This document shows positions 1 to 64,000 of a stretch of DNA of 64,000 bases, piece by piece. The stretch spans positions 62,001 to 126,000 of the forward strand of contig NZ_JAKQZG010000005.1 in the NCBI RefSeq assembly GCF_024359545.1. Direction: 5' to 3'. Under the pieces are notes generated by a model that saw only the letters and a list, made by a program, of their open reading frames with translations, searched no databases and had not been told where the DNA came from. A program made the translations under genes and the position numbers. The stretch is from Jiella marina. GTDB lineage: Bacteria > Pseudomonadota > Alphaproteobacteria > Rhizobiales > Rhizobiaceae. Positions within the stretch are counted from its first letter, which is position 1. Each line of letters begins with the position of its first letter.

Positions 1-358
1 CCGGGATCGCCTCACGGATCAGCGCGCGGCCCTTTTCCGTCGAATGCAGCAGATAGCGGCGCTTGTCGTCGGGATCGCGTTCGGTCGTGACGAGTCCGTG
101 CTTCTCCAGTCGCGAGATCACGCCCTTGGTGGTGGCCGCATCCATGGCGACGAGCCGTCCCAGCGCATTCTGGGAGATCGGTCCCGGTTCGGCGAAGAGT
201 CGGAACAGGGTCGAAAACTGGGTGGGCGTGAGCCCGCCGATCATCGACTTGGCGAAAATCGTCATGTGCCGCTGATAGGCCTTGCGCAGAAGGAAGCCGA
301 TCTGCTCGTCAAGCACGTAGCCAAGAAACGGTTCCTCTCCACCACTGCCGTCTGCCAC
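1..358 (-). CDS. MarR-family regulator, NicR-like (3' end outside window)
   Basis: Winged-helix repressor of the MarR family, reading leftwards off the window edge, so the C-terminus is missing. I translated it from the complement: it begins VADGSGGEEPFLGYVLDEQ, runs through LLRKAYQRHMTIF (dimer helix), LTPTQFSTLFRL, and the recognition helix and wing (TTKGVISRLEKHGLVTTERD, then PDDKRRY). No ATG is available; the GTG at 356-358 has an AAAAGGG ribosome site about nine bases upstream and is my chosen start. It is divergent from nicA, and the shared 212-base gap carries two perfect palindromes. In Pseudomonas putida a MarR protein (NicR) represses the nic genes, so the same role is inferred here. 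It resembles the second MarR protein at 13420 in this window. Confidence 0.85.
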   Translation of the reverse strand, partial: MADGSGGEEPFLGYVLDEQIGFLLRKAYQRHMTIFAKSMIGGLTPTQFSTLFRLFAEPGPISQNALGRLVAMDAATTKGVISRLEKHGLVTTERDPDDKRRYLLHSTEKGRALIREAIP

Positions 359-496
359 GCTCTCAGGCCCTTTTCTTGATCTTGTTCCGGTGCGCTGGTT
401 GCCACGTTCGGGGATGGCCGGCAAGCAGGCCTTCCGTTGCATGCGTACCGGCACTTCGCCGAAACGGCCTTGGAAGGGTTTTCATCGAGAATTCGT

Positions 497-526
497 TTGT
501 ATACAAGTGAAATTTGGTACCAAATT
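497..526. promoter_or_regulatory. Two palindromes in the marR-nicA divergent promoter
   Basis: TTGTATACAA (497-506) is a perfect 10-base palindrome. AATTTGGTACCAAATT (511-526) is a perfect 16-base palindrome four bases later. Both lie in the AT-rich part of the gap between the divergent regulator and nicA, 45 to 74 bases before the nicA start. A GTATAC-centred relative sits before nicC (4631-4642), and AATTTGGT recurs before nadC. These are likely MarR operators; binding is inferred. Confidence 0.6.
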
Positions 527-570
527 CGGCTCCACGCGGCGGAAAGCAACCGGCAGGGTGACGCTCCAGA

Positions 571-1107
571 ATGGATTGTTCGATCGAGATCCTCATGAAC
601 GGCAGGCCTCAGACGCTTGTCGTCGACGCGCACCGGACGCTCCTCGACGTGCTGAGATCCGATCTCGCGATCACCAGTCCGAAATATGGCTGCGGCTTGG
701 CTCAGTGCGGCTCCTGCACGGTTTTGATCGACGGGGCGCCGGCCAGAAGCTGCGTAATGCGTGCCGCCAAGGCCAATGGCGCTGCGATCACGACGCTCGA
801 AGGCCTTGCACACGCGCAGACCGGCGAACTCCATCCGGTTCAAAGGGGCTTCGTCGAAGCGGTCGGTGCCCAGTGCGGCTATTGCCTCAACGGGATGGTG
901 ATGACGGCGATCGCGCTTCTCAGGGAAAACCCGAATCCGGACGAAGGGGATGTGCGAGCGGCCCTGCGCCACAATCTCTGTCGCTGTGGAACCCACAAGG
1001 AAATCGTCGCCTCCGTGATGCGCGCTGCCGAGCTAATGCGTGAAGAGGCGCAAGCGCAGACGAGCCCCGACGGAACGTCTTCTGCGGGCGAAGGAGCCTC
1101 CGCGTGA
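571..1107 (+). CDS. nicA: Nicotinate dehydrogenase, small [2Fe-2S] subunit
   Basis: Electron-transfer subunit of the molybdenum hydroxylase that turns nicotinate into 6-hydroxynicotinate. The 178-residue protein has the xanthine-dehydrogenase small-subunit layout: a plant-ferredoxin-like domain with the first cluster ligands in YGCGLAQCGSC and a distal Cys (residues about 44-69), then a helical domain with CGYC and CRCG (about residues 107-142) for the second cluster. The ATG at 571 has an AGGGTG ribosome site upstream. It overlaps nicB by four bases (GTGA), so the two are translationally coupled. Without nicB and nicC nearby it could be any small subunit of this superfamily, such as isoquinoline oxidoreductase; the neighbours make nicotinate the best reading. 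Confidence 0.85.
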   Translation: MDCSIEILMNGRPQTLVVDAHRTLLDVLRSDLAITSPKYGCGLAQCGSCTVLIDGAPARSCVMRAAKANGAAITTLEGLAHAQTGELHPVQRGFVEAVGAQCGYCLNGMVMTAIALLRENPNPDEGDVRAALRHNLCRCGTHKEIVASVMRAAELMREEAQAQTSPDGTSSAGEGASA

Positions 1108-4100
1108 GCGGCGATTACGGGCGCATACTGGTCTTTCGCGACGAGGCCGGCCCGCGGGAAGTCTTTCTTTCCTTCGACACGTCCGGAGTCGCCATCGGCT
1201 TCAACGGTCATGTCGACCTCGGGACGGGCATAGAAACCGCCTTGTCGCAGATCGTCGCGGAGGAACTCGATCTGCCGCTGGATCGGGTCCGCATGGTGCT
1301 CGGCGACACGGAAAAGACGCCGAACCAGGGCCCGACAATCGCCTCGGAAACCATTCAGATCACCGCTGTACCGCTCCGCCATGCAAGCGCCCAGATCCGC
1401 CGGGAACTCGCGATCCGGGGCGCGCGGCGTCTGAATGCGCCGGCGGCGCGGGTGACCCTCGAAGATGGCGAGGTGCGCTGGAAGGACACGCATGTCCCCT
1501 ATGAGAGCCTGATCGCCGGCGAGGAGATCGCCCTCAGGCTCGACACCGAAACGCCGGTAAAGAATCCGAAGGACTACAAGATCGTCGGCCAGTCGGCGGC
1601 GCGCGTGGACCTGCCGGCGAAGGTGACCGGTCGCTATCCTTATGTCCACGACGTCTTCGTCGAGGGGATGCTCCACGGCCATGTGATCCGTCCGCCCTAT
1701 GCCGGCCGCGACAGTGGTGCCTTCATTGGCAAGAGCCTGGTGTCCTTCGACGAGGCCGCCGTGGGCCACATGCCGGGTTTCGTTGCCGTGGTGCACCGGG
1801 GCGACTTCCTCGGCGTGGTCGCGGAGCGGGCCGACCAGGCGGAGGCGATCGCCGAGGCGCTGCCGGTGGAATGGCTGATGCCGCCGGATCTGCCGGACAT
1901 GACGAGTATCGCCGATACCGTCAGAAGCCAGCCCGCGACGCCGCGCAACTGTGACAGCACCGGCGATTTCGCGCGGGGCATCGGCGAGTGCGACGTCCGG
2001 CTGACGCGCAGCTACGTCTGGCCCTATCACATGCACGGCTCGATCGGCCCGTCCTGCTCCATCGCCGACTGGAATGCGGGCGAGCCGATCGTCTGGTCGG
2101 GCACGCAGAACCCGCACATGCTGCGCGCCGACCTCGCCAATCTGATGCAGATCGACGAGACCCTGATCGACATTCGTCGCTATCAGGCCGCCGGCTGCTA
2201 TGGCCGCAATTGCGCCGACGACGTCTGCGGCGATGCGCTGCTGCTGTCGCAGGCCGTCGGCCGTCCGGTGCGGGTCCAGCTCACGCGCACGCAGGAACAT
2301 CTCTGGGAACCGAAGGGTGCGGCTCAGGTGATGGACGTCGAGGGCGGACTGCTGGGCGGCCGCTTCCACGCCTACAGCATGGACAGCTGGTATCCCTCCA
2401 ATCGCGGGCCCAACCTTGCCCTGCTTCTCACCGGCCGGATCACGCCCGAGCCGCGGCCATCGGATATGGGCGACAGGACGATCATCCCGCCCTACGCCAT
2501 CCCCCACAAGGCGATCACCGTTCACGACATGGCGCCGATCGTGCGCGCCGCCTGGATGCGCGGCGTCTCGGCTCTGCCGAACACCTTCGCCCATGAATGC
2601 TTCGTCGACGAATTGGCCTTTGCGGCGGGGAGAGACCCTGTCGCCTTCCGGCTTGACCACATCGACGATCCGCGCACCGCGCATCTCATTCGCGAATGCG
2701 CCGAACGGGGCGGCTGGGAAGAGCGCAGCGAACCGCGAAAGCGGCGCGAGGGGCGCATGGCCTACGGCCAGGGCTTTGCCTTCGCGACCTATGTCCATGG
2801 CGCATTTCCCGGAACGGCGGCAGCGGCTTCGGCCTGGGTCTGCGATGTCGCGGTCGACATGGAGACGGGCGAGGTCTCGCTGACCCGTGTCTTCGTCGCC
2901 CAGGATCAGGGCCTCGTCATCAATCCCGACGGCGTGCGCCACCAGATCCATGGCAACGTCAACCAGACCGCCAGCCGCGTTCTCAAGGAAGAACTCAGTT
3001 TCGACGAGATCGCCGTCACGCCGAAGAGCTGGGCGACCTATCCGCTGCAGACCTTTCCCGAGGCGCCGGCGATCGAGACCATGCTGGTCGAACGATCGGG
3101 CGATCCGGCACTCGGTGTCGGCGAGAGCGCGGCGGTACCGGCGGCGGCAGCCATCGCCAATGCGATCTTCGACGCGACCGGCGTGCGCATGCGCGAGGCG
3201 CCGTTCACGCCGGAGAAGATGCGGGCAGCGCTGGGAATCTCGGCGTCCCGGCCCGCTCTCGTCGGTCCCGTAGCGAAGACCGGTTGGCGTGACAGGCTGG
3301 GGGGCAAGGGGCTTTCGAAGAGGTTCGGTCTGGCGGCCTTGCTTGGCGGCTCGCTGACCGCGGGAGCGCTGGCGCTGCCCATCCATCGCGCGATCCCGCC
3401 CGCGGCAGCCCCGCAAGCATCCAGCTTTTCTTCGGACATTCTCGCCAGAGGCAGGGAGGTCTTTGCCGCCGGCAACTGCGCCGACTGCCACACCGTCAAG
3501 GGCGGTGCGGCGAATGCCGGCGGCCTTGCCATGGAAACCCCCTTCGGCACGATCTATACGTCCAATATCACGCCGGATCCGAAGACGGGGCTCGGCGAAT
3601 GGAGTTTTGCGGCCTTCGACCGAGCCATGCGCAAGGGCGTCTCGCGGGATGGCACCAGCCTCTATCCGGCCTTTCCCTACACGTCCTTTGCCAAGATGAG
3701 CGGCGACGACATGTTCGCTCTCTACGCCTTTCTTCAGACCCTGGAACCCGTCGAGCAGGAAACGCCGAAGGCCGCGATGGCGGTGCCCTTCAATCTGCGG
3801 CCGCTCAACGCCGTCTGGAAGGCCGTCTATCACGACGAGACGCAACTCGCGCCCGACGCGGAGAAGAGCCCCGCCTGGAACCGCGGACGCTATCTGGTCC
3901 AGGCGACCGGCCATTGCAGCGCCTGCCACTCGCCGCGCAACGCGCTCGGGGCCGAGAAGGGCGGGGCGGCCGCGCTGTCCGGAGCGCCGGTCAAAGGGTG
4001 GTACGCGCCGGCCATCGCGGGAGAGAAGGCCGCGAGCTTCGGCTGGAGCGAAGAGAGCTTCTATCAGTATCTGAGAACGGGGGTCGCTGGCGATCTCGCC

Positions 4101-4556
4101 GCGGCGGCCGGTCCGATGGCCGAGGTCGTTTCCAATCTCAGGGAACTGCCCGATTCCGACATTCGGGCCATGGCGACCTATCTCGCCTCGATGCAAACGG
4201 GTCAGGCGGAGGCCTTGCCCGTCAATGCCGCTGCCGCCGTGGCGTCTCCCGACGATCCCGCGACCGAAGCGCCCCCTCTGGACGGCGTGCATCGGCTGTT
4301 CGAAAGCGCTTGTGCCGTTTGCCATGAGCCGGCGATCGGTGGTCTCGCGACCGCCGCTCAGGTGCCGCTGTCACGCAGTCCGGCGGTGCGATCGCAGAAC
4401 GACGAAGCCCTGCGCACCGTCATCCGCGAGGGCATCGAAGCACCCTTGAACCTGAAGACCCGCGACATGCCGGGTTTCGGCAAGGAACTCACCGAAGCTC
4501 AGATCGACGCGCTTGCGCGCTACGTTCGGGCCCGTTACGGGGCGGCCGCACCATGA
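1104..4556 (+). CDS. nicB: Nicotinate dehydrogenase, molybdopterin subunit fused to three cytochrome c domains
   Basis: Catalytic subunit of nicotinate hydroxylase, 1150 residues from a GTG start inside the nicA stop. Residues 1-730 approximately are the molybdopterin-binding aldehyde/xanthine oxidase-type region (for example LGTGIETALSQI, QNPHMLRADLAN, GVGESAAVPAAAAI near the end, typical of the active-site Glu loop). A single hydrophobic stretch at about 735-760 (GLAALLGGSLTAGALALP) is followed by three haem-binding CxxCH motifs: CADCH, CSACH and CAVCH. This matches the two-component NicAB architecture known from Pseudomonas, in which electrons leave through the cytochrome domains to the respiratory chain instead of NAD. 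The hydrophobic stretch probably anchors the protein with the haem part in the periplasm; that topology is inferred. Confidence 0.88.
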   Translation: MSGDYGRILVFRDEAGPREVFLSFDTSGVAIGFNGHVDLGTGIETALSQIVAEELDLPLDRVRMVLGDTEKTPNQGPTIASETIQITAVPLRHASAQIRRELAIRGARRLNAPAARVTLEDGEVRWKDTHVPYESLIAGEEIALRLDTETPVKNPKDYKIVGQSAARVDLPAKVTGRYPYVHDVFVEGMLHGHVIRPPYAGRDSGAFIGKSLVSFDEAAVGHMPGFVAVVHRGDFLGVVAERADQAEAIAEALPVEWLMPPDLPDMTSIADTVRSQPATPRNCDSTGDFARGIGECDVRLTRSYVWPYHMHGSIGPSCSIADWNAGEPIVWSGTQNPHMLRADLANLMQIDETLIDIRRYQAAGCYGRNCADDVCGDALLLSQAVGRPVRVQLTRTQEHLWEPKGAAQVMDVEGGLLGGRFHAYSMDSWYPSNRGPNLALLLTGRITPEPRPSDMGDRTIIPPYAIPHKAITVHDMAPIVRAAWMRGVSALPNTFAHECFVDELAFAAGRDPVAFRLDHIDDPRTAHLIRECAERGGWEERSEPRKRREGRMAYGQGFAFATYVHGAFPGTAAAASAWVCDVAVDMETGEVSLTRVFVAQDQGLVINPDGVRHQIHGNVNQTASRVLKEELSFDEIAVTPKSWATYPLQTFPEAPAIETMLVERSGDPALGVGESAAVPAAAAIANAIFDATGVRMREAPFTPEKMRAALGISASRPALVGPVAKTGWRDRLGGKGLSKRFGLAALLGGSLTAGALALPIHRAIPPAAAPQASSFSSDILARGREVFAAGNCADCHTVKGGAANAGGLAMETPFGTIYTSNITPDPKTGLGEWSFAAFDRAMRKGVSRDGTSLYPAFPYTSFAKMSGDDMFALYAFLQTLEPVEQETPKAAMAVPFNLRPLNAVWKAVYHDETQLAPDAEKSPAWNRGRYLVQATGHCSACHSPRNALGAEKGGAAALSGAPVKGWYAPAIAGEKAASFGWSEESFYQYLRTGVAGDLAAAAGPMAEVVSNLRELPDSDIRAMATYLASMQTGQAEALPVNAAAAVASPDDPATEAPPLDGVHRLFESACAVCHEPAIGGLATAAQVPLSRSPAVRSQNDEALRTVIREGIEAPLNLKTRDMPGFGKELTEAQIDALARYVRARYGAAAP

Positions 4557-4630
4557 AGCTTGCTGGCGGGACCGACCTCCGGGGCCGTGTCTGGTGGACA
4601 CCGACGGGGTTTACAGTCTCGGGATAATTG

Positions 4631-5810
<1,180 letters not shown>

Positions 5811-5826
5811 CGGCATCGTTTCGGTC

Positions 5827-5859
5827 CCGTCTGCGGAGAAACCGTCGTTCCGCAGACGG
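5827..5859 (+). terminator. Hairpin after nicC
   Basis: CCGTCTGCGGA (5827-5837) and TCCGCAGACGG (5849-5859) form a perfect 11-base stem with an 11-base loop, starting 17 bases after the nicC stop. There is no clear U-tract, so it may act as a transcript-end stabiliser or a weak terminator. Confidence 0.55.
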
Positions 5860-5889
5860 CGTCCAGATCCGCAATCATGCACATATGCG

Positions 5890-5921
5890 ATCCCGCCCGA
5901 TCAATCCTGGTTGGGCGGGAT
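5890..5921. terminator. Hairpin between convergent nicC and FRG genes
   Basis: ATCCCGCCC (5890-5898) pairs with GGGCGGGAT (5913-5921), with a TTT following in the plus direction. It overlaps the last codons of the minus-strand FRG gene, so it can serve only as a terminator for the plus-strand nic transcript or as a bidirectional barrier. Confidence 0.45.
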
Positions 5922-6761
5922 TTGCTGTTGTGCGCTCCAGCCCGCATCGTTGGCGCGCAGATGGGCGTTTTCCGGGCTCATATAGTGACGCGCGAGCCAA
6001 CGGCTGAGCCCGTCCAGCCCCGGAAACAGCACCCGTTCGGTGACGTTTGCCTGGTCGAGCTTGTCGCGGATCTCCCATTTGAGCCGATGGTCGATGACGA
6101 GCTTGCGGGCGAGTTGCGGCCGGGCGGCGAGCCAGGCTGCAAGGTCCAGCGTCGCGGTCGAGGTCATCGAAAACACGGCGAACTGGTTCGTGATCCGGTC
6201 GTCGAGCGAAGGCGGCTCGAAGAAGCAGACCCATTCCGCACCGTGCCGCTCCGACTTCTGGTCGAGTTCCTGTAGGGAGCTGCTGTATTCCCGCAGGAGC
6301 TCCGCGGTCAGGACGTGCGAGCCGTCCCGCGTCAAGAGATCCCTGAGCCCCTCTGGTAAAGACTGGGCGATGCGCCGGTAGTCCGCCATGATGATGGCGC
6401 CGTCCCGGTCGTAGAGCGAGACTTGCGCCGTCGCAAAATGGAGCGCGACGTAGGGCGAGTAGGTCCAGTCCAGGAGACGGGTCGGCAGGCCATGATGCTG
6501 GCCGAGCGCCAGCCAGTTCCAGTCGTCGTCATGGGGCACCATGCTGCGATGCGCGTATTTGCGGAAATTCCGGAGCACGTGTCTTTCCAGTTCCCAGTAG
6601 CGCCCGCCCAGGCGCTTCAGAGAAGGGATGAGATCGTACTCCCCCTGGCCGACGCCGCGGAAGAGGAACGGGGAACGGAAGCGACCGAGATCGCCGTCCC
6701 ACATGTCACCGAACAGATGCTTCTGTAGCTCCGCCCAACTGCTGATGAAGACGGTCTGCAT
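5901..6761 (-). CDS. FRG-domain protein
   Basis: Protein of about 286 residues with the FRG domain, named for a conserved Phe-Arg-Gly. Here it is FLFRGVGQG at about residues 33-41, with the accompanying LPTRLLDWTYSPYVALHFA block near residues 91-109. The domain has no settled biochemical activity and appears in many mobile or defence-associated proteins. I place the start at the ATG ending at 6761 because AAAGGA lies five to six bases upstream; another ATG lies five codons earlier at 6776. It is a lone minus-strand gene between two plus-strand pyridine operons and shares no operon with them. Its presence here looks like an insertion, and I cannot assign a role. Confidence 0.75.
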   Translation of the reverse strand: MQTVFISSWAELQKHLFGDMWDGDLGRFRSPFLFRGVGQGEYDLIPSLKRLGGRYWELERHVLRNFRKYAHRSMVPHDDDWNWLALGQHHGLPTRLLDWTYSPYVALHFATAQVSLYDRDGAIIMADYRRIAQSLPEGLRDLLTRDGSHVLTAELLREYSSSLQELDQKSERHGAEWVCFFEPPSLDDRITNQFAVFSMTSTATLDLAAWLAARPQLARKLVIDHRLKWEIRDKLDQANVTERVLFPGLDGLSRWLARHYMSPENAHLRANDAGWSAQQQIPPNQD

Positions 6762-6959
6762 CGCGGTCCTTTCCATCGAATTCGGACTCGCCGCGGCGAC
6801 GAGCAGCCGAATGCAGGGTTACGGTCTTCGTCGACCGATTCCAACCTTTGCCTTGCCTTTGACCTCGCTGGTGCCGCCGGTGAGCGGGTTCCGGCGGCAG
6901 CCGACGATCCGGTCACATATCGGCCTTGGGCAAATTCAACAGGGCACATCCAAAAAAGA

Positions 6960-7067
6960 AGCGTATACGCTCTGAAGGTTCCAATCGCATTCTGCAGCTT
7001 CAAGTCGTAGATGGTTGAATAATGGGCTTTCCGAGCGGATTTTTCGCACACCAGACAAAAATTTGGT
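6960..7067. promoter_or_regulatory. Upstream region of the nadC operon with operator-like sites
   Basis: The gap 6762-7261 holds no gene I can support. It is AT-richer than its surroundings from about 6930 to 7150. AGCGTATACGCT (6960-6971) is a perfect 12-base palindrome with the same GTATAC centre as the nicA and nicC sites. AATTTGGT (7060-7067) is identical to one half of the 511-526 palindrome. These suggest that the operon beginning at nadC answers to the nic regulator or to its relative encoded at 13420. Confidence 0.5.
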
Positions 7068-7261
7068 CAAAAAACGCACTTGCCGTTTTCATATGACTGT
7101 GAACTAATAGCGTAGTCACTGTAGATCGCGGCGCGTTTGTGTTTTGCGGTGCAACATTTGCGATTGCCTGCCAGGGCAAATCCTTCATTGCTTCGCGACG
7201 ACTTGAGCTGGCGTCGCGGAACCCTTTGTCTCCTCGAACGAATGTCTCGGAGTCCTGCTGA

Positions 7262-8098
7262 ATGTATGATCGTTTTGTCGCGCGAAAGCTTATCGATCAG
7301 TGGCTCATCGAAGACATCGGCTGCTTTGACCTGACCGCTCAGTTGATGGTCGATCCCACGTCGCGCACGACCTTCTACATGAATGCCCGCGAACCGATGA
7401 CCCTCGCCGGTGTCGAGGTCGCGGCCGAGGTCTTTCGCCACTACGAACCGGAATGCGAGGTCAAGGTGCGCGCCCATGACGGCGATCGGGTGGAAAAGGG
7501 CGCGGTGCTGCTCGTCGTCTCTGGTCCCGGCCAGGCGCTGCTGACCGCCGAGCGCACCGCTCTGAACATCGTCCAGCGTCTTTCCGGCATTGCGACGGAA
7601 ACGGCAAAATACGTCGACGCCATTGCCCACACCAAGGCCCGTCTGCTGGATACGCGCAAGACGACGCCTGGACTTCGCATGCTCGAAAAGCACGCGGCCG
7701 TCTGCGGCGGGGCGCTGAACCACCGGCTTGGCCTCGATAGCGGCGTGATGCTCAAGGACAATCACATCTCGGTCTGCGGCAGCATCGCCAAGGCTGTCGA
7801 GATGGCCCGCAAGCAACTTCCGGCCCTGACCAAGATCGAAGTCGAGTGCGACCGGATCGAGCAGGTTCGCGAGGCGCTCGACGCCGGCGCCGACGTCATC
7901 ATGCTCGACAACATGGAAAACGCGGCGATGGCCGAGGCCGTCGAACTTGTCGCGGGCCGGGCATTGCTCGAGGCATCCGGCGGCATCCGCCTCGATACGA
8001 TCGCCGGCAAGGCCGAAACCGGTGTCGACTTCGTGTCGACCAGCAGGCCGTTCCAATCGGCGCCGGCCGTCGATATCGGGCTCGATGACGCTGCCTGA
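7262..8098 (+). CDS. nadC: Nicotinate-nucleotide pyrophosphorylase (quinolinate phosphoribosyltransferase)
   Basis: Decarboxylating transferase: quinolinate plus PRPP gives nicotinate mononucleotide, CO2 and pyrophosphate. The 278-residue protein has the family's blocks: RTALNIVQRLSGIAT, LDTRKTTPGLR, the LNHR of GGALNHRLGL, LKDNH, and LEASGGIRLDTI. The Arg, Lys and His residues that hold the quinolinate carboxylates in known NadC structures (in RTAL, TRKT, NHR and MLKDN) are all present. The final strand reads FVSTSRPFQSAPAVDIGLDD, where ordinary NadC has a form like SVGALTHS, so this is a divergent copy. It opens a five-gene operon with a nucleotide phosphorylase fusion and a TRAP importer and has no nadA or nadB beside it, which argues for a catabolic rather than a biosynthetic role. 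Confidence 0.88.
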   Translation: MYDRFVARKLIDQWLIEDIGCFDLTAQLMVDPTSRTTFYMNAREPMTLAGVEVAAEVFRHYEPECEVKVRAHDGDRVEKGAVLLVVSGPGQALLTAERTALNIVQRLSGIATETAKYVDAIAHTKARLLDTRKTTPGLRMLEKHAAVCGGALNHRLGLDSGVMLKDNHISVCGSIAKAVEMARKQLPALTKIEVECDRIEQVREALDAGADVIMLDNMENAAMAEAVELVAGRALLEASGGIRLDTIAGKAETGVDFVSTSRPFQSAPAVDIGLDDAA

Positions 8099-8123
8099 GC
8101 GACAACGAGGCCGGAGTCGCGCG

Positions 8124-10229
8124 ATGCAGACCGGAACCCTCTTTTACGTCGTGGGCCCGAGTGGAGTCGGCAAAGACACGCTGATTTCCGAGGGCATGAA
8201 GGCCCTCGGCCCCTCCGGTCGATACGTCCAGGTTCGTCGGATGATCACGCGGCCCGCCGGGATTGGCGAGGACCACCAGCCGGTCAATGATGAAACCTTT
8301 GCCGCGATGGTGGAGGACGGCCGTTTCCTCCATCACTGGCAAGCCCACGGGCTTCGCTACGGGTTGCCGATCGGCATTCTCGATGATCTCAAGGCCGGAC
8401 GGAACGTCATCGCCAATGGCTCGCGTGGCGCGATCCCGGACCTTGCGGGCATCGTCGACCGCTTCGTGATCGTGGAGATCACCGCGCCTCCCGCCATTAT
8501 CCGCGAGCGGCTCATGGCCCGCGGTCGCGAGAGCGCCGAGGAGATCGAGCAGCGGCTTGCCCGCACCGTCGAGCCGCTGCCGTCGAACCTGGATGTCGTG
8601 ACGGTGGTCAACGATACCGCTCTCGACGAAGCGGTGACCCGTCACGTCGCAGCGCTCGATCATCATGCGTCGCGGCTCTTCCTCAAACGCGTTCCGATCG
8701 CCTCGGCCCGGCGGCGGATGGCTTATCTTCGCGAGGACAACCCGCTGGTCGATGCGGCGGCCCTGGCGGGTGAGGGACGGATCGAGATCACCCATGCCGG
8801 CACGGGTGCGGTCCGGGCCGAGCTCGATCTCGTCGAGCCCTGCGACATGCTTCGCCCCGATGAGATCGGCCTGTCGCGTGAAGTCTTCGAGGCCTTGGGC
8901 GTCGGAAACGGTTCGCTCGTCTCGGTCGCGCGCACGCCCTCTCCGAGCAGCCGGAAGATCCTGCGGCGCAAGATCGCCGGCGAGAGGCTGCGCGCCGACG
9001 ATTACGAGACCCTGTTCGGCGATATCGTCGACGGTCGATATCCTGATGGCGAGACGGCCGCCTTTCTTCTCAAGGCGATCCAGTCTCTCGACGACGAGGA
9101 AGCGATCGCAGTCGCGAAGGCGCGGTGCCGGTTCGGACCGCGCATCGACTGGGGCTCGCCCAGCGTCGTCGACAAGCATTCGCTCGGTGGTATCCCGGGA
9201 AGCCGCATCACCCTCATCGTCGTGCCGATCGTCGCTGCGGCAGGGCTCCTGATGCCGAAGACCTCCTCGCGTGCCATCACCTCGGCATCCGGTACGGCCG
9301 ACGTGATGGAAGCGCTGTGCAGGATCGATCTGTCCTTTGCGGATGTCGATCGCGTCGTGCGCGAGACAGGCGGGTGCATCGCCTGGAACGGGCGGCTCAA
9401 TCATTCCGTGCTCGACGATGTGGTCAATGCCATCACGCGACCGCTCGCCCTCGACAGCAACACCTGGTCGGTTGCCTCGATCCTGTCGAAGAAGTGGACT
9501 GCCGGATCGACCCATGTGGTCATCGACATGCCCTACGGGCCAAATGCCAAGCTGAAGACGAGGGCCGAGGCCGACGAGTTGGGCCGGATCTTCGAGCGTG
9601 TGGGTGCGGGTCTCGGCATGACGGTGCGGGCGTTCGCCACCGATGGCGGCAATGCGATCGGCAACGGAATCGGACCCGCGCTGGAATTGCGCGACGTGAT
9701 GAAGGTGCTCGATAACGCGCCGGACGCGCCTGCCGATCTCCGAAACAAGGCGCTGTTCTTCGCCAGTCAGATCCTCAGCTTTTCACCCGAGCACGGCAGC
9801 CATGCCGAGGCGCGCAGGACGGCCGAGGAGATCCTCGTCTCGGGGCGGGCCAGAGCAAAGCTCGATGAGATCGCCGCCGCGCAGGGTGCTCACAGCCCGA
9901 TCATGCCGGGACCGTTCACCAGGACTATCGCGGCGCCGCGCGACGGGATGGTCGAGGCGGTCGACGGTTGGCATATCGCGGGCATCGCACGGCGTGCCGG
10001 CGCCCCTCACGACAAGTCGGCGGGCGTTGATCTGAAGGTCGGGCCTGGTCACGAGGTCTTCAAAGGCGATCCGCTCTTCATGATCCATTCCGGCAGCGTC
10101 GCCAGTCTCGAGCGGGCCGTCGCCGCCGCCACGCCGGAGACCGGCATCACCCTTTCATCAAGCGGCATCAGGCCGTCGCACATTCCCATCGACCCAAGGG
10201 AGGCACCGCCAGCCCCGACCGTGACATGA
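8124..10229 (+). CDS. Fusion: ribose 1,5-bisphosphate kinase (PhnN-like) + AMP/thymidine phosphorylase-family enzyme
   Basis: A 701-residue two-enzyme fusion. Residues 1 to about 180 form a guanylate-kinase-like PhnN domain with the P-loop VVGPSGVGKDTL. PhnN makes PRPP from ribose 1,5-bisphosphate and ATP. Residues from about 185 onward match the roughly 500-residue AMP-phosphorylase-type branch of thymidine phosphorylases, with DKHSLGGIPGSR for phosphate binding, TSSRAITSASGTADVMEAL, and a C-terminal domain ending near residue 690. AMP phosphorylases cleave a nucleoside 5'-monophosphate with phosphate to a free base and ribose 1,5-bisphosphate, which is the substrate of the other half. The ATG at 8124 lies 25 bases after nadC with ACGAGG upstream. 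The reading frame is open back to 7947, but that part is nadC sequence in another frame. The base released is not known; context suggests nicotinate. Confidence 0.85.
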   Translation: MQTGTLFYVVGPSGVGKDTLISEGMKALGPSGRYVQVRRMITRPAGIGEDHQPVNDETFAAMVEDGRFLHHWQAHGLRYGLPIGILDDLKAGRNVIANGSRGAIPDLAGIVDRFVIVEITAPPAIIRERLMARGRESAEEIEQRLARTVEPLPSNLDVVTVVNDTALDEAVTRHVAALDHHASRLFLKRVPIASARRRMAYLREDNPLVDAAALAGEGRIEITHAGTGAVRAELDLVEPCDMLRPDEIGLSREVFEALGVGNGSLVSVARTPSPSSRKILRRKIAGERLRADDYETLFGDIVDGRYPDGETAAFLLKAIQSLDDEEAIAVAKARCRFGPRIDWGSPSVVDKHSLGGIPGSRITLIVVPIVAAAGLLMPKTSSRAITSASGTADVMEALCRIDLSFADVDRVVRETGGCIAWNGRLNHSVLDDVVNAITRPLALDSNTWSVASILSKKWTAGSTHVVIDMPYGPNAKLKTRAEADELGRIFERVGAGLGMTVRAFATDGGNAIGNGIGPALELRDVMKVLDNAPDAPADLRNKALFFASQILSFSPEHGSHAEARRTAEEILVSGRARAKLDEIAAAQGAHSPIMPGPFTRTIAAPRDGMVEAVDGWHIAGIARRAGAPHDKSAGVDLKVGPGHEVFKGDPLFMIHSGSVASLERAVAAATPETGITLSSSGIRPSHIPIDPREAPPAPTVT

Positions 10230-10317
10230 CGAGAATCTGCGGCATCGACCCGCCGCAGAGGCCTCCCTCGCAATGCCTCGTCTGCCGTCACTCCACCAAC
10301 AGGAAGAGTTCATCGAC

Positions 10318-11301
10318 ATGCCAAAGTCTATTCTGAAGTCCTCGGCCGTGTTCGCAGGCATCCTTGCGGCCGGCTTCTCGGCGACCAGCGCCAAGGCGGA
10401 AAACTATACGCTGTGCGGTGCGAGCCCCGGCGGCCTGTGGGCCCTGCTTGGCGCCGGTGTCGACGCTGCGGTCAAGCAGGAAGAGCCCGACTCGACGGTG
10501 ACCTATCAGACCTCGAGCGGCGGTTTTGCCAACATCGTCCAGATGGCGCAGGGCAATTGCGACATGTCGATCGTCCATCTGGGCGAGGCGGTGATCGCCT
10601 CGAAGGGCGAGACCCCCTTCCAGGAGCCGATGTCGGACTTCGCCGTCGTCGCCGTCCTCTACAACTGGGCGCCGATGCAGTGGCTGATGGACGAGGACTT
10701 CGCCGAGGAGCACAGCATCTCCTCCATCGCCGACATGAAGGGCACGCCCGTCAATCTCATCGTCAACAAGAAGGGCATTCTGCCGAGCATCCTCGCCGAG
10801 GCCTCGCTGGACAAGCTCGGCATCACCTTCTCGGACATCGAGTCGAATGGCGGGTCGATCCAGTATCAGGGTTCCCAGACCGCCGAGGAACTGATGAAGG
10901 ACGGGCGCGGCGACATCTGGACCAACGCCATGTTCATCGGCACGGGCTCGATCGGCTCGATCGCCGAAAGCGTCGACCTTCGCCTTCTCTCGGTGCCGGA
11001 CGACGTCATCGCCTACATGAGCGAGACCTACGGTTCGGTGCCCTACACGATCCCGGCCGGCAGCTATGACTGGCAGGAAGAGGAGATCAAGACATTCGGT
11101 GCCCAGGCGGCGCTGATCGTGCCGAAGTCGGATTCGCCGGAAGAGGTCGAGAACCTGACCAAGGCGCTGCTCGACCACATCGCCGAACTGCAGAACGTGC
11201 ACTCTTCGATGAAGGCGCTGACGCCCGAGGTGATGCAGTCCGCCAAGGGACTTCCCTATCACGAGGGCGCCCTCGCAGCCTACAAGGCGGCCGCTGAATA
11301 A
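10318..11301 (+). CDS. TAXI-family TRAP transporter solute-binding protein
   Basis: Periplasmic binding protein of a TRAP importer, 327 residues. It opens with a Sec signal peptide (SILKSSAVFAGILAAG, cleavage after SAKA), then YTLCGASPGGLWALLGAGVD, the TAXI N-terminal block, and ends with the usual helical tail (PYHEGALAAYKAA). The ATG at 10318 has AGGAAGAG before it. It stands 88 bases after the phosphorylase fusion and 113 before the membrane subunit, in the same orientation. TAXI-TRAP systems mostly carry carboxylates. The ligand is not readable from sequence, but a pyridine carboxylate would fit the operon. Confidence 0.88.
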   Translation: MPKSILKSSAVFAGILAAGFSATSAKAENYTLCGASPGGLWALLGAGVDAAVKQEEPDSTVTYQTSSGGFANIVQMAQGNCDMSIVHLGEAVIASKGETPFQEPMSDFAVVAVLYNWAPMQWLMDEDFAEEHSISSIADMKGTPVNLIVNKKGILPSILAEASLDKLGITFSDIESNGGSIQYQGSQTAEELMKDGRGDIWTNAMFIGTGSIGSIAESVDLRLLSVPDDVIAYMSETYGSVPYTIPAGSYDWQEEEIKTFGAQAALIVPKSDSPEEVENLTKALLDHIAELQNVHSSMKALTPEVMQSAKGLPYHEGALAAYKAAAE

Positions 11302-11414
11302 GGTTCCGCCGCAACTTTCGGGCGGCGGCGCAGGTTCGCCGTCCGAAGCCGCTACGATCCTTTTCGCGCCACCCGCTCGCCTGGGCGAGCAGGTTTCTCC
11401 CGGAGTCGACCGCC

Positions 11415-13340
11415 ATGATGGGGTTCTTCAACAGCCTGTTCAATGTCGGCGGGCGTCGTGACCTTGCGGGTCCGCTGGCGATGGCCGTCAAGGCTTATGC
11501 AGCGGCCGTGGGGCTGTGGGTGCTGTGGGAAACGACATTCGCCCGGGTCGACGCTCTGGCCGCAACGGCAGTGTTTCTCTGCCTCATCCTGCCGCCGTCC
11601 TTCATCATGGTGCGCGCCGGCCGCTCGGCGAGCGAGAGGACGGTTCCCTGGTACGACTGGATCCTGGTGGCGATCAGTCTGGTGACCGCCGTCTATTTCA
11701 TCTCCCAGACCGAGGTCATCGCGACCCGCATCAGCCTTTTCCTGCCGCTGACGACGGTCCAGATGGCGGCTGCGCTGGCGATCGTGCTGCTGGCTCTGGA
11801 AATCACCCGACGGACCGTCGGTCTGTTCCTGATGCTGATCGTCGTCGCATTCACGGCCTACAACCTCTTCGGTCACCTGATTTCCGGCCCGCTGAGCCAC
11901 GGCTACATCAGCCTCAATCACTTCCTCGACGTGAATGTCTTTACCGGCGACGGCCTGTTCGGCGTCCCGGTGCGCGTCGCCGCGACCTATGTGTTCCTGT
12001 TCGTGATGTTCGGCACGTTTCTGGAGAAGGCCGGCGGTGGCGAGTTCTTCTTCCGCGTTGCCGCGGCGATCGCAGGGCGCTCCCATGGCGGCCCGGCGAA
12101 GATCGCCGTCATCTCCTCGGCGCTGTTCGGCACCATGTCCGGCAGCCCGACCTCCGACGTCGTCACCACCGGTTCGATCACCATCCCGATGATGAAGCGG
12201 CTCAGCTATTCGCCGCGCCTCGCCTCGGCCGTCGAGGTCGCCGCTTCGACCGGCGGAAGCATTCTGCCACCGGTGATGGGCTCGGCGGCCTTCATCATGG
12301 CGGAATATACGGGGATCAGCTACGTCACCATCGTCGTCGCCTCGATCATCCCGGCGATCCTCTACTACGCCTGCATCATGTTGCAGGTGCATCTGCGCTC
12401 CGAGCGCCTGGCCCTGACCGCTCTTTCGAGCGAAGAGGTGCCGTCGCTATGGACGACGTTGCGCGAGGGCTGGGTCTACATCGTCCCGCTCGTCGTCCTC
12501 GTCATTGCGCTGCTGCAGGGCTATTCGCCGACCAGGGTTGCGGTTTTCGCGACGGTGTCCGTCGTCGTCGCCTCGTGGTTTCGCGCCGGGCACCGGCTCG
12601 GTCCGGTCGGCATCTATGACGGGCTTGCGGCGACCACGATCCGCATGCTCGGCGTGACCGGCGCCTGCGCGGCGGCCGGCCTCGTCATCGGCGGCATCAC
12701 GATGACCGGTCTCGCCATGAAATTCTCCTACATCACCTTCGCTCTTGCCGGCGACAACATGGCGATCGCGCTGCTTCTGAGCGCTGCGGTGACGATCCTT
12801 CTCGGTCTCGGCATGCCGACACCCAGCGCTTACGTCCTGGCGGCGGTGCTGATCGGGCCCACGCTCGTCAGCGACTTCCAGATCCCGCTTCTGAACGCGC
12901 ATCTCTTCCTGATGTATTTCGCGGTGCTGTCCGCCATGACCCCGCCGGTCGCGGTGGCGGCCTATGCCGCGGCGGCGATTTCGGATGCCAATCCGATCGG
13001 CATCGCGCTCAGCGCCTGCAAGCTCGCGCTGGCGGCCTTCGTGCTTCCCTTCGCCTTCGTCTATGCGCCGAGCATTCTGGCTCCGGGCTTCGAGATGAAC
13101 ACGATCGTCCAGATCACTACCGTCTGCCTCGGAACGATATTCCTCGCGATCGGGGCCGAAGGTTTCCTGCGCCGCAGTCTCGGGCGAGGCGAGAGGGCGC
13201 TGGTCTTCGTTGGCGGACTCATGATGTTCACGCCGAGCTATCTCATTTCGGTCGTCGGCGTCGCCATGGCAGCTCCCGTGGTCTATCTAGTCCTTGCCCG
13301 GACGCGAAAGGTCGGTGCGCTCGAAAGCGTCGAGCCATGA
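11415..13340 (+). CDS. TRAP transporter fused permease (DctQM type)
   Basis: Membrane component of the TRAP importer, 641 residues, with the small (DctQ) and large (DctM) subunits fused as is usual with TAXI proteins. The first 180 residues contain four hydrophobic helices; the remainder shows the repeated DctM architecture with the conserved turn SALFGTMSGSPTSDVVTTG and its repeat counterpart LLGLGMPTPSAYVLAAV. It works with the binding protein just upstream to bring an anionic substrate in with sodium or protons. Two ATGs adjoin at 11415 and 11418; either may be used. Confidence 0.9.
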   Translation: MMGFFNSLFNVGGRRDLAGPLAMAVKAYAAAVGLWVLWETTFARVDALAATAVFLCLILPPSFIMVRAGRSASERTVPWYDWILVAISLVTAVYFISQTEVIATRISLFLPLTTVQMAAALAIVLLALEITRRTVGLFLMLIVVAFTAYNLFGHLISGPLSHGYISLNHFLDVNVFTGDGLFGVPVRVAATYVFLFVMFGTFLEKAGGGEFFFRVAAAIAGRSHGGPAKIAVISSALFGTMSGSPTSDVVTTGSITIPMMKRLSYSPRLASAVEVAASTGGSILPPVMGSAAFIMAEYTGISYVTIVVASIIPAILYYACIMLQVHLRSERLALTALSSEEVPSLWTTLREGWVYIVPLVVLVIALLQGYSPTRVAVFATVSVVVASWFRAGHRLGPVGIYDGLAATTIRMLGVTGACAAAGLVIGGITMTGLAMKFSYITFALAGDNMAIALLLSAAVTILLGLGMPTPSAYVLAAVLIGPTLVSDFQIPLLNAHLFLMYFAVLSAMTPPVAVAAYAAAAISDANPIGIALSACKLALAAFVLPFAFVYAPSILAPGFEMNTIVQITTVCLGTIFLAIGAEGFLRRSLGRGERALVFVGGLMMFTPSYLISVVGVAMAAPVVYLVLARTRKVGALESVEP

Positions 13341-13419
13341 AGTCCTGCTTCGAGAGCAGGGGATTCCCTGTCCTTGTCGGCGTTCGGATCGCTTCGCGGG
13401 TTCATGGAGGCAAGGCAGC

Positions 13420-14010
13420 ATGAAGGGGCCGCCACCAAACGATCCGAACGGGTCAAGATACGGGCACCCGGGGGAGCCGGAAAGCGAGACTTCCTCAGAC
13501 AGCGCAGAAGCTCTCGACGAGAAGCAGCCGGACGGGGTGATCTCGCGGGCGGCGGAATCGGGCCGGTCCCTGACGGGCACCATGGATTACGTGTTCACCG
13601 AGCAAGTCGGCTATCTGCTGCGCCGTGCCTACCAACGGCATCTGGCGATCTTCCAGAGCAATGCCGCCATCGAGAACCTGACGGCAGTGCAGTTTTCGAC
13701 GCTCTGCGCACTGGACGATGGCGTTAGCCGATCCCAGGCCGAACTGGTGAAGGCGACGGGAGTCGATCAGGCGACGATCCGGGGAATAGTTGAGCGCCTC
13801 AAGGCCCGCGGGCTGATTGCGCTGTCAAAGGATCCGGACGACGGGCGCAAGGTCATTATCACGATCACCAAGGAGGGGCGGGATGCACTCCGGTCTATGA
13901 CGCCCTGCGCGATCAAGGCGAGCGAGGACACGCTCGGGCCCCTCAATCCGGCCGAGCGCCTCGCGCTTCTCCACACCTTGCGCAAGATCGCGGACATCGG
14001 TCAGGGCTGA
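13420..14010 (+). CDS. MarR-family regulator, relative of the nic regulator
   Basis: Winged-helix regulator of 196 residues closing the nadC-TRAP operon. The first 50 residues are hydrophilic and disordered-looking; the MarR core follows: LLRRAYQRHLAIFQ, LTAVQFSTLCAL, then ATIRGIVERLKARGLIALS and the wing KDPDDGRKV. The LLR(K/R)AYQRH-x-x-IF and QFSTL signatures are shared with the regulator at 1-358, so the two are relatives controlling adjacent pyridine loci. The frame is open back to 13294, but the ATG at 13420 has a GGAGG site nine bases upstream and starts after the permease stop. Confidence 0.88.
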   Translation: MKGPPPNDPNGSRYGHPGEPESETSSDSAEALDEKQPDGVISRAAESGRSLTGTMDYVFTEQVGYLLRRAYQRHLAIFQSNAAIENLTAVQFSTLCALDDGVSRSQAELVKATGVDQATIRGIVERLKARGLIALSKDPDDGRKVIITITKEGRDALRSMTPCAIKASEDTLGPLNPAERLALLHTLRKIADIGQG

Positions 14011-14107
14011 GGGAGCCGAGCCGATGGGATGTTCGAGGGGCAGGTTCCTCAAAGAGTCCCGCACCCAGAATGTCACGGCCCGAGGTGTTCAGTGAGGGTA
14101 CCCCCCT

Positions 14108-15172
14108 TCAAAGCACGATGAGGTCGCTGCGATCCCATTGCATCGCGACCGGAGTTCCGACTTCCAGCTCGCCAGCGTTCCCGCGCATGACGATCGCCTT
14201 GTATTCCTGTCCGCCGCTTTCGACCAAGTACGTGCTCTGGCTGCCGGAGAACATCCGGCGCGTGATCGTACCGGCAAGGTGGCTGGAGCTTTGGCTGGAA
14301 CCGGACTCGGCCAGTGCGGCGGACGGGACGAGCCGAACCCGCTCCGGACGGATGGCCAGTCTGAGGTCGCCATTGGCGGGGCGTGCGTCTGAGGGCAGGT
14401 CGATGGCCTCACCGTTTTGGAGGCGCAGACGTGTACCGTCGAAGGTGCCGGCAAAGATGTTTGCGTCTCCGAGGAAGGTTGCCGCGAATTCGCTCTTCGG
14501 CCGGTCGTATATCTCTTCCGGCGCACCCTCCTGGACGATCCGGCCGTTGTTCAGAATCCCGATCCGATCGGAGATCGACAACGCCTCGTCCTGGTCGTGG
14601 GTGACGAAGATCGTGGTGACGCCGACTTCCCGCTGAATGCGCTTCAGCTCCACCTGCATGTCGGTGCGTAGCGCCTTGTCGAGGGCCGACAGCGGCTCGT
14701 CGAGGAGCAGGACGCGCGGTTTCGTGACGATGGCGCGTGCCAGGGCAACCCGCTGGCGCTGTCCGCCGGAAAGCTGGTGCGGCCGCCGATCCGCGAGATG
14801 ACCGAGCTGGACAAGCTCCAGCGCGTCGGCCACATCCCGCCGAACCGTCTCGCCTTTTTCCCCGCGCACCTGAAGGCCGAAGGCGACATTGCCCGCGACG
14901 CTCATATTGGGAAACAGCGCATAGTTCTGGAAGACCATGCCGATCCGCCGCTTGTTCACCGGCACGCTCTCGACCGCTTCGCCGCCGATGTGGATCGAGC
15001 CCTCGTCGGGAAACTCGAAGCCGGCGATCATGCGCAGTAGCGTCGTTTTCCCTGAACCGGACGGGCCGAGCAGCGCATAGAAGCCGCCGTCTTCGAACGA
15101 GATCGAGACATCGTCGACGGCCTTGTGGGCGCCGAAGGTGAGGGAGACGTTTCGAACTTCGACTCGGGCCAT
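14108..15172 (-). CDS. ABC transporter ATPase, PotA-like
   Basis: ATP-hydrolysing subunit of a spermidine/putrescine-type importer, 354 residues. Walker A is GPSGSGKTTLL (about residues 35-45), the ABC signature is LSGGQRQRVALARA, Walker B is VLLLDEPLSAL, and a C-terminal TOBE-like regulatory domain starts near residue 240. Its start overlaps the stop of the upstream permease by one base (TAATG), so it is the last gene of the seven-gene minus-strand operon beginning with gntR. Actual substrate unknown; see the operon's hydrolase and kinase. Confidence 0.92.
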   Translation of the reverse strand: MARVEVRNVSLTFGAHKAVDDVSISFEDGGFYALLGPSGSGKTTLLRMIAGFEFPDEGSIHIGGEAVESVPVNKRRIGMVFQNYALFPNMSVAGNVAFGLQVRGEKGETVRRDVADALELVQLGHLADRRPHQLSGGQRQRVALARAIVTKPRVLLLDEPLSALDKALRTDMQVELKRIQREVGVTTIFVTHDQDEALSISDRIGILNNGRIVQEGAPEEIYDRPKSEFAATFLGDANIFAGTFDGTRLRLQNGEAIDLPSDARPANGDLRLAIRPERVRLVPSAALAESGSSQSSSHLAGTITRRMFSGSQSTYLVESGGQEYKAIVMRGNAGELEVGTPVAMQWDRSDLIVL

Positions 15173-15963
15173 TACTGACTGCCTCCAAAGCGGAAGAATC
15201 TCGACACCACGAGCATCAGGCCCATCGAGAACAGGATGATGATCGTCGAGACGGCATTGATTTCGGGGGTGAAGCCCTTTCGGATCGCCGCGTAGATTTC
15301 GACCGGCAAGGTCGTCTGACCGGGCGTCGCGAGGAAATACGAAATGACGAACTGGTCGAACGACACGGCGAAGGCGAAGAGAGCGCCGGCGACGATGCCG
15401 GGCGCGATGCAGGGCAGGGTGACCTTCCAGGTGGTCTGCCAGCTTGATGCGCCGAGGGAGGCTGCGGCGTCTTCGAGGTCCCGCGAGAATGTCGCAAGGC
15501 GCGCCGAGACGACGATGATGACATAGGGCAGGGCGAGCGCGACGTGACCGAGCAGGATCGCGTGAAGGCCTCGCCCGATCCCCGTCCCGAAGAAGAAGAT
15601 CAGCATCGCGGTTCCCGAGATCAGCCAGGGGATGGCGATCGGCGGGAACAGAAGCGACTGGATCACGCGCTTGCCGGCAAAATCGTAGCGGAACAGGGCC
15701 AGAGAGGCCGCCGTGCCGAGAATCGTTGCGATGATCGTCGTCAGGACGGCGATCTTGAGCGAATTGAGGCTCGCCTCGATCAGCGAGTCATTGCCGCTGA
15801 GGGCCAGATACCACTCGGTCGTCCCCTCGAACGGCAGTTGGTAGAAGGGCGAGACGTTGAAGGACATCGCCGCCATGATCGCGAGCGGCAGGTAGAGGAA
15901 GAGGAGCACGAGGCCGATGTAAAAGCGGCCGAGCCCCGACAGAAAGGCGGGTGTGCGGATCAT
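15172..15963 (-). CDS. ABC transporter permease, PotC-like
   Basis: Inner-membrane permease of 263 residues with six predicted helices and the BPD_transp_1 cytoplasmic loop near the middle (DLEDAAASLGASSWQTTWKV, EAA-loop). It overlaps the other permease by four bases (ATGA) and the ATPase by one, showing translational coupling. It forms the heterodimeric channel with the gene at 15960. Confidence 0.9.
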   Translation of the reverse strand: MIRTPAFLSGLGRFYIGLVLLFLYLPLAIMAAMSFNVSPFYQLPFEGTTEWYLALSGNDSLIEASLNSLKIAVLTTIIATILGTAASLALFRYDFAGKRVIQSLLFPPIAIPWLISGTAMLIFFFGTGIGRGLHAILLGHVALALPYVIIVVSARLATFSRDLEDAAASLGASSWQTTWKVTLPCIAPGIVAGALFAFAVSFDQFVISYFLATPGQTTLPVEIYAAIRKGFTPEINAVSTIIILFSMGLMLVVSRFFRFGGSQ

Positions 15964-16823
15964 GCGGTTTTCCTCAGGACCGGCGCCGAGACGAGAAGGA
16001 TGACCAGCACGACGGCAAGAAGGATGAAGGAGAGAGCGGCACCCAAGGGCCAGTTGTAGACGGCGGTGAACTGATCCTCGATCACCGTGCCGTACAGCGT
16101 CCCGCCCCTTCCGCCGAGAATGCGCGGTTCCATGAACGAGCCGACGACCGGAATGAAGATCAGGGCCGATCCAGCCAGAACGCCCGGCAGGGCGAGGGGG
16201 GCGACGACGCGGCGGAGCGTAGTCAATCGTGACGCGCCGAGCGAACGAGCGGCCTCTATCAGCGCATCATCGATGGCCTGAAGGCTGAGATAGCAGGTCA
16301 GGACCATGTAGGGCAGGTAGGAGTGGACGAGCCCGATAACGACGGCCGGATAGGAGTACATGAGGTCGAAGGTGACCTCGAAGGGCAGAATGGAATTCAG
16401 GGCCGTGTCCAGTATTCCGCCCTCGCGCAGAACCATCGACCAGGAAAAGACGCGGACCAGCGAATTGCTCCAGAACGGCAGGATGACGAGCAGGAAGATC
16501 GCTTCCCGCGCCCGGCCCTTGAAGATCTTCGCGAGTACATAGGCTGCAGGAAAACCAACGAGGATGCAGATCAGCGTGACGACCAGTCCGAGCCGCAGCG
16601 AGCGCAGGAGGAGTGTCACGTAGAGCGGATCGGAGAAGAACGCCGCGTAGTTTTCCAGCGTCAGGGACGAGGATTGCTCGCTCGGCGACATCGAGGTCAG
16701 GAGCGAGAAATAGACCATCGCCGACAAGGGCAGGAAGATCGCCAGCGTCAGCCAGGCATAGGCCGGAAGAAGCAGCGGAAATGCCTTCCTGAGCCCGTTT
16801 TCTTGCGTCATGGTCGCCGCCAT
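15960..16823 (-). CDS. ABC transporter permease, PotB-like
   Basis: First permease of the importer, about 287 residues. It has an N-terminal cytoplasmic tail, six hydrophobic helices and the EAA-type loop ALIEAARSLGASRLTTLRRV. I choose the ATG ending at 16823 because an AAGGGACGAG site precedes it; the open frame continues to 16889 without a better start. The stop overlaps the PotC-like start. Confidence 0.87.
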   Translation of the reverse strand: MAATMTQENGLRKAFPLLLPAYAWLTLAIFLPLSAMVYFSLLTSMSPSEQSSSLTLENYAAFFSDPLYVTLLLRSLRLGLVVTLICILVGFPAAYVLAKIFKGRAREAIFLLVILPFWSNSLVRVFSWSMVLREGGILDTALNSILPFEVTFDLMYSYPAVVIGLVHSYLPYMVLTCYLSLQAIDDALIEAARSLGASRLTTLRRVVAPLALPGVLAGSALIFIPVVGSFMEPRILGGRGGTLYGTVIEDQFTAVYNWPLGAALSFILLAVVLVILLVSAPVLRKTA

Positions 16824-16918
16824 GGTTCTCGTCCCTTGCGGGCGTGGTGTCGAAAGAGCGGTTTGCTTTGATGGGAACGCCCCGGCCACCGGTCTGCCGG
16901 CGGCCGGGGCGTCGAGCC

Positions 16919-17971
16919 TTAGTTCGCGCCGACTTTGAGGCTCTGCCAGAGCTTCAGATATTCTTCGCGCTGCTCATCGGTGATGGGCTCCTGGAACTGG
17001 ACCCGCTCGGCGATCTCCGGTGTGCCCATGACCGCGCGGTTGAACGCATCCTCCGGCAGGGCCGCCACGGCCCGCCTGCTCGCCGACACCGGCGCGCCGA
17101 CCGTCTCGTCCCATTCGGTGTAGAACTCGGGCGAGAGCATGTAGTTGATGAACTTGTGCGCACTCTCGACATTGTCGGAGCCTTGCGAAATGGCGAAACT
17201 GTCGAGCCAGCCCACCGCGCCTTCCTCGGGAACGGCGAGGGTGACGGGCAGATTGAACTTGGTCTGCGCGCGGCCGGCGGAGCCGGACCAGTAGGTGCCG
17301 AGATCGATCTGGTTCGAGGCAATCATCTGATTCCAGTCGTTCTCCGATGACCAGAATGTGCGGATGTTCGGCAGAAGCTCGCTCAGTGAGGACTTGACGG
17401 CATCCATGTCCTCGACGTCGTTGATGTTCTGGCCGGTGGCCAGCGCTCCGAGCTGGATCGCCTCGACGGCGTCGTCACGGATGGTCACGCGCCCCTTGTG
17501 CTCATCCTTCCACATCTCCTTGATGGACGTCGGCGCCGTCTCGAAGGCCTTGTCGTTGATGGCGATGGTTGTCAGGCCCCAGGTCCAGGGCACGCCATAG
17601 GTGTTGCCATCGACGTTGAGCATCGGCGACTGGGCGGTCGACTCGTCGATGTCGCCGTAATTCTCGATCTTCGCGGTGTCGATCGGCTGGACCAGATCCT
17701 CGTCGAGCGCCTGCTGCATGAAGGCGGCGTTGATCATCACCACGTCGTAGAGGCCGGGATTGGTCCTCAGCTTCGTCAGCATCTCCTGTTCGGAGTTGAA
17801 GAAGTCGTTGACGACCGTATCGCCCGTCATCTTCTCGAACGCTTCGGTCGCAAAGGGCTCGTCGGCGCCATAGCCTTTCCAGTTGAGGACGTGCAGTTCC
17901 GCTGCCGTCGCCATTTGCGCTGTCCCGAGAAGTCCGAGCCCTGCAAGAATTGCCGTCGTATGTCTTTTCAT
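16919..17971 (-). CDS. ABC transporter substrate-binding protein, PotD-like
   Basis: Periplasmic binding protein of 350 residues. The signal peptide is MKRHTTAILAGLGLLG to about ATAA, and the mature protein opens with LHVLNWKGYGADEP, the form typical of extracellular solute-binding family 1 polyamine-type proteins. The ATG ending at 17971 has an AAAGGAAAC site; the frame is open further upstream to 18421, but that overlaps the PfkB gene. The ligand may not be a polyamine, because the operon also encodes a ribosyl-hydrolase and a sugar kinase. Confidence 0.9.
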   Translation of the reverse strand: MKRHTTAILAGLGLLGTAQMATAAELHVLNWKGYGADEPFATEAFEKMTGDTVVNDFFNSEQEMLTKLRTNPGLYDVVMINAAFMQQALDEDLVQPIDTAKIENYGDIDESTAQSPMLNVDGNTYGVPWTWGLTTIAINDKAFETAPTSIKEMWKDEHKGRVTIRDDAVEAIQLGALATGQNINDVEDMDAVKSSLSELLPNIRTFWSSENDWNQMIASNQIDLGTYWSGSAGRAQTKFNLPVTLAVPEEGAVGWLDSFAISQGSDNVESAHKFINYMLSPEFYTEWDETVGAPVSASRRAVAALPEDAFNRAVMGTPEIAERVQFQEPITDEQREEYLKLWQSLKVGAN

Positions 17972-18003
17972 CGCATGTTTCCTTTCGATCGGTCGTGGCC
18001 GGT

Positions 18004-18972
18004 TCAGTGACCCATTGTGGTCTTGCCGGTTCTTTGCCGGCCTTGGTCCGCAGCGGACAGGAAGTCGATGATCTCGTCGTGGTGCGGCCCGGATGCGCCG
18101 CCGCGCCGCGTGACCTTGATCGCCGAGGCCGCATTGGCGTAGCGCACGGCCTCGGCCGGTCGTGCGCCGCGGGAAAGAGCGCTGACGAAGGCGCCGACAT
18201 GGGTATCGCCGGCGCCGTTTGTGTCGACGGCCGCAACGGCGAAGCCGGGCACGGTCTCGCGGACCCCGTCGCGCAGGATGAGTTCGGCGCCCTTTTCGCC
18301 GTCGCGAAGCACGATGCCCTGGCCGCAAGGCATCGCGTTTTCGAGCAGGGCCGATGTATCCTCGCCCGATCCATCGGCCCGCGTCATGGCCGCGATCTCG
18401 CGCCGGTTCGCACTCAGCCACGTTGTGCAGGCCAGGATGCGATCGAGGATTTCTCCGGGAATTTCGGCGATGACCGGCGTCGGGTCGAAAACGACGGAGA
18501 CGCCGGGCATGAGGTCTTCGACGAGAGAAAGCACGGCGTCACGGCTTCCAGGATAGGAAAGGACATAGCCGCTGACGGCGACGTAATCCCCCGGCGACAG
18601 GTGCTCGTTGAGCATGCCGAGATCCGCCATGCGCGCCTCGGCCCCCGGAAAGGAGACGAAAGACCGTTCGGCATCCGGCGTGATGAGGACGACGCAATTG
18701 CCGCTGTCGGCCTCTTCAACGGGAGGGAGAAGGACGTCGATCGCTTCGGCCGCGAGAAATGCCCGGAGCCTGTCGCCGTCGGGCCCGGTGCCGAGGGCGC
18801 CGCCGCACGCCGTGGCAAGGCCTGTCCGACGGGCGGCCACCATCATGTTGACGGCACCGCCGGGAAGCCGCTCGAAGCTCGTCGCGAGAAGCTCGGCCGC
18901 CCGTTCGGGAAGCTGCGGAACCCGATAGACATAGTCCATCACCGCCCCGCCGATATGGACGAGCCGCGCCAT
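18004..18972 (-). CDS. PfkB-family carbohydrate/nucleoside kinase
   Basis: Ribokinase-type kinase, 322 residues, from the ATG ending at 18972. The PfkB N-terminal signature is visible around GGAVNMMVAARRTGL (about residue 37), and the C-terminal signature around DTNGAGDTHVGAFVSALSRG contains the catalytic Asp in GAGD. The start lies two bases beyond the stop of the ADP-ribosylglycohydrolase gene, so the two are co-translated. Ribokinase relatives phosphorylate ribose, nucleosides or similar sugars; the upstream hydrolase would release a ribose-containing product, so ribose is the simplest guess. Confidence 0.88.
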   Translation of the reverse strand: MARLVHIGGAVMDYVYRVPQLPERAAELLATSFERLPGGAVNMMVAARRTGLATACGGALGTGPDGDRLRAFLAAEAIDVLLPPVEEADSGNCVVLITPDAERSFVSFPGAEARMADLGMLNEHLSPGDYVAVSGYVLSYPGSRDAVLSLVEDLMPGVSVVFDPTPVIAEIPGEILDRILACTTWLSANRREIAAMTRADGSGEDTSALLENAMPCGQGIVLRDGEKGAELILRDGVRETVPGFAVAAVDTNGAGDTHVGAFVSALSRGARPAEAVRYANAASAIKVTRRGGASGPHHDEIIDFLSAADQGRQRTGKTTMGH

Positions 18973-18974
18973 TC

Positions 18975-20009
18975 TCAGAGCCCGCTCGGCGTCTCGACGA
19001 GGACGCTGCGCTGCGTCAGCAGACGACGCGCCAGGTCTTCGGTGAATGTCAGGTCGATGCCTTTCAGTTCTTGGACGTGCTCGTCCGGGAGGTTCGCCAT
19101 CCCGGCCGCAGCACCCGCTATGGCGCCCGCAATGGCGCCGATCGTGTCGGTGTCGCCGCCGAGATTCGCTGCGATGACCGCGGCGCGCCAGGGGTCGCCA
19201 TTCGCGGCCGCCACCACCGCAAAGGCGGCGGGGATCGATTCCTGCGAGGCAACGGATGTGCCGACGAGTTCGATGATCGCAGTGATCGCGGTGTGCTCGT
19301 TGACGCCGGCCACCAGTTCGCGCGCCCAGACGATCCGGGCTGCGATGTCGGGGGCGGCCGTCCATGCACCGACGCTGCGGGCGGCCCGGGCAGCCTCGAT
19401 CCCGCATTCGGCGGCCTCGTTCCAGCCGCGACCGTCGATCGCCGCGCTGATCGCCGCTGCGACGGCCGAGGCCGAGGCGATGGCGACGCTGGTCGCATGG
19501 GTGGCGACGCAGGTGTCCTCGACCTTCGCCACCAGCCGATCCAGCGGAACCACCGGCATCATGATGCCGACCGGTGCGATGCGCATGGCCGCGCCGTTGG
19601 TCGTGCCTTCCCGGCCGGCCTCTTCCGGCGCCGTGCCGGCGCGGATCAGGTCGATCGCGCGCTTGGTGGAGGGGCCGAGCAGATCATAGCTGCCACGGGC
19701 CTTGACGTCGGCCTCCCAGGCAAGCAGCCGCTCGACCCAGGCCGCATGGTCGAACCGCTCTCCACTCTCCAGAAGCTGCTCCGCGAGCAGCAGTGTCTGT
19801 TCGGTGTCGTCGGTGATCATGCCGGCCGGCAGTCCCTTCGACACCGGATGATCGGCGGTCGGAGGCAGGAAGCGAGCCACGTGGCCGTAGTCGTTCCGGA
19901 TCTCTTGCGGCGAGAGCAATTGCGTCGGCATGCCGAGCGCGTCGCCGAGGGCGCCGCCGACGAGTGCGCCCATGGCACGGTCCAATTGGATGCTGTTCAC
20001 GTCGGACAT
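18975..20009 (-). CDS. ADP-ribosylglycohydrolase-family protein (DraG-like)
   Basis: Hydrolase of the ADP-ribosylglycohydrolase superfamily, 344 residues, all-helical. The dimetal ligands are in the paired motifs GMITDDTEQTLLLAE (near residue 65) and NLGGDTDTIGAIAGAIAGA (near residue 285). Family members cleave N- or O-glycosidic bonds to ribose in ADP-ribosylated proteins, ADP-ribosyl compounds or related small molecules. Its place in an uptake operon, next to a PfkB kinase and under a GntR regulator, argues for a small-molecule ribosyl substrate rather than protein de-ADP-ribosylation. It follows gntR by four bases. Confidence 0.87.
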   Translation of the reverse strand: MSDVNSIQLDRAMGALVGGALGDALGMPTQLLSPQEIRNDYGHVARFLPPTADHPVSKGLPAGMITDDTEQTLLLAEQLLESGERFDHAAWVERLLAWEADVKARGSYDLLGPSTKRAIDLIRAGTAPEEAGREGTTNGAAMRIAPVGIMMPVVPLDRLVAKVEDTCVATHATSVAIASASAVAAAISAAIDGRGWNEAAECGIEAARAARSVGAWTAAPDIAARIVWARELVAGVNEHTAITAIIELVGTSVASQESIPAAFAVVAAANGDPWRAAVIAANLGGDTDTIGAIAGAIAGAAAGMANLPDEHVQELKGIDLTFTEDLARRLLTQRSVLVETPSGL

Positions 20010-20013
20010 GCCT

Positions 20014-20736
20014 TCAGAACTCTCGATGCAATGCGAAATGGGACGGGTTGAGGAGGCTGGTGATGTGTTCCATCACCTGGCCTTCGCGGGTTCGGATGAC
20101 CCGGCGGGTGCGCAGGAACATCGTGCCGGGCTCACAGCTCAGGATCGCGGCGTCCTCCGCATTGAGGGCAACGACATCGATCCATTCCTCGCCATGGTCG
20201 GGAAAGAGGCCCGCCTCTCTGAGCGTCGCGTGCAGCGAGCCGTCGCGCAGGCCGCGCACGGGCAGATTCTCGATCTCCGGGATCATCGGAATGCGTGAAT
20301 GCTCAATCGAGATGGCATGGCCGTCGTCGGCATTGGTCCGAGCGCGGTCGAGCGCGATGAACTCCGCACTTTCCAAGCCCAGTGTCTCGGCAAGCGACGG
20401 GTCCGAGATGATCTCCAGTCGAAGCGTGCGTGTAACGGCGTTCGCACCGGCTTTCTCCAAGGCCTCGGTCCATCCCGCCTCGTCGGCGACGACGTTGCCG
20501 TCGAACGTCACGAAGGAGCCGATGCCGACGCTGGTTGTGATCAGGCCGCGCCGCGACAGTTCGCTGAGACCCTTGCGGATTGTCGATCGGCTCACGGCGA
20601 AGCGGCGCACGAGCTCGTTCTCGCTCTGAAGCTGGGCGCCATGGGCCAGCCGCCCCGAGCGGATCTCGTCCTCAAGGATCTGGGCGATCTTTTCCGGTTT
20701 GCCGGAGGCGATCGAGGCGGAAGCGAGCCGTCGCAC
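20014..20736 (-). CDS. GntR-family (HutC/UTRA subfamily) regulator
   Basis: Regulator of 240 residues: a GntR winged-helix DNA-binding domain (SENELVRRFAVSRSTIRKGL, about residues 38-57) followed by a UTRA ligand-binding domain to the end. It begins with GTG at 20736 and is the first gene of the operon with the ADP-ribosylglycohydrolase, PfkB kinase and PotABCD-like importer, so it probably senses the imported compound or a breakdown product. Three direct ACCTGT elements lie immediately upstream and are the likely autoregulatory site. Confidence 0.87.
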   Translation of the reverse strand: MRRLASASIASGKPEKIAQILEDEIRSGRLAHGAQLQSENELVRRFAVSRSTIRKGLSELSRRGLITTSVGIGSFVTFDGNVVADEAGWTEALEKAGANAVTRTLRLEIISDPSLAETLGLESAEFIALDRARTNADDGHAISIEHSRIPMIPEIENLPVRGLRDGSLHATLREAGLFPDHGEEWIDVVALNAEDAAILSCEPGTMFLRTRRVIRTREGQVMEHITSLLNPSHFALHREF

Positions 20737-20746
20737 TTCTGTTTGA

Positions 20747-20775
20747 ACCTGTCTAAAATACCTGTATGAACCTGT
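20747..20775 (-). promoter_or_regulatory. Triple ACCTGT repeat upstream of gntR operon
   Basis: ACCTGT occurs at 20747-20752, 20760-20765 and 20770-20775 (ACAGGT on the transcribed side) in an AT-rich pocket 11 to 39 bases before the GTG start. The last two are spaced by 10 bases, one helical turn. Likely a GntR operator overlapping the promoter; the transcript leader must then be very short. Confidence 0.5.
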
Positions 20776-20782
20776 ATAAAAT

Positions 20783-21158
20783 CCTCACGCCGTCCGCTTG
20801 TCAATCTCGACCATGCCGAATTTCAACGAGAGGGGCGGCCGGTTATCGCTCTTGCAACGAGGTCCTGCTGGTCCCGTCAGTGAGGAGGACGCGGCATGTA
20901 TGAGGAAATGCTGGAAGCCGGCGGTAAGTCGGTTCGGCTCCTCGGCCACGTGCCGGTGCAAAAGCCTCATACCAATCCGGCTGAGGCTGGATTGCGCTTG
21001 CTCTCAAACGTCCTTGAGACAGGCTGAGCATTGACGCTGTTGCGCCGAGACCTGAACCCGGTCTCTCAGGCCCGACGTGCTCGGTCCCTCAAGGCTGCGC
21101 CATATGGGTCTTGCCAGAAAGCGGCGGGAGCACTGGAAATTCTCCCGCCTCGTCAGCG
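20783..21158. other. Intergenic stretch, no gene supported
   Basis: About 375 bases between the divergently placed gntR start and the Rieske oxygenase stop. I see no convincing reading frame. The only structure I can support is the terminator hairpin at 21123-21149. Confidence 0.5.
21123..21149 (-). terminator. Terminator after the Rieske oxygenase gene
   Basis: GGCGGGAG (21123-21130) pairs with CTCCCGCC (21142-21149), loop 11 bases, beginning nine bases after the stop on the minus strand, and followed in that direction by GCTTTCT. Confidence 0.6.
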
Positions 21159-22295
21159 CTAACCGTTCACGCAACGAGAGATGTATTGGGCGAAGTCGAA
21201 GTTCGGCCGTTCCAGGTGGGAGAGGGGGCCGGCTTCGGCAAGGCCGCCGAGGAGACCGCGATAGACCCGCTCGGTGCAGCCACGATCCTCGTCATTGACC
21301 CTTTCGAGCATCGCCTTGACGGTTTCGAGCTGGGCCGGCGCCTTCGGGTCGGCCATGTAGGGTGCCGACATGCCGCCGCCCCAGATGATGCGCACCTTGC
21401 CCGGGCCTTCGGGATGGAGGCTCAGATACCAGAAATAGCCAGGGGTGATCGAGATCATCAACGAAGGATAGATCGCGAAGAGCCACGTGGTCCGGCGCTC
21501 GTCGCCCTTGAGCCGCGTGTCGTCCGGATGGGCGAGCGACAGGGGCACGGCATCATTGCGCAGGATGGTGTGCCAGTTGAAGGCTTCCTTGCCTTCCGGA
21601 AGAACCATCTCGTTGATGTCCGTCGAGCCGCCGATCGTCGCGCGATGGCAGATCGGCAGATGATAGCTCTCCATGAAGTTCTCGGCGAGAACCTTCCAGT
21701 TCGTGTCCCAGACATGGTTCTCGCGGAAGGTTTCCGAATAGCTGGCAAGATCGAGATGCTCGATCATGGCGGCCGCCTCGGCGAGCTTTTCAGACGGCGG
21801 CGGCGTATCGGGGCTCAGCGTGACCATGATGAAGCCAAGCCATTCCTCGCAGCGCACCTCGGGCAGTTTGACGTCCGCCTTGCAGAAGCTCTCATTGCGG
21901 GTCATGGCCGGCGCGCCGCGCAGCGAGCCGTCAAGATTGTAGGTCCAGGCGTGGTAGGGGCAGACGATCGCCTTCGTGTTGCCGCGCCCTTCCAGCAGCA
22001 CCGACATGCGGTGCCGGCAGACATTCGACATCGCCCGCAACTGGCCGTCACGATCGCGCAGCACGATGATCGGCTCGTCCGCGATCTCCATGGTCAGGTA
22101 GTCGCCCGGGTTCTTCAGCGCGTCGACCCGACCGGCGCAGACCCACTCCTTCGAGAAGATGTGCTCCAGTTCGAGCTTCAGGAACTCCTCGGAGGTATAG
22201 ACCGAGCGCGGCATTGCGTGAGCGCGCTCGAAAGGAACAGACACATTGGCGGCGAGTTCGTCTGCGGGCATCTGAACAGGCGTGTGGATGTTCAT
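21159..22295 (-). CDS. Rieske-type aromatic-ring-hydroxylating oxygenase, alpha subunit
   Basis: Terminal oxygenase of about 378 residues. The Rieske [2Fe-2S] ligands are in NVCRHRMSVL and VCPYHAWTYN (residues about 90-120). The mononuclear iron site is in NWKVLAENFMESYHLPICH (two His), with the third acidic ligand expected in the C-terminal third. This group includes ring hydroxylases and the N-demethylases of glycine betaine and stachydrine. No reductase gene is next to it. I choose the ATG ending at 22295, which has GAAGG eight bases upstream; a GTG lies three codons earlier. A HutC-like palindrome lies just upstream, and the gene heads the histidine-utilisation region, so a histidine-derived or guanidino substrate is possible. 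Confidence 0.85.
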   Translation of the reverse strand: MNIHTPVQMPADELAANVSVPFERAHAMPRSVYTSEEFLKLELEHIFSKEWVCAGRVDALKNPGDYLTMEIADEPIIVLRDRDGQLRAMSNVCRHRMSVLLEGRGNTKAIVCPYHAWTYNLDGSLRGAPAMTRNESFCKADVKLPEVRCEEWLGFIMVTLSPDTPPPSEKLAEAAAMIEHLDLASYSETFRENHVWDTNWKVLAENFMESYHLPICHRATIGGSTDINEMVLPEGKEAFNWHTILRNDAVPLSLAHPDDTRLKGDERRTTWLFAIYPSLMISITPGYFWYLSLHPEGPGKVRIIWGGGMSAPYMADPKAPAQLETVKAMLERVNDEDRGCTERVYRGLLGGLAEAGPLSHLERPNFDFAQYISRCVNG

Positions 22296-22313
22296 GTCGA
22301 GCACCTTCGCTGG

Positions 22314-22329
22314 ATATGTCTATGCATAA
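22314..22329. promoter_or_regulatory. HutC-type operator candidate before the Rieske gene
   Basis: ATATGTCTATGCATAA is an imperfect 16-base palindrome, matching the arms of the sites at 28856-28871 and 30391-30406 (shared core TATGYCT-A). It lies 19 to 34 bases before the chosen start codon. A second imperfect palindrome, CCATATGCCGTATGG, lies about ten bases farther upstream. Confidence 0.5.
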
Positions 22330-22461
22330 CGATGCACCCATATGCCGTATGGCGCAATGGGTGTTTTGAGGTATGAGACCGCGCCTCCGCCGCTGCAAGA
22401 TCGCACTTCACTGCGACAACCTCCCCATGGATAACGACGGCCCTCGGCCCTGCTGCCGCCC

Positions 22462-23511
22462 CTAGTCAGCCTTCTTCGCCGCCATGCCTTCCGCCATGAC
22501 GCACAGCAGCTCGAACATCATCGTCGCGCCGGTCAGCGCGGTGATCCCGCTCGGGTCGAGCGGCGGTGACACCTCGACGACGTCCGCACCGACGATGTTC
22601 ACGCCGGAGAGCATGCGCACCAGGCTCTGGGCCTCGAAACTCGTGATGCCGCCGATCTCGGGAGTGCCGGTACCCGGTGCATAGGCCGGGTCGATCACGT
22701 CGATGTCGAACGAGACATAGGTCTCGTCCGCGCCGACCAGGGCCTTCGCCTCGGCCATCACGTCGGCGAGGCCGCGCTTGCGCAACTCCTCGATGAAGAC
22801 AAGGCGAATGCCGACATCGCGCGCCCAGTCGTAGTTCGTCCCATGCGAGATCGCACCGCGCAGGCCGATCTGGATCATGCGCTCCGGATCGAGCAGACCC
22901 TCCTCGACGGCGCGGCGGAAGGGCGTGCCGTGATTGTATTTCGTGCCGAAGATCTCGTCATAGGTATCGGTGTGCGCGTCGAAATGGATGAGCGCGCGGG
23001 GGCTGCCTTTGTGGAGGCCCCGCAGGACCGGAAGCGTGATCAGATGATCGCCGCCCGCCGTCAGCGGCACGGCGCCGGCATCGCGGATCTGTTCGAAAAA
23101 CCCCGTGATGGCGGCAAGGCTCTCCTCCTTGTCGACGGGATTGACCGGTGAATCGCCGCAATCGGCCACGCGCAACAGGTCGAAGGGCGAGGTGAGGCTC
23201 ACATGATGGACGCGGCGGCAAAGGCTCGACTGGTTCCGGATCTCGCGGGGCCCGTGGCGCGGCCCCGTGCGATTGGTGGTGCCGCCGTCGAAGGGGACGC
23301 CAACGAGTGCGATATCCACCCCGCCGGGGGAGGCTGCCGGAAGCCGCATGAAGGTCGAGGCGCCCGCAAAGCGGGGAATGGCGCCGGCATCAAGCGGCTG
23401 GAAATGCGAGAGATCGGACAAGCGTTTCAAACCTTCTTTGATGGGAGATTGGTGTGCCAGGGAGAGACGGGAGCGTCGCTGCGCCGCGACAGCGTCCACC
23501 CCGTTCGGCAT
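22462..23511 (-). CDS. Ureohydrolase (agmatinase/guanidino-acid hydrolase family)
   Basis: Binuclear-manganese ureohydrolase, up to 349 residues. Metal ligands sit in GGDHLITLP, FDAHTDTYD and SFDIDVIDPAYAPGTGTPEI. Such enzymes remove urea from agmatine or from guanidino acids such as guanidinobutyrate and guanidinopropionate. The start is uncertain: ATG at 23511 opens the frame, but TTG codons near 23430 with AAGAAGG in front are also possible and would leave a more typical length. It is divergent from a second ureohydrolase at 23616. HutF and HutG are both present, so it is not needed for formiminoglutamate hydrolysis. Substrate unassigned. Confidence 0.82.
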   Translation of the reverse strand: MPNGVDAVAAQRRSRLSLAHQSPIKEGLKRLSDLSHFQPLDAGAIPRFAGASTFMRLPAASPGGVDIALVGVPFDGGTTNRTGPRHGPREIRNQSSLCRRVHHVSLTSPFDLLRVADCGDSPVNPVDKEESLAAITGFFEQIRDAGAVPLTAGGDHLITLPVLRGLHKGSPRALIHFDAHTDTYDEIFGTKYNHGTPFRRAVEEGLLDPERMIQIGLRGAISHGTNYDWARDVGIRLVFIEELRKRGLADVMAEAKALVGADETYVSFDIDVIDPAYAPGTGTPEIGGITSFEAQSLVRMLSGVNIVGADVVEVSPPLDPSGITALTGATMMFELLCVMAEGMAAKKAD

Positions 23512-23615
23512 TGCAACGCGATCCGGCTTGCAAGGATGCCGCGATTGGCGTTCAAGTCCAAGTCAGGGCGCAAAGTCTTGTGCGCTGCAACGCGGTGAAA
23601 CGAGTCGGCGGGAAC

Positions 23616-24668
23616 ATGGACGAAAACAAGCTCAACGCCCTTCGCGCGCGCTATTCGGGTGAGAACGAGCGGGCGATCTACGATCCGGGCTTTGCGGCCG
23701 TGGCCGACCGCCTGTTCGACAAGAAGGGAACCCGGGTCGCGCCCTATGCCGGCCTGCCGACGCTGCTCGACGTCCCCTATCGCGCGGTCGACTGGAACGC
23801 CCTCGATCTCGCCGGGCTCGACGTCGCGCTGGTCGGCGTTCCGATGGATCTCGGTGTCACCAATCGCAATGGTTCGCGTTTCGGGCCGCGCGCGCTGCGG
23901 GCGATCGAGCGCGTCGGACCCTACAACCACGTCCTGAAGACGATGCCGACGCACGAACTCGCCATCGCCGACATTGGCGATGTCCCGTTCCGCTCGCGCT
24001 TCGACGTGGCGACATCCCATGAGGACATCGAAGCCGCGGCCAGCAAGATCGCCGCGACCGGCGTCATGCCGCTCTTCGTCGGTGGCGATCACTCGATCTC
24101 CCTCCCGATCCTGAAGGCGCTCGGCGCCAAACGGCCGGTGGGGATGATCCATATCGACGCCCATTGCGATACGTCCGGACCCTATGAGGGCTGCAAGTTC
24201 CACCATGGCGGCCCGTTTCGTCAGGCGGTGCTCGACGGGGTGCTCGACCCGGAGCGCACCATCCAGATCGGCATTCGCGGCTCGTCGGAGTATCTCTGGG
24301 AGTTCTCCTATGAAAGCGGGATGACCGTCATCCATGCCGAGGAGATCGCCGATCTCGGCATCGCGGCGGTGGTCGAGAAGGCGAGGGCGGTCGCGGGCGA
24401 GGGGCCGGTCTATGTCTCCTTCGATATCGACAGTCTCGACCCGGCCTTCGCGCCTGGCACGGGCACGCCCGAGATCGGCGGCCTGTCGACGCGCGAGGCC
24501 CAGGCCATCCTGCGCGGCCTCGGCGGGCTCGACATGATCGGCGGCGATGTCGTCGAGGTCGCCCCGCAATATGATGCGACGACCAACACCGCCCATGCCG
24601 GCGCCCAGATGCTGTTCGAACTCCTGAGCCTCGCTCGCCTGTCCAAGCGCTTTGAGAGCAAGGCTTGA
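23616..24668 (+). CDS. Ureohydrolase (agmatinase/guanidino-acid hydrolase family), second copy
   Basis: A 350-residue ureohydrolase with metal motifs GGDHSISLPILK, IDAHCDTSGP and SFDIDSLDPAFAPGTGTPEI. It has a longer N-terminal extension (PYAGLPTLLDVPYRAVDW) than its divergent neighbour, similar to guanidinopropionase and guanidinobutyrase types. The ATG at 23616 is chosen because the family N-terminus begins there; the reading frame upstream overlaps the neighbour. The two copies differ markedly, so they are not a recent duplication and may use different guanidino substrates. Confidence 0.84.
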   Translation: MDENKLNALRARYSGENERAIYDPGFAAVADRLFDKKGTRVAPYAGLPTLLDVPYRAVDWNALDLAGLDVALVGVPMDLGVTNRNGSRFGPRALRAIERVGPYNHVLKTMPTHELAIADIGDVPFRSRFDVATSHEDIEAAASKIAATGVMPLFVGGDHSISLPILKALGAKRPVGMIHIDAHCDTSGPYEGCKFHHGGPFRQAVLDGVLDPERTIQIGIRGSSEYLWEFSYESGMTVIHAEEIADLGIAAVVEKARAVAGEGPVYVSFDIDSLDPAFAPGTGTPEIGGLSTREAQAILRGLGGLDMIGGDVVEVAPQYDATTNTAHAGAQMLFELLSLARLSKRFESKA

Positions 24669-24703
24669 GCCACGCGGCGGCGGTTCGGCCCGGCGGATCA
24701 TGA

Positions 24704-25450
24704 TCAGATGGCCCTAGAGGTGAAGCGCGCCGAAACCTCGTGGTCGGTTCCCGGATAGGTCAGGTTCACCGCGGTCACCGGCACGGCGTCGATCGTCGTT
24801 CGCCGTTTGATCGTGAGACACGGAGTGCCGCTTTCGATCAGAAGCTTTTCCGCGATCTCGTCATCCGCCGCGACGGCGCGGATGCGATATTCGGCGTCCG
24901 ACCAGGGAACCTTCGAGACCAGCCAGGCGCCGGGGGACAGGATCTCGAACGGCTCCTTCTCGGCCTCGGGAACGAGTTCGAGATTGATCAGCCGGTCTTC
25001 GAAGCAGAAGGGCTGGCGCGCGGCGAAATGCCGGCACACGATCGCCAGGATCCTGCCCTTCGCGCCCAGTCGCTCGGCTTCCGCGGCTCTCGGCATGCGG
25101 ATGTCGCGCGACAGGATCTCGTAGTGATAGGGCAGCCCGAGCGCTTCGACCTCGGAGCGGATGTCGACGATCGTCATGATCGCCGTATGCGACTGCGGTC
25201 GCTTGACGAAGGTCCCGGCCTTTCGGCGGCGTTCGATGAGACCGGCGGCCGCGAGCTGCGTCATCACCTTGTTGACCGTCATGCGCGAGCAGGCGAACTG
25301 CCTTGCGAGGTCCTGTTCGAAGGGGATCTGTGTGCCTGGCGGCCATTTGCCGGAGAGAATGCGCCCCTTCAGATCGTCGAGAATCGTCTGATGCAGTGAG
25401 CGGCGTTGCGGTTCCTGTGGATTTCGCGGTCGGATCTCGGTGGCGGACAT
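24704..25450 (-). CDS. hutC: Histidine-utilisation repressor HutC (GntR/UTRA)
   Basis: GntR-family repressor of 248 residues. The winged helix (LHQTILDDLKGRILSGKWPP, then QFACSRMTVNKVMTQLAAAG) occupies residues 19-85 or so; the UTRA effector domain follows and includes the FEDRLINLELVPEAE block characteristic of HutC. HutC senses urocanate and represses hut genes. The ATG ending at 25450 has AGGGATCG upstream. It sits upstream of a polar amino-acid ABC importer on the same strand and within the wider hut cluster, and palindromes matching each other occur before the Rieske gene and between hutF and hutI and before the binding protein. Confidence 0.9.
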   Translation of the reverse strand: MSATEIRPRNPQEPQRRSLHQTILDDLKGRILSGKWPPGTQIPFEQDLARQFACSRMTVNKVMTQLAAAGLIERRRKAGTFVKRPQSHTAIMTIVDIRSEVEALGLPYHYEILSRDIRMPRAAEAERLGAKGRILAIVCRHFAARQPFCFEDRLINLELVPEAEKEPFEILSPGAWLVSKVPWSDAEYRIRAVAADDEIAEKLLIESGTPCLTIKRRTTIDAVPVTAVNLTYPGTDHEVSARFTSRAI

Positions 25451-25497
25451 GCCGCGATCCCTATCAGCTGCAGGCGCGATTCGTCCCTCCATGGCCG

Positions 25498-26289
25498 TCA
25501 GAGGAGCGTCGCGGCGCCGCGGTCGAGATAGGTCTCCATGAACTGCTGAAGCCGGGGATGGCGCGGCGTCGCGAAGATCTCCGAAGGCGGGCCGTCGAGC
25601 AGCAGCTTGCCTTCGTCGAGGAACACGATCTTGTCACCGACGCTTGCGGCAAAACCGATCTCGTGGCTGACGACGATCATGGTCATGCCGCCGCCGGCGA
25701 GTTCCCGCATCACGTTGAGGACTTCGCCGGTGAGTTCCGGATCGAGCGAGGAGGTCGGTTCGTCGAAGAGCAGGATATCGGGCTCCAGCGCCAGCGCGCG
25801 AGCGATCGCCACGCGCTGCTGCTGTCCGCCGGAAAGCTCGGCCGGGTAGTGATGACCGCGATCGGAGAGGCCGACACGGGCAAGCTGCGCCTCGCCGATC
25901 TCGTTGGCGTCCTTGCGCTTCATCTTGCGCACGGTGACCAGCGCCTCGGTCACATTGCCGAGCGCCGTCATGTGGGGCCAGAGATTGAACTGCTGAAAGA
26001 CCATGCCGATCCGCGCGCGGACCTTGCGGATTTCGCTCGAGGGCAGGCGGGTGCGCCCGCCATCGCCGGTATCGGCGAAGCCGAGGGGCTCGCCATGGAT
26101 CTCGATGATGCCCGAAGTGGTCTCCTCGAGGAACGCGATGCAACGCAGAAGCGTCGACTTGCCCGAGCCGGAGGGCCCGAGAATACAGGTGGTCGAACCG
26201 CTGGGGACGGCGAGGTCGATCCCCTTCAGGACCTCGGTCTTGCCGAACGACTTGTGGACGTCGCGGACCGTGACGGCGGGACGGGTCAT
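25498..26289 (-). CDS. Amino-acid ABC transporter ATPase
   Basis: HisP/GlnQ-type ATPase, 263 residues. Walker A GPSGSGKSTLLR, signature ELSGGQQQRVAIARALA, Walker B ILLFDEPTSSLDPEL, and H-loop VVSHE are all present. The ATG at 26289 overlaps the stop of the upstream permease by four bases. With the two permeases and the binding protein at 27945 it forms a polar amino-acid importer, here probably for histidine or urocanate. Confidence 0.92.
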   Translation of the reverse strand: MTRPAVTVRDVHKSFGKTEVLKGIDLAVPSGSTTCILGPSGSGKSTLLRCIAFLEETTSGIIEIHGEPLGFADTGDGGRTRLPSSEIRKVRARIGMVFQQFNLWPHMTALGNVTEALVTVRKMKRKDANEIGEAQLARVGLSDRGHHYPAELSGGQQQRVAIARALALEPDILLFDEPTSSLDPELTGEVLNVMRELAGGGMTMIVVSHEIGFAASVGDKIVFLDEGKLLLDGPPSEIFATPRHPRLQQFMETYLDRGAATLL

Positions 26290-26954
26290 GAATGGGCGAA
26301 CCTGAACTTCGAGAGTTTCGCCTCGGCGATCCGACCGAGGAAGCCGGACAGTTCGACGAGGAACCAGTAGAACAGAGCAAGCAGGAACATCGCCTCGACG
26401 AAGGCATATTGCTGCGAGCCGATCGCGCCGACCACGAGGGTGAGTTCCGGCACGGTGATGATCGACAGGATGGCGGTCTCCTTCATCATCAGGATCGCCA
26501 TGTTCACGCATTGCGGCAGGACGAGCATGGTCATTTCCGGCACGAGAATGCGCCGGATGATCTGGCCGCGCGTCAGCCCGACGCATTGTGCGGCCTCCAC
26601 ATGGCCGGGCGGAATGGCATTGTAGCCTGCCCGAAAGATCTCGCTGTAATAGGCGGTCGAATAGACCGTCATGCCGAGAAGGCCGGCCGGAATCGGGTCG
26701 AGCGAGAGGCCGATAAAGGGGCCACCGAAGTAGAGAAGGAAGAGCTGCACTAGAAACGGCGTTCCGCGAATGATCTCGACGAGAAGGCGGAGCAGAAGGT
26801 CGAGCCAGCGCGGGCCGTAGCGCCTGAGCGTCGCCACGCCGAAGCCGAGAAAGACGGCAAGGATGTTCGAGACGACCCAGATCCAGATCGTCACCCAGAA
26901 GGCGCTGAGGATTTCCGGTAGGCGCTCGAAGATCAGGTCGAAATCGAGGCTCAT
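26286..26954 (-). CDS. Amino-acid ABC transporter permease (first of pair by position)
   Basis: HisM/HisQ-type permease of 222 residues with the family loop YYSEIFRAGYNAIPPGHVEA, followed by AQCVGLTRGQIIRRI, and five or so membrane helices. It overlaps the ATPase by four bases and the other permease by four, so all three are translationally coupled. Confidence 0.9.
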   Translation of the reverse strand: MSLDFDLIFERLPEILSAFWVTIWIWVVSNILAVFLGFGVATLRRYGPRWLDLLLRLLVEIIRGTPFLVQLFLLYFGGPFIGLSLDPIPAGLLGMTVYSTAYYSEIFRAGYNAIPPGHVEAAQCVGLTRGQIIRRILVPEMTMLVLPQCVNMAILMMKETAILSIITVPELTLVVGAIGSQQYAFVEAMFLLALFYWFLVELSGFLGRIAEAKLSKFRFAHS

Positions 26955-27595
26955 GCGCGGCTTCCCGTCTTCAGCATGCGCTCGGCGAGCGAGCCGCCGC
27001 CGGCCACCACCCAGCAGATGACGAGATACATGGCGCCCGCCACCGAGTAGAAGAGCAGGGGCCGGAAGGAGGAGGCCGAAAGGTTCTGGGCCATGCGGGT
27101 GAGTTCGATGACACCGACGACGGAGACGAGCGAGGAGGCTTTCAGGATCAGGATCGCCTCATTGACCAGCGCCGGCAGCGTCAGGCGGAAGGCGATGGGC
27201 GCGCGAATGCGCGTCAGCTGCTTCCACGGGCTCATGCCGACCATGTCGGCGGCTTCGAGGAGGCCGCGCGGCACGGACTGGAACCCGCCGCGCAGGTTCT
27301 CCGCCTGATAGGCCGCGGTACAGAGCGACAGGCCGGCGACCGCCGCAACGACGCTCGGCACCATGATGCCGAGAACGGGGAGAAGATTGTAGATCAGTAG
27401 CAGCTGCACCAGCAGCGGCACGCCGCGAAACAGGCTGACATAGAGCGTCGCGGGGATGCTCAGCAGCTTGTTCGGCGAGAGCTTTGCCGCACAGATCATC
27501 AGGCCGATGGCCAGACCGATCATGATCGACACCGCGCTGAGCAGCACCGTCTTGCCCGCCGCCCACAGCATCAGTTCGAAAAGACGCATCGACAT
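26951..27595 (-). CDS. Amino-acid ABC transporter permease (second of pair)
   Basis: Second HisQ/HisM-type permease, 214 residues, with the loop AAYQAENLRGGFQSVPRGLL, continuing EAADMVGMSPWKQLTRI. It is the first gene of the permease-ATPase block; the binding-protein gene is 350 bases upstream, separated by a paired palindrome element. ATG codons at 27595 and 27589 are both possible. Confidence 0.9.
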   Translation of the reverse strand: MSMRLFELMLWAAGKTVLLSAVSIMIGLAIGLMICAAKLSPNKLLSIPATLYVSLFRGVPLLVQLLLIYNLLPVLGIMVPSVVAAVAGLSLCTAAYQAENLRGGFQSVPRGLLEAADMVGMSPWKQLTRIRAPIAFRLTLPALVNEAILILKASSLVSVVGVIELTRMAQNLSASSFRPLLFYSVAGAMYLVICWVVAGGGSLAERMLKTGSRA

Positions 27596-27730
27596 GGAGT
27601 ATCAGTGTATCCTGTGTGGCGTCAGAGGGCGGTGTCGTGGCGGCAGGTGCCTGGGGTGGGATCTCGTCGCCGGCCTGTTTGAAGCGAGGTGCTGATCAAC
27701 GTCCCGCTGCCTTCCTCTTCCGCCTCTCGC

Positions 27731-27860
27731 CGTCATCCTCGGGCTTGTCCCGAGGATCTACTGAGAGGTGTTTTGGGGCTCTCCGTGGGAGGAAGGGCGT
27801 TCGGCAATGGTTCTGGTGTGACGCTGGCAGTAGATCCTCGGGACAAGCCCGAGGATGACG
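27731..27860. repeat. Paired palindrome element, copy 1
   Basis: A 33-base arm starting CGTCATCCTCGGGCTTGTCC (27731-27763) is repeated exactly in inverted orientation at 27828-27860, around a 64-base spacer. Each arm is itself a hairpin (CCTCGGG ... CCCGAGG). It fills most of the 350-base gap between a binding protein and its permeases (27596-27944). The remainder of that gap holds no gene I can support. The same arm recurs at 34101 and 34201. Such elements are widely dispersed in alphaproteobacterial genomes as non-coding repeats. Confidence 0.85.
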
Positions 27861-27944
27861 TCCTAACTTGGATGGCCGGCGCCGACCGACCGCTTGTGGT
27901 CAGAGACAGACGGCGCCGGAGGCGTGGCGCAGAAGGCCGGCCAA

Positions 27945-28787
27945 TCACACGTTCGGATCGGTCACTTCATCCGGCGTCTCGAAGGACTGGCCGAACCACT
28001 TTTTCTGGAGTTCGGCCATGCGGCCGTCTTCCTTCATCTTCATCAGCGCGGCGTTGACCGCATCGAGAAGCGACTGGTCTTCCGGGTTCTTCGTGCCGAT
28101 GAAGCCGAAATAGGTCTTCAGGCCGAAGGCCGGGGTCACGGTCTCGAAGACGTCCGGCTGCTGCTGGGCGAGATAGGCGATGTTCGGCAGGGAGTTCGCG
28201 ACGGCAGCGATACGGCCGGCCGCGAGATCGGCATAGGCTTCGTTGTAGCCGACATACTCGCGGGTCTCGATGGGCTCCGGCAGCGTCTCGCCATATTCCT
28301 GAACCTGGGCGAGCTGTGCGGTCGCCTTGCCGGCGCCCACGAGCTTGCCGGCGATGTCTTCCGGCTTCTGGATCGAATCGTCGCCGGCCTGCTTCAGGAT
28401 CGCGACGGTCGCCTCGGCGATCGGGGTGAGGAAGCGATAGCGTTCCATGCGCGCCTTGGTGATCGTGGCGGGGCCGGCGACCATGTCGAACTGGCCGGCC
28501 TCGAGGCCCGGAAACACGCCTTCCCAGGGAAGCTCGACCCATTCGATCTTGACGCCCATCTCCTTGCCGATCTCTTCGAAGACGTCGACGTTCAGGCCCG
28601 CATGGGCACCGGTCTCGTCGATGAAGTCGAAGGGGGCGAAGGCAGTCTCGGTGCCGACCGACATGACACCGGCGGACTTGACCCGCTCGAGCGCGTCCTG
28701 CGCGAAGGCGAGCGAGCCGCCGGCGAAGGATGCGCCAACGGCGATCGAAAGGCTTAAGGCGGCTTTCAGAAATAGGCGCTTGTGCAT
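27945..28787 (-). CDS. Amino-acid ABC transporter substrate-binding protein
   Basis: Family-3 periplasmic binding protein, 280 residues. Signal peptide MHKRLFLKAALSLSIAVGAS, with cleavage near LAFA-QD. The mature protein shows the family blocks VMSVGTETAFAPFDFIDETG, GLNVDVFEEIGKEMGVKIEW and FDMVAGPATITKARMERY. The ATG at 28787 is preceded by GGAGAC. It precedes the permeases on the same strand and stands between hutF and hutC, so histidine or urocanate is the likely ligand. A HutC-like palindrome is 69 bases upstream. Confidence 0.9.
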   Translation of the reverse strand: MHKRLFLKAALSLSIAVGASFAGGSLAFAQDALERVKSAGVMSVGTETAFAPFDFIDETGAHAGLNVDVFEEIGKEMGVKIEWVELPWEGVFPGLEAGQFDMVAGPATITKARMERYRFLTPIAEATVAILKQAGDDSIQKPEDIAGKLVGAGKATAQLAQVQEYGETLPEPIETREYVGYNEAYADLAAGRIAAVANSLPNIAYLAQQQPDVFETVTPAFGLKTYFGFIGTKNPEDQSLLDAVNAALMKMKEDGRMAELQKKWFGQSFETPDEVTDPNV

Positions 28788-28855
28788 GGGGTCGTGTCTC
28801 CGGTTAAGGTCGCGGGGCATCCTGGTCGATCGGATGGATCGGACGCGGGCTGGCG

Positions 28856-28871
28856 ATATGCCTAGACATAT
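28856..28871. promoter_or_regulatory. HutC-type operator candidate before the binding protein
   Basis: ATATGCCTAGACATAT: the arms ATATGCCT and AGACATAT match as inverted repeats at seven of eight positions. It is the best palindrome of the three related sites and lies 69 to 84 bases before the binding-protein start. Confidence 0.6.
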
Positions 28872-28975
28872 CGAAACCTCTCATGCCCAGAATGTCAATT
28901 CATGTGCATCTTGGAAAGAGGCTAGATTTTCATCAGCCACAATTGACTGGCCTTAGCGTCATGGCGCGCCCGTCG

Positions 28976-30346
28976 TCATATCCGTTGCGACAGTCGTTCG
29001 ACCGCTGACTTGAAGCGGGTGAAAATCTGATCGGCCATGATGTGACGCCCCGAGTCCACCTGTTTCTTTCCGAGCGCCCAGACGCAATTGATCGGCGAGC
29101 GGCTGGCCCCGAAGATGAAGGCGTCGAGGATCGCGTCGCCCCTCCGCCCGAGGAGGGCGGGGTGATCGGCCTTCAGGGAGACGAGATCGGCGAGTGCGCC
29201 TTCTGCGATGCCGGCTCTCTTGCCGAGGCCGGTGGCCTGTGCGCCGCCGGCCAGAGCCGCCTGGAAGAGCGTCCGGCCGTTGGAGGCGCCGGGCGGTGCG
29301 ATGACGTTGCGGGCCCGATGGGCGAGGCGCTGGGCATATTCCAGCTGCCGCAATTCGTCGGCGACGCCGATGAGAATGTTGGAGTCGCTGCCGACCCCGA
29401 AGCGGCCACCCGATTCGATGAAATCCGGCGCAGGAAATGTTCCGTCGCCGAGATTGGCCTCGGTCACGGGGCAGAGGCCGGCGACGGCACCGGTCTGGGC
29501 GAGGCCCGTGGTCTCGGCTGGCGTCATGTGCGTCGCATGGATGAGGCACCACCGCGAATCGACAGGGGCATGGTCGAGGAGCCATTCGATCGGTCGACGG
29601 CCGCTCCAGCCGACACAATCCTCCACTTCCCTCACCTGTTCGGAAATGTGCATGTGGAAGGGGGCATTCGGCTTCAGTCCGGCGGCGAACTGCAACTCTT
29701 CCGGCGACGCGGCCCGCAGGCTGTGCGCGGCAATGCCGAGCCGCGCTTCGGAGAGGTTCGCAAGTTTCGTCTCGCTCGCCTCGACGAGCCGGGCAAACCG
29801 CTCCGGATCATTGAGGAAGCGCCGCTGGCCGTCGCTTGGAGGCACACCGCCGAAATCCGAATGGGCATAGAGAACCGGAATGAGCGTCAGGCCGAGGCCG
29901 GTCTCTGAGGTCGCTTCGGCGATCGAAGCCGCGAGTTCCGCGACATCCGCATAGGGCGTCCCGTCCGGCGCATGATGGAGATAGTGGAATTCGCCGACGC
30001 GGGTGAAGCCGCCTTCCAGCATCTCCGCATAAAGCTGCGCGGCGACCGCCGCGACATCCTCCGGATCCAGCGTCAGCGCCACGCGATACATCAGGTCGCG
30101 CCAGGTCCAGAACGTATCGCGCCCCGGCCCGCGCACTTCCGCCAGCCCCGCCATCGCGCGCTGAAAGGCGTGGCTGTGCAGATTGGCCATGCCGGGGATG
30201 AGGATATCCACACGCTCATCGCCGGGTTCCGGCGGGGCATGGCGTTCGACCGAAGCGATCCGGCTGCCTTTGATCGTGATCCGCACATCCTCAGCGAATC
30301 CCTCCGGGAGGAGGGCCTGCTTGGCGAGAAGAATTGTCTCGGGCAT
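28976..30346 (-). CDS. hutF: Formimidoylglutamate deiminase
   Basis: Amidohydrolase-family enzyme, 456 residues, converting N-formimidoyl-glutamate to N-formyl-glutamate and ammonia. Metal motif HSHAFQRAMAG sits near residue 55-65, with MHISEQVREVEDC near 230 and LIHATHMT near 270, and GSDSNILIGVADELR near 320. The ATG at 30346 has a GAGGA site; an in-frame ATG 38 codons earlier is less likely. It is divergent from hutI with one palindromic operator between them. Together with HutG it marks the two-step route (HutF, HutG) rather than one-step HutG formimidoylglutamase. Confidence 0.93.
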   Translation of the reverse strand: MPETILLAKQALLPEGFAEDVRITIKGSRIASVERHAPPEPGDERVDILIPGMANLHSHAFQRAMAGLAEVRGPGRDTFWTWRDLMYRVALTLDPEDVAAVAAQLYAEMLEGGFTRVGEFHYLHHAPDGTPYADVAELAASIAEATSETGLGLTLIPVLYAHSDFGGVPPSDGQRRFLNDPERFARLVEASETKLANLSEARLGIAAHSLRAASPEELQFAAGLKPNAPFHMHISEQVREVEDCVGWSGRRPIEWLLDHAPVDSRWCLIHATHMTPAETTGLAQTGAVAGLCPVTEANLGDGTFPAPDFIESGGRFGVGSDSNILIGVADELRQLEYAQRLAHRARNVIAPPGASNGRTLFQAALAGGAQATGLGKRAGIAEGALADLVSLKADHPALLGRRGDAILDAFIFGASRSPINCVWALGKKQVDSGRHIMADQIFTRFKSAVERLSQRI

Positions 30347-30390
30347 CGTAGGTCCTCGGCGTTCAATGGGTCCGCTTGCGCCATCCGGTG

Positions 30391-30406
30391 TTATGTCTAT
30401 ACTTAA
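30391..30406. promoter_or_regulatory. HutC-type operator candidate in the hutF-hutI divergent promoter
   Basis: TTATGTCTATACTTAA, six of eight arm positions inverted-repeat, in the 95-base gap between divergent hutF and hutI. Position and similarity to the two other sites suggest one repressor dimer controlling both directions. Confidence 0.55.
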
Positions 30407-30441
30407 AAACGCAGCATCGATAGCCCGCGAAAGGATCCTCC

Positions 30442-31677
30442 TTGACGGCAGACCCCACACGACAGGATGTCACACGCCGCGTCTGGCGCAATGCGCGGCT
30501 CGCGACCATGGCCGAGGGCGCAAAGGGTCTCGGCGCTGTCGAAAACGGCGTTCTTGTGGTCGAGGATGACCGGATCGCCTTTGCGGGGGCCGCTTCCGAT
30601 TGTCCGCCGGTGCTGACCGACGGCGCCGAGACTATGGACTGCGAAGGTCGCTGGATCACGCCCGGCCTGATCGACTGCCACACCCATCTCGTCTGGGCGG
30701 GCAACCGGGCCAAGGAATTCGAGATGCGGCTCGCCGGTGCGAGCTATGAGGAGGTCTCACGCGCCGGCGGCGGCATCGTCTCGTCGGTTAAGGGCGTGCG
30801 CGGGGCGAGCGAGGACCAGCTCGTCGCCGAGACGCTGCCGCGCCTCGACACGCTGATCGCCGAGGGCGTGACGACGATCGAGGTGAAATCCGGTTACGGG
30901 CTCGATACCGAGAGCGAGATGAAGTCGTTGCGTGCCGCCCGGCGGCTGAGCGAGGAGCGGGACGTCGCCGTCACCACGACCTTTCTCGGCGCGCATGCCC
31001 TTCCGCCAGAGGCGCAGGGTGACAAGGCCGCCTACATCACCAAGGTCTGCGAGGAGATGCTGCCGGCTGTCGCGGCGGAAAACCTCGCCGACGCGGTCGA
31101 CGGGTTTTGCGAGGGGATCGCGTTCTCGCCAGACGAAATGGCGCGGGTCTTCGATGCGGCGAAGGCGCGTGGCCTGCCGGTGAAGCTGCATGCCGAGCAG
31201 CTCTCCGATCTCAGCGGGGCGGAACTTGCAGCCCGCTACGGCGCGCTTTCGGCCGATCATCTCGAATATCTCTCCGAGGCCGGCGCGAAGGCGATGGCAA
31301 ACAGCGGCACCGTCGCCGTGCTTCTTCCCGGCGCGTTCTACTTCATTCGCGAGACCAAGCTCCCGCCGGTCGATCTGATGCGCACCAAAGGGGTCCCGAT
31401 CGCGCTCGCCACCGACTGCAATCCCGGCACCTCGCCGCTGACCTCGCTGCTCCTGACCATGAACATGGCCGCGACCTTCTTCCGCATGACCGTCGAGGAA
31501 TGCCTCCTCGGCGTCACGCGCAACGCCGCCAAGGCGCTGGGGAAAGCAGACGAGATCGGGACGCTGGAGGCCGGTAAACGCGCCGATTTCTGTCTCTGGG
31601 ATATCGAGGAGCCCGCCGAACTCGTCTACCGGATCGGCTTCAATCCGCTCCACCGCCGGGTGAGGGGCGGACGATGA
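30442..31677 (+). CDS. hutI: Imidazolonepropionase
   Basis: Third enzyme of histidine breakdown, 411 residues, opening the imidazolone ring to formimidoylglutamate. The metal motif [10 protein letters not shown] (about residue 74-83), [17 protein letters not shown] and [10 protein letters not shown] are all present and ordered as in the family. Start is TTG at 30442 with AAAGGATCC before it; no ATG is nearby. Its stop overlaps the hutH start by four bases. Confidence 0.94.
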
Positions 31678-33218
31678 GCGCGGCAATCACACTTCGTCCG
31701 GGCGCCGTCGCGCTCGCCGACTGGCGGCGCATCTATCGCGGCGCCTCGGCACGTCTCGACGAGACCGCCTGGCCGAAGGTCGAGGCGAGCGCGGCCGCCG
31801 TCGCGCGCATTCTCGCCAAGGGCGAGCCGGTCTACGGCATCAATACCGGTTTCGGGAAGCTCGCCTCGGTGCGGATCGGCAATGACGATCTCGAAACCCT
31901 GCAGACCAATATCGTTCTCAGCCATGCGGCGGGCGTCGGCGAGCCGATGCCGAAGGCCGTCGCCCGGTTGATGATGGCTCTGAAGCTTGCAAGCCTGGGG
32001 CAGGGGGCGTCGGGCGTCTCGATCGAGACGCTGAAGCTTCTCGAAGCGATGCTCGTCCAAGACCTGATCCCTGTGATCCCCTGCCAGGGCTCGGTCGGCG
32101 CCTCCGGTGATCTCGCCCCGCTCGCCCATCTCGCCGCCGCGATGATCGGGGTGGGGGAAATCTCCGTGGGCGAAGCAAAGATGCCGGCCGCCGACGCTCT
32201 CCGCGAGGCCGGTCTCGCACCGGCCACGCTCCACGCCAAGGAGGGGCTCGCGCTTCTCAACGGCACCCAGTTCTCGACCGCCTACGCGCTGGCCGGCTTG
32301 TTCGAGGCCGAACTCCTGCATCAATCGGCGCTGGTCACGGGCGCGCTCGCGACCGACGCCGCCAAGGGCTCCGACACGCCCTTCGATCCGCGCATCCACG
32401 CGCTGCGTGGCCATCGGGGCCAGATCGAGACAGCCCAATGTCTGCTCGACCTGATGGCGGGCTCCGCCATTCGCGCTTCGCACCGGGTCGACGATCCGCG
32501 CGTGCAGGATCCTTACTGCCTGCGCTGCCAGCCGCAGGTGATGGGCGCGGCGCTCGATCTCCTGCGCCAGGCGGCAACGACGCTTGGCACCGAGGCGAAC
32601 GGCGTCTCCGACAATCCGCTGATCTTCGTCGAGACCGACGAGGCGCTGTCCGGCGGCAATTTTCACGCCGAGCCGGTGGCCTTTGCCGCCGACACGATTG
32701 CGCTTGCCATCTGCGAGATCGGTTCGCTCGCCGAGCGCCGCGTTGCCATGCTGGTCGACCCGGCACTCTCCGGCCTGCCGGCGTTTCTGACTCCGAAACC
32801 GGGGCTCAATTCCGGCTTCATGATCCCGCAGGTGACGGCGGCAGCCCTCGTTTCGGAAAACAAGCAGAAGGCCACGCCGGCGAGCGTCGACTCGATCCCG
32901 ACTTCGGCCAATCAGGAGGACCACGTCTCGATGGCCGCCCATGGCGCCCGGCGGCTGACGGGCATGACCGAAAACGCGATGAACGTCATCGCGATCGAGC
33001 TACTCGCCGCGGCCCAGGGCTGCGATCTCGTCGGTCATCTCAAATCGAGCGAGGCATTGGAGCGGGTCCGCGCGCTCATCCGGGCGAGGGTTCCGACCCT
33101 GACCGACGACCGGCATTTCGCGCCGGACATCGCGGAGGCCTTCACCCTCGTCTTCTCTGGCGTGATCGTTGAGAGCGTGTCGCCACTGGCGCTTCCAGGC
33201 CTTGAGGTCGCGCCATGA
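31674..33218 (+). CDS. hutH: Histidine ammonia-lyase
   Basis: First step of histidine degradation: removal of ammonia to urocanate. The 514-residue protein carries the Ala-Ser-Gly triad that cyclises to the MIO electrophile ([14 protein letters not shown], about residues 141-154), plus [11 protein letters not shown] and [16 protein letters not shown] types of block. It overlaps hutI by four bases and hutG by four, forming a coupled hutIHG unit. Confidence 0.95.
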
Positions 33219-34042
33219 CGGACTGGTTGACCGTCAAACGGGGCGAAGCACCGCTTCTCCTCTCGCTGCCGCACACCGGCACAGACATCCCCGACGAGTT
33301 TCAGCCCGGCCTCGTCTCCCTCTGGCGTGCGCGACGCGATGCCGACTGGTGGATCGACAGGCTCTATGATTTCGCCGAGGGGCTTGGCGCGACCATCGTC
33401 CATACCGCGATCTCGCGCACGGTGATCGACGTCAATCGCGACCCTTCCGGCGTCTCGCTCTATCCCGGCCAGGCAACGACGGAGCTTTGCCCGACCGCCA
33501 CTTTTGACGGCGAGCCGCTCTATCAGCAAGGGCGGGAACCTTCTGCAGAAGAGATCGCGCGGCGCAAGGCGCTGTTCCACACGCCTTATCACGCGGCGCT
33601 GAAGGCCCAGATCGCACGCCTGCGCGAAACCCATCCCGCGATCGTCCTCTATGACTGCCATTCGATCCGCTCGGTCATCCCGAGGCTCTTCGAGGGCGAA
33701 CTGCCGCAATTCAACATCGGCACAAACTTGGGGGTCTCCTGCGATCCGGCGCTGCAGGAGGCGGTCGAGGCCATCACTGCGACGAGCGGCTTCTCCTCCG
33801 TCTCCAACGGCCGCTTCAAGGGCGGCTTCATCACCCGCTCGCTGGGCAATCCCGCCGCGGGCGTCCATGCCGTCCAGATGGAACTCGCCGGCCGGGGCTA
33901 TGTGCGCGAGCCGAAAGAAGCGCCGACGCCGGAGAACTGGCCGACGCCGTATGAGGCGGCGTATGCCGCCCCCTTGCGCGAGCACCTGGAAGCCATTCTG
34001 GCGGCGTGTCTGGCTTTTGCCGAGGGGCGGGCCACGAGATGA
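33215..34042 (+). CDS. hutG: N-formylglutamate deformylase
   Basis: N-formylglutamate amidohydrolase, 275 residues, completing the HutF/HutG route to glutamate and formate. Recognisable blocks are [48 protein letters not shown] and [16 protein letters not shown]. Its ATG overlaps the hutH stop by four bases. The next gene, hutU, is separated by 514 bases of repeat sequence. Confidence 0.93.
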
Positions 34043-34100
34043 GATGGTCGAAATCGATCCTGCGCAGCCCAAGGCAGAAGAGGCACCACCATCAACGCTT

Positions 34101-34231
34101 CGTCATCCTCGGGCTTGTCCCGAGGATCTACTGCCGGTCCCGCGCCAGAATCCTCCGCGAATGGCCTTCCTCGCAGGGACAGCCTGATGATCAAGTCTCG
34201 GTAGATCCTCGGGACAAGCCCGAGGATGACG
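34101..34231. repeat. Paired palindrome element, copy 2
   Basis: The 33-base arm at 34101-34133 is identical to that at 27731-27763, and its inverted partner lies at 34201-34231 (31 bases identical). Spacer 67 bases with no similarity to that of copy 1. Lies in the 514-base gap between hutG and hutU, in which I see no gene. Confidence 0.85.
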
Positions 34232-34380
34232 CAGCTCTGGTGGAAATGCGTCTCCCGCTGACCCCGAAAGGTCGTTTCGGTTGCCCGCATGACGCGGTGA
34301 GCGCTGTGCCGAAGCATCTCGACCGACGGAGAGTTGCGGATCGCGATGCCGGTGACAGGGCGCGCACCCTCTCCGAAGAT

Positions 34381-34476
34381 CGTCATTCTCGGGCCCCGTC
34401 CCGAGAATCCAGGGCAGCGTCACGAACGTCTGATCGCTTGGTTCTCTGGATCCTCGGGACAGGGCCCGAGGATGAG
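34381..34476. repeat. Paired palindrome element, diverged copy 3
   Basis: CGTCATTCTCGGGCCCCGTC begins an arm at 34381-34411 with an inverted partner at 34446-34476 (CTGGATCCTCGGGACAGGGC and on). Same plan as the two other elements but a different arm sequence, so an older or different subfamily. Ends 80 bases before hutU. Confidence 0.75.
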
Positions 34477-34556
34477 GGCGCTGAGGGATATGCGCACCTC
34501 TCGACCCGCCGAAGCAGCGCTCAAACCTCCATCCTGAACCCGAGGGCTCCCCACCC

Positions 34557-36224
34557 ATGAACCGCCTCGACAACACCCGCACCATCCGCGCGCCCCACGG
34601 GCCGCACCTCTCCGCCAAGAGCTGGCTGACCGAGGCGCCGATGCGCATGCTGATGAACAATCTCGATCCGGGTGTCGCCGAGAAGCCCGGCGAGCTCGTC
34701 GTGTATGGCGGCATCGGCCGGGCGGCGCGGGATTGGGAGAGTTTCGACCGGATCGTCTCGACCTTGAGGCGGCTCGAGAACGACGAGACCCTGCTCGTGC
34801 AGTCCGGCAAGCCGGTCGGCGTGTTCAAGACGCACAAGGACGCGCCGCGGGTCCTGATCGCCAATTCCAATCTCGTGCCGCACTGGGCGAACTGGGATCA
34901 TTTTCACGAGCTCGATAAGAAGGGTCTCGCCATGTACGGCCAGATGACGGCCGGATCGTGGATCTATATCGGCTCCCAAGGCATCGTGCAGGGCACCTAC
35001 GAGACCTTTGTCGAAATGGGCCGCCAGCATTTTTCGGGCGACCTTTCCGGCAAATGGATCCTGACCGCCGGCCTCGGCGGGATGGGGGGGGCGCAGACGC
35101 TGGCCGCCACCATGGCGGGCGCCTCCTGTCTTGCCGTCGAATGCCGCCCGTCCTCGATCGAGTTCCGTCTGAAGACTCGCTATGTGGACGTCCAGGCCAA
35201 GGATATCGACGACGCACTTCAGATCATCGAGAAGGCGACGGCCGAGAAGAAGCCGGTCTCCGTCGCGCTTCTCGGCAATATGGCCGAGATCCTGCCGGAA
35301 CTCGTCAAGCGCGGGGTTCATCCCGACATTCTGACCGACCAGACATCCGCCCATGACCCGGTCAATGGCTATCTGCCTGCCGGCTGGTCGCTCGCCGAAT
35401 GGGAGGAGAAGCGCGAGCGCGATCCGAAGGCTGTGGCGAAAGCCGCCAAGGCCTCGATGGCGGTCCATGTGAGAGCGATGCTCGATCTCTATCGCGCTGG
35501 CGTCCCGACCGTCGACTACGGCAACAATATCCGCCAGGTGGCACTGGAAGAGGGCGTCGAGGACGCCTTCGCCTTTCCGGGCTTCGTGCCGGCCTATATC
35601 CGACCGCTCTTCTGCCGGGGTGTCGGCCCCTTCCGCTGGGCGGCGCTTTCCGGCGATCCGGAGGACATCTACCGCACCGACGAGAAGGTGAAGGAGCTGA
35701 TGCCTGACGACGCCCATCTCCATCGCTGGCTCGACATGGCGAAGGAGCGGATTTCGTTTCAGGGCCTTCCCGCGCGCATCTGCTGGGTCGGCCTCGGTGA
35801 TCGTCATCGCCTCGGCCTTGCCTTCAACGAGATGGTCGCGAAGGGTGAGTTGAAGGCGCCGGTGGTTATCGGCCGCGATCATCTGGATTCAGGCTCCGTC
35901 GCTTCGCCGAACCGCGAGACCGAGGCGATGAAGGACGGCTCGGACGCCGTTTCCGACTGGCCGCTCCTCAATGCGCTTCTCAATACCGCTTCCGGCGCGA
36001 CCTGGGTGTCGCTCCACCATGGTGGCGGCGTCGGCATGGGCTTTTCCCAGCACTCCGGCATGGTCGTCGTCTGCGACGGCACGGAGGATGCGGCGGCTCG
36101 TGTCGGCCGCGTTCTCTGGAACGACCCCGCCACTGGCGTGATGCGCCACGCCGATGCCGGCTATGACATCGCGCTCGACTGCGCCCGGGAGAAACAGCTC
36201 GACCTGCCGGGCATCACGGATTGA
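34557..36224 (+). CDS. hutU: Urocanate hydratase
   Basis: NAD-dependent urocanase, 555 residues, converting urocanate to imidazolone propionate. Typical blocks: [45 protein letters not shown], the active-site [18 protein letters not shown] and [18 protein letters not shown]. It lies in the same direction as hutIHG but after two palindrome elements and so may have its own promoter. Confidence 0.95.
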
Positions 36225-36247
36225 GGGCAAGCACTGCCGATTTGGGG

Positions 36248-36305
36248 ACTTGGCAGACCACCGGGCTTCGCGATCAAGCGATTGCCTTTGGTTTGTCTGC
36301 CAAGT
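36248..36305. repeat. Inverted repeat between hutU and the RTX gene
   Basis: ACTTGGCAGAC (36248-36258) and GTCTGCCAAGT (36295-36305) are perfect 11-base inverted repeats with a 36-base loop, 24 bases after the hutU stop, between convergent genes. Long loop and no T-tract; possibly a bidirectional terminator or relic of a mobile element end. Confidence 0.4.
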
Positions 36306-36418
36306 GAGTTCGCACACGATTTCGCATCGCCCGAGCAAGTCTCGGCTCGTCTTGCGGGCGTTGCATGACGCATTGCCCGTCACGGTTGCCAGAGCGCGCG
36401 CCGCACCGTCTCGTCTCG

Positions 36419-37915
36419 TCAGAAGATGAAGTCGTTGGCGTCGAGATCGGCGATACTGACGTTGTTCAGCGTAATCGTGTTGGCACCGTCAGTGATCACT
36501 GCGTTGGCGCCGACCTGGGTCAGGTGGTTGGCCGCCAGATCGGCGAAGCCGGTGATGTTGCTCACCGCGGAGAGGTCGATTTTCTCGAGATTGTTCAGTG
36601 CCTCGAAATCGGTGATGACATCGTTGCCGAAGCCGTTGGCAAAGATAAAGGTGTCGCCGTTCACCCCGCCGCTCAGTTGGTCGTTGCCGGCTCCACCGTT
36701 CAGGAGATCGAAGCCGACTTCGCCGAGCAGCGTGTCGTTGCCGTTTCCACCACGCAAGTCATCGTTTCCGGCAAATCCGCGCAGATAGTCCCAGCCATTT
36801 TCGCCCCGCAGGATGTTTGCAGCCCCGTCTCCGAGAAGCGTATCGAAATAGGATGAGCCGACCAGGGCTTCGATTCCGGTGACGAAGTCCCCTTCCGCGT
36901 CGCCCCCGAAAGCATTGCCATTGCGAAGATCTACCGCGACCCCGGAGGTCGAGCCTTCGTAGTTTGCCTGGTCGTATCCGGTGCCCCCGTCGATGCGGTC
37001 GGCTCCGGCACCACCTCTCAGAATGTCGTTATCCGCACCGCCATAGAGCTGGTCGTCGCCACCATGACCATAGAGCTCGTCGTTTCCGTTGCCACCTGAA
37101 AGCGTGTCGTTGGCAGCTGGGTCGTCGGCAGGCGTGCCGAATTGATCCTCGCCGTCGCCGAGCAATTCGTCATTGCCTTCGCCGCCTTCGAGCACGTCGC
37201 TCTGGCGGCCACCGATCAGCTTGTCGTCGCCGTTTTCGCCGTAGAGGAAATCGTTGCTCTGGTTGCCATAGATGGTGTCGTTGCCATCGCCGCCAAAGAT
37301 GGTGTCCTGCCCGTCCGGGAAGTCGCCGAGGTTCGCCCCGTTGTTCGCCGCACTGCCGCCATAGATGGTGTCGTCGCCCGTCCCGCCATAGATCGTGTCG
37401 ACGCCAAGGCCGCCTTCAAGATGATCTTGGCCGGAGCCGCCGAAGATCTGGTCGTTGCCGCTCTGGCCATAGACGTGATCATTGCCGTCGTCGCTGTAGA
37501 GGAAATCGCCGCCGTCATCGATCCGGTCGTCACCATTGACGATATTGTCGCCATAGATGATGTCGTCGCCGCCCTCACCACGGATAGTGTCGATACCGCG
37601 ATTTCCTTCGAGCTGATTGGCGCCGTTGTTGCCGGTGATCTGGTCGTTGGCGATACCGCCAATCAGGTTTTCGATGCTGAAATAATAATGCGTGGCCGAA
37701 CCGTAAGTCGCCGAATTGGTCAGGAGGCTTGCCGTGAGCGAGAAGCTCGACCCGAAATATTCAACGGCGTCGATACCGCTGCCTCCATAGACAATACTAG
37801 TTCCGCCAGTGTCGATCGTCAGAATGGTACGATCGTTTCCGGCCAGCATATCGTATATATTGTTGCCGGGGCCTAACCCAAAGATGATGTCGTCGCCATT
37901 CGTTCCAGTGGGCAT
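36419..37915 (-). CDS. RTX-repeat calcium-binding protein with type I secretion signal
   Basis: A 498-residue protein made almost entirely of glycine-rich nonapeptides (GGxGxDxUx), such as GGSGQDHLEGGLGVDTIYGG, which bind calcium and fold into a parallel beta-roll outside the cell. It has no N-terminal catalytic domain. The last 80 residues are the M10-type C-terminal block (TDFEALNN, KIDLSAVSNI, ITDGANTITLNN, ending ANDFIF), shared with all RTX proteins at 54600-63903, and would direct secretion by a type I system not encoded in this window. Start ATG at 37915 follows GGGAGAGAG. Function unknown; structural or adhesive role likely. Confidence 0.87.
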   Translation of the reverse strand: MPTGTNGDDIIFGLGPGNNIYDMLAGNDRTILTIDTGGTSIVYGGSGIDAVEYFGSSFSLTASLLTNSATYGSATHYYFSIENLIGGIANDQITGNNGANQLEGNRGIDTIRGEGGDDIIYGDNIVNGDDRIDDGGDFLYSDDGNDHVYGQSGNDQIFGGSGQDHLEGGLGVDTIYGGTGDDTIYGGSAANNGANLGDFPDGQDTIFGGDGNDTIYGNQSNDFLYGENGDDKLIGGRQSDVLEGGEGNDELLGDGEDQFGTPADDPAANDTLSGGNGNDELYGHGGDDQLYGGADNDILRGGAGADRIDGGTGYDQANYEGSTSGVAVDLRNGNAFGGDAEGDFVTGIEALVGSSYFDTLLGDGAANILRGENGWDYLRGFAGNDDLRGGNGNDTLLGEVGFDLLNGGAGNDQLSGGVNGDTFIFANGFGNDVITDFEALNNLEKIDLSAVSNITGFADLAANHLTQVGANAVITDGANTITLNNVSIADLDANDFIF

Positions 37916-38475
37916 CTTCTCTCTCCCTGTACAGAGCTACCTGATAGGGGAGGCAACTCCTCAAAATTCAATTTAAAGACGTATTGCAGCACAGATTTTT
38001 GCGCGGTGTCGCCTGGACGGACGGCCGTGGTAGTGCCGACACGAACATTGTGCGCGAAGATTTCTGACCGCGCCTGGTAATCACGGTGTATGTGAACGCG
38101 TTGACGTTACGCAGAGGACAGCGAGCTTTGTCGGCTCGAACAACCCGAGAAATAACCTATGATCGCATATTTCGGGGAATAATCAACCAAAAGATGTTGA
38201 TCTCGCCTAAGTCCATCCGGACTGCCTGTGGCTGGCACGGATCGCGCGGAGACTCAAAAAACGGAGCTGTTCGGTAATCCGTGGGACGCAAGGGTAAAGA
38301 ATACGGTCCGGTAAGTGAACAATCGCAGGTTCGATTGTGCATGGCGCGCGTCGACAGCTTTCTGGATTATCGCGGCGCCCGAGAACCGCAGTGACCGGTA
38401 GCGAATGGCCGTTCGCAGCGAAAGCAGCGGACTCCTCCTGACAGGGTCAAAACGCCGGACCGGTCCAAAGAAAAG
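37916..38475. other. Intergenic stretch before RTX gene, no gene supported
   Basis: About 560 bases between the RTX start and the 3' end of tRNA-Thr. It is AT-richer near 37960-38190 and probably holds the RTX promoter. No convincing coding frame or repeat was found. Confidence 0.5.
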
Positions 38476-38551
<76 letters not shown>

Positions 38552-38893
38552 ACGACAGGCCGCGACGCATGCTGCGTCCGACGACGGCGCCCTGATAGCG
38601 GCAAACGGCCGCTCGTTCAAGCGTAAATCCGTTCGTGTTTCCATGCCCGGACATGCTCCGGTGCACACCGACGTCGCTTCCTCGGCGAAGTCCGGGGGTC
38701 TCGAGACGGCGGACCTGATCCTGACCGGCACGAAATCCATCGCGCCCGCTCCGATTTCGACTGCCCCGGGATCTGCCGAGCATACGATCGGCTGACTTGT
38801 CAGGGATTGTGCGATGCGAAATAATTCCGACAACAGGCGTGACGATTCCGAGGTTCGGGCGTTTCTCCCTAAATCTCGAAGGACTTGAAACCG
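38552..38893. other. Intergenic stretch after the tRNA gene, no gene supported
   Basis: About 340 bases upstream of tRNA-Thr and of the phasin-like gene. It should contain the tRNA promoter on the minus strand and the promoter of the gene at 38894. I found no reading frame with a convincing start or composition. Confidence 0.45.
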
Positions 38894-39268
38894 ATGAAAT
38901 CCCCCCGCAGACCAGATCCCATCTTTCCCTATGGCGCGCCGAAAACCGCAGCGGAAATGGCGACGCTCGCCGCCCTGTCGCCGTTTGTGATCGGGACGCG
39001 CGTTACCCGAATGTGGTTCGCGTTCGCCACGGCGCCCACCATGAAGGACAAGCGCGAAGCCATGGAAATGGTCAGCGAGAAGGTCGAGGCGACCGGCGAA
39101 GCGATCATCGCGATGAACAATGCCCTGACGCTTGCGGCCGGGGAGGTCGCGCTCGCGGCGGTCTCCGGACGTCACCGCAGTACCAACGACGTCGATGCCG
39201 TAGTCGCAGCGGGATTGAAGCCCTTCACCACCAAGCTGAAATCCAATCACCGGCGCTTGTCGAAATAG
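38894..39268 (+). CDS. Small phasin-like protein of unknown function
   Basis: About 124 residues. After a proline- and basic-rich N-terminus, it has a hydrophobic helix region (TLAALSPFVIGTRVTRMW) and the segment REAMEMVSEKVEATGEAIIA, which recalls the short phasin-like proteins of alphaproteobacteria that bear the words MVSEKVEA in the same place. No catalytic motif and no signal peptide. The ATG at 38894 with GAAGGA upstream is chosen over a TTG at 38885. The phasin link is a resemblance, not proof. Confidence 0.6.
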   Translation: MKSPRRPDPIFPYGAPKTAAEMATLAALSPFVIGTRVTRMWFAFATAPTMKDKREAMEMVSEKVEATGEAIIAMNNALTLAAGEVALAAVSGRHRSTNDVDAVVAAGLKPFTTKLKSNHRRLSK

Positions 39269-39475
39269 GTTCGAGGGCAGGCACGACGCTCCGAGGTTGG
39301 CGGCCGCCATGCCGAGAGCCGGAGACCTTCCCTTGCGCCGCTTCCATTAACCCTCCCGCGACATTCCTTTGCGGCCAAGGGCGATTGGAAGGGTTTTTAG
39401 CGTTCCCCGATACCGGGTCTTAAGCCTCTGGGTGCAGTTTCTCATGCGATTCGATGGATCGACGGAGGATTGCGC

Positions 39476-41134
39476 ATGTGGCTTGAACAAGTGTCCGGCC
39501 GACGGATCGGCGCATCGCTGCGTCGAAGAATGGCGGCTTTCAAAGCCGATCGTGGCGGCAATTTTGCCATCATGGCAGGTCTGGCCGCGATCCCGCTCGT
39601 GCTGGTGATCGGCGGCGGCGTGGACTATTCCAATGCCTGGCGCACCAAGGCGGAGGTCCAGGCGGCGGCCGATGCGGCCGTTCTGGTCGCCGCGAAATAT
39701 GTCGGGACGGACGCCGCCGAGCGCGAGCGTCTCGCCGACATGTATTTCGCGGCCAATGTCAGCGACGACGTCACGATCGATACCTCCGGGACGAATGTGA
39801 CCATCGTCAACAATCAGTACCACTACAATGTTGACTTCAGCGTCGAGACGCCGTTCCTGAACCTGATGAGCGTCTCGTCGCTCGACATGGCGGTGGAAGC
39901 GGTCTCGGCCCATGCCAACATTCCGCTGGACATCGCGCTGGTTCTGGACTCCTCGGGCTCCATGGCCTGGGACAACCGGATGACGGAGCTCAAGGCGGCG
40001 GTGAAGCTGTTCCTCGACAGTTTCAACACGGGCGACGCCACGGTTCAGGTCGCGCTGATCCCCTTCGATACGCAGGTGAAGCTCGATACGGTCACGATGG
40101 CGACCTATGCGGGCGACGTTGCCAATCCCTATGCCACGACCGACTGCACGACCATTTCCGACCCGACAGACAAGGCCGCCTGTGTGGCGGCTCAGGCGGT
40201 GACGGACCCCGTGGTCGACTGCTCCAGGCTCTTCAACGCCGATTGGCTGGACGTTCAAGCCTGTCGCCCGAACCGTAACGGCTTCGTTTTCGACACGAGC
40301 GAAGACTGGGGTGTCTGTGGCTGGGGCTGCACCTACCACTATTACAGCGCCTATCAGAGCGGCGCGAACTTCGTCGTCGACCGCTGGAACATGGACTGGA
40401 GGTGCTGGGGGTGGAACTGCAAGTGGGAGAAGGTTGGTTCTCCGACGCGTATCTACTCTGCTGCCATGCCGATCGCTGTCGGGACGGCCGTCGCCGCCAA
40501 GGACAACACCAATACCAGCGCCAATAACGACCTGATCCTGCAGGAGAGCGAGACCTGGTCCGGGTGCATCGTCGACCGCACCCAGCCCTACGACGTTCAG
40601 AACGACCCGCCGCAGAACGGGACCCCGGACACGCTCTATCCGAAGTCCAATTGCGCCATCAATACGCTGCTCCCGGTTCAGCCGCTCACCACCAATCTTG
40701 CGGCCATGAAGACCAAGGTCGATCTGATGCAGCCCTCGGGCAACACCAACATCACGATCGGTGTCCAGTGGGGCATGGAGGCGTTGACCGGAACCTATCC
40801 GTTGGCCGGCGCGAGCACCGAGAGCCGGGCGAAACGGATCATGATCGTTCTGACCGACGGCAACAACACGCAGAACCGCTGGCATGGCTCCAGCAATTCC
40901 GCCCAGATCAATGCGCGGACGAGTCTCGCCTGCTCCAACGCCAAGGCGATGACCGCCAACGACGGCAGTGCTCTCGAACTTTTCACCATCCGCCTGATCG
41001 ACGGCAACGAGGCGCTTCTGAAGGCCTGCGCGACGGATGACGGGCATTATTTCCCCGTGACCACTGCGTCCGAATTGACCAGTGTCTTTCAGGACATTGC
41101 CGAGCAGGTGAAGCGGATCCGGATCGTCAGCTGA
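39476..41134 (+). CDS. TadG-like protein with von Willebrand A domain
   Basis: Membrane-anchored protein of 552 residues. The N-terminus has the TadE/TadG signature: basic tail, then DRGGNFAIMAGLAAIPLVLV with one membrane helix, GGGVDYSNAWRTKAEVQAAAD. A von Willebrand A domain starts near residue 160 with the metal site DSSGSM, and its last strand includes RIMIVLTDGNN. Between them, about residues 275-320, is an insert rich in Trp, Cys and Tyr (WGVCGWGCTYHYY, WRCWGWNCKW). The ATG at 39476 has GGAGG seven bases upstream; a TTG two codons earlier is too close to it. TadG proteins accompany Flp pili, but no tad cluster is in the window. Confidence 0.85.
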   Translation: MWLEQVSGRRIGASLRRRMAAFKADRGGNFAIMAGLAAIPLVLVIGGGVDYSNAWRTKAEVQAAADAAVLVAAKYVGTDAAERERLADMYFAANVSDDVTIDTSGTNVTIVNNQYHYNVDFSVETPFLNLMSVSSLDMAVEAVSAHANIPLDIALVLDSSGSMAWDNRMTELKAAVKLFLDSFNTGDATVQVALIPFDTQVKLDTVTMATYAGDVANPYATTDCTTISDPTDKAACVAAQAVTDPVVDCSRLFNADWLDVQACRPNRNGFVFDTSEDWGVCGWGCTYHYYSAYQSGANFVVDRWNMDWRCWGWNCKWEKVGSPTRIYSAAMPIAVGTAVAAKDNTNTSANNDLILQESETWSGCIVDRTQPYDVQNDPPQNGTPDTLYPKSNCAINTLLPVQPLTTNLAAMKTKVDLMQPSGNTNITIGVQWGMEALTGTYPLAGASTESRAKRIMIVLTDGNNTQNRWHGSSNSAQINARTSLACSNAKAMTANDGSALELFTIRLIDGNEALLKACATDDGHYFPVTTASELTSVFQDIAEQVKRIRIVS

Positions 41135-41169
41135 CCGGCTGCATGGTCTGGGCTTGCCTCTCACTACGC

Positions 41170-41211
41170 GAAATGGCCGGACGTGATCCGAGGATCGCGC
41201 CCGGCCATTTC
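41170..41211. terminator. Hairpin between convergent TadG-like and lytic transglycosylase genes
   Basis: GAAATGGCCGG (41170-41180) pairs with CCGGCCATTTC (41201-41211), and the 20-base loop contains a further GATCC/GGATC stem. It begins 35 bases after the TadG-like stop and can serve both directions. Confidence 0.6.
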
Positions 41212-41338
41212 CATCTATGATACCAGCCCCCCACCATGATGGCATTCACCGGCCATGTCAGGAGCGATGAGGGACGTCGGACGTCCCTGGCAGGGAGCGC
41301 ATCACTTGCGCGGGATTCTGTAGCGGGCTCTTGCGGGG

Positions 41339-42196
41339 TCAGTCAGCCGTTGCCGCCGGAGTATCCGCGTCAGCCATGTCGGCCGCAGCGGTCTTCCCCG
41401 CAATGGCCTCACCGGCGGGCGTCGATGCAGCCTCGCCGATCTGCGCCTCTTCCGCGGACCTGACGGCATTGGCGTGAGCAAGCCGCACGGTGTCGGTGGC
41501 CTTCTCTGCGCTCTCGTCCTGGCGAGGGGCGGAATCGGTCGCTTCCGGCATGCGCCGGCGGTTCTTCACCTCGGCCATATGGGCGAGAACGGCCGAGCAA
41601 TAGCGCTTCGTCGAGGCGGTCATGCGAGTGGCGCGATGGCCACCCTTGTATTTCAAGGCCGTGCCACAGATGTCGTGGCCGCTCTTCTCCCAGGCGCCCT
41701 TGAGATACTTCATGCCGTAGGTGAGGTTGGTGTCGGCATCGAGAAGGTCGCTCGCGGAACCGGAAAAGCCGAGACTGCGGGCGGTGGCTGGCTTGATCTG
41801 GCTGAGACCGTAGACCCCACGGCCCCGTGCCTTCGGATTGTAGCGGCTCTCCACCCGGACCACCGCATAGGCGAGCGAGGGCGGAATCTCGTTTTCGAGC
41901 GCGTGTCTCTCGATCATCCGGTCGATGGCCGCGCTGCCGGAAATGGTTCCGGTCTCGGCTGATTGCCGGGCCTCGCGGCTGGCGACTTTCCGATCGGCCT
42001 CGGCGATCTCGCCTGACGAGATCTCCGGTTCCGGTGCGGCGTCCTGCGCCGGAGCGGCCGTGCCCGCGACATCGATCCCGAGCGGTGCCCCGCCCGGGCC
42101 GTCGGCAAGACAGCCCGCGAGAGCGGAAAGCCCAATAATCAGAGCGAGCGATGCTCCCCGGCGCAATGCCGCCGAACCCTCTTCGACAAAGACCAC
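41339..42196 (-). CDS. Lytic transglycosylase lipoprotein (SLT domain)
   Basis: Cell-wall-cleaving enzyme of up to 285 residues. The lipobox LSALAGC near residue 29 marks a lipoprotein. The SLT domain (about residues 88-200) has the catalytic Glu in VVRVESRYNPKARG and the following GVYGLSQIKPATARSLGF. The C-terminal 80 residues are low-complexity and Ala/Glu-rich. Start at 42196 is GTG; a TTG closer to the hydrophobic stretch is also possible. Convergent with the TadG-like gene. Confidence 0.85.
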   Translation of the reverse strand: MVFVEEGSAALRRGASLALIIGLSALAGCLADGPGGAPLGIDVAGTAAPAQDAAPEPEISSGEIAEADRKVASREARQSAETGTISGSAAIDRMIERHALENEIPPSLAYAVVRVESRYNPKARGRGVYGLSQIKPATARSLGFSGSASDLLDADTNLTYGMKYLKGAWEKSGHDICGTALKYKGGHRATRMTASTKRYCSAVLAHMAEVKNRRRMPEATDSAPRQDESAEKATDTVRLAHANAVRSAEEAQIGEAASTPAGEAIAGKTAAADMADADTPAATAD

Positions 42197-42355
42197 GATG
42201 CCCCTCGCATCTTCGTTATCCCCTCATGCGCTGTTCGCCCGGATCGGGGCGCAATCGTGGCGGAAAGGTGAGGAACGTGGCGATTTCTTAACGGATCGTC
42301 ATCAGCCGAACGCCGGTGTGGCGGCGACGCATCATCTGGTCTATCTGCTCGGGCC

Positions 42356-43588
42356 ATGACCGACGAACAGACCACGATGCCCGCCACGCACACCGCAATC
42401 GATCCGGCCGATCCGGCGGCGGTGCTGGCCGCGCTGATCCGTTGCCCTTCTGTCACGCCGGATGAGGGCGGAGCCCTTGCCTGTCTCGAAGCGCTGCTGA
42501 CACCTCTGGGATTTGCGGTCGAGCGTCCTGTCTTCGAAGACGAGGGCACGCCGCCGATCGAGAATCTGTTCGCCAGGGCCGGGAGTCAGGGACCCCATCT
42601 GGTCTTTGCCGGGCATACCGACGTCGTGCCTCCGGGCGATGCAAGAGATTGGAGCCACGACCCCTTCGCTGCCGCGGTCGTCGACGGCGAAATGATCGGG
42701 CGGGGGGCGGTCGACATGAAGGGTGGCATTGCCGCCTTCGTTGCGGCATGCGCGCGTCATGCGACGAAGCACGGTGGGCCGAAGGGGCAGATCTCCTTCC
42801 TGATCACCGGCGACGAGGAGGGGCCGGCCATCAACGGCACCGTCAAGCTGCTCGAATGGGCGCGGCAGCGGGGAGAGCGCTTCGATGCATGCCTGGTGGG
42901 CGAGCCCACCAATCCCGGCGCGCTGGGCGACATGATCAAGATCGGCCGGCGCGGCTCCTTGTCGGGGGAGATTGTCGTAAATGGCCGCCAGGGCCATGTG
43001 GCCTATCCGCATCTTGCCGACAATCCGGTGCGCGCAGCGGTGGCGATCGCCGATTTGCTGCTGGCGACACCTCTGGACGAAGGTACACAGGCGTTTCAGC
43101 CCTCGAACCTCGAAATCACCTCGATCGACGTCGGCAATGCGTCGGTCAACGTGATCCCGGCGCGCTGCTCGATCCGGTTCAACGTGCGCTACAACGACAC
43201 ATGGACCGTCGAAACCCTCAAGGCGGAATTGCAGGCCCGCGTCGGCAGAGCCGCGGCCGATAGCAGGCTTCGTCCCGGCCACGAGTCGGCTGCGTTCAGC
43301 CTCGTCTGGCGGGACCGTCCGTCACCTAGCTTCTTGACCAAACCGGGTCCCTTGACCGAAGCTCTTGTGGAGGCAGTTGAATCGGTGACTGGGCGGCGTC
43401 CGGAACTCTCGACCTCAGGGGGAACGTCGGACGCGCGCTTCATCAAGGACCATTGTCCCGTCGTCGAATTCGGGCTTGTCGGAAAGACGATGCACATGGT
43501 CAATGAGCGGGTCGCCTTGTCGGATTTGGAAGGACTGACTGAGATCTATGAAGCCTTCATCTCCCGCTGGTTCGCCACCGTCGCCTGA
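42356..43588 (+). CDS. dapE: Succinyl-diaminopimelate desuccinylase
   Basis: Zinc M20 peptidase of 410 residues in lysine and cell-wall diaminopimelate synthesis. Motifs in order: [50 protein letters not shown], and [12 protein letters not shown] near the C-terminus. Length and motif order are those of DapE rather than of other M20 members. The next gene begins inside its 3' end. Confidence 0.94.
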
Positions 43589-44183
43589 CTTCGTGCCGAG
43601 TTTCGACGAGGTCATCCGGTTCTTCTCCGGCGCCCTCCTGCTGATGGCCGGGCGCGGCGAGGGTCTCAATCGTCTCGATCTGTCCGCCGACGGGTTCTGG
43701 CGCTCCTTTTCGGCGATCGTCATTTCGCTGCCGCCGATCGCGCTGTCCTGGCTTGTCTTCGAGACACGCGAGCGCGCGGGGCCGGCCGGCGACACGAGCG
43801 GCATCGTCATCTATGGCGCCCATGCCTTCGCAGACGTTTTGTCCTGGCTTCTGCCGATCTTCATCCTGATGCTGGTCGCTCGCCGAATCGGCTATTCCCG
43901 CAAGATCGTGCCGCTCGTCGTGGCGACCAATTGGGGCGGAGCGCTGCTGGCCTGGGCTGTCGCCCCCTATTGGGTGATCGTGCTCCTCTTCGGGCACAGC
44001 GAACTCACCGCGCTTCTCGGCCTGATCGTCACCATCGCCACCGTCGCTCTGACGATGCGGCTGATCTTCTTCTCGCTGGGCAAGGATCTCGCCGCTGCGG
44101 TGGCGATCACCACGATGATGATCATCGCTTCGCTTCTGAGCTACGGGGCGGTGATGGATGTCACCGGTGTCACGCTGGTGTAA
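43548..44183 (+). CDS. Membrane protein downstream of dapE (Yip1-like), unknown function
   Basis: A 211-residue protein with a soluble N-terminal 50 residues containing [20 protein letters not shown] and five hydrophobic segments afterwards. A membrane protein of this type next to dapE recurs in Hyphomicrobiales as far as I recall. The ATG at 43548 overlaps dapE by 41 bases; a GTG at about 43592 (VPSFDEV) is an alternative start that would avoid the overlap. No active-site motif; role unknown. Confidence 0.7.
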
Positions 44184-44249
44184 GGTCGTTGGCCGCTTCA
44201 GACCGAAGATCTTGAGGGCGACCGTCACCGGACCGCCCATGTTCCGCGG

Positions 44250-45065
44250 TCAATCCTGGAAGCGCTTTCGGATGGCGCTCAGGCTTGTGGCAACCGACAC
44301 CTTGCCAACGATGGTGGCGCCGCACTGGAAGGCGCCGCCGGTGCAGTTCACGTCCTCGTCGATGTCCGTGTCGTGATAGCGCACGTCGAGGGTGATCGCC
44401 TCTCCAAGGGCATAGCTCACCCCGGCGTCCCACACCCAATGGCGCACGAACTTGCCTTCGGCGAAGTCCTGATAGCCGACCGAACCGGAAAAGGTGAAGT
44501 CGTTCGGCAGGGGCACGGAGACCGCACCCTTGTAGAAATAACCGGTGTCGCTCTGCCCGAAATAGTCCGAAGCATAGGCAAAGGTGCCCGTCACCGTCGC
44601 CAGATCGTCGAAATTGTAGGACAGCGAGTGGAAGAATTCGGGATAATCCGAGTCCTTCGCGTCCTGATAGGTGTAGTAATAATAAGTAAGGTCGAGCGAC
44701 CAGTTCTCGTAGGATGTGCGATAAGCCACGAAGGGATCGAATTCGATCTTGGGTTCGCTCGTGCCGAAATGGACATTCGCCGCGAAGAAGCCGACGGAAA
44801 AGTCGCCATAGGACGCTTCAACGGTGGCCTGCAGCGCCGGATCGCGCGCGGTTTGCGAGTATCCGCGCAGCGAAACATAGTCGGTCAGGCCCGAGAGGGT
44901 CACCGAGAGATCGAAGGGGCTCTCTGTCGTCAGAAAGGCCGGAAGGTCGGACGCTTCGGGCTTCTTCTCCTCGCCGAAAGCCGGCCCCGAGACGACACCA
45001 CTCACGATGAGCGGCAAAGCCGCCGCAGCCGTCAGGATGATGTTCCGGTATGAGTGATGTCGCAC
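44250..45065 (-). CDS. Outer-membrane beta-barrel protein, TorF/TIGR02001-like
   Basis: A 271-residue secreted protein: signal peptide to about residue 31 (VSGPAFG-EE), then alternating hydrophobic and polar strands with many aromatic residues and LSGLTDYVSLRGYSQT, ASYGDFSVGFFAANV, and a C-terminal strand ending in RKRFQD. The blocks match the family of putative porins with the start FDLSVTLSGLTDY. Convergent with the Yip1-like gene. Transport substrate unknown. Confidence 0.75.
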   Translation of the reverse strand: MRHHSYRNIILTAAAALPLIVSGVVSGPAFGEEKKPEASDLPAFLTTESPFDLSVTLSGLTDYVSLRGYSQTARDPALQATVEASYGDFSVGFFAANVHFGTSEPKIEFDPFVAYRTSYENWSLDLTYYYYTYQDAKDSDYPEFFHSLSYNFDDLATVTGTFAYASDYFGQSDTGYFYKGAVSVPLPNDFTFSGSVGYQDFAEGKFVRHWVWDAGVSYALGEAITLDVRYHDTDIDEDVNCTGGAFQCGATIVGKVSVATSLSAIRKRFQD

Positions 45066-45322
45066 GCGACTCTCCGTTGTCCCCCGCTGGAATTGCTTTC
45101 AGCGTAAGCATTTGCGGGTAAATGGAAATAATCGCCTGGGGCCCACCGGCCGATTGACCTGTTCTGTTGTCGAGAGGTGACAGCCGCGCCAACGTCGAAA
45201 TGTAAATATATTTATTGAAAGCAATAAGTTACGCAGTTTTTTCGTTGGATTCACAACCGTGTTGTTGCAGACACATGTCGATCATGGAATGTCCCGAGTG
45301 TTTCTGTGCGCGCGTCGAAGCT

Positions 45323-46345
45323 TCAGCTTGCGGTCACAGCGGCAAGGCGTTCCGCCGTTTCCGGCATGCGTTTCAGACTGGCGTCGATCCGCTCCCGCCA
45401 GCGGGGCCCGCGTGAGCGCGCGTCCTCATAGGCTTCCGCGAGTTCGTCCGGGCGATCTTCGGCCAAGACGGAGACGAGATATGCCGCCTGGGCGCGGTCC
45501 TTCCGGGCCTTCAATTGTTCGGCGCCGGGACGGCGGTCGGCGACGATCAGTTTATGGATCGCGAACCGCTCGGGCCGCGGGATTTGCACGAGGACCCCGG
45601 AACGGTAGAGCGCTACTGCGGGGATGGGGTCGGCAATCAGATAGTTGAGATAGTTCAGACCTTGCGCGCTCACGCTCAGCGCCGGAAGCGGTTTGATGCT
45701 TTCATCGCCGAAGGCCGGCGTCAGAAACTCGACTATGGCTTCGGAATGGCTCTGCCGCCATCGCCAGACCTGCCGATCGTGGATGCCGGGAACCGGATCG
45801 AATTTGAGCAGGGCCAGGATATCGGCGGGGTTTTCCTCGATCTTGTCGCCGAGAGCGACGGAAAGGCGTTCGAAACTCGCAAAGTCGACATCGCCGGTCT
45901 GGGCCAGTTCCTCGTAGTCCATCCGGACGCCCAGATCGCCCTGATAGAGGCCGTAGGCCGAGGTTCCCACAAGTGTTCCGCCAAGCCGGAACAGGCCCGC
46001 GCGCGAAAAGGCGAGAAGCATCGAGCCGGTCTCGCGGTCGGTTGCGATGAAGCCCTCGGCCCGCAGCGTTCTGGCAAGCCGCGTCATGCGTTTGCGTCGA
46101 TCTTCCGCTTCGGCCTTCAACGCCTCTGCACGCTCAAGCCTCGCGCGCAGCTCCGGCTTGTCTTCGCCGAGATACCGGCTCTTCATCTCGGTGCCGATCC
46201 GGAAGCGCTCGTAAAGATAGGTCCTGCCGTTGCGTTGCCGTTCCTCGATCGCACCGATCACGCCCGACCCCCTCTCGTCGAGATGAAGGCGCAGGAGATC
46301 CTGATAGGCGACCGAGGCCGGACGGCTGTGTGCAGGGATCGGCAT
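45323..46345 (-). CDS. Nucleotidyltransferase-fold protein, GSU2403-like
   Basis: A 340-residue protein with a helical N-terminus and a nucleotidyltransferase fold. GGTLVGTSAYGLYQGDLGVR gives the GT helix, TGDVDFASF the two metal-binding Asp residues (DxD), and SAQGLNYLNYLIADPIPAVA plus RFAIHKLIVADRR the typical C-terminal block of the NTP_transf_8 family. Activity and partner are unknown; related folds occur in type IV toxin systems. It stands alone between dapE and truA, in an AT-rich neighbourhood, with a strong palindrome just upstream, so it looks like an acquired, self-regulated gene. Confidence 0.75.
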   Translation of the reverse strand: MPIPAHSRPASVAYQDLLRLHLDERGSGVIGAIEERQRNGRTYLYERFRIGTEMKSRYLGEDKPELRARLERAEALKAEAEDRRKRMTRLARTLRAEGFIATDRETGSMLLAFSRAGLFRLGGTLVGTSAYGLYQGDLGVRMDYEELAQTGDVDFASFERLSVALGDKIEENPADILALLKFDPVPGIHDRQVWRWRQSHSEAIVEFLTPAFGDESIKPLPALSVSAQGLNYLNYLIADPIPAVALYRSGVLVQIPRPERFAIHKLIVADRRPGAEQLKARKDRAQAAYLVSVLAEDRPDELAEAYEDARSRGPRWRERIDASLKRMPETAERLAAVTAS

Positions 46346-46401
46346 CTTTCCTCGATCTGCGGGTTGTATGCATCAAGGAATATATTGCTGCACATTCCGC
46401 T

Positions 46402-46433
46402 TATGTGCATCAAGAATTCTTTTGATGCACATA
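46402..46433. promoter_or_regulatory. Palindrome upstream of the nucleotidyltransferase gene
   Basis: TATGTGCATCAA (46402-46413) and TTGATGCACATA (46422-46433), a perfect 12-base inverted repeat around eight bases, 57 bases before the start at 46345. A further TGCATCAA copy lies at about 46367-46374, between the palindrome and the gene. Looks like an operator with a third half-site. Confidence 0.6.
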
Positions 46434-46536
46434 TTCACTTCGCGGATCAGTTGGCGGACCTTGCAGCCGGAAACCACTAAGCGCCCGCAACCGCACCCAC
46501 CTTGCCTTATCCGCTCCCGCCAATGCCCCGACTGCG

Positions 46537-47316
46537 TCACCCTGCGTAGGGCGGAAGCGAGCGCTTCGGCGCAGTCCCGTATTCGACCTTCGTCAGATAA
46601 AGCCCGTCCGGCGGCGCGACGGGGCCGCAGCGGGTGCGATCGCGGGCCTCGAGCGCGGCGATCACGTCGTCCTTAGACCACCGGTGTTCGCCGACGAGCT
46701 TCAAAGTCCCGGCGAAGGAGCGGATCTGGTTGTGCAGGAAGGATTGGGCCATGGCGGTGATATGGACCTCGTCGCCCGGTCCCTTTGTGACCGACAGTTC
46801 CTCCAGCGTGCGGATCGGGTTCTTGGCCTGACAATGGGTGGAGCGGAAGGTGTTGAAGTCGTGGGTGCCGACGAGTGCCTGCGCAGCCTCGTGCATCGCT
46901 TCCACATCGAGTTCTTTCCAGACCCACCAGACCTGCCCGCGCGTCACGGCCGGCGGCGCGCGCCGATTGAAGATGCGGTAGAGATACCAGCGCTTGCGGG
47001 CGGAAAAACGCGCGTCGAAATCATCGCCGACACGCTCGGCCTTGATGATCGCGACGCGCTCCTCGCGCATATGGGCGTTCAGCGCATCGCGCACCGTGTC
47101 TTCGGCCCAGTCGCGGGTAAGATCCAGATGGGCGACCTGGCCGGTGGCATGAACCCCGGCATCCGTACGCCCCGCCCCGAAGAGGGTGATGGTCTCGCCG
47201 GTGAAGCCGGTCACGGCCCGCTCGATGACCTCCTGCACGGAGAGGCCATTCGCCTGCCGCTGCCAGCCGCAATAGGGCCGGCCGTCATATTCGATGGTAA
47301 GCTTAAATCGAGGCAT
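46537..47316 (-). CDS. truA: tRNA pseudouridine(38-40) synthase
   Basis: TruA, 259 residues, isomerises uridine 38-40 of the anticodon arm. The catalytic Asp is in [14 protein letters not shown] (about residue 52), with RRWYLYRI and [12 protein letters not shown] downstream. I use the ATG at 47316; a TTG immediately precedes it. The usual truA-fmt-def order is kept but interrupted by a small opposite-strand gene at 47335. Confidence 0.93.
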
Positions 47317-47334
47317 CAAGTCAGGAGATTCGTA

Positions 47335-47565
47335 GTGACACTGGTCCGAAGGTTTACAGAAAAGCGAATGGAGAGAAATTCTCTACACGAAGAGATTGAT
47401 GCCACGTACACGGTCTTTGAGCGTGACGGAAAATCTTTTGTTCAGATCAACACCTATGGCCGCTCATCAAGAGAGATGCCCGGGAAGTTGAGCCAAACGC
47501 TGCAACTTGATCAAGACGGCGGCCGAGAGCTTTTCCAAATCCTGAAGCGAGCTTTTGCACTCTAA
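47335..47565 (+). CDS. Small conserved protein inserted between truA and fmt
   Basis: A 76-residue plus-strand gene. The GTG at 47335 has a strong AGGAG site eight bases upstream; an ATG at 47368 is possible but less well placed. The product contains [20 protein letters not shown] and IQINTYG-type blocks ([16 protein letters not shown]), followed by [11 protein letters not shown] recall small proteins of this kind sometimes named methionyl-tRNA formyltransferase in databases, without evidence of activity. It starts 18 bases from truA and its stop overlaps the convergent fmt stop by four bases. Its base composition is AT-richer than its neighbours, pointing to insertion into a conserved operon. 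Confidence 0.65.
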
Positions 47566-48521
47566 TCACTGCCCAACATAATGCCTGCCGGCACCGCCAT
47601 GCCCCGCAGAAGCGTCTCTGCGTCCATCGGCTTGCCGCCCGCGCGCTGTACCTCCAGAAGGCGGACCGCGCCGGAACCGCAGGCCACGGTCAACGCATCA
47701 TCCAGCGTCGTCCCCGCCGTGCCGGCACCCTCGACCGCCTCCGCGCGCAGGAGTTTCACGCGCTCGGGCGTACCGGACAAGGGCATCATCGTCCAAGCCC
47801 CGGGGGAGGGGGAAAAGGCGTTGATCTTTCGCGCGACCGCGAACGCGTCGTCGTCCCAGGAAACCTGCGTTTCCGCCTTGTCGATCTTTCGCGCATAGAG
47901 CGGTTCGCGGCCGGTGCGCGCACCGATCGTCTCCTGATCCTCGAAGGCGAGCGTGCCGGCTTCGAGCTGTTCGAGCGCTTCGACCATCAACGTTGCCGAC
48001 ATCTGGCTCAGCCGCTCCTGCAATTCGCCCGCCGTCTCGGTCGCGCCGATCGGCGTTTCGGCGGTCAGTGCCACCGGGCCGGTGTCGAGCCCGGCCTCCA
48101 TCTTCATCACCATCATGCCGGTGGTCGCGTCGCCGGCTTCGATCGCCCGCTGGATCGGCGCGGCCCCCCGCCAGCGCGGCAGCAGCGAGCCATGGCCGTT
48201 GAGACAGCCGAACCGCGGCGCGTCGAGCACCTGTTGCCGCAGCAGAAGTCCATAGGCCACGACCACGGCCACATCCGCCTTGAGGGCCGCGAAGGCCTCG
48301 ACCTCGGCTTCGTCCTTGAAACTGGCGGGCGTGCGAACGGGAAGGCCCAGCCGCTCCGCCTCGACCTGCACGGGGGAGGGGGTGAGCTTCAGGCCACGCC
48401 GGCCGGCCTTTCGCGGCGGCTGACTGTAGACGGCGGCAATGTCGTGGCCGGCCTCGTCGAGGGCCGTCAGCGTCGGCACCGAAAACGCCGGCGTCCCCAT
48501 GAAGACGATTTTGAGCGTCAC
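47562..48521 (-). CDS. fmt: Methionyl-tRNA formyltransferase
   Basis: Fmt, 319 residues, formylates initiator methionyl-tRNA. Blocks: [36 protein letters not shown] with the catalytic His, [16 protein letters not shown], and a C-terminal domain to the end. Four bases lie between it and def, so they form one unit. Confidence 0.95.
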
Positions 48522-48525
48522 GGCG

Positions 48526-49041
48526 TCACACCGCCTGCCGGCGGGCCTGCTTGGTGAACCGCTTGATGACCATGTCGCGCTTGAGCTTGGAGATGTAGTC
48601 GATGAAGAGCACGCCGTTCAGATGGTCGATCTCGTGCTGCAGGCAGGTGGAGAACAGGCCGCTGGCGGCTTCTTCGTGCATCTCGCCGTCGAGCCCGAGA
48701 TAGCGGACGGTCACTTCGGCCGGCCGCTCGACCTCCGCGTAATAGTCCGGGATCGACAGGCAGCCCTCTTCATAGACGCTGCTGGCATCCGACTGCGCCA
48801 CGATCTCGGGATTCAGGAAGACGCGCGGCGCCTTCTCCTCTTCCTCCTTCGAAATGTCGAGAACGAGCATGCGCACCGGCTCGCCGACCTGAATGGCGGC
48901 AAGTCCAATTCCCGGCGCGTCGTACATGGTTTCCAGCATGTCGTCCGCGAGGCGCTTGACGCGCTCGTCCACGGTCTCGATGGGCCTGGAATTCTCCCGC
49001 AGCAGCGGGTCCGGAAGGATGATGAGCGGCTTGATCGTCAT
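48526..49041 (-). CDS. def: Peptide deformylase
   Basis: Deformylase, 171 residues, removes the formyl group added via Fmt. All three motifs are present: [18 protein letters not shown] and the zinc-binding [12 protein letters not shown] at 49041 gives the usual N-terminus ([14 protein letters not shown]); the frame continues 12 codons upstream. Confidence 0.95.
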
Positions 49042-49178
49042 GGTTGCTGAGGTAGTCGCTGGCGGGAAGACGGTCAATCCAGTCCGCGATCATCGCTGCT
49101 TTTCCTTATTGCGCGGGCTCCCATTTTTTGTTCCCTGTTTGATCCTGTTGTTAACGCTTGCCTGCTATCGGTTTCACG

Positions 49179-50315
49179 ATGAGCGAAAACATTGCCGCCT
49201 TCCTGACGCGTTCGGTCGCGGAGATCTCCGGGGTCGAGATTTCCGGCCTTGCCCTCTGTTTGGCCTTGGCCTGCCTCGTGCTGATGGCGCTCTGGCTGGG
49301 CGCCGGCGCACGAGCCCGGCGCGCATTCCGCCTTCTGGAACAGGCCGAGGCCGAAACCGCCCGGCTGGACGAGGTGCTGAAATCCCAGGCGGAAATTTCC
49401 GGCCGCATGCAGACCATGGCGGAAATCCTCGGCGCGCGACAGGCCGATCTCACGCGGGCGCTCTCGGATCGTCTCGACGGCCTATCCAGCCGCGTCGGCC
49501 AGTCGATCCTTTCGACCACCAAGGAAACCAAAGCTTCCCTGTCCGTCCTCGCCGAACGGCTCGCCGTCATCGATCGGGCCCAAGGCGAGATCCGTGGGCT
49601 CACCGGCGAGGTCATCCGGCTCAAGGACATTCTCGCCAACAAGCAGACCCGCGGGGCCTTCGGGGAAGGGCGCATGCAGGCGATCATCGCGGATGCGCTT
49701 CCGGCCTCGATCTACACCTTCCAGGCCACGCTTTCGAACGGCAAGCGACCCGATTGCCTGATCAACATGCCGAACGGAGCGCCCGGCCTGGTCATTGATG
49801 CAAAATTCCCGCTGGAAGCCTATGCCGCCTTCGAGGATGCCGAACGGGAAGGGCGGACTTGCGCGGCCGCGCGCCTGCGCAAGGACATGGACGTGCACAT
49901 CAAGGCGATCGCCGAGAAATACCTGATCCCCGGCGAAACCCAGGACACGGCCTTTCTTTTCGTCCCGTCCGAAGCGATTTTCGCGCGCCTGCACGAATTC
50001 TTCGAGGATGTCGTCCAGAAAGCTTACCGTTCGGGCGTCGTGATCGTCTCGCCCTCGCTCCTCAATCTCTCGATTCAGGTCGTTCACACGGTTTTGAAGG
50101 ATGCGCGTCTCAGGGCCTCGGCCGGTCGTATCCAGGCCGAGGTCCGCCTGTTTGCCGAGGATCTCGCCCGGCTCGACGCACGGGTGACGGCGCTCAAGGG
50201 CCATTTCGCCCAGGCCGGACGCGACATCGATCAGCTCGGCATCTCCTGCCAGAAACTGCAACGGCGCGGCGAGCGCATCACCGATGTCGAACTGGGAGAG
50301 GCGGAGGCGGGCTAA
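49179..50315 (+). CDS. rmuC: DNA recombination protein RmuC
   Basis: RmuC-family protein of 378 residues: one N-terminal membrane helix (GLALCLALACLVLMALWLGA), a coiled-coil stretch to about 130, then the nuclease-like RmuC domain with RGAFGEGRMQ, LVIDAKFPLEAY and TAFLFVPSEAIFA. Its role is in limiting sequence inversions and handling DNA ends; exact activity is not settled. Divergent from def, as often in this group. Start is the ATG at 49179. Confidence 0.92.
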   Translation: MSENIAAFLTRSVAEISGVEISGLALCLALACLVLMALWLGAGARARRAFRLLEQAEAETARLDEVLKSQAEISGRMQTMAEILGARQADLTRALSDRLDGLSSRVGQSILSTTKETKASLSVLAERLAVIDRAQGEIRGLTGEVIRLKDILANKQTRGAFGEGRMQAIIADALPASIYTFQATLSNGKRPDCLINMPNGAPGLVIDAKFPLEAYAAFEDAEREGRTCAAARLRKDMDVHIKAIAEKYLIPGETQDTAFLFVPSEAIFARLHEFFEDVVQKAYRSGVVIVSPSLLNLSIQVVHTVLKDARLRASAGRIQAEVRLFAEDLARLDARVTALKGHFAQAGRDIDQLGISCQKLQRRGERITDVELGEAEAG

Positions 50316-50476
50316 GCACGCCCATGGCGAAACCGCCGCGAAATCGCCCGGAAACAAAGCCCGAGCATTGTCGTGTCGCCGTTTCGGCTCCGGCTGCGAA
50401 GCACAGGTTCGAGATCAACGCTACGTGAACGCGTCTGATACTTCCCTTGGGTAAAGGGTAAATGCTCGCAGAAACC

Positions 50477-50491
50477 TTAAAAAAAGATTAA
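50477..50491. promoter_or_regulatory. CtrA-type binding site upstream of the serine protease
   Basis: TTAA-AAAAAGA-TTAA, a perfect TTAA-N7-TTAA full site, at 67-81 bases before the protease start. CtrA is the alphaproteobacterial cell-cycle and motility response regulator, so expression of the protease may be cell-cycle controlled. Confidence 0.55.
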
Positions 50492-50557
50492 GCTGGACGG
50501 ATCGAAACTGCCCTGGTTGCATTATCAGGTAACAGTTCGTCGTCGCAGGGGGACGTT

Positions 50558-52129
50558 ATGCGGATTTTGTCGAGGGTGGTTTTAGCGGCAGCAGTGTTGG
50601 TGGCTTCACCGGCAGCGCTTGCACGCGGCCTCGACTCGATCGAACCGAACGTTAGCACAGCCGCGTCGGCCGATCTGTCACTCGCCTACAACACCCAGAC
50701 CGACCTTTCCTTCCGTCGTGGCCTTCAGATCCGCCTCGCGTGGACCGGCGATTATGTCGGCTCCTTCGACGGCCAGATCGGCCCGGCCTCGCTGCGCGCC
50801 ATTCGCGATTTCCAGGCGCGCCACGGAATGCGGGCCGATGGTGTCATCACCGAAACCATGCTGCAGCTCCTGATCAAGCTGTCGGACGGCGCTCAGTCCT
50901 CGCTCGGCGTTTCTCTGGTCGATGACGACGCGACTGGTGTGCGTCTCGTCATGCCGCTGAGTCTCGTCTCCGATCTCGGGGCCACCCAGGTGGGCAGCCT
51001 CTGGCGCGCCAACGATGGCAGCGTCGAGATCGAGACCGTACGGATCGCCGATACCGGCCAGACGCTGGGCGGCCTGTTCGAAGCCCTGAGCGAGCCGACG
51101 GAAAGCCGCAGCGTGCTCGACGTTCAGAAGGCGGATGGCTGGTTCACCGTTTCGGGGATCGAGGCTGGTCGCCATTATTTCATGCGTTTTGCCGGCGACG
51201 GACCCGATCTGCGCGGTTTCTCCATCTCCTACACCGACGAGCAGGAGCGGACGGTCGAACCCTATCTCGCCGTTGCTTCGAACATGTTCGAGCCGTTTGC
51301 GGCTTCGCCGCGCGGTCCGCTGGTCGCCGAGGCCGAGCCGGACGCCTTTTCGTCGATGCTGGCGCGCCAGCGCGGGAGTGGCGACAGCGAGGCGCGCTAT
51401 GCCATGGTCTCTCCGGAGGATGAGGGCCGGCGCTCGCATCTCTTCGAAATGCCGCGGGAACGGGCGCGTCAGGCGCAGGGTCTTGCGCCACGTTCGGATA
51501 CGCCGGCCTTCGATATGGCGGGCTCGGGCTTCGTCGTCTCCGACGACGGCTGGTTGCTGACCAACGCCCATGTCGTGCGCGGATGTCAGGCAGTGGAGAT
51601 CGGCGACGAGGTTCGCGCCTCGGAAGTCCGCTTCGACGAGGAAAACGATCTGGCGCTCATCCATGTGGAGAAGAAGCTGGGCGAGCCGCTGGCGATCTCC
51701 ACGTCGAAGCCCCGCCTCGGCGAGGATATCCTGGCTCTCGGTTTCCCGCTGCGTTCGATCCTGGCGGACTCCCTGAACGTCACCCGCGGCAATGTCTCTT
51801 CATTGCTCGGTCTGATGAACGATGAGCGTTACCTGCAGATTTCGGCGCCGGTTCAGCCGGGAAATTCCGGCGGGCCGCTGGTTGATCTGGCAGGACGTGT
51901 CGTCGGCGTCGTGACTGCGAAGCTCGATGCCGTGGCGGTTGCGGATGCAACCGGTGACATCCCGCAATCCATCAATTTTGCGATCCGCCCCGACGCGGTG
52001 ACCGCATTCCTTCACGCCAATGATGTCGCTTTCGACGTCGCGGATGAAAAGGCCGCTCTTGAGAGCGTGCCGGACGCCACGGCGAAGGTGAAGGACTCGA
52101 TCTATCCCGTCGTCTGTGTGAACGAGTAG
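50558..52129 (+). CDS. Secreted trypsin-like serine protease with peptidoglycan-binding domain
   Basis: A 523-residue exported protein. Signal peptide MRILSRVVLAAAVLVASPAA, cleaved near ALA-RG. Residues about 45-110 are a peptidoglycan-binding-1 domain (GSFDGQIGPASLRAIRDFQA). A middle region of about 200 residues is of unknown fold. The C-terminal third is a DegP-like chymotrypsin-fold protease with the triad in LTNAHVVRGC (His), ENDLALIHV (Asp) and QPGNSGGPLV (Ser). No PDZ domain. A periplasmic, wall-bound protease is the natural reading. It has a putative CtrA site upstream. Confidence 0.9.
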   Translation: MRILSRVVLAAAVLVASPAALARGLDSIEPNVSTAASADLSLAYNTQTDLSFRRGLQIRLAWTGDYVGSFDGQIGPASLRAIRDFQARHGMRADGVITETMLQLLIKLSDGAQSSLGVSLVDDDATGVRLVMPLSLVSDLGATQVGSLWRANDGSVEIETVRIADTGQTLGGLFEALSEPTESRSVLDVQKADGWFTVSGIEAGRHYFMRFAGDGPDLRGFSISYTDEQERTVEPYLAVASNMFEPFAASPRGPLVAEAEPDAFSSMLARQRGSGDSEARYAMVSPEDEGRRSHLFEMPRERARQAQGLAPRSDTPAFDMAGSGFVVSDDGWLLTNAHVVRGCQAVEIGDEVRASEVRFDEENDLALIHVEKKLGEPLAISTSKPRLGEDILALGFPLRSILADSLNVTRGNVSSLLGLMNDERYLQISAPVQPGNSGGPLVDLAGRVVGVVTAKLDAVAVADATGDIPQSINFAIRPDAVTAFLHANDVAFDVADEKAALESVPDATAKVKDSIYPVVCVNE

Positions 52130-52425
52130 GTTCGCGCGGCGTCGCAGAGTCTCGTCGATATTGCGCCAAAGGACTGCGGCATGGGCTTTGCCGCACGCCT
52201 CCCGGCACACTTTCCTCAGACAGTCGCGCGACCGGCGTCTTGCAGCCCTTCGCAGGGCACCGCGATTTGGTGTCGGCGATGCTGCGTTTCCGCTCGACTT
52301 CGGAACCCTCGATCTTACGGCCCGTTTCCGTCTGAGACGCGTTTCGCCCACGTTGGGCGGCCACCTTGGTTTCGGTGCGCCTCACGGAAATGCACCTGAC
52401 CCTCTCCCGCGACGCGAGGAAAACA

Positions 52426-52716
52426 ATGCCGGAATTCGACACCGACCCGAAGATGATGCGCGAGCAGCAGGACAAGGACACGCCGGAAGAAATCTCCCGC
52501 GACGAGACCGCGCGCCGTTCCGACGCCAGCGACAGCGACTTCGAGAGCAAGAAGCAGCGCGAGGCGGCCCTGGCAGGCGAGGGGGTCGACGAAGAGCAGA
52601 TGGCCTCCATCCTGCGGCAGAATCAGCAGCCGAACGACAAGCCGACCCCCGCCGAGGCCGAAAGCGAAGAAGGCCATGGCCTCGCCCGTTCAGGACGCTC
52701 CCGGCTGGAAGACTGA
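52426..52716 (+). CDS. Small acidic hydrophilic protein, unknown function
   Basis: A 96-residue, highly charged protein (PEFDTDPKMMREQQDKDTPE onward) with no signal, membrane helix or catalytic motif, and probably disordered. Start ATG at 52426 has GAGGA six bases upstream. I recognise no family. It sits between the protease and the convergent nucleotidase gene. Confidence 0.65.
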   Translation: MPEFDTDPKMMREQQDKDTPEEISRDETARRSDASDSDFESKKQREAALAGEGVDEEQMASILRQNQQPNDKPTPAEAESEEGHGLARSGRSRLED

Positions 52717-52754
52717 CGCTCTTCCCGTCCCTTGATCCTTCGAATCGCGTCCGA

Positions 52755-53483
52755 TTATCGGCCCTGGCGGATCTGTTTGAGAAACGTCGCGAGGTCGTCG
52801 GTCACGTAGTCGATGTGCTCATCGTCCCGGCCTTCGTGCTCCCACACATCGCCGAACGTATCCTCGAAATTGTGCGGGACGATCAGCACAGTCTTCATGC
52901 CGAGCGACTTCGGTACTTCGAGATTGCGGGCGAGGTCCTCGAACATGGCCGCATGGGCCGCATCGACCCGGTGGAGGCCCAAGAACTTGTCATAGGTCTC
53001 CGAGGCCGGCTTCGGGACGAGATCGGCTGCGACGAGATCAAAAATATCCTCGAAATGGTCCAGGATGCCGAGCTGCCGGGCGGCGCGCTCGGCATGTTTG
53101 CGGTCACCATTGGTGAAGATGAACTTGCGCCCGGGCAGCGCCGCGATCTCGTCCCCCAAGGCCGGATCGGGATCGATCCACGAATAGTCGATATCGTGGA
53201 CGAACTCGAGAAAGGCGTCCGGATCGACCGCGTGTTCGCGCATCAGGCCGCGCAGGGTGGTCCCGTAGCGGCGATAGAAGTCCTTCTGCACGAAGCGTGC
53301 CTCGTCTCGCGGCAGAGACAGGAAATCGGCGACGAACTCGGTCATTCGCACATCGATCTGGGAAAACAGGTTCGAATGGCGCGGATAGAGCGTGTTGTCG
53401 AGATCGAACACCCAATCATGGACATTTGCGAAGTCTCTGGGCGTCGCGTCGCGAGTATGGCGAATGGCGGGACTTGTCGACAT
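52755..53483 (-). CDS. Pyrimidine 5'-nucleotidase (HAD family)
   Basis: HAD hydrolase, 242 residues, with the nucleophile motif VFDLDNTLYPRHSNLF (about residues 25-40), IFTNGDRKHA (motif II) and KP in VPKPASETYDKF (motif III). This layout is the alphaproteobacterial pyrimidine 5'-nucleotidase type (Sdt1-like). ATG at 53483 has AAGGACC upstream. Divergent from the exporter at 53579. Confidence 0.85.
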   Translation of the reverse strand: MSTSPAIRHTRDATPRDFANVHDWVFDLDNTLYPRHSNLFSQIDVRMTEFVADFLSLPRDEARFVQKDFYRRYGTTLRGLMREHAVDPDAFLEFVHDIDYSWIDPDPALGDEIAALPGRKFIFTNGDRKHAERAARQLGILDHFEDIFDLVAADLVPKPASETYDKFLGLHRVDAAHAAMFEDLARNLEVPKSLGMKTVLIVPHNFEDTFGDVWEHEGRDDEHIDYVTDDLATFLKQIRQGR

Positions 53484-53578
53484 CGGGTCCTTGGGCGTAG
53501 GCGGGTGCTCGGGCCGGCTTGCGGCCGGGTTTGCGATCGTATGCTGCCAAGCTTGCGAAAAACAGGACGTTTCGTTTC

Positions 53579-54478
53579 ATGCCGCTCTGGATCCCGATCA
53601 CGATCGCTGCGGCATTCTTCCAGAACTTGCGCTCGGGCCTGCAGAAGCGGCTGAAAGGGAGGATGCAGACCACTGGTGCGACCTTTGCGCGCTTCGGTTT
53701 CGGTCTGCCCTTCGCGCTGATCTATCTCGCCATCCTCGTCTTTCTGTTCGACGAAACGGTGCCCGAGGTCAATCCCACGGTGCTGATCGCGGCCGGTTCC
53801 GGCGGTCTGGCCCAGATCGCCGCGACCTTCCTGCTGGTCTATCTCTTTGGTCTGCGCAATTTCATGGTGGGCACGGCCTATTCGAAGACCGAGCCGGTGC
53901 AGGCCGCGCTGTTCGGTCTCCTGATCCTGGGCGAGACCATATCACCGCTCGGGCTCGTTGCGGTCATGGCTGGGGTCGTCGGCGTCGTGCTCATCTCGGT
54001 CGGCAATGCCGGCGTCAGTCAGGTGTGGCGAGCGCTCGCGTCCCGGGAAGCCCTGATCGGCATCGCTTCCGGGGCACTGTTCGGCATTTCCGCCGTCTGT
54101 TTTCGCTGGAGCGCGCTCGCCCTGCCGGCCGGAAGCGTAACGATACGTGCGGCGGTCACCCTCGTCCTGGCGCTCGCAATCCAGACATTCGCCATGTTCG
54201 TCTGGATGCTGCTTCGCGATCGGGCAGAGCTTCGCGCGGTCGCTCGTGCCTGGGTGCCGTGCCTTGCCGTCGGACTTGTCGGCGCGGGGGCGTCGGTCGG
54301 CTGGTTCACCGCCATGACGCTGCAGAAGGTGGCTTATGTCCGGGCTCTCGGCCAGATCGAACTGGTGTTCACCTTCGTGTCTTCCGTCTTCTGGTTTCGT
54401 GAGAGAGTGACGAGGCTCGAACTCGCCGGCTCGGCGATCATCGTCCTGGCGATCCTCGCGCTTCTCGCAGCCGCCTGA
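53579..54478 (+). CDS. EamA/DMT-family transporter
   Basis: About 299 residues and ten hydrophobic helices in two repeats, ending RVTRLELAGSAIIVLAILAL. Blocks such as FMVGTAYSKTEPVQAALFGL are EamA-like. Exporters in this family move metabolites or amino acids; substrate not predictable. The start is the ATG at 53579; the frame runs 20 codons further upstream, into the promoter. Confidence 0.85.
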   Translation: MPLWIPITIAAAFFQNLRSGLQKRLKGRMQTTGATFARFGFGLPFALIYLAILVFLFDETVPEVNPTVLIAAGSGGLAQIAATFLLVYLFGLRNFMVGTAYSKTEPVQAALFGLLILGETISPLGLVAVMAGVVGVVLISVGNAGVSQVWRALASREALIGIASGALFGISAVCFRWSALALPAGSVTIRAAVTLVLALAIQTFAMFVWMLLRDRAELRAVARAWVPCLAVGLVGAGASVGWFTAMTLQKVAYVRALGQIELVFTFVSSVFWFRERVTRLELAGSAIIVLAILALLAAA

Positions 54479-54504
54479 CGACGATCTTTTCCAAGCGACG
54501 CGAT

Positions 54505-54536
54505 GAAAAAAGCGGGGCCACGATCGTGGCCCCGCT
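54505..54536 (-). terminator. Rho-independent terminator of the RTX gene cluster
   Basis: AGCGGGGCCACG (54511-54522) and CGTGGCCCCGCT (54525-54536) form a near-perfect hairpin. On the minus strand it is followed by a T-run (54505-54510). It lies about 65 bases after the stop of the minus-strand RTX gene at 54600. Confidence 0.8.
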
Positions 54537-54599
54537 CCCGGAATTTCGACGATCGGCCAGGCGGGATGCTCCCCGGATGAAAGCGCCGCCGCGATCGCC

Positions 54600-56167
54600 T
54601 CAGAAGATGAAGTCGCCCGCGTCGAGATCGGCGATGTTGACGTTGTTGAGGGTGATCGTGTTCGCGCCGTCGGTGATCACGGCATCGGTCCCCGACTGGG
54701 TGAGGTGATTGGCGGAAAGGTCGGCGAAGTCGGTGATGGCGGTGACGGCCGACAGGTCGATCTTCTCCAGATCGTTGAGTTCCTCGAAGTCGGTCACCGT
54801 ATCTTGGCCAAAACCGTCGGCGAAGACGAAGGTGTCCGCATCCAGGCCCCCGTTCAGCGTATCGTTGCCAGCGCCGCCATTGATCTGGTCGACGCCTCCA
54901 TCGCCGAAGATCTCGTCGTCGCCCAGACCGCCGACAAGCTGATCCCGGCCATCGAAGCCACGCAGATAGTCCGAGCCGGACTTTCCTTGCAGGATGTTGT
55001 TCTCGGAGTTTCCGTTGAGAGTGTCGCCAAAATTCGTTCCGACGATGCCTTCGATCGAGACGAGATAATCGACAGAGCCGTCGAATCCGCTGCCTACGCG
55101 AAGGTCGACGAGGACGTAAGATGAGAGTTTATTGTAGTTGACGACGTCGAAACCCTCGCCCCCGTCAACTCTGTCATAGCCAGGGCCGGCATAGATGACG
55201 TCGTTGCCTTCTCCACCGTAGACTTCGTCGTCGTCGGCCCCGCCATCCAGGATGTCGTTGCCGCCACCGCCATAAAGCTCATCTTCGCCGTTGCCGCCGT
55301 TCAGTCTATCGTTGCCGCCGTCCATCGGCTCGTTTTGGTCCTCGCCGTCAAGGCGGTCGTCGCCATCCCCACCATTGATGGTATCATCGCCGTTACCGCC
55401 GAAGCATCTGTCGTCGCCAATTCCGCCACTCAGAAAATCGTCGCCATCGTTGCCGAAGAGGGTATCCCCCCCGTCTTCACCGTAGATGAATCGTTTCCTT
55501 CGTCTCCGAGCATGTAGTCACCACCTGCTCCGCCCCAGATGGTGTCATCACCTTCTCCACCGTAGATGGCATCCCTCCCGCCGAGCCCGTAGATCAGGTC
55601 GTCGCCGCCCATGCCGTGGATGTTGTTGCCGAAGCTGTTGTTGAAAGTGTTGCCGATCAGATGATCGGCATGATCGGACCCGACCAGATGCTCAATGGAT
55701 ATGAGCGTATCGCCGCCCGCATCGCCGCCATAGCCAACGCCGCTCCTCAAATCGACGAGAACACCGCTTGCGGAGCCTTCGTAGCTCGCAGTGTCAAAGC
55801 CCTGACCACCAAAAAGCGTGTCACCTCCGGCCCCACCAATCAGTATATCCACTCCACGCCCACCTTCCAGTTCGTCGGCACCCGACCCGCCATTCAGCGT
55901 GTCCTCACCATCACCGCCATAGAGGTAATCGTCCCCGCCAAGGCCAAACAGCAAGTCGTCGCCTGCGAGTCCGTAGAGTTCGTCATCCCCATTGTTGCCG
56001 AAGCGCACGTCATCGCCGGACCCGCCGATGAAAACGTCCTCAGGCCTGACGACGAGAGGGACCGTGGATGACCAAGTCGCGGAAAGTGGGGCGGTTCTGG
56101 CTGTTTCGTTCGTCACATCGAATTCGTCCGATAGGATCGGGGTCAAAACGGGAAGGGCGTTGGACAT
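54600..56167 (-). pseudogene. RTX-repeat protein split by a single-base frameshift
   Basis: The N-terminal part (56167 down to about 55488) starts MSNALPVLTPILSDEF and enters RTX repeats (FIGGSGDDVRFGNNGDDELY). At about 55487 the frame ends in unrelated residues and a stop at 55430. The RTX pattern resumes one base over as IYGEDGGDTLFGNDGDDFL and continues without interruption to the usual C-terminal cassette ending AGDFIF at 54600. So one base is missing near 55488, within an otherwise coherent gene of about 520 residues. It is very similar in its N-terminal half to the gene at 56446. Could be a real mutation, a sequencing error or programmed slippage (a G-run sits nearby). Confidence 0.8.
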
Positions 56168-56445
56168 GTCGTGCTCCTGTTCTTTGGTCAGCCTGCGACG
56201 CGTGCCCACGTCACTCGCAATCTGTGATGTGACCTTTTCTCACCCCCTCGGTCTCCGCGGCAAGACGAGGGGCGGTCAAGTCATGGGAGTCTGGATGGAA
56301 GCGGGCACGGCTCTTTCCAACTCCGTTCTCTGCCAATCGTCTTCGAAGTCCGACTGGTCGGAGGAGCCGGAACAGATGATGTGTTCCAGTGCGGTGTTCG
56401 GGCGTCTCTCTCCCTGGTCGACTGTCGAACATGTGCCGTGAAGTC

Positions 56446-57933
56446 TCAGAACACGAAGTCGTTCGCACCGAGATCGGCGATGTTGACGTTGTTGAGCGTG
56501 ATCGTGTTTGCGCCATCGGTGATGACGGCGTTGGCGCCAGACTGGGTGAGGTGGTTGGCGGAAAGATCGGCAAAGTCGGTGATGCTGGTGATCGCCGACA
56601 GGTCGATCTTTTCGAGGTCGTCGAGTGCCTCGAAATCGGTCACGGTATCCTGGCCGAAACCGTCCGCGAAGACGAAGATGTCGGCATCCAGGCCGCCGTT
56701 GAGCGTATCGTTCCCGGCGCCGCCATTGATCGTGTCGACGCCCCCATCGCCAAAGATCTCGTCGTCGCCGAGACCGCCGAGAAGCTGATCCCGGCCATCG
56801 AAACCACGCAGATAGTCCGAGCCGGCCTTTCCTTGCAGGATGTTGTTCTCAGAGTTTCCGTTCAAGATGTCATTGAAGTCTGAACCAATAAAGGCTTCGA
56901 TCGATATGAGATTGTCGCCTACGCCATCGACGCCATAGACGCTTCCATACCGCAGATCGCAATAGACAGCAGATGACGACTGGAAGTAGCTGACGGTGTC
57001 AAGACCATCGCCACCGTCAATTTCATCCGTGCCCGCACCTCCCTGGACGAAGTCGTTTCCACTCCCGGCGTTGATCAAGTTGCGGCCGGTCCCGCCGACA
57101 ATCGTGTCGTTTCCACCCTGGCTGTTGAGGCGGTCGTCGCCTGAGCCGCCGTAGAGAGTGTCGTCCCCGTCGCCGCCAGCGACGAAATCATCGCCGCTAC
57201 CGCCGCTGAGAACATTGTCGCCCTCGTCGCCAAAGACTGTGTCGTTGCCGTTTCCGCCGAAAAGACGATCATTTCCCGCGCCGCCTAGGAGTTGATCGTT
57301 GCCGTCTCCACCCCAGGCGCTGTCATCGCCGTCATCACCACGAATGTCGTCGTTGCCGCCAAAGCCGTATAAGATGTCGTCGCCGCTGCCTGCATAAACC
57401 AGATTGTTGAAATCATTGCCGATCAGGCGATCGGCGTGATCTGAACCGATCAGATATTCGATGGATATGAGTGTATCGCCACCAGCATCGCCGCCATAGC
57501 CGACTCCATTCCTCAGATCGACGAGAACGCCGCTCGCGGAGCCTTCGTAGCTGGCAAAATCATTTCCTTCCCCACCGAAAAGCGTGTCGCCTCCTGGCCC
57601 GCCAATTAATGTATCCCCTCCGCGCGCACCTTCGAGTTCGTCGGCGCCCAAGCCGCCATCCAGCGTGTCATTGCCATTGCCGCCGTAGAGATAGTCGTTG
57701 CCGCCCAGGCCGAACAACGAGTCACTGCCCGCAAGTCCATAAAGTTCGTCATCGTCATTGGTGCCGAAGCGCACGTCATTGCCGGAACCGCCGATGAAAA
57801 TCGCCGTAGGCCTGTTGACGAGCGGCAAAGTGGATGCCCAGGACGAAGAAGCGGGTATGGCTCCGGTGGCTTCGCCTTCCATCTCGAACTCGTTGGTGTG
57901 GATTGATGCCAAAAGGGCGAGTGGGTGGGACAT
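56446..57933 (-). CDS. RTX-repeat calcium-binding protein
   Basis: A 495-residue RTX protein. The first 45 residues (SHPLALLASIHTNEF onward) are not repetitive; the rest is glycine-rich nonapeptides, with two non-repeat inserts (SYEGSASGVLVDLRNG, and YCDLRYGSVYGVDGVG) that recur in relatives. The C-terminal 75 residues are the shared secretion cassette, ending GANDFVF. ATG at 57933 follows AAGGATC. Its N-terminal half closely parallels the frameshifted neighbour at 54600-56167, a tandem duplication. No catalytic domain visible. Confidence 0.87.
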   Translation of the reverse strand: MSHPLALLASIHTNEFEMEGEATGAIPASSSWASTLPLVNRPTAIFIGGSGNDVRFGTNDDDELYGLAGSDSLFGLGGNDYLYGGNGNDTLDGGLGADELEGARGGDTLIGGPGGDTLFGGEGNDFASYEGSASGVLVDLRNGVGYGGDAGGDTLISIEYLIGSDHADRLIGNDFNNLVYAGSGDDILYGFGGNDDIRGDDGDDSAWGGDGNDQLLGGAGNDRLFGGNGNDTVFGDEGDNVLSGGSGDDFVAGGDGDDTLYGGSGDDRLNSQGGNDTIVGGTGRNLINAGSGNDFVQGGAGTDEIDGGDGLDTVSYFQSSSAVYCDLRYGSVYGVDGVGDNLISIEAFIGSDFNDILNGNSENNILQGKAGSDYLRGFDGRDQLLGGLGDDEIFGDGGVDTINGGAGNDTLNGGLDADIFVFADGFGQDTVTDFEALDDLEKIDLSAITSITDFADLSANHLTQSGANAVITDGANTITLNNVNIADLGANDFVF

Positions 57934-58241
57934 GTCATGATCCTTGGGTGTTGGTCAGGATGAAACAAGGGGCGTCCGAATAATCCCCAACGTGCGATAT
58001 TCCCTTGTTCTGTCCTGGTGTCGTCGGGACGAAGCAAGACCAGGTCGAAGCCACGGGGAGCCCGGAGGCAAGTGGTGGGATCTGGCTCTTTCCCATCCAT
58101 CGTCGGCCGAGCCGTGCTCAGGAAGCCGGAGCGGAGAATCGTCTTTGGAGTCGTGACCCCCGAGGTGCCGGATAGATGTCGTGCTCGTATGCAGTGTTGC
58201 TCGGTCATCGTCATCGAGGCTCGGCACGGGCGACCGCGGCA

Positions 58242-60326
58242 TCAGAACACGAAGTCGTTCGCGTCGAGATCGGCGATGTTGACGTTGTTGAGGGTGATGG
58301 TGTTGGCGCCGTCGGTGATCACGGCATCGGCGCCAGACTGGGTGAGGTGGTTGGCGGAAAGATCGGCGAAGTCGGTGATGGCCGAAACGGCCGACAGGTC
58401 GATCTTCTCCAGATTGTTGAGTTCCTCGAAGTCGGTGATCGTATCCTGGCCGAACCCATCGGCGAAGATGAAGGTGTCGCCATTGACGCCGCCGGTGAGC
58501 GTGTCGTTGCCGGCGCCGCCGTCCAACCGGTCGAAACCGGCATCGCCGATCAGCGTGTCATTGCCGTTTCCGCCGAAGAGACCGTCATGGCCGGCAAAGC
58601 CGCGCAGATAGTCCGAGCCATCCTCGCCGCGGATGACATTGGCGCCATTGTCGCCGAGCAGCGTATCGGCATGGGATGAGCCGGTCAGGTTCTCGATGCT
58701 GACGAAGGTGTCGCCCGCTGCATCGCCGCCCGCCGTGTTGCCGTTGCGCAGGTCGACCGCCACGCCCGAGCCGGATTCCTCATAGCTGGCGATATCGATG
58801 CCGTCGCCGCCATCGAGCTGATCGGCGCCGGCGCCGCCGTTCAGGAGGTCGCTGCCGGTGCCGCCGAAGAGCCTGTCATTGCCGTTGTCGCCGAACAGAT
58901 AGTCATTGCCGCCCTGGCCATAGAGCGTGTCGAACCCCCCGCCGCCGCGCAGGATGTTGAGCACATCGTCGCCGGAGATGGTGTCGAAATAGCCGGTTCC
59001 GAAGACCCGCTCGACGTTGAACAGCTTGTCGATGCCGGTCTGGCCGTTGCTGGCTTCATTGGCCGCGAGGTCGACGGTCAGGCCCAGCGTCAGGGCCGAA
59101 TAGTCCACCGTGTCGAAGCCGGCGCCACCCGCGAAGAAGTCGCCCGTGGCATCCGCATAGGCGATCCAGGTGTCGTTGCCGTCCTCGCCGTAAATGGCGT
59201 CGGCACCGTTTCCGTCCCTTATCGTGTCGTCGCCGGTGCCACCATAGAGATTGTCGGCGCCGTTTCCGCCATCGATCGTGTCGTTGCCGGCATCGCCCAG
59301 CAAGCTGTCGTTACCGCCATTGCCGGTCAGCGTGTCGTAGCCGCCGCCGCCGCGCAGGACGTTGAGGTCGTCATCGCCGATCAGCGTGTCGAAATAGTCT
59401 GTACCGAAAACCCGTTCAATATCGCGAATTCGATCCAAGCCGATCAGTCTACCTCTGGCTTCGCCGGCATCCAATTCAACGGTGATGCCGGCCTGAATGG
59501 CTGAATAATCCACCGTGTCAAAGCCTGAGCCTGCATAATACCAGTCGGTGGAACTATCGGCGTCGGCAATGATCGTATCATTTCCAGAGCCGCCGTAGAC
59601 TGCGTCGAAACCATATCCTCCCCTCAAGGTATCGTCGCCGTCTTCCCCGAAAAGCTGGTCGTCGTCTGCACCGCCGCGCAGATCATCGTTGCCGTCGCCG
59701 CCGTAAAAGAAATGGACAATGTCGTCGCCGATTATCGTGTCGGCGTGGGAAGAACCCTGGATGATCTTGATATTGTTGAGAGTGTCGCCGGCCGCGTCTC
59801 CACCGGTCATGATGCCGGTGGCCAGATTGATGGTGACGCCGGCACTCGACCCTTCGTAACTAGCCGTGTCGTTATCGGCTCCGCCATTGATGATGTCCGC
59901 GCCGGCACCGCCGATTAGCACGTCGTTTCCAGCTCCGCCGTTGAGCGTGTCCGCGCCGGCACCGCCCCAAAGCTCGTCATTGCCGCCATCGCCGTTCAGA
60001 ATGTCGTCGCCGTCGCCGCCCCGGATCGTATCATTGCCATCGAGGCCGCTGTAGCGATCGTTGCCCTCGAGCAGATCGATCTCATCGTCTTCGGAGGTTC
60101 CGGTCAGATTGTCGTCGCCGGAGGTCGGCCCGGCCAGCGGCGCCGACTCGAAGCTCGGCCGAGTGGTCAATGCAACGTCGTCATTGGCGATGCCGTTGCC
60201 ATGATCCCAGAGAGGCTGGATGGCCCCGATCGATGTGCCGAGTCCACCGGAATAGGGAGACCAGACAAATCGCGCGCTGGCGGTGCCAAAGAGATCATCA
60301 AACGGCCAGGTCGCGATCCGGTTCAT
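58242..60326 (-). CDS. Large RTX-repeat protein
   Basis: A 694-residue RTX protein with about 60 non-repeat residues at the N-terminus (FDDLFGTASARFVWSPYSGG) that resemble none of its neighbours, then tandem RTX blocks separated by conserved spacers such as SYEGSSAGVTINLATG and FDTVDYSALTLGLTVDLAAN. The last 80 residues are the common secretion cassette ending ANDFVF. ATG at 60326 has GGAGGAACC upstream. No enzyme motif seen; probably a secreted structural or adhesion protein. Confidence 0.87.
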   Translation of the reverse strand: MNRIATWPFDDLFGTASARFVWSPYSGGLGTSIGAIQPLWDHGNGIANDDVALTTRPSFESAPLAGPTSGDDNLTGTSEDDEIDLLEGNDRYSGLDGNDTIRGGDGDDILNGDGGNDELWGGAGADTLNGGAGNDVLIGGAGADIINGGADNDTASYEGSSAGVTINLATGIMTGGDAAGDTLNNIKIIQGSSHADTIIGDDIVHFFYGGDGNDDLRGGADDDQLFGEDGDDTLRGGYGFDAVYGGSGNDTIIADADSSTDWYYAGSGFDTVDYSAIQAGITVELDAGEARGRLIGLDRIRDIERVFGTDYFDTLIGDDDLNVLRGGGGYDTLTGNGGNDSLLGDAGNDTIDGGNGADNLYGGTGDDTIRDGNGADAIYGEDGNDTWIAYADATGDFFAGGAGFDTVDYSALTLGLTVDLAANEASNGQTGIDKLFNVERVFGTGYFDTISGDDVLNILRGGGGFDTLYGQGGNDYLFGDNGNDRLFGGTGSDLLNGGAGADQLDGGDGIDIASYEESGSGVAVDLRNGNTAGGDAAGDTFVSIENLTGSSHADTLLGDNGANVIRGEDGSDYLRGFAGHDGLFGGNGNDTLIGDAGFDRLDGGAGNDTLTGGVNGDTFIFADGFGQDTITDFEELNNLEKIDLSAVSAITDFADLSANHLTQSGADAVITDGANTITLNNVNIADLDANDFVF

Positions 60327-60657
60327 TCTGAGGTTCCTCCACTCCAGCGTGTCGAAGTGCGGCGTCCGATGGGAGGCAGCAAGGCATGCATGCGGACAGG
60401 ATGCCGCAAAAATTCGACTGCTTTCGAGAATTATCAGCTAGACAATTCAAATACCAGCCTGCGATGCAGAAGAGCCACTCGCTTCTTCGGCTAACCCGCT
60501 ACGGAAGAAAAGGAATTGGGAGCGCGACGAAACTTCCACGTCATCGCGGCGCACTTCTACCAGCAATAAAACATGGATTGCCGACGCCCCCGCGCCATCG
60601 GCGCGGGTTGCATTCGTTCAGCTTGGTGATACCCGAACGCGCAGCCGTCGATTTCAC
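60327..60657. other. Gap between RTX genes, no gene supported
   Basis: About 330 bases between the large RTX gene start and the metalloprotease stop. It probably contains the promoter of the RTX gene at 58242-60326 and the hairpin at 60589-60607. I see nothing else. Confidence 0.5.
60589..60607 (-). terminator. Hairpin after the metalloprotease gene
   Basis: CCCGCGCC (60589-60596), a three-base loop, then GGCGCGGG (60600-60607). It lies 51 bases beyond the metalloprotease stop, without an adjacent T-run, so termination strength is uncertain. Confidence 0.45.
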
Positions 60658-63600
60658 TCAGAACACGAAGTCGTTGGCGTCGAGATCGGCGATGTTGACG
60701 TTGTTGAGGGTGATGGTGTTGGCGCCGTCGGTGATGACGGCGTTGGCGCCGACCTGGGAGAGGTGATTGGCGGAAAGATCGGCGAAGGAGGTGATGGCCG
60801 ACACGGCCGACAGGTCGATCTTTTCGAAATTGTTGAGGGCCTCGAAGTCGGTGATCCGATCCTGGCCGAAACCGTTGGCGAAGACGAAGGTATCGCCGTT
60901 GAGACCGCCGGTCAGCGTATCGTTGCCGGTGCCGCCGTCGAGGCGGTCGAAGCCGGCAAGGCCTCGCAACACGTCGCCGCCGCTGCCGCCGAACAGATTG
61001 TTGTCGCCGGCGCCACCGGTGATGAGGTCCGAGCCGCCATTGCCGGAGAGAAGCCGCGTGGTGATGTCGCCGGTGATGATGTCGTTGCCCGAACCGCCCA
61101 GCACCCGCTCGATATTGTAGAGCTTGTCGGTGCCGATCTGGCTGCTCGATGCCTGACTGTTGGCGAGATTGACCGAAAGCCCGACGGTGGCGGTGGAATA
61201 GTCCACCGTGTCGATGCCGTCGCCGCCGCCATAGATGTCGTTCGTCCCGTCGGCATCGCCGACGAAGGTATCGTTGCCGTCCTCACCATAGACGCTGTCG
61301 GCGCCGTTGCCGCCCTGCAGGAAATCGTTGCCCGAACCGCCATACAAGAGGTCGTCGTCGGTGCCGCCATAGAGCCGATCATTGCCGTTGCCGCCGTAAA
61401 GCCGGTCGTTGCCGGCAAAGCCGTACAATGTGTCGAAACCGTTCTCGCCGCGCAGGATATTGGCGACAGCGTTGCCGAGAAGCGTGTCGAAATAGGCCGA
61501 GCCGACCAGCGCCTCGATGCCGGTCAGGACGTCACCCTGGGCATCGCCGCCGATGGTGTTGCCGTTGCGCAGATCGACCGCGACCGCGGAAGTCGAGCCT
61601 TCGTAGTTCGCCTGGTCGAAACCCTCGCCGCCATGCACCTGATCGGCGCCGGCGCCGCCATTGAGGATGTCGTTGCCGCTGCCGCCCAGGAGTTGGTCGT
61701 TGTTGGCGCCGCCGAAGAGGGTGTCGTTGCCGTCCTCGCCCGCCAGCCTGTCGTTGCCGGCATCGCCCCAAAGCTCGTCATTGCCGTTGCCGCCGAAGAG
61801 CTGGTCGTTTCCACCGAAGCCACGCAGATAGTCCCAGCCATTCTCGCCGCGCAGGATGTTGGCGACGCCATTGCCGAGCAGCCGATCGAAATAGGCCGAG
61901 CCGACCAGCGCCTCGATGCCGGTCAGCGTGTCGCCTTCGGCATCGCCGCCAATCGCATTGCCATTGCGCAGGTCGACCGCGACCGCAGAGGACGAGCCCT
62001 CGTAATTCGCCTGGTCGTAACCCTCGCCGCCGTCCATGTCGTCGGCGCCGGCGCCGCCGTTCAGGATGTCGTTGCCGCCATGGCCGCGAAGGATGTCGGC
62101 GCCGCTTCCACCGATCAGCGTGTCATTGCCCTCATTTGCAAGGTCCTCGAACAGGACCGGCAGGGTGATGGACAGCGTGTATCCGCCGGTGAAGACGCCG
62201 CGGGAAAGCGCATCGTCGACGGTGATGTAGTACCAGCCCGGCTCGTTGATGCCGAAGGAGATGTAGGGATCTTCGGAGCCGGGATCGCCTTGGGCCCCCG
62301 TCATGTCCTGGCGCGAGCCGGGGTCGGCGGCGGATTCGTCGCTGGCCGCCAGGGGTGTGCCATTGGCATCGAAGAGTTCGATCAGGGCATCGAGACCCTG
62401 GAAAGAGGCGTTGTCGACATCGATAATCATGATGCCGGGAGCCGCAACATAGATCCTGAAGGCGTCGAGACCGTTATTGTCCGCGGTCACCACGGCGCTG
62501 ACATGCGGATTGGTGTCGCTCAGGAACACGTTGGGACTGGAGACGGTCCCGATATAGGGCGTGAGATCGAAGGCCGTCTGCGGCGTGTTGATCGGCTGAC
62601 CGAACGGCACATTGACGAAGCCCGGACCTTCATAGCCCTGAACGCTGCGGCGATCGCCGAGGAGAACGTCATTGCCGGCTCCGCCGCGAAGGACGTCGGA
62701 GCCCTCGCGGCCGTTCAGAACGTCGTTGCCGTCATTTCCGACAAGAACGTTGTTGGCCTGGTTGCCATCGATCCAGTCATTGCCCGAACCGCCATTGGCG
62801 TTCTCGATCAGGGAACGCGTGTCGCCTTGGTAGAGAAGGGCGTTAAACACGTTGCCCTGGGAAATCAGCGCTTCTCCGGGTTCGACACCCACCTGAATGG
62901 GGCGCTGATGCGTCACGGCCCGCTGGGCCGGGTCCATGCGCGACGACTCGCCGGGCGCGAGATCGATATGCAGGGCGGTGGAGTAGTTCGACATGTCGTA
63001 AGTGTCGATGCCACCGCCGTCCCAGATCGTCAGGAAGATCTTGTTGCTGTCGAAGCTGGTGTCGCCGGCCCCCGGCAGCCCCTGTCCGACGCCGTTGACG
63101 AACATCTCGCCGGTCGTGGTCGACCAGCTGTAGACGGTGTTCGTCGCGTTGGTGGTGAAGTCCGCTCCGTACAGATGCTGCAGGGCTGCGATGTCGAGCA
63201 TCATCAGCGTCTGGGGAAAGCCGTATCGTTCCGTCTGGTAGCCGGATCTGAGAAACACGTTCGGACTGCTCGAATAGGTCATCACCGAATAGTCGAGCGA
63301 GTTCCGCCAGGCCGGAATCACGTAATCCGGTCCGCGGTCATTCAGGCCATGGTCGGCCCGATGGCCGTGCTTCAGGCCGAGCGCGTGGCCGATCTCGTGG
63401 ATATGCGTGGCCCAGGCGAAATTCCCGGCGCGCGGGTCCTGATACTGTCCGCCCTGCGTTCCGAAGATCACGTCGCCCGACGCCTGATCCGAGGGATCGG
63501 CGGGGTCGGGAAACATGGCGAAGGCCGTCGGGATCGGGTTGGCGTTGATCTCGCCCTGGCTGTCGGAGACGCTGAAGGCCTCGGCAAGGACCATGGTCGT

Positions 63601-63903
63601 CGGTGATGTCGGATTGGCGACATAATTGAGCGGGATCGTCGCGACATCGGTGAACGAGCCGTAGGTGAAGGCGATGGGGGAGGCTGCGGATGGATCGCTG
63701 TCACCGAGGATGTAGCGGACGGCAAACTGCTGAGCGGCATTGAGTTCGTTGAGGCCGCCGAAACTGAACCGGTAATTCGGACCGAAGTCCGAAATATCGT
63801 CGGCGAAACTGTAGGTGATGGGGCCGGTCCAGCGGGTCCCGAAGAGGACCCCATCCACGAAGAGGTTGCCCGTGAAGGTCGAATAGACGGCACTCGCAGT
63901 CAT
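60658..63903 (-). CDS. Serralysin-type (M10) metalloprotease with PPC-like and RTX domains
   Basis: Secreted zinc protease of 1081 residues. The N-terminal catalytic domain has the metzincin motif HEIGHALGLKHGH (about residue 170) and Met-turn SVMTY (about 205). After a first RTX block comes a non-repeat region of about 150 residues (from near residue 437 to 584) that looks like a pre-peptidase C-terminal (PPC) beta domain (IDVDNASFQGLDALIELFDA). Long RTX blocks follow to the secretion cassette ending ANDFVF. No propeptide signal is expected for type I export. The ATG ending at 63903 has GAGAGG upstream. It is the only RTX gene here with an enzymatic domain, and the longest. Confidence 0.9.
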   Translation of the reverse strand: MTASAVYSTFTGNLFVDGVLFGTRWTGPITYSFADDISDFGPNYRFSFGGLNELNAAQQFAVRYILGDSDPSAASPIAFTYGSFTDVATIPLNYVANPTSPTTMVLAEAFSVSDSQGEINANPIPTAFAMFPDPADPSDQASGDVIFGTQGGQYQDPRAGNFAWATHIHEIGHALGLKHGHRADHGLNDRGPDYVIPAWRNSLDYSVMTYSSSPNVFLRSGYQTERYGFPQTLMMLDIAALQHLYGADFTTNATNTVYSWSTTTGEMFVNGVGQGLPGAGDTSFDSNKIFLTIWDGGGIDTYDMSNYSTALHIDLAPGESSRMDPAQRAVTHQRPIQVGVEPGEALISQGNVFNALLYQGDTRSLIENANGGSGNDWIDGNQANNVLVGNDGNDVLNGREGSDVLRGGAGNDVLLGDRRSVQGYEGPGFVNVPFGQPINTPQTAFDLTPYIGTVSSPNVFLSDTNPHVSAVVTADNNGLDAFRIYVAAPGIMIIDVDNASFQGLDALIELFDANGTPLAASDESAADPGSRQDMTGAQGDPGSEDPYISFGINEPGWYYITVDDALSRGVFTGGYTLSITLPVLFEDLANEGNDTLIGGSGADILRGHGGNDILNGGAGADDMDGGEGYDQANYEGSSSAVAVDLRNGNAIGGDAEGDTLTGIEALVGSAYFDRLLGNGVANILRGENGWDYLRGFGGNDQLFGGNGNDELWGDAGNDRLAGEDGNDTLFGGANNDQLLGGSGNDILNGGAGADQVHGGEGFDQANYEGSTSAVAVDLRNGNTIGGDAQGDVLTGIEALVGSAYFDTLLGNAVANILRGENGFDTLYGFAGNDRLYGGNGNDRLYGGTDDDLLYGGSGNDFLQGGNGADSVYGEDGNDTFVGDADGTNDIYGGGDGIDTVDYSTATVGLSVNLANSQASSSQIGTDKLYNIERVLGGSGNDIITGDITTRLLSGNGGSDLITGGAGDNNLFGGSGGDVLRGLAGFDRLDGGTGNDTLTGGLNGDTFVFANGFGQDRITDFEALNNFEKIDLSAVSAITSFADLSANHLSQVGANAVITDGANTITLNNVNIADLDANDFVF

Positions 63904-64000
63904 CGTGCAAACCTCTCGATCGTCATTGCCCAAGGCAGGGTCTCATCGACCGAGAAAATTTGTATCCCGTGCACAATCAATAGGAAAGAGCGGACGGCCC

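Follow-up and report, generated by a model that had tools for sequence, protein, structure and literature searches.

The chemistry of the families to which NadC, PhnN and the NMP phosphorylases belong is established, and in the C-P lyase pathway a ribosyl handle is returned as PRPP by PhnN. Nicotinate catabolism is known in an oxidative form, carried out by NicABCXDFE, and in a reductive form that relies on Hnr and enamidase. Alcaligenes faecalis JQ191 uses a route for quinolinate that reportedly starts with ring hydroxylation and not with a PRPP-dependent decarboxylation. The biodegradation of quinolinic acid by this strain is cited in PMC13141931. PMC9700705 and PMC11452294 recount part of the NadC, PhnN and NMP phosphorylase chemistry, the former including the action of PhnN on ribose 1,5-bisphosphate. 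PMC9700705 also describes the archaeal NMP (AMP) phosphorylase pathway of Thermococcus kodakarensis, in which ribose 1,5-bisphosphate is converted to ribulose 1,5-bisphosphate and passed on to Rubisco. Quinolinate salvage in Bordetella and streptococci, as presented in PMC11452294, couples the uptake of quinolinate to NadC, in many cases where NadA is lacking, and leads from nicotinate mononucleotide (NaMN) to NAD. That 2024 paper had already seen a bug27–nadC–phnN arrangement, interpreted as NAD biosynthesis, and gives a submicromolar affinity for the in vitro binding of quinolinate by Bug27.

Here we describe a gene module of Jiella marina and its relatives, consisting of nadC and a gene for a PhnN–phosphorylase fusion, which very probably turns external quinolinate into nicotinate for catabolism by recycling PRPP, the substrates being assigned from sequence. 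Quinolinate would be taken up by a TRAP system, or by other importer types in relatives, and NadC would link the phosphoribosyl group of PRPP to the ring nitrogen, whereupon the 2-carboxylate would be lost as CO2, giving NaMN and PPi. The phosphorylase half of the fusion would then use phosphate to split NaMN, releasing nicotinate and ribose 1,5-bisphosphate, and from the latter the PhnN half would regenerate PRPP with ATP. After PPi hydrolysis the net reaction would be quinolinate + ATP + H2O -> nicotinate + CO2 + ADP + Pi, with PRPP as a catalytic, traceless activating handle, and the nicotinate would enter NicABC/NicXDFE in J. marina and the Hnr/enamidase route in relatives. We infer both NaMN as the phosphorylase substrate and the direction of flux. 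It is probable that PRPP serves here as a true decarboxylation cofactor, with NadC as the first enzyme of a catabolic route, an NaMN-specific phosphorylase as a new activity, the fused PhnN recharging the handle, and two nicotinate pathways being fed. No published description of a PRPP-recycling quinolinate-to-nicotinate route was found. If true, the proposal would add an enzyme activity, NaMN phosphorylase, and a pathway that degrades the neuroactive tryptophan metabolite quinolinate, with PRPP used catalytically and not consumed.

The module resembles each of the described systems in part. With the T. kodakarensis pathway it has in common the phosphorylase family, the fold (the best Foldseek match of the window phosphorylase is 4ga5, TM 0.89 by target) and the expected ribose 1,5-bisphosphate product, whereas the PhnN fusion, its place beside nadC and a changed base-side loop set it apart. 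The ribosyl handle and its return to PRPP by PhnN are common to the C-P lyase pathway, but in the module NadC would attach the handle, taken from PRPP, and phosphorolysis would release it, and a C-C bond would be broken by decarboxylation instead of a C-P bond. NadC and quinolinate uptake recall the salvage of Bordetella and streptococci, and some module loci have a Bug27-like binder, while the next gene in the module is proposed to cleave NaMN for catabolism. Genes of nicotinate catabolism neighbour the module in J. marina as well as in its relatives; the known pathways begin at nicotinate, and the module would place quinolinate upstream. As in A. faecalis JQ191, quinolinate is proposed to be a bacterial substrate.

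The window is a stretch of 64,000 nucleotides of the J. marina contig NZ_JAKQZG010000005.1. Its plus strand carries a nicA-like gene for the 2Fe-2S subunit of nicotinate hydroxylase (571-1107; named from family and context, as no equivalog model was matched), a nicB-like gene for the molybdopterin and cytochrome c subunit of that enzyme (1104-4556; named from domains and context) and nicC, encoding 6-hydroxynicotinate 3-monooxygenase (4668-5810), whose best solved relative is 5eow (E 5.5e-163). The nic cluster extends beyond the window on its upstream side, where the minus strand carries homologues of nicE, nicD, nicX and nicF (locus L132). The module-type nadC (7262-8098, plus strand) is followed on the same strand by the fusion gene (8124-10229, with ATG at 8124 and an alternative start at 8085). 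Profile scores and coordinates bear out all the genes named in the initial annotation, namely nicAB-nicC, nadC, the phosphorylase/PhnN fusion, the TRAP importer and a MarR gene. Its placing of the nadC operon next to nicABC holds as to proximity, but an FRG-domain gene that it had missed (5901-6776, minus strand) intervenes between nicC and nadC, and the nadC unit is therefore separate from nicABC.

The window NadC scored 320.6 bits against TIGR00078 (cut-off 198.4) and contains both QRPTase domains, PF01729 and PF02749. The motifs ER, TRKT, NHR, KxNH and LDN, which we take to be the active-site motifs of NadC, are all kept when it is aligned with 1x1o and 3gnn. These features argue against a reading in which quinolinate is replaced, as the compound handled by the module NadC and phosphorylase, by another pyridine or similar 2,3-dicarboxylate, as does the fact that the products would need to fit the nicotinate enzymes of two different pathways. 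A tree was built from 48 module NadCs, hand-picked out of 82, together with all of the 13 other copies except L121. In it the module NadCs grouped separately, with exceptions, from nine of the other copies, one row counted as another copy (C_L120) being the module copy of L044. This grouping counts in favour of a distinct module NadC; taken with the variation of importer types between loci it would also suit a different dicarboxylate, a reading to which we give very little weight.

The PhnN half of the fusion scored 173.3 bits against TIGR02322 (cut-off 156) and has the P-loop GPSGVGKD at 8154-8177. The phosphorylase half exceeded the cut-offs of NF003338 (PRK04350; 582.1 vs 434) and TIGR02645 (456.6 vs 434.6 bits) and fell short of that of the AMP phosphorylase equivalog TIGR03327 (406.7 vs 535 bits). 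T. kodakarensis positions 168, 194-199, 203, 264 and 288, presumably the contacts to the 5'-phosphate and Pi, are kept across 87 fusion loci: 168 is Gly in 86 with one gap, 194-199 and 264 are invariant, 203 is Thr in 82 and Ser in 5, and 288 is Lys in 82 and Arg in 5. The base-side loop is rewritten, and the residues of the fusion clade differ from those of the 24 unfused relatives compared. The base-side signature of this clade is CIAWNGRLNHS (9375-9407, plus strand), whose residues are predicted to lie near the base from the alignment with 4ga5. Its invariance at positions 228-245 is partly by choice, because 80 of the loci were retrieved through a pair of patterns that span about positions 228-235 and 236-245; Asn247, Thr250 and Trp260 lie outside them. 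Eight fused proteins were found motif-free (the window's, G355, G065, G381, G784, G709, G774 and G653), and among these Asn234, His239 and Asn247 are kept in 8/8, position 236 is Arg in seven and Asn in one, Ala232 occurs in 7/8 and Trp260 in 6/8.

The module occurs in alpha-, beta- and gammaproteobacteria. With genes in relatives' loci called by codon usage and not by a standard gene finder, nadC adjoins the fusion in 70 of the 87 loci (the motif-found ones being the best 80 of 172) and lies one gene off in 12; four of the remaining five loci are cut by a contig end, so nadC is adjoining or one gene off in 82 of 83 assessable loci. When motifs were not used, nadC was found within 1.5 kb in 5/5 fused loci of a phylum sample (vs 0/25 unfused) and in 3/3 fused loci of a class sample besides the window (vs 0/26 unfused). 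The unfused loci comprise 26 read from 55 class genomes and 25 from the phylum sample, three genomes being in both, and none of the 48 distinct loci had nadC within 1.5 kb of the phosphorylase, which rules out that every bacterial relative of the phosphorylase sits by nadC. A chance neighbourhood is ruled out by recurrence in many genera with differing importers and gene orders. Locus L070 counts against the proposal: a phosphorylase lies beside NicAB there, but its 20 kb lack nadC, and a PhnN half was not found. A pattern search for PRPP synthase gave 0/26 beside the unfused genes, yet such a gene is annotated under the match in some plasmid records, and the pattern is not relied on here.

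The genome survey covered 50 hand-picked fusion genomes: the window's, three that the class search yielded and 46 traced via the best 80 of 172 loci, where 34 of the 80 were omitted (30 titled MAG, one a second locus of an included genome, and three other isolates). NicX was found in 32 of the 50, Hnr in 21, and either one in 49, the sole genome with neither being that of Acetobacter garciniae (L081). The union was 17/55 in genomes with an unfused phosphorylase and 87/385 in the class sample. This background comes from a single class, whereas beta- and gammaproteobacteria account for many of the fusion genomes, and kinship makes the genomes statistically dependent; the Fisher and binomial values calculated are no more than indicative. 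The NicX matches include distant homologues of 34-45% identity (44% for the window's own), some of which may not be 2,5-dihydroxypyridine dioxygenases. Core nicotinate-degradation genes were present in the examined flanks of 24 of the 87 loci and absent from those of 63, and they link the module directly to two pathways, through NicB/NicC/NicXFDE loci and Hnr/enamidase loci. The possibility raised with the initial annotation, that the operon always lies far from nic genes in relatives, thus does not hold. Its proposal of a quinolinate-to-nicotinate shunt is supported by this co-occurrence, together with the missed AMP phosphorylase cut-off and the changed base-side residues.

These same three observations weigh against a reading in which quinolinate is imported only for NAD, the fusion cleaves AMP, CMP or UMP, and PhnN supplies the PRPP for NadC. 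In its favour, PhnN does yield PRPP, the window nadC is the sole QRPTase_C match in a whole-genome search, and an equally genome-wide search of J. marina, whose control was positive in 12 of 14 named genomes, did not find NadA. NadA was likewise negative in 17 of the 50 fusion genomes, where nadC could be retained for salvage. PMC11452294 also lends this reading the salvage role of Bordetella NadC and the assignment of bug27-nadC-phnN to NAD metabolism. Against it, 27 of the 33 NadA-positive fusion genomes already have an additional full-scoring nadC beyond the module copy, and, if the proposal is true, a nadC gene alone need not signify NAD synthesis. We consider salvage for NAD unlikely as the sole function; the module NadC may double as an NAD-synthesis enzyme where the genome is without NadA.

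For uptake, the window has a TAXI-family TRAP solute-binding protein (10273-11301, plus strand; TIGR02122, 139.1 bits vs cut-off 84.35), the proposed quinolinate binder, whose gene also occurs in relatives, and a TRAP fused permease (11415-13340, plus strand; TIGR02123, 580.1 bits vs cut-off 320.65), and we infer that this system imports quinolinate in J. marina. An importer-type gene lies within about five genes of the module in 71 of the 87 loci and was not found within that distance in 16, although in three of these (L050, L073 and L109) the available sequence stops near the fusion. The types in relatives include Bug27-like binding proteins, NMT1-type ABC importers and MFS carriers; the closest match of the binding protein in the Variovorax SRS16 module is Bug27 (2qpq, E 2.6e-136). 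The sole tested quinolinate binder of a module context is of the TTT type, whereas the window has a TAXI TRAP.

The frequency of importers, and an own nadC in nearly all assessable modules, speak against an internal turnover in which the fusion, perhaps with the FRG protein, releases nicotinate from the cell's own NaMN, and quinolinate is either not a growth substrate or is derived from tryptophan inside the cell. What favours such turnover is that the FRG family, suggested to include NADases, neighbours the module, and that a search for 3-hydroxyanthranilate dioxygenase gave no match with its control silent too, so that an internal quinolinate source is possible; we still judge it highly improbable beside the conversion of external quinolinate. 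The predicted structure of the FRG protein is poor (pLDDT 66.0), and at an E-value limit of 0.001 it matched no fold. FRG-domain genes are present in 22 of the 87 module loci. Downstream of the permease lies a MarR-family regulator gene (about 13537-14010, plus strand; the ORF is extendable to 13294), which clusters with a second MarR-family gene cut by the left edge of the window (1-358, minus strand).

The gene set proposed in the initial annotation was confirmed at the Jiella marina locus, where all of its members lie on the plus strand: a nicA-like gene (571-1107), a nicB-like gene (1104-4556), nicC (4668-5810; closest to the 6-hydroxynicotinate 3-monooxygenase 5eow, E 5.5e-163), nadC (7262-8098), a PhnN-phosphorylase fusion (8124 or 8085 to 10229), a TAXI binding protein (10273-11301), a fused TRAP permease (11415-13340) and a MarR gene (~13537-14010). 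Between nicC and nadC lies a minus-strand FRG-domain gene (5901-6776), so that the nadC unit starts independently of nicC. Homologues of nicF, nicX, nicD and nicE lie directly upstream of the window, and the oxidative nicotinate pathway therefore looks complete. After the module, and outside its conserved part, an ABC importer (ATPase with TOBE domain, two permeases and a solute-binding protein) occupies 14108-18421 on the minus strand. The genome (5.08 Mb, 99% complete) contains this nadC as its sole copy and a nicotinate phosphoribosyltransferase gene elsewhere; no NadA was found in the whole genome by a search whose control detected it in 12 of 14 genomes.

The module, nadC plus fusion, probably constitutes a PRPP-recycling pathway from quinolinate to nicotinate, in which NadC would form NaMN and CO2, the phosphorylase would release nicotinate and ribose 1,5-bisphosphate, and PhnN would regenerate PRPP. 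This interpretation, put forward in the initial annotation, is now supported by genome evidence beyond the window, the substrates of phosphorylase and importer being predicted from sequence. The module's enzymes come from known families, and the use of a ribosyl group as a handle is already seen in the C-P lyase pathway. No quinolinate-to-nicotinate conversion by NadC plus phosphorylase was found among the titles listed, nor any mention of "nicotinate mononucleotide phosphorylase" or "NaMN phosphorylase" in the matching papers listed, in a literature search covering a minority of subscription journals, so that novelty is unproven.

Across 385 genomes of the class, a protein search gave full-length fusions in Jiella marina and three others (G355, G065 and G381), and a phosphorylase match not covering PhnN in 55 further genomes. 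Plasmid records of Variovorax SRS16, Paraburkholderia 22B1P and Pacificitalea manganoxidans carrying the module were added, and genome contigs were scanned with a clade signature, the best 80 of 172 loci being retained; with six others and the window, 87 loci were examined. The nadC gene directly adjoins the fusion in 70 of these, and in 11 Cupriavidus-type loci a single MarR gene intervenes. At L055, PhnN forms a reading frame of its own, placed between nadC and phosphorylase. Excluding four loci that end at a contig edge (L073, L078, L109 and L111), nadC adjoins the fusion or is one gene away in 82 of 83 assessable loci, L070 being the real miss. The PhnN P-loop is in frame with the phosphorylase in 83/87 (two of them judged by eye); the exceptions are L073 and L109, which are cut, the split L055, and L070, which has no P-loop. 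When 398 genomes of the phylum were searched without a motif, 44 had matches, and 30 loci were read: nadC lay within 1.5 kb in all five fused loci and in none of the 25 unfused ones, nor in any of 26 unfused loci of the class sample. Distribution in the phylum sample is patchy, with the module in one genome of the same genus (G784), an unfused phosphorylase in one of the other 15 same-family genomes listed, and no match in the remaining 14.

Some loci deviate in content. Caballeronia sordidicola PAMC 26633 carries two module copies (L100 and L101), and in five Pseudomonas loci (L047, L048, L051, L053 and L065) a glutamate 5-kinase-like AA_kinase plus PUA protein directly follows the fusion. 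L070, from Comamonadaceae 2FH, has a clade phosphorylase (9317-10852) near NicAB, a Bug27-like protein and FRG; neither a PhnN half nor nadC was found in the 20-kb locus, and the genome's one nadC and its NadA both lie away from it.

The proximity to nic genes first noted in the window recurs in relatives, with at least one core nicotinate gene in the examined flanks of 24/87 loci. NicB-like genes occur at 12 loci, including the window (Jiella, Rhodoplanes, Pseudomonas typographi, Cupriavidus, Comamonadaceae, Bosea and relatives, Oxalobacteraceae), and two Cupriavidus loci have NicB together with NicF, NicX, NicD and NicE; at L064, NicX matches 7cn3 (E 7.4e-123) and NicE matches 4fq7 (E 1.2e-114). 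Twelve loci (L050, L067, L069, L077, L086, L088, L091-L093, L107, L108 and L115) encode a 508-residue protein with plasmid homologues 62-69% identical, which are named 6-hydroxynicotinate reductase (Hnr) in 16 of the 25 plasmid records listed and are hypothetical or unannotated in the rest; for the L050 protein, Pfam and NCBIfam gave no match at E 0.001. A UPF0280-like protein accompanies this family in 12/12 loci, and an AA_synth (PF06684) protein often does. An amidohydrolase is present at seven loci, the L049 copy being closest to enamidase 2vun (E 3.7e-109). By these assignments, the module adjoins two different routes sharing nicotinate (and 6-hydroxynicotinate).

Searches of 50 whole fusion genomes detected NicX in 32, Hnr in 21 and at least one of the two in 49, Acetobacter garciniae being the single exception; the background is 87/385 class genomes and 17/55 genomes with unfused phosphorylase. 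In 11/50, the distance from the module nadC to NicX or Hnr is no more than about 10 kb (G000, G385, G404, G407, G408, G418, G419, G420, G423, G428 and G429), where chance would give ~0.25 of 50 for 12 kb, a crude expectation; related genomes are not independent.

NadA is present in 33 of the 50; full-scoring nadC genes number two or more in 27 of these and one in six, leaving aside second matches at 114-120 bits, regarded as ModD-like, and two at 21-25 bits. The 17 NadA-negative genomes have a single full-scoring nadC each, except G389 with two. In a tree of 60 NadC proteins (48 module copies and 12 fetched as other copies, of which C_L120 is the module copy itself), nine other copies form one well-supported group, and all 48 module copies, including that of the window, fall on the opposite side; the exceptions are C_L128 (second copy of G423), among module copies, and C_L119 (G355), a long basal branch of the module side. 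A cell already making NaMN from aspartate would gain little from a second NadC with an importer and PRPP supply of its own if the product were not used for something else. NAD salvage, with PRPP derived from NMPs, would suit the sole nadC of most NadA-negative genomes, and we consider it improbable given NicX or Hnr in 49 of 50.

Importer-type genes were found at 71/87 loci within a distance of about five genes (TTT-type 26, NMT1-type ABC 20, TAXI-TRAP 15, MFS 8, MFS with NMT1 2). In Variovorax SRS16, the binding protein encoded next to the fusion best matches Bug27 (2qpq, E 2.6e-136), the remaining TTT-type proteins being grouped with it by clustering only. Bug27 and Bug69 are described as binding quinolinate with submicromolar affinity, and bug27 as adjoining nadC and phnN in Variovorax and Jezberella, interpreted as NAD metabolism (PMC11452294); the word "phosphorylase" is absent from the text of that source, so the fused half is not discussed there. 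The fusion gene is likewise named phnN in records H1 and H3. Turnover of internal NaMN or NAD, with quinolinate not an external growth substrate, would agree with the recurrent FRG-domain neighbours described below; set beside the frequency of importers and of nadC in the modules, it is very unlikely.

The phosphorylase meets family models NF003338 and TIGR02645 and misses the AMP phosphorylase equivalog cut-off (406.7 of 535 bits). The AlphaFold2 model is confident (pLDDT 88.6, pTM 0.71), with AMP phosphorylase 4ga5 as best solved match. Residues were compared between 87 fused proteins and 24 unfused ones (of 26 unfused loci) in T. kodakarensis numbering. Positions that we take to contact the AMP phosphate and Pi are kept in both groups. 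Position 234 is Asn in 87/87 fused vs Gly in 24/24 unfused proteins, 236 Arg or Lys in 86/87 vs mixed (His 13, Arg 7, others 4), and 239 His in 87/87 vs Leu in 24/24, the invariance at ~228-245 being partly by choice since most fused sequences were selected by clade signature. Further along, 247 is Asn in 87/87 vs Ile in 24/24, 250 Thr in 82/87 vs Glu in 24/24, and 260 Trp in 85/87 vs Gln in 24/24. As Arg236 also occurs in 7/24 unfused proteins, His239, Asn234 and Asn247 are the discriminating residues. Position 256, which supplies the proton to the leaving base, is Asp in 79/87 fused and 24/24 unfused proteins. The occasional loss of this Asp fits NaMN, because a pyridinium nucleotide can be cleaved without proton donation. 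Judged from the alignment, the basic residues of the base-side loop appear compatible with a carboxylated base. The module NadC and phosphorylase might instead handle a different 2,3-dicarboxylate, of pyridine or similar type, a reading to which we give very little weight, since its products would also need to be accepted by enzymes of both nicotinate routes.

FRG-domain genes occur in 22/87 module loci (phmmer, E up to 1e-5), namely the window, L033, L034, L038-L043, L056, L058, L063, L066, L070, L076, L077, L079, L082, L084, L086, L087 and L113, and their proteins fall into two subgroups only about 30% alike. FRG has been assigned to the ART superfamily, with NADase activity suggested as a possibility (PMC9503650). 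At these loci, the protein may monitor or guard pyridine nucleotide levels. At L037 (G065), a protein with a weak SIR2_2 match (10321-11523, minus strand; E 6.2e-6) adjoins the fusion, and at L135 (G709) a 403-residue frame near the fusion resembles it, as judged by eye; SIR2_2-type and FRG proteins would then be two kinds of putative NAD-consuming neighbours of the module.
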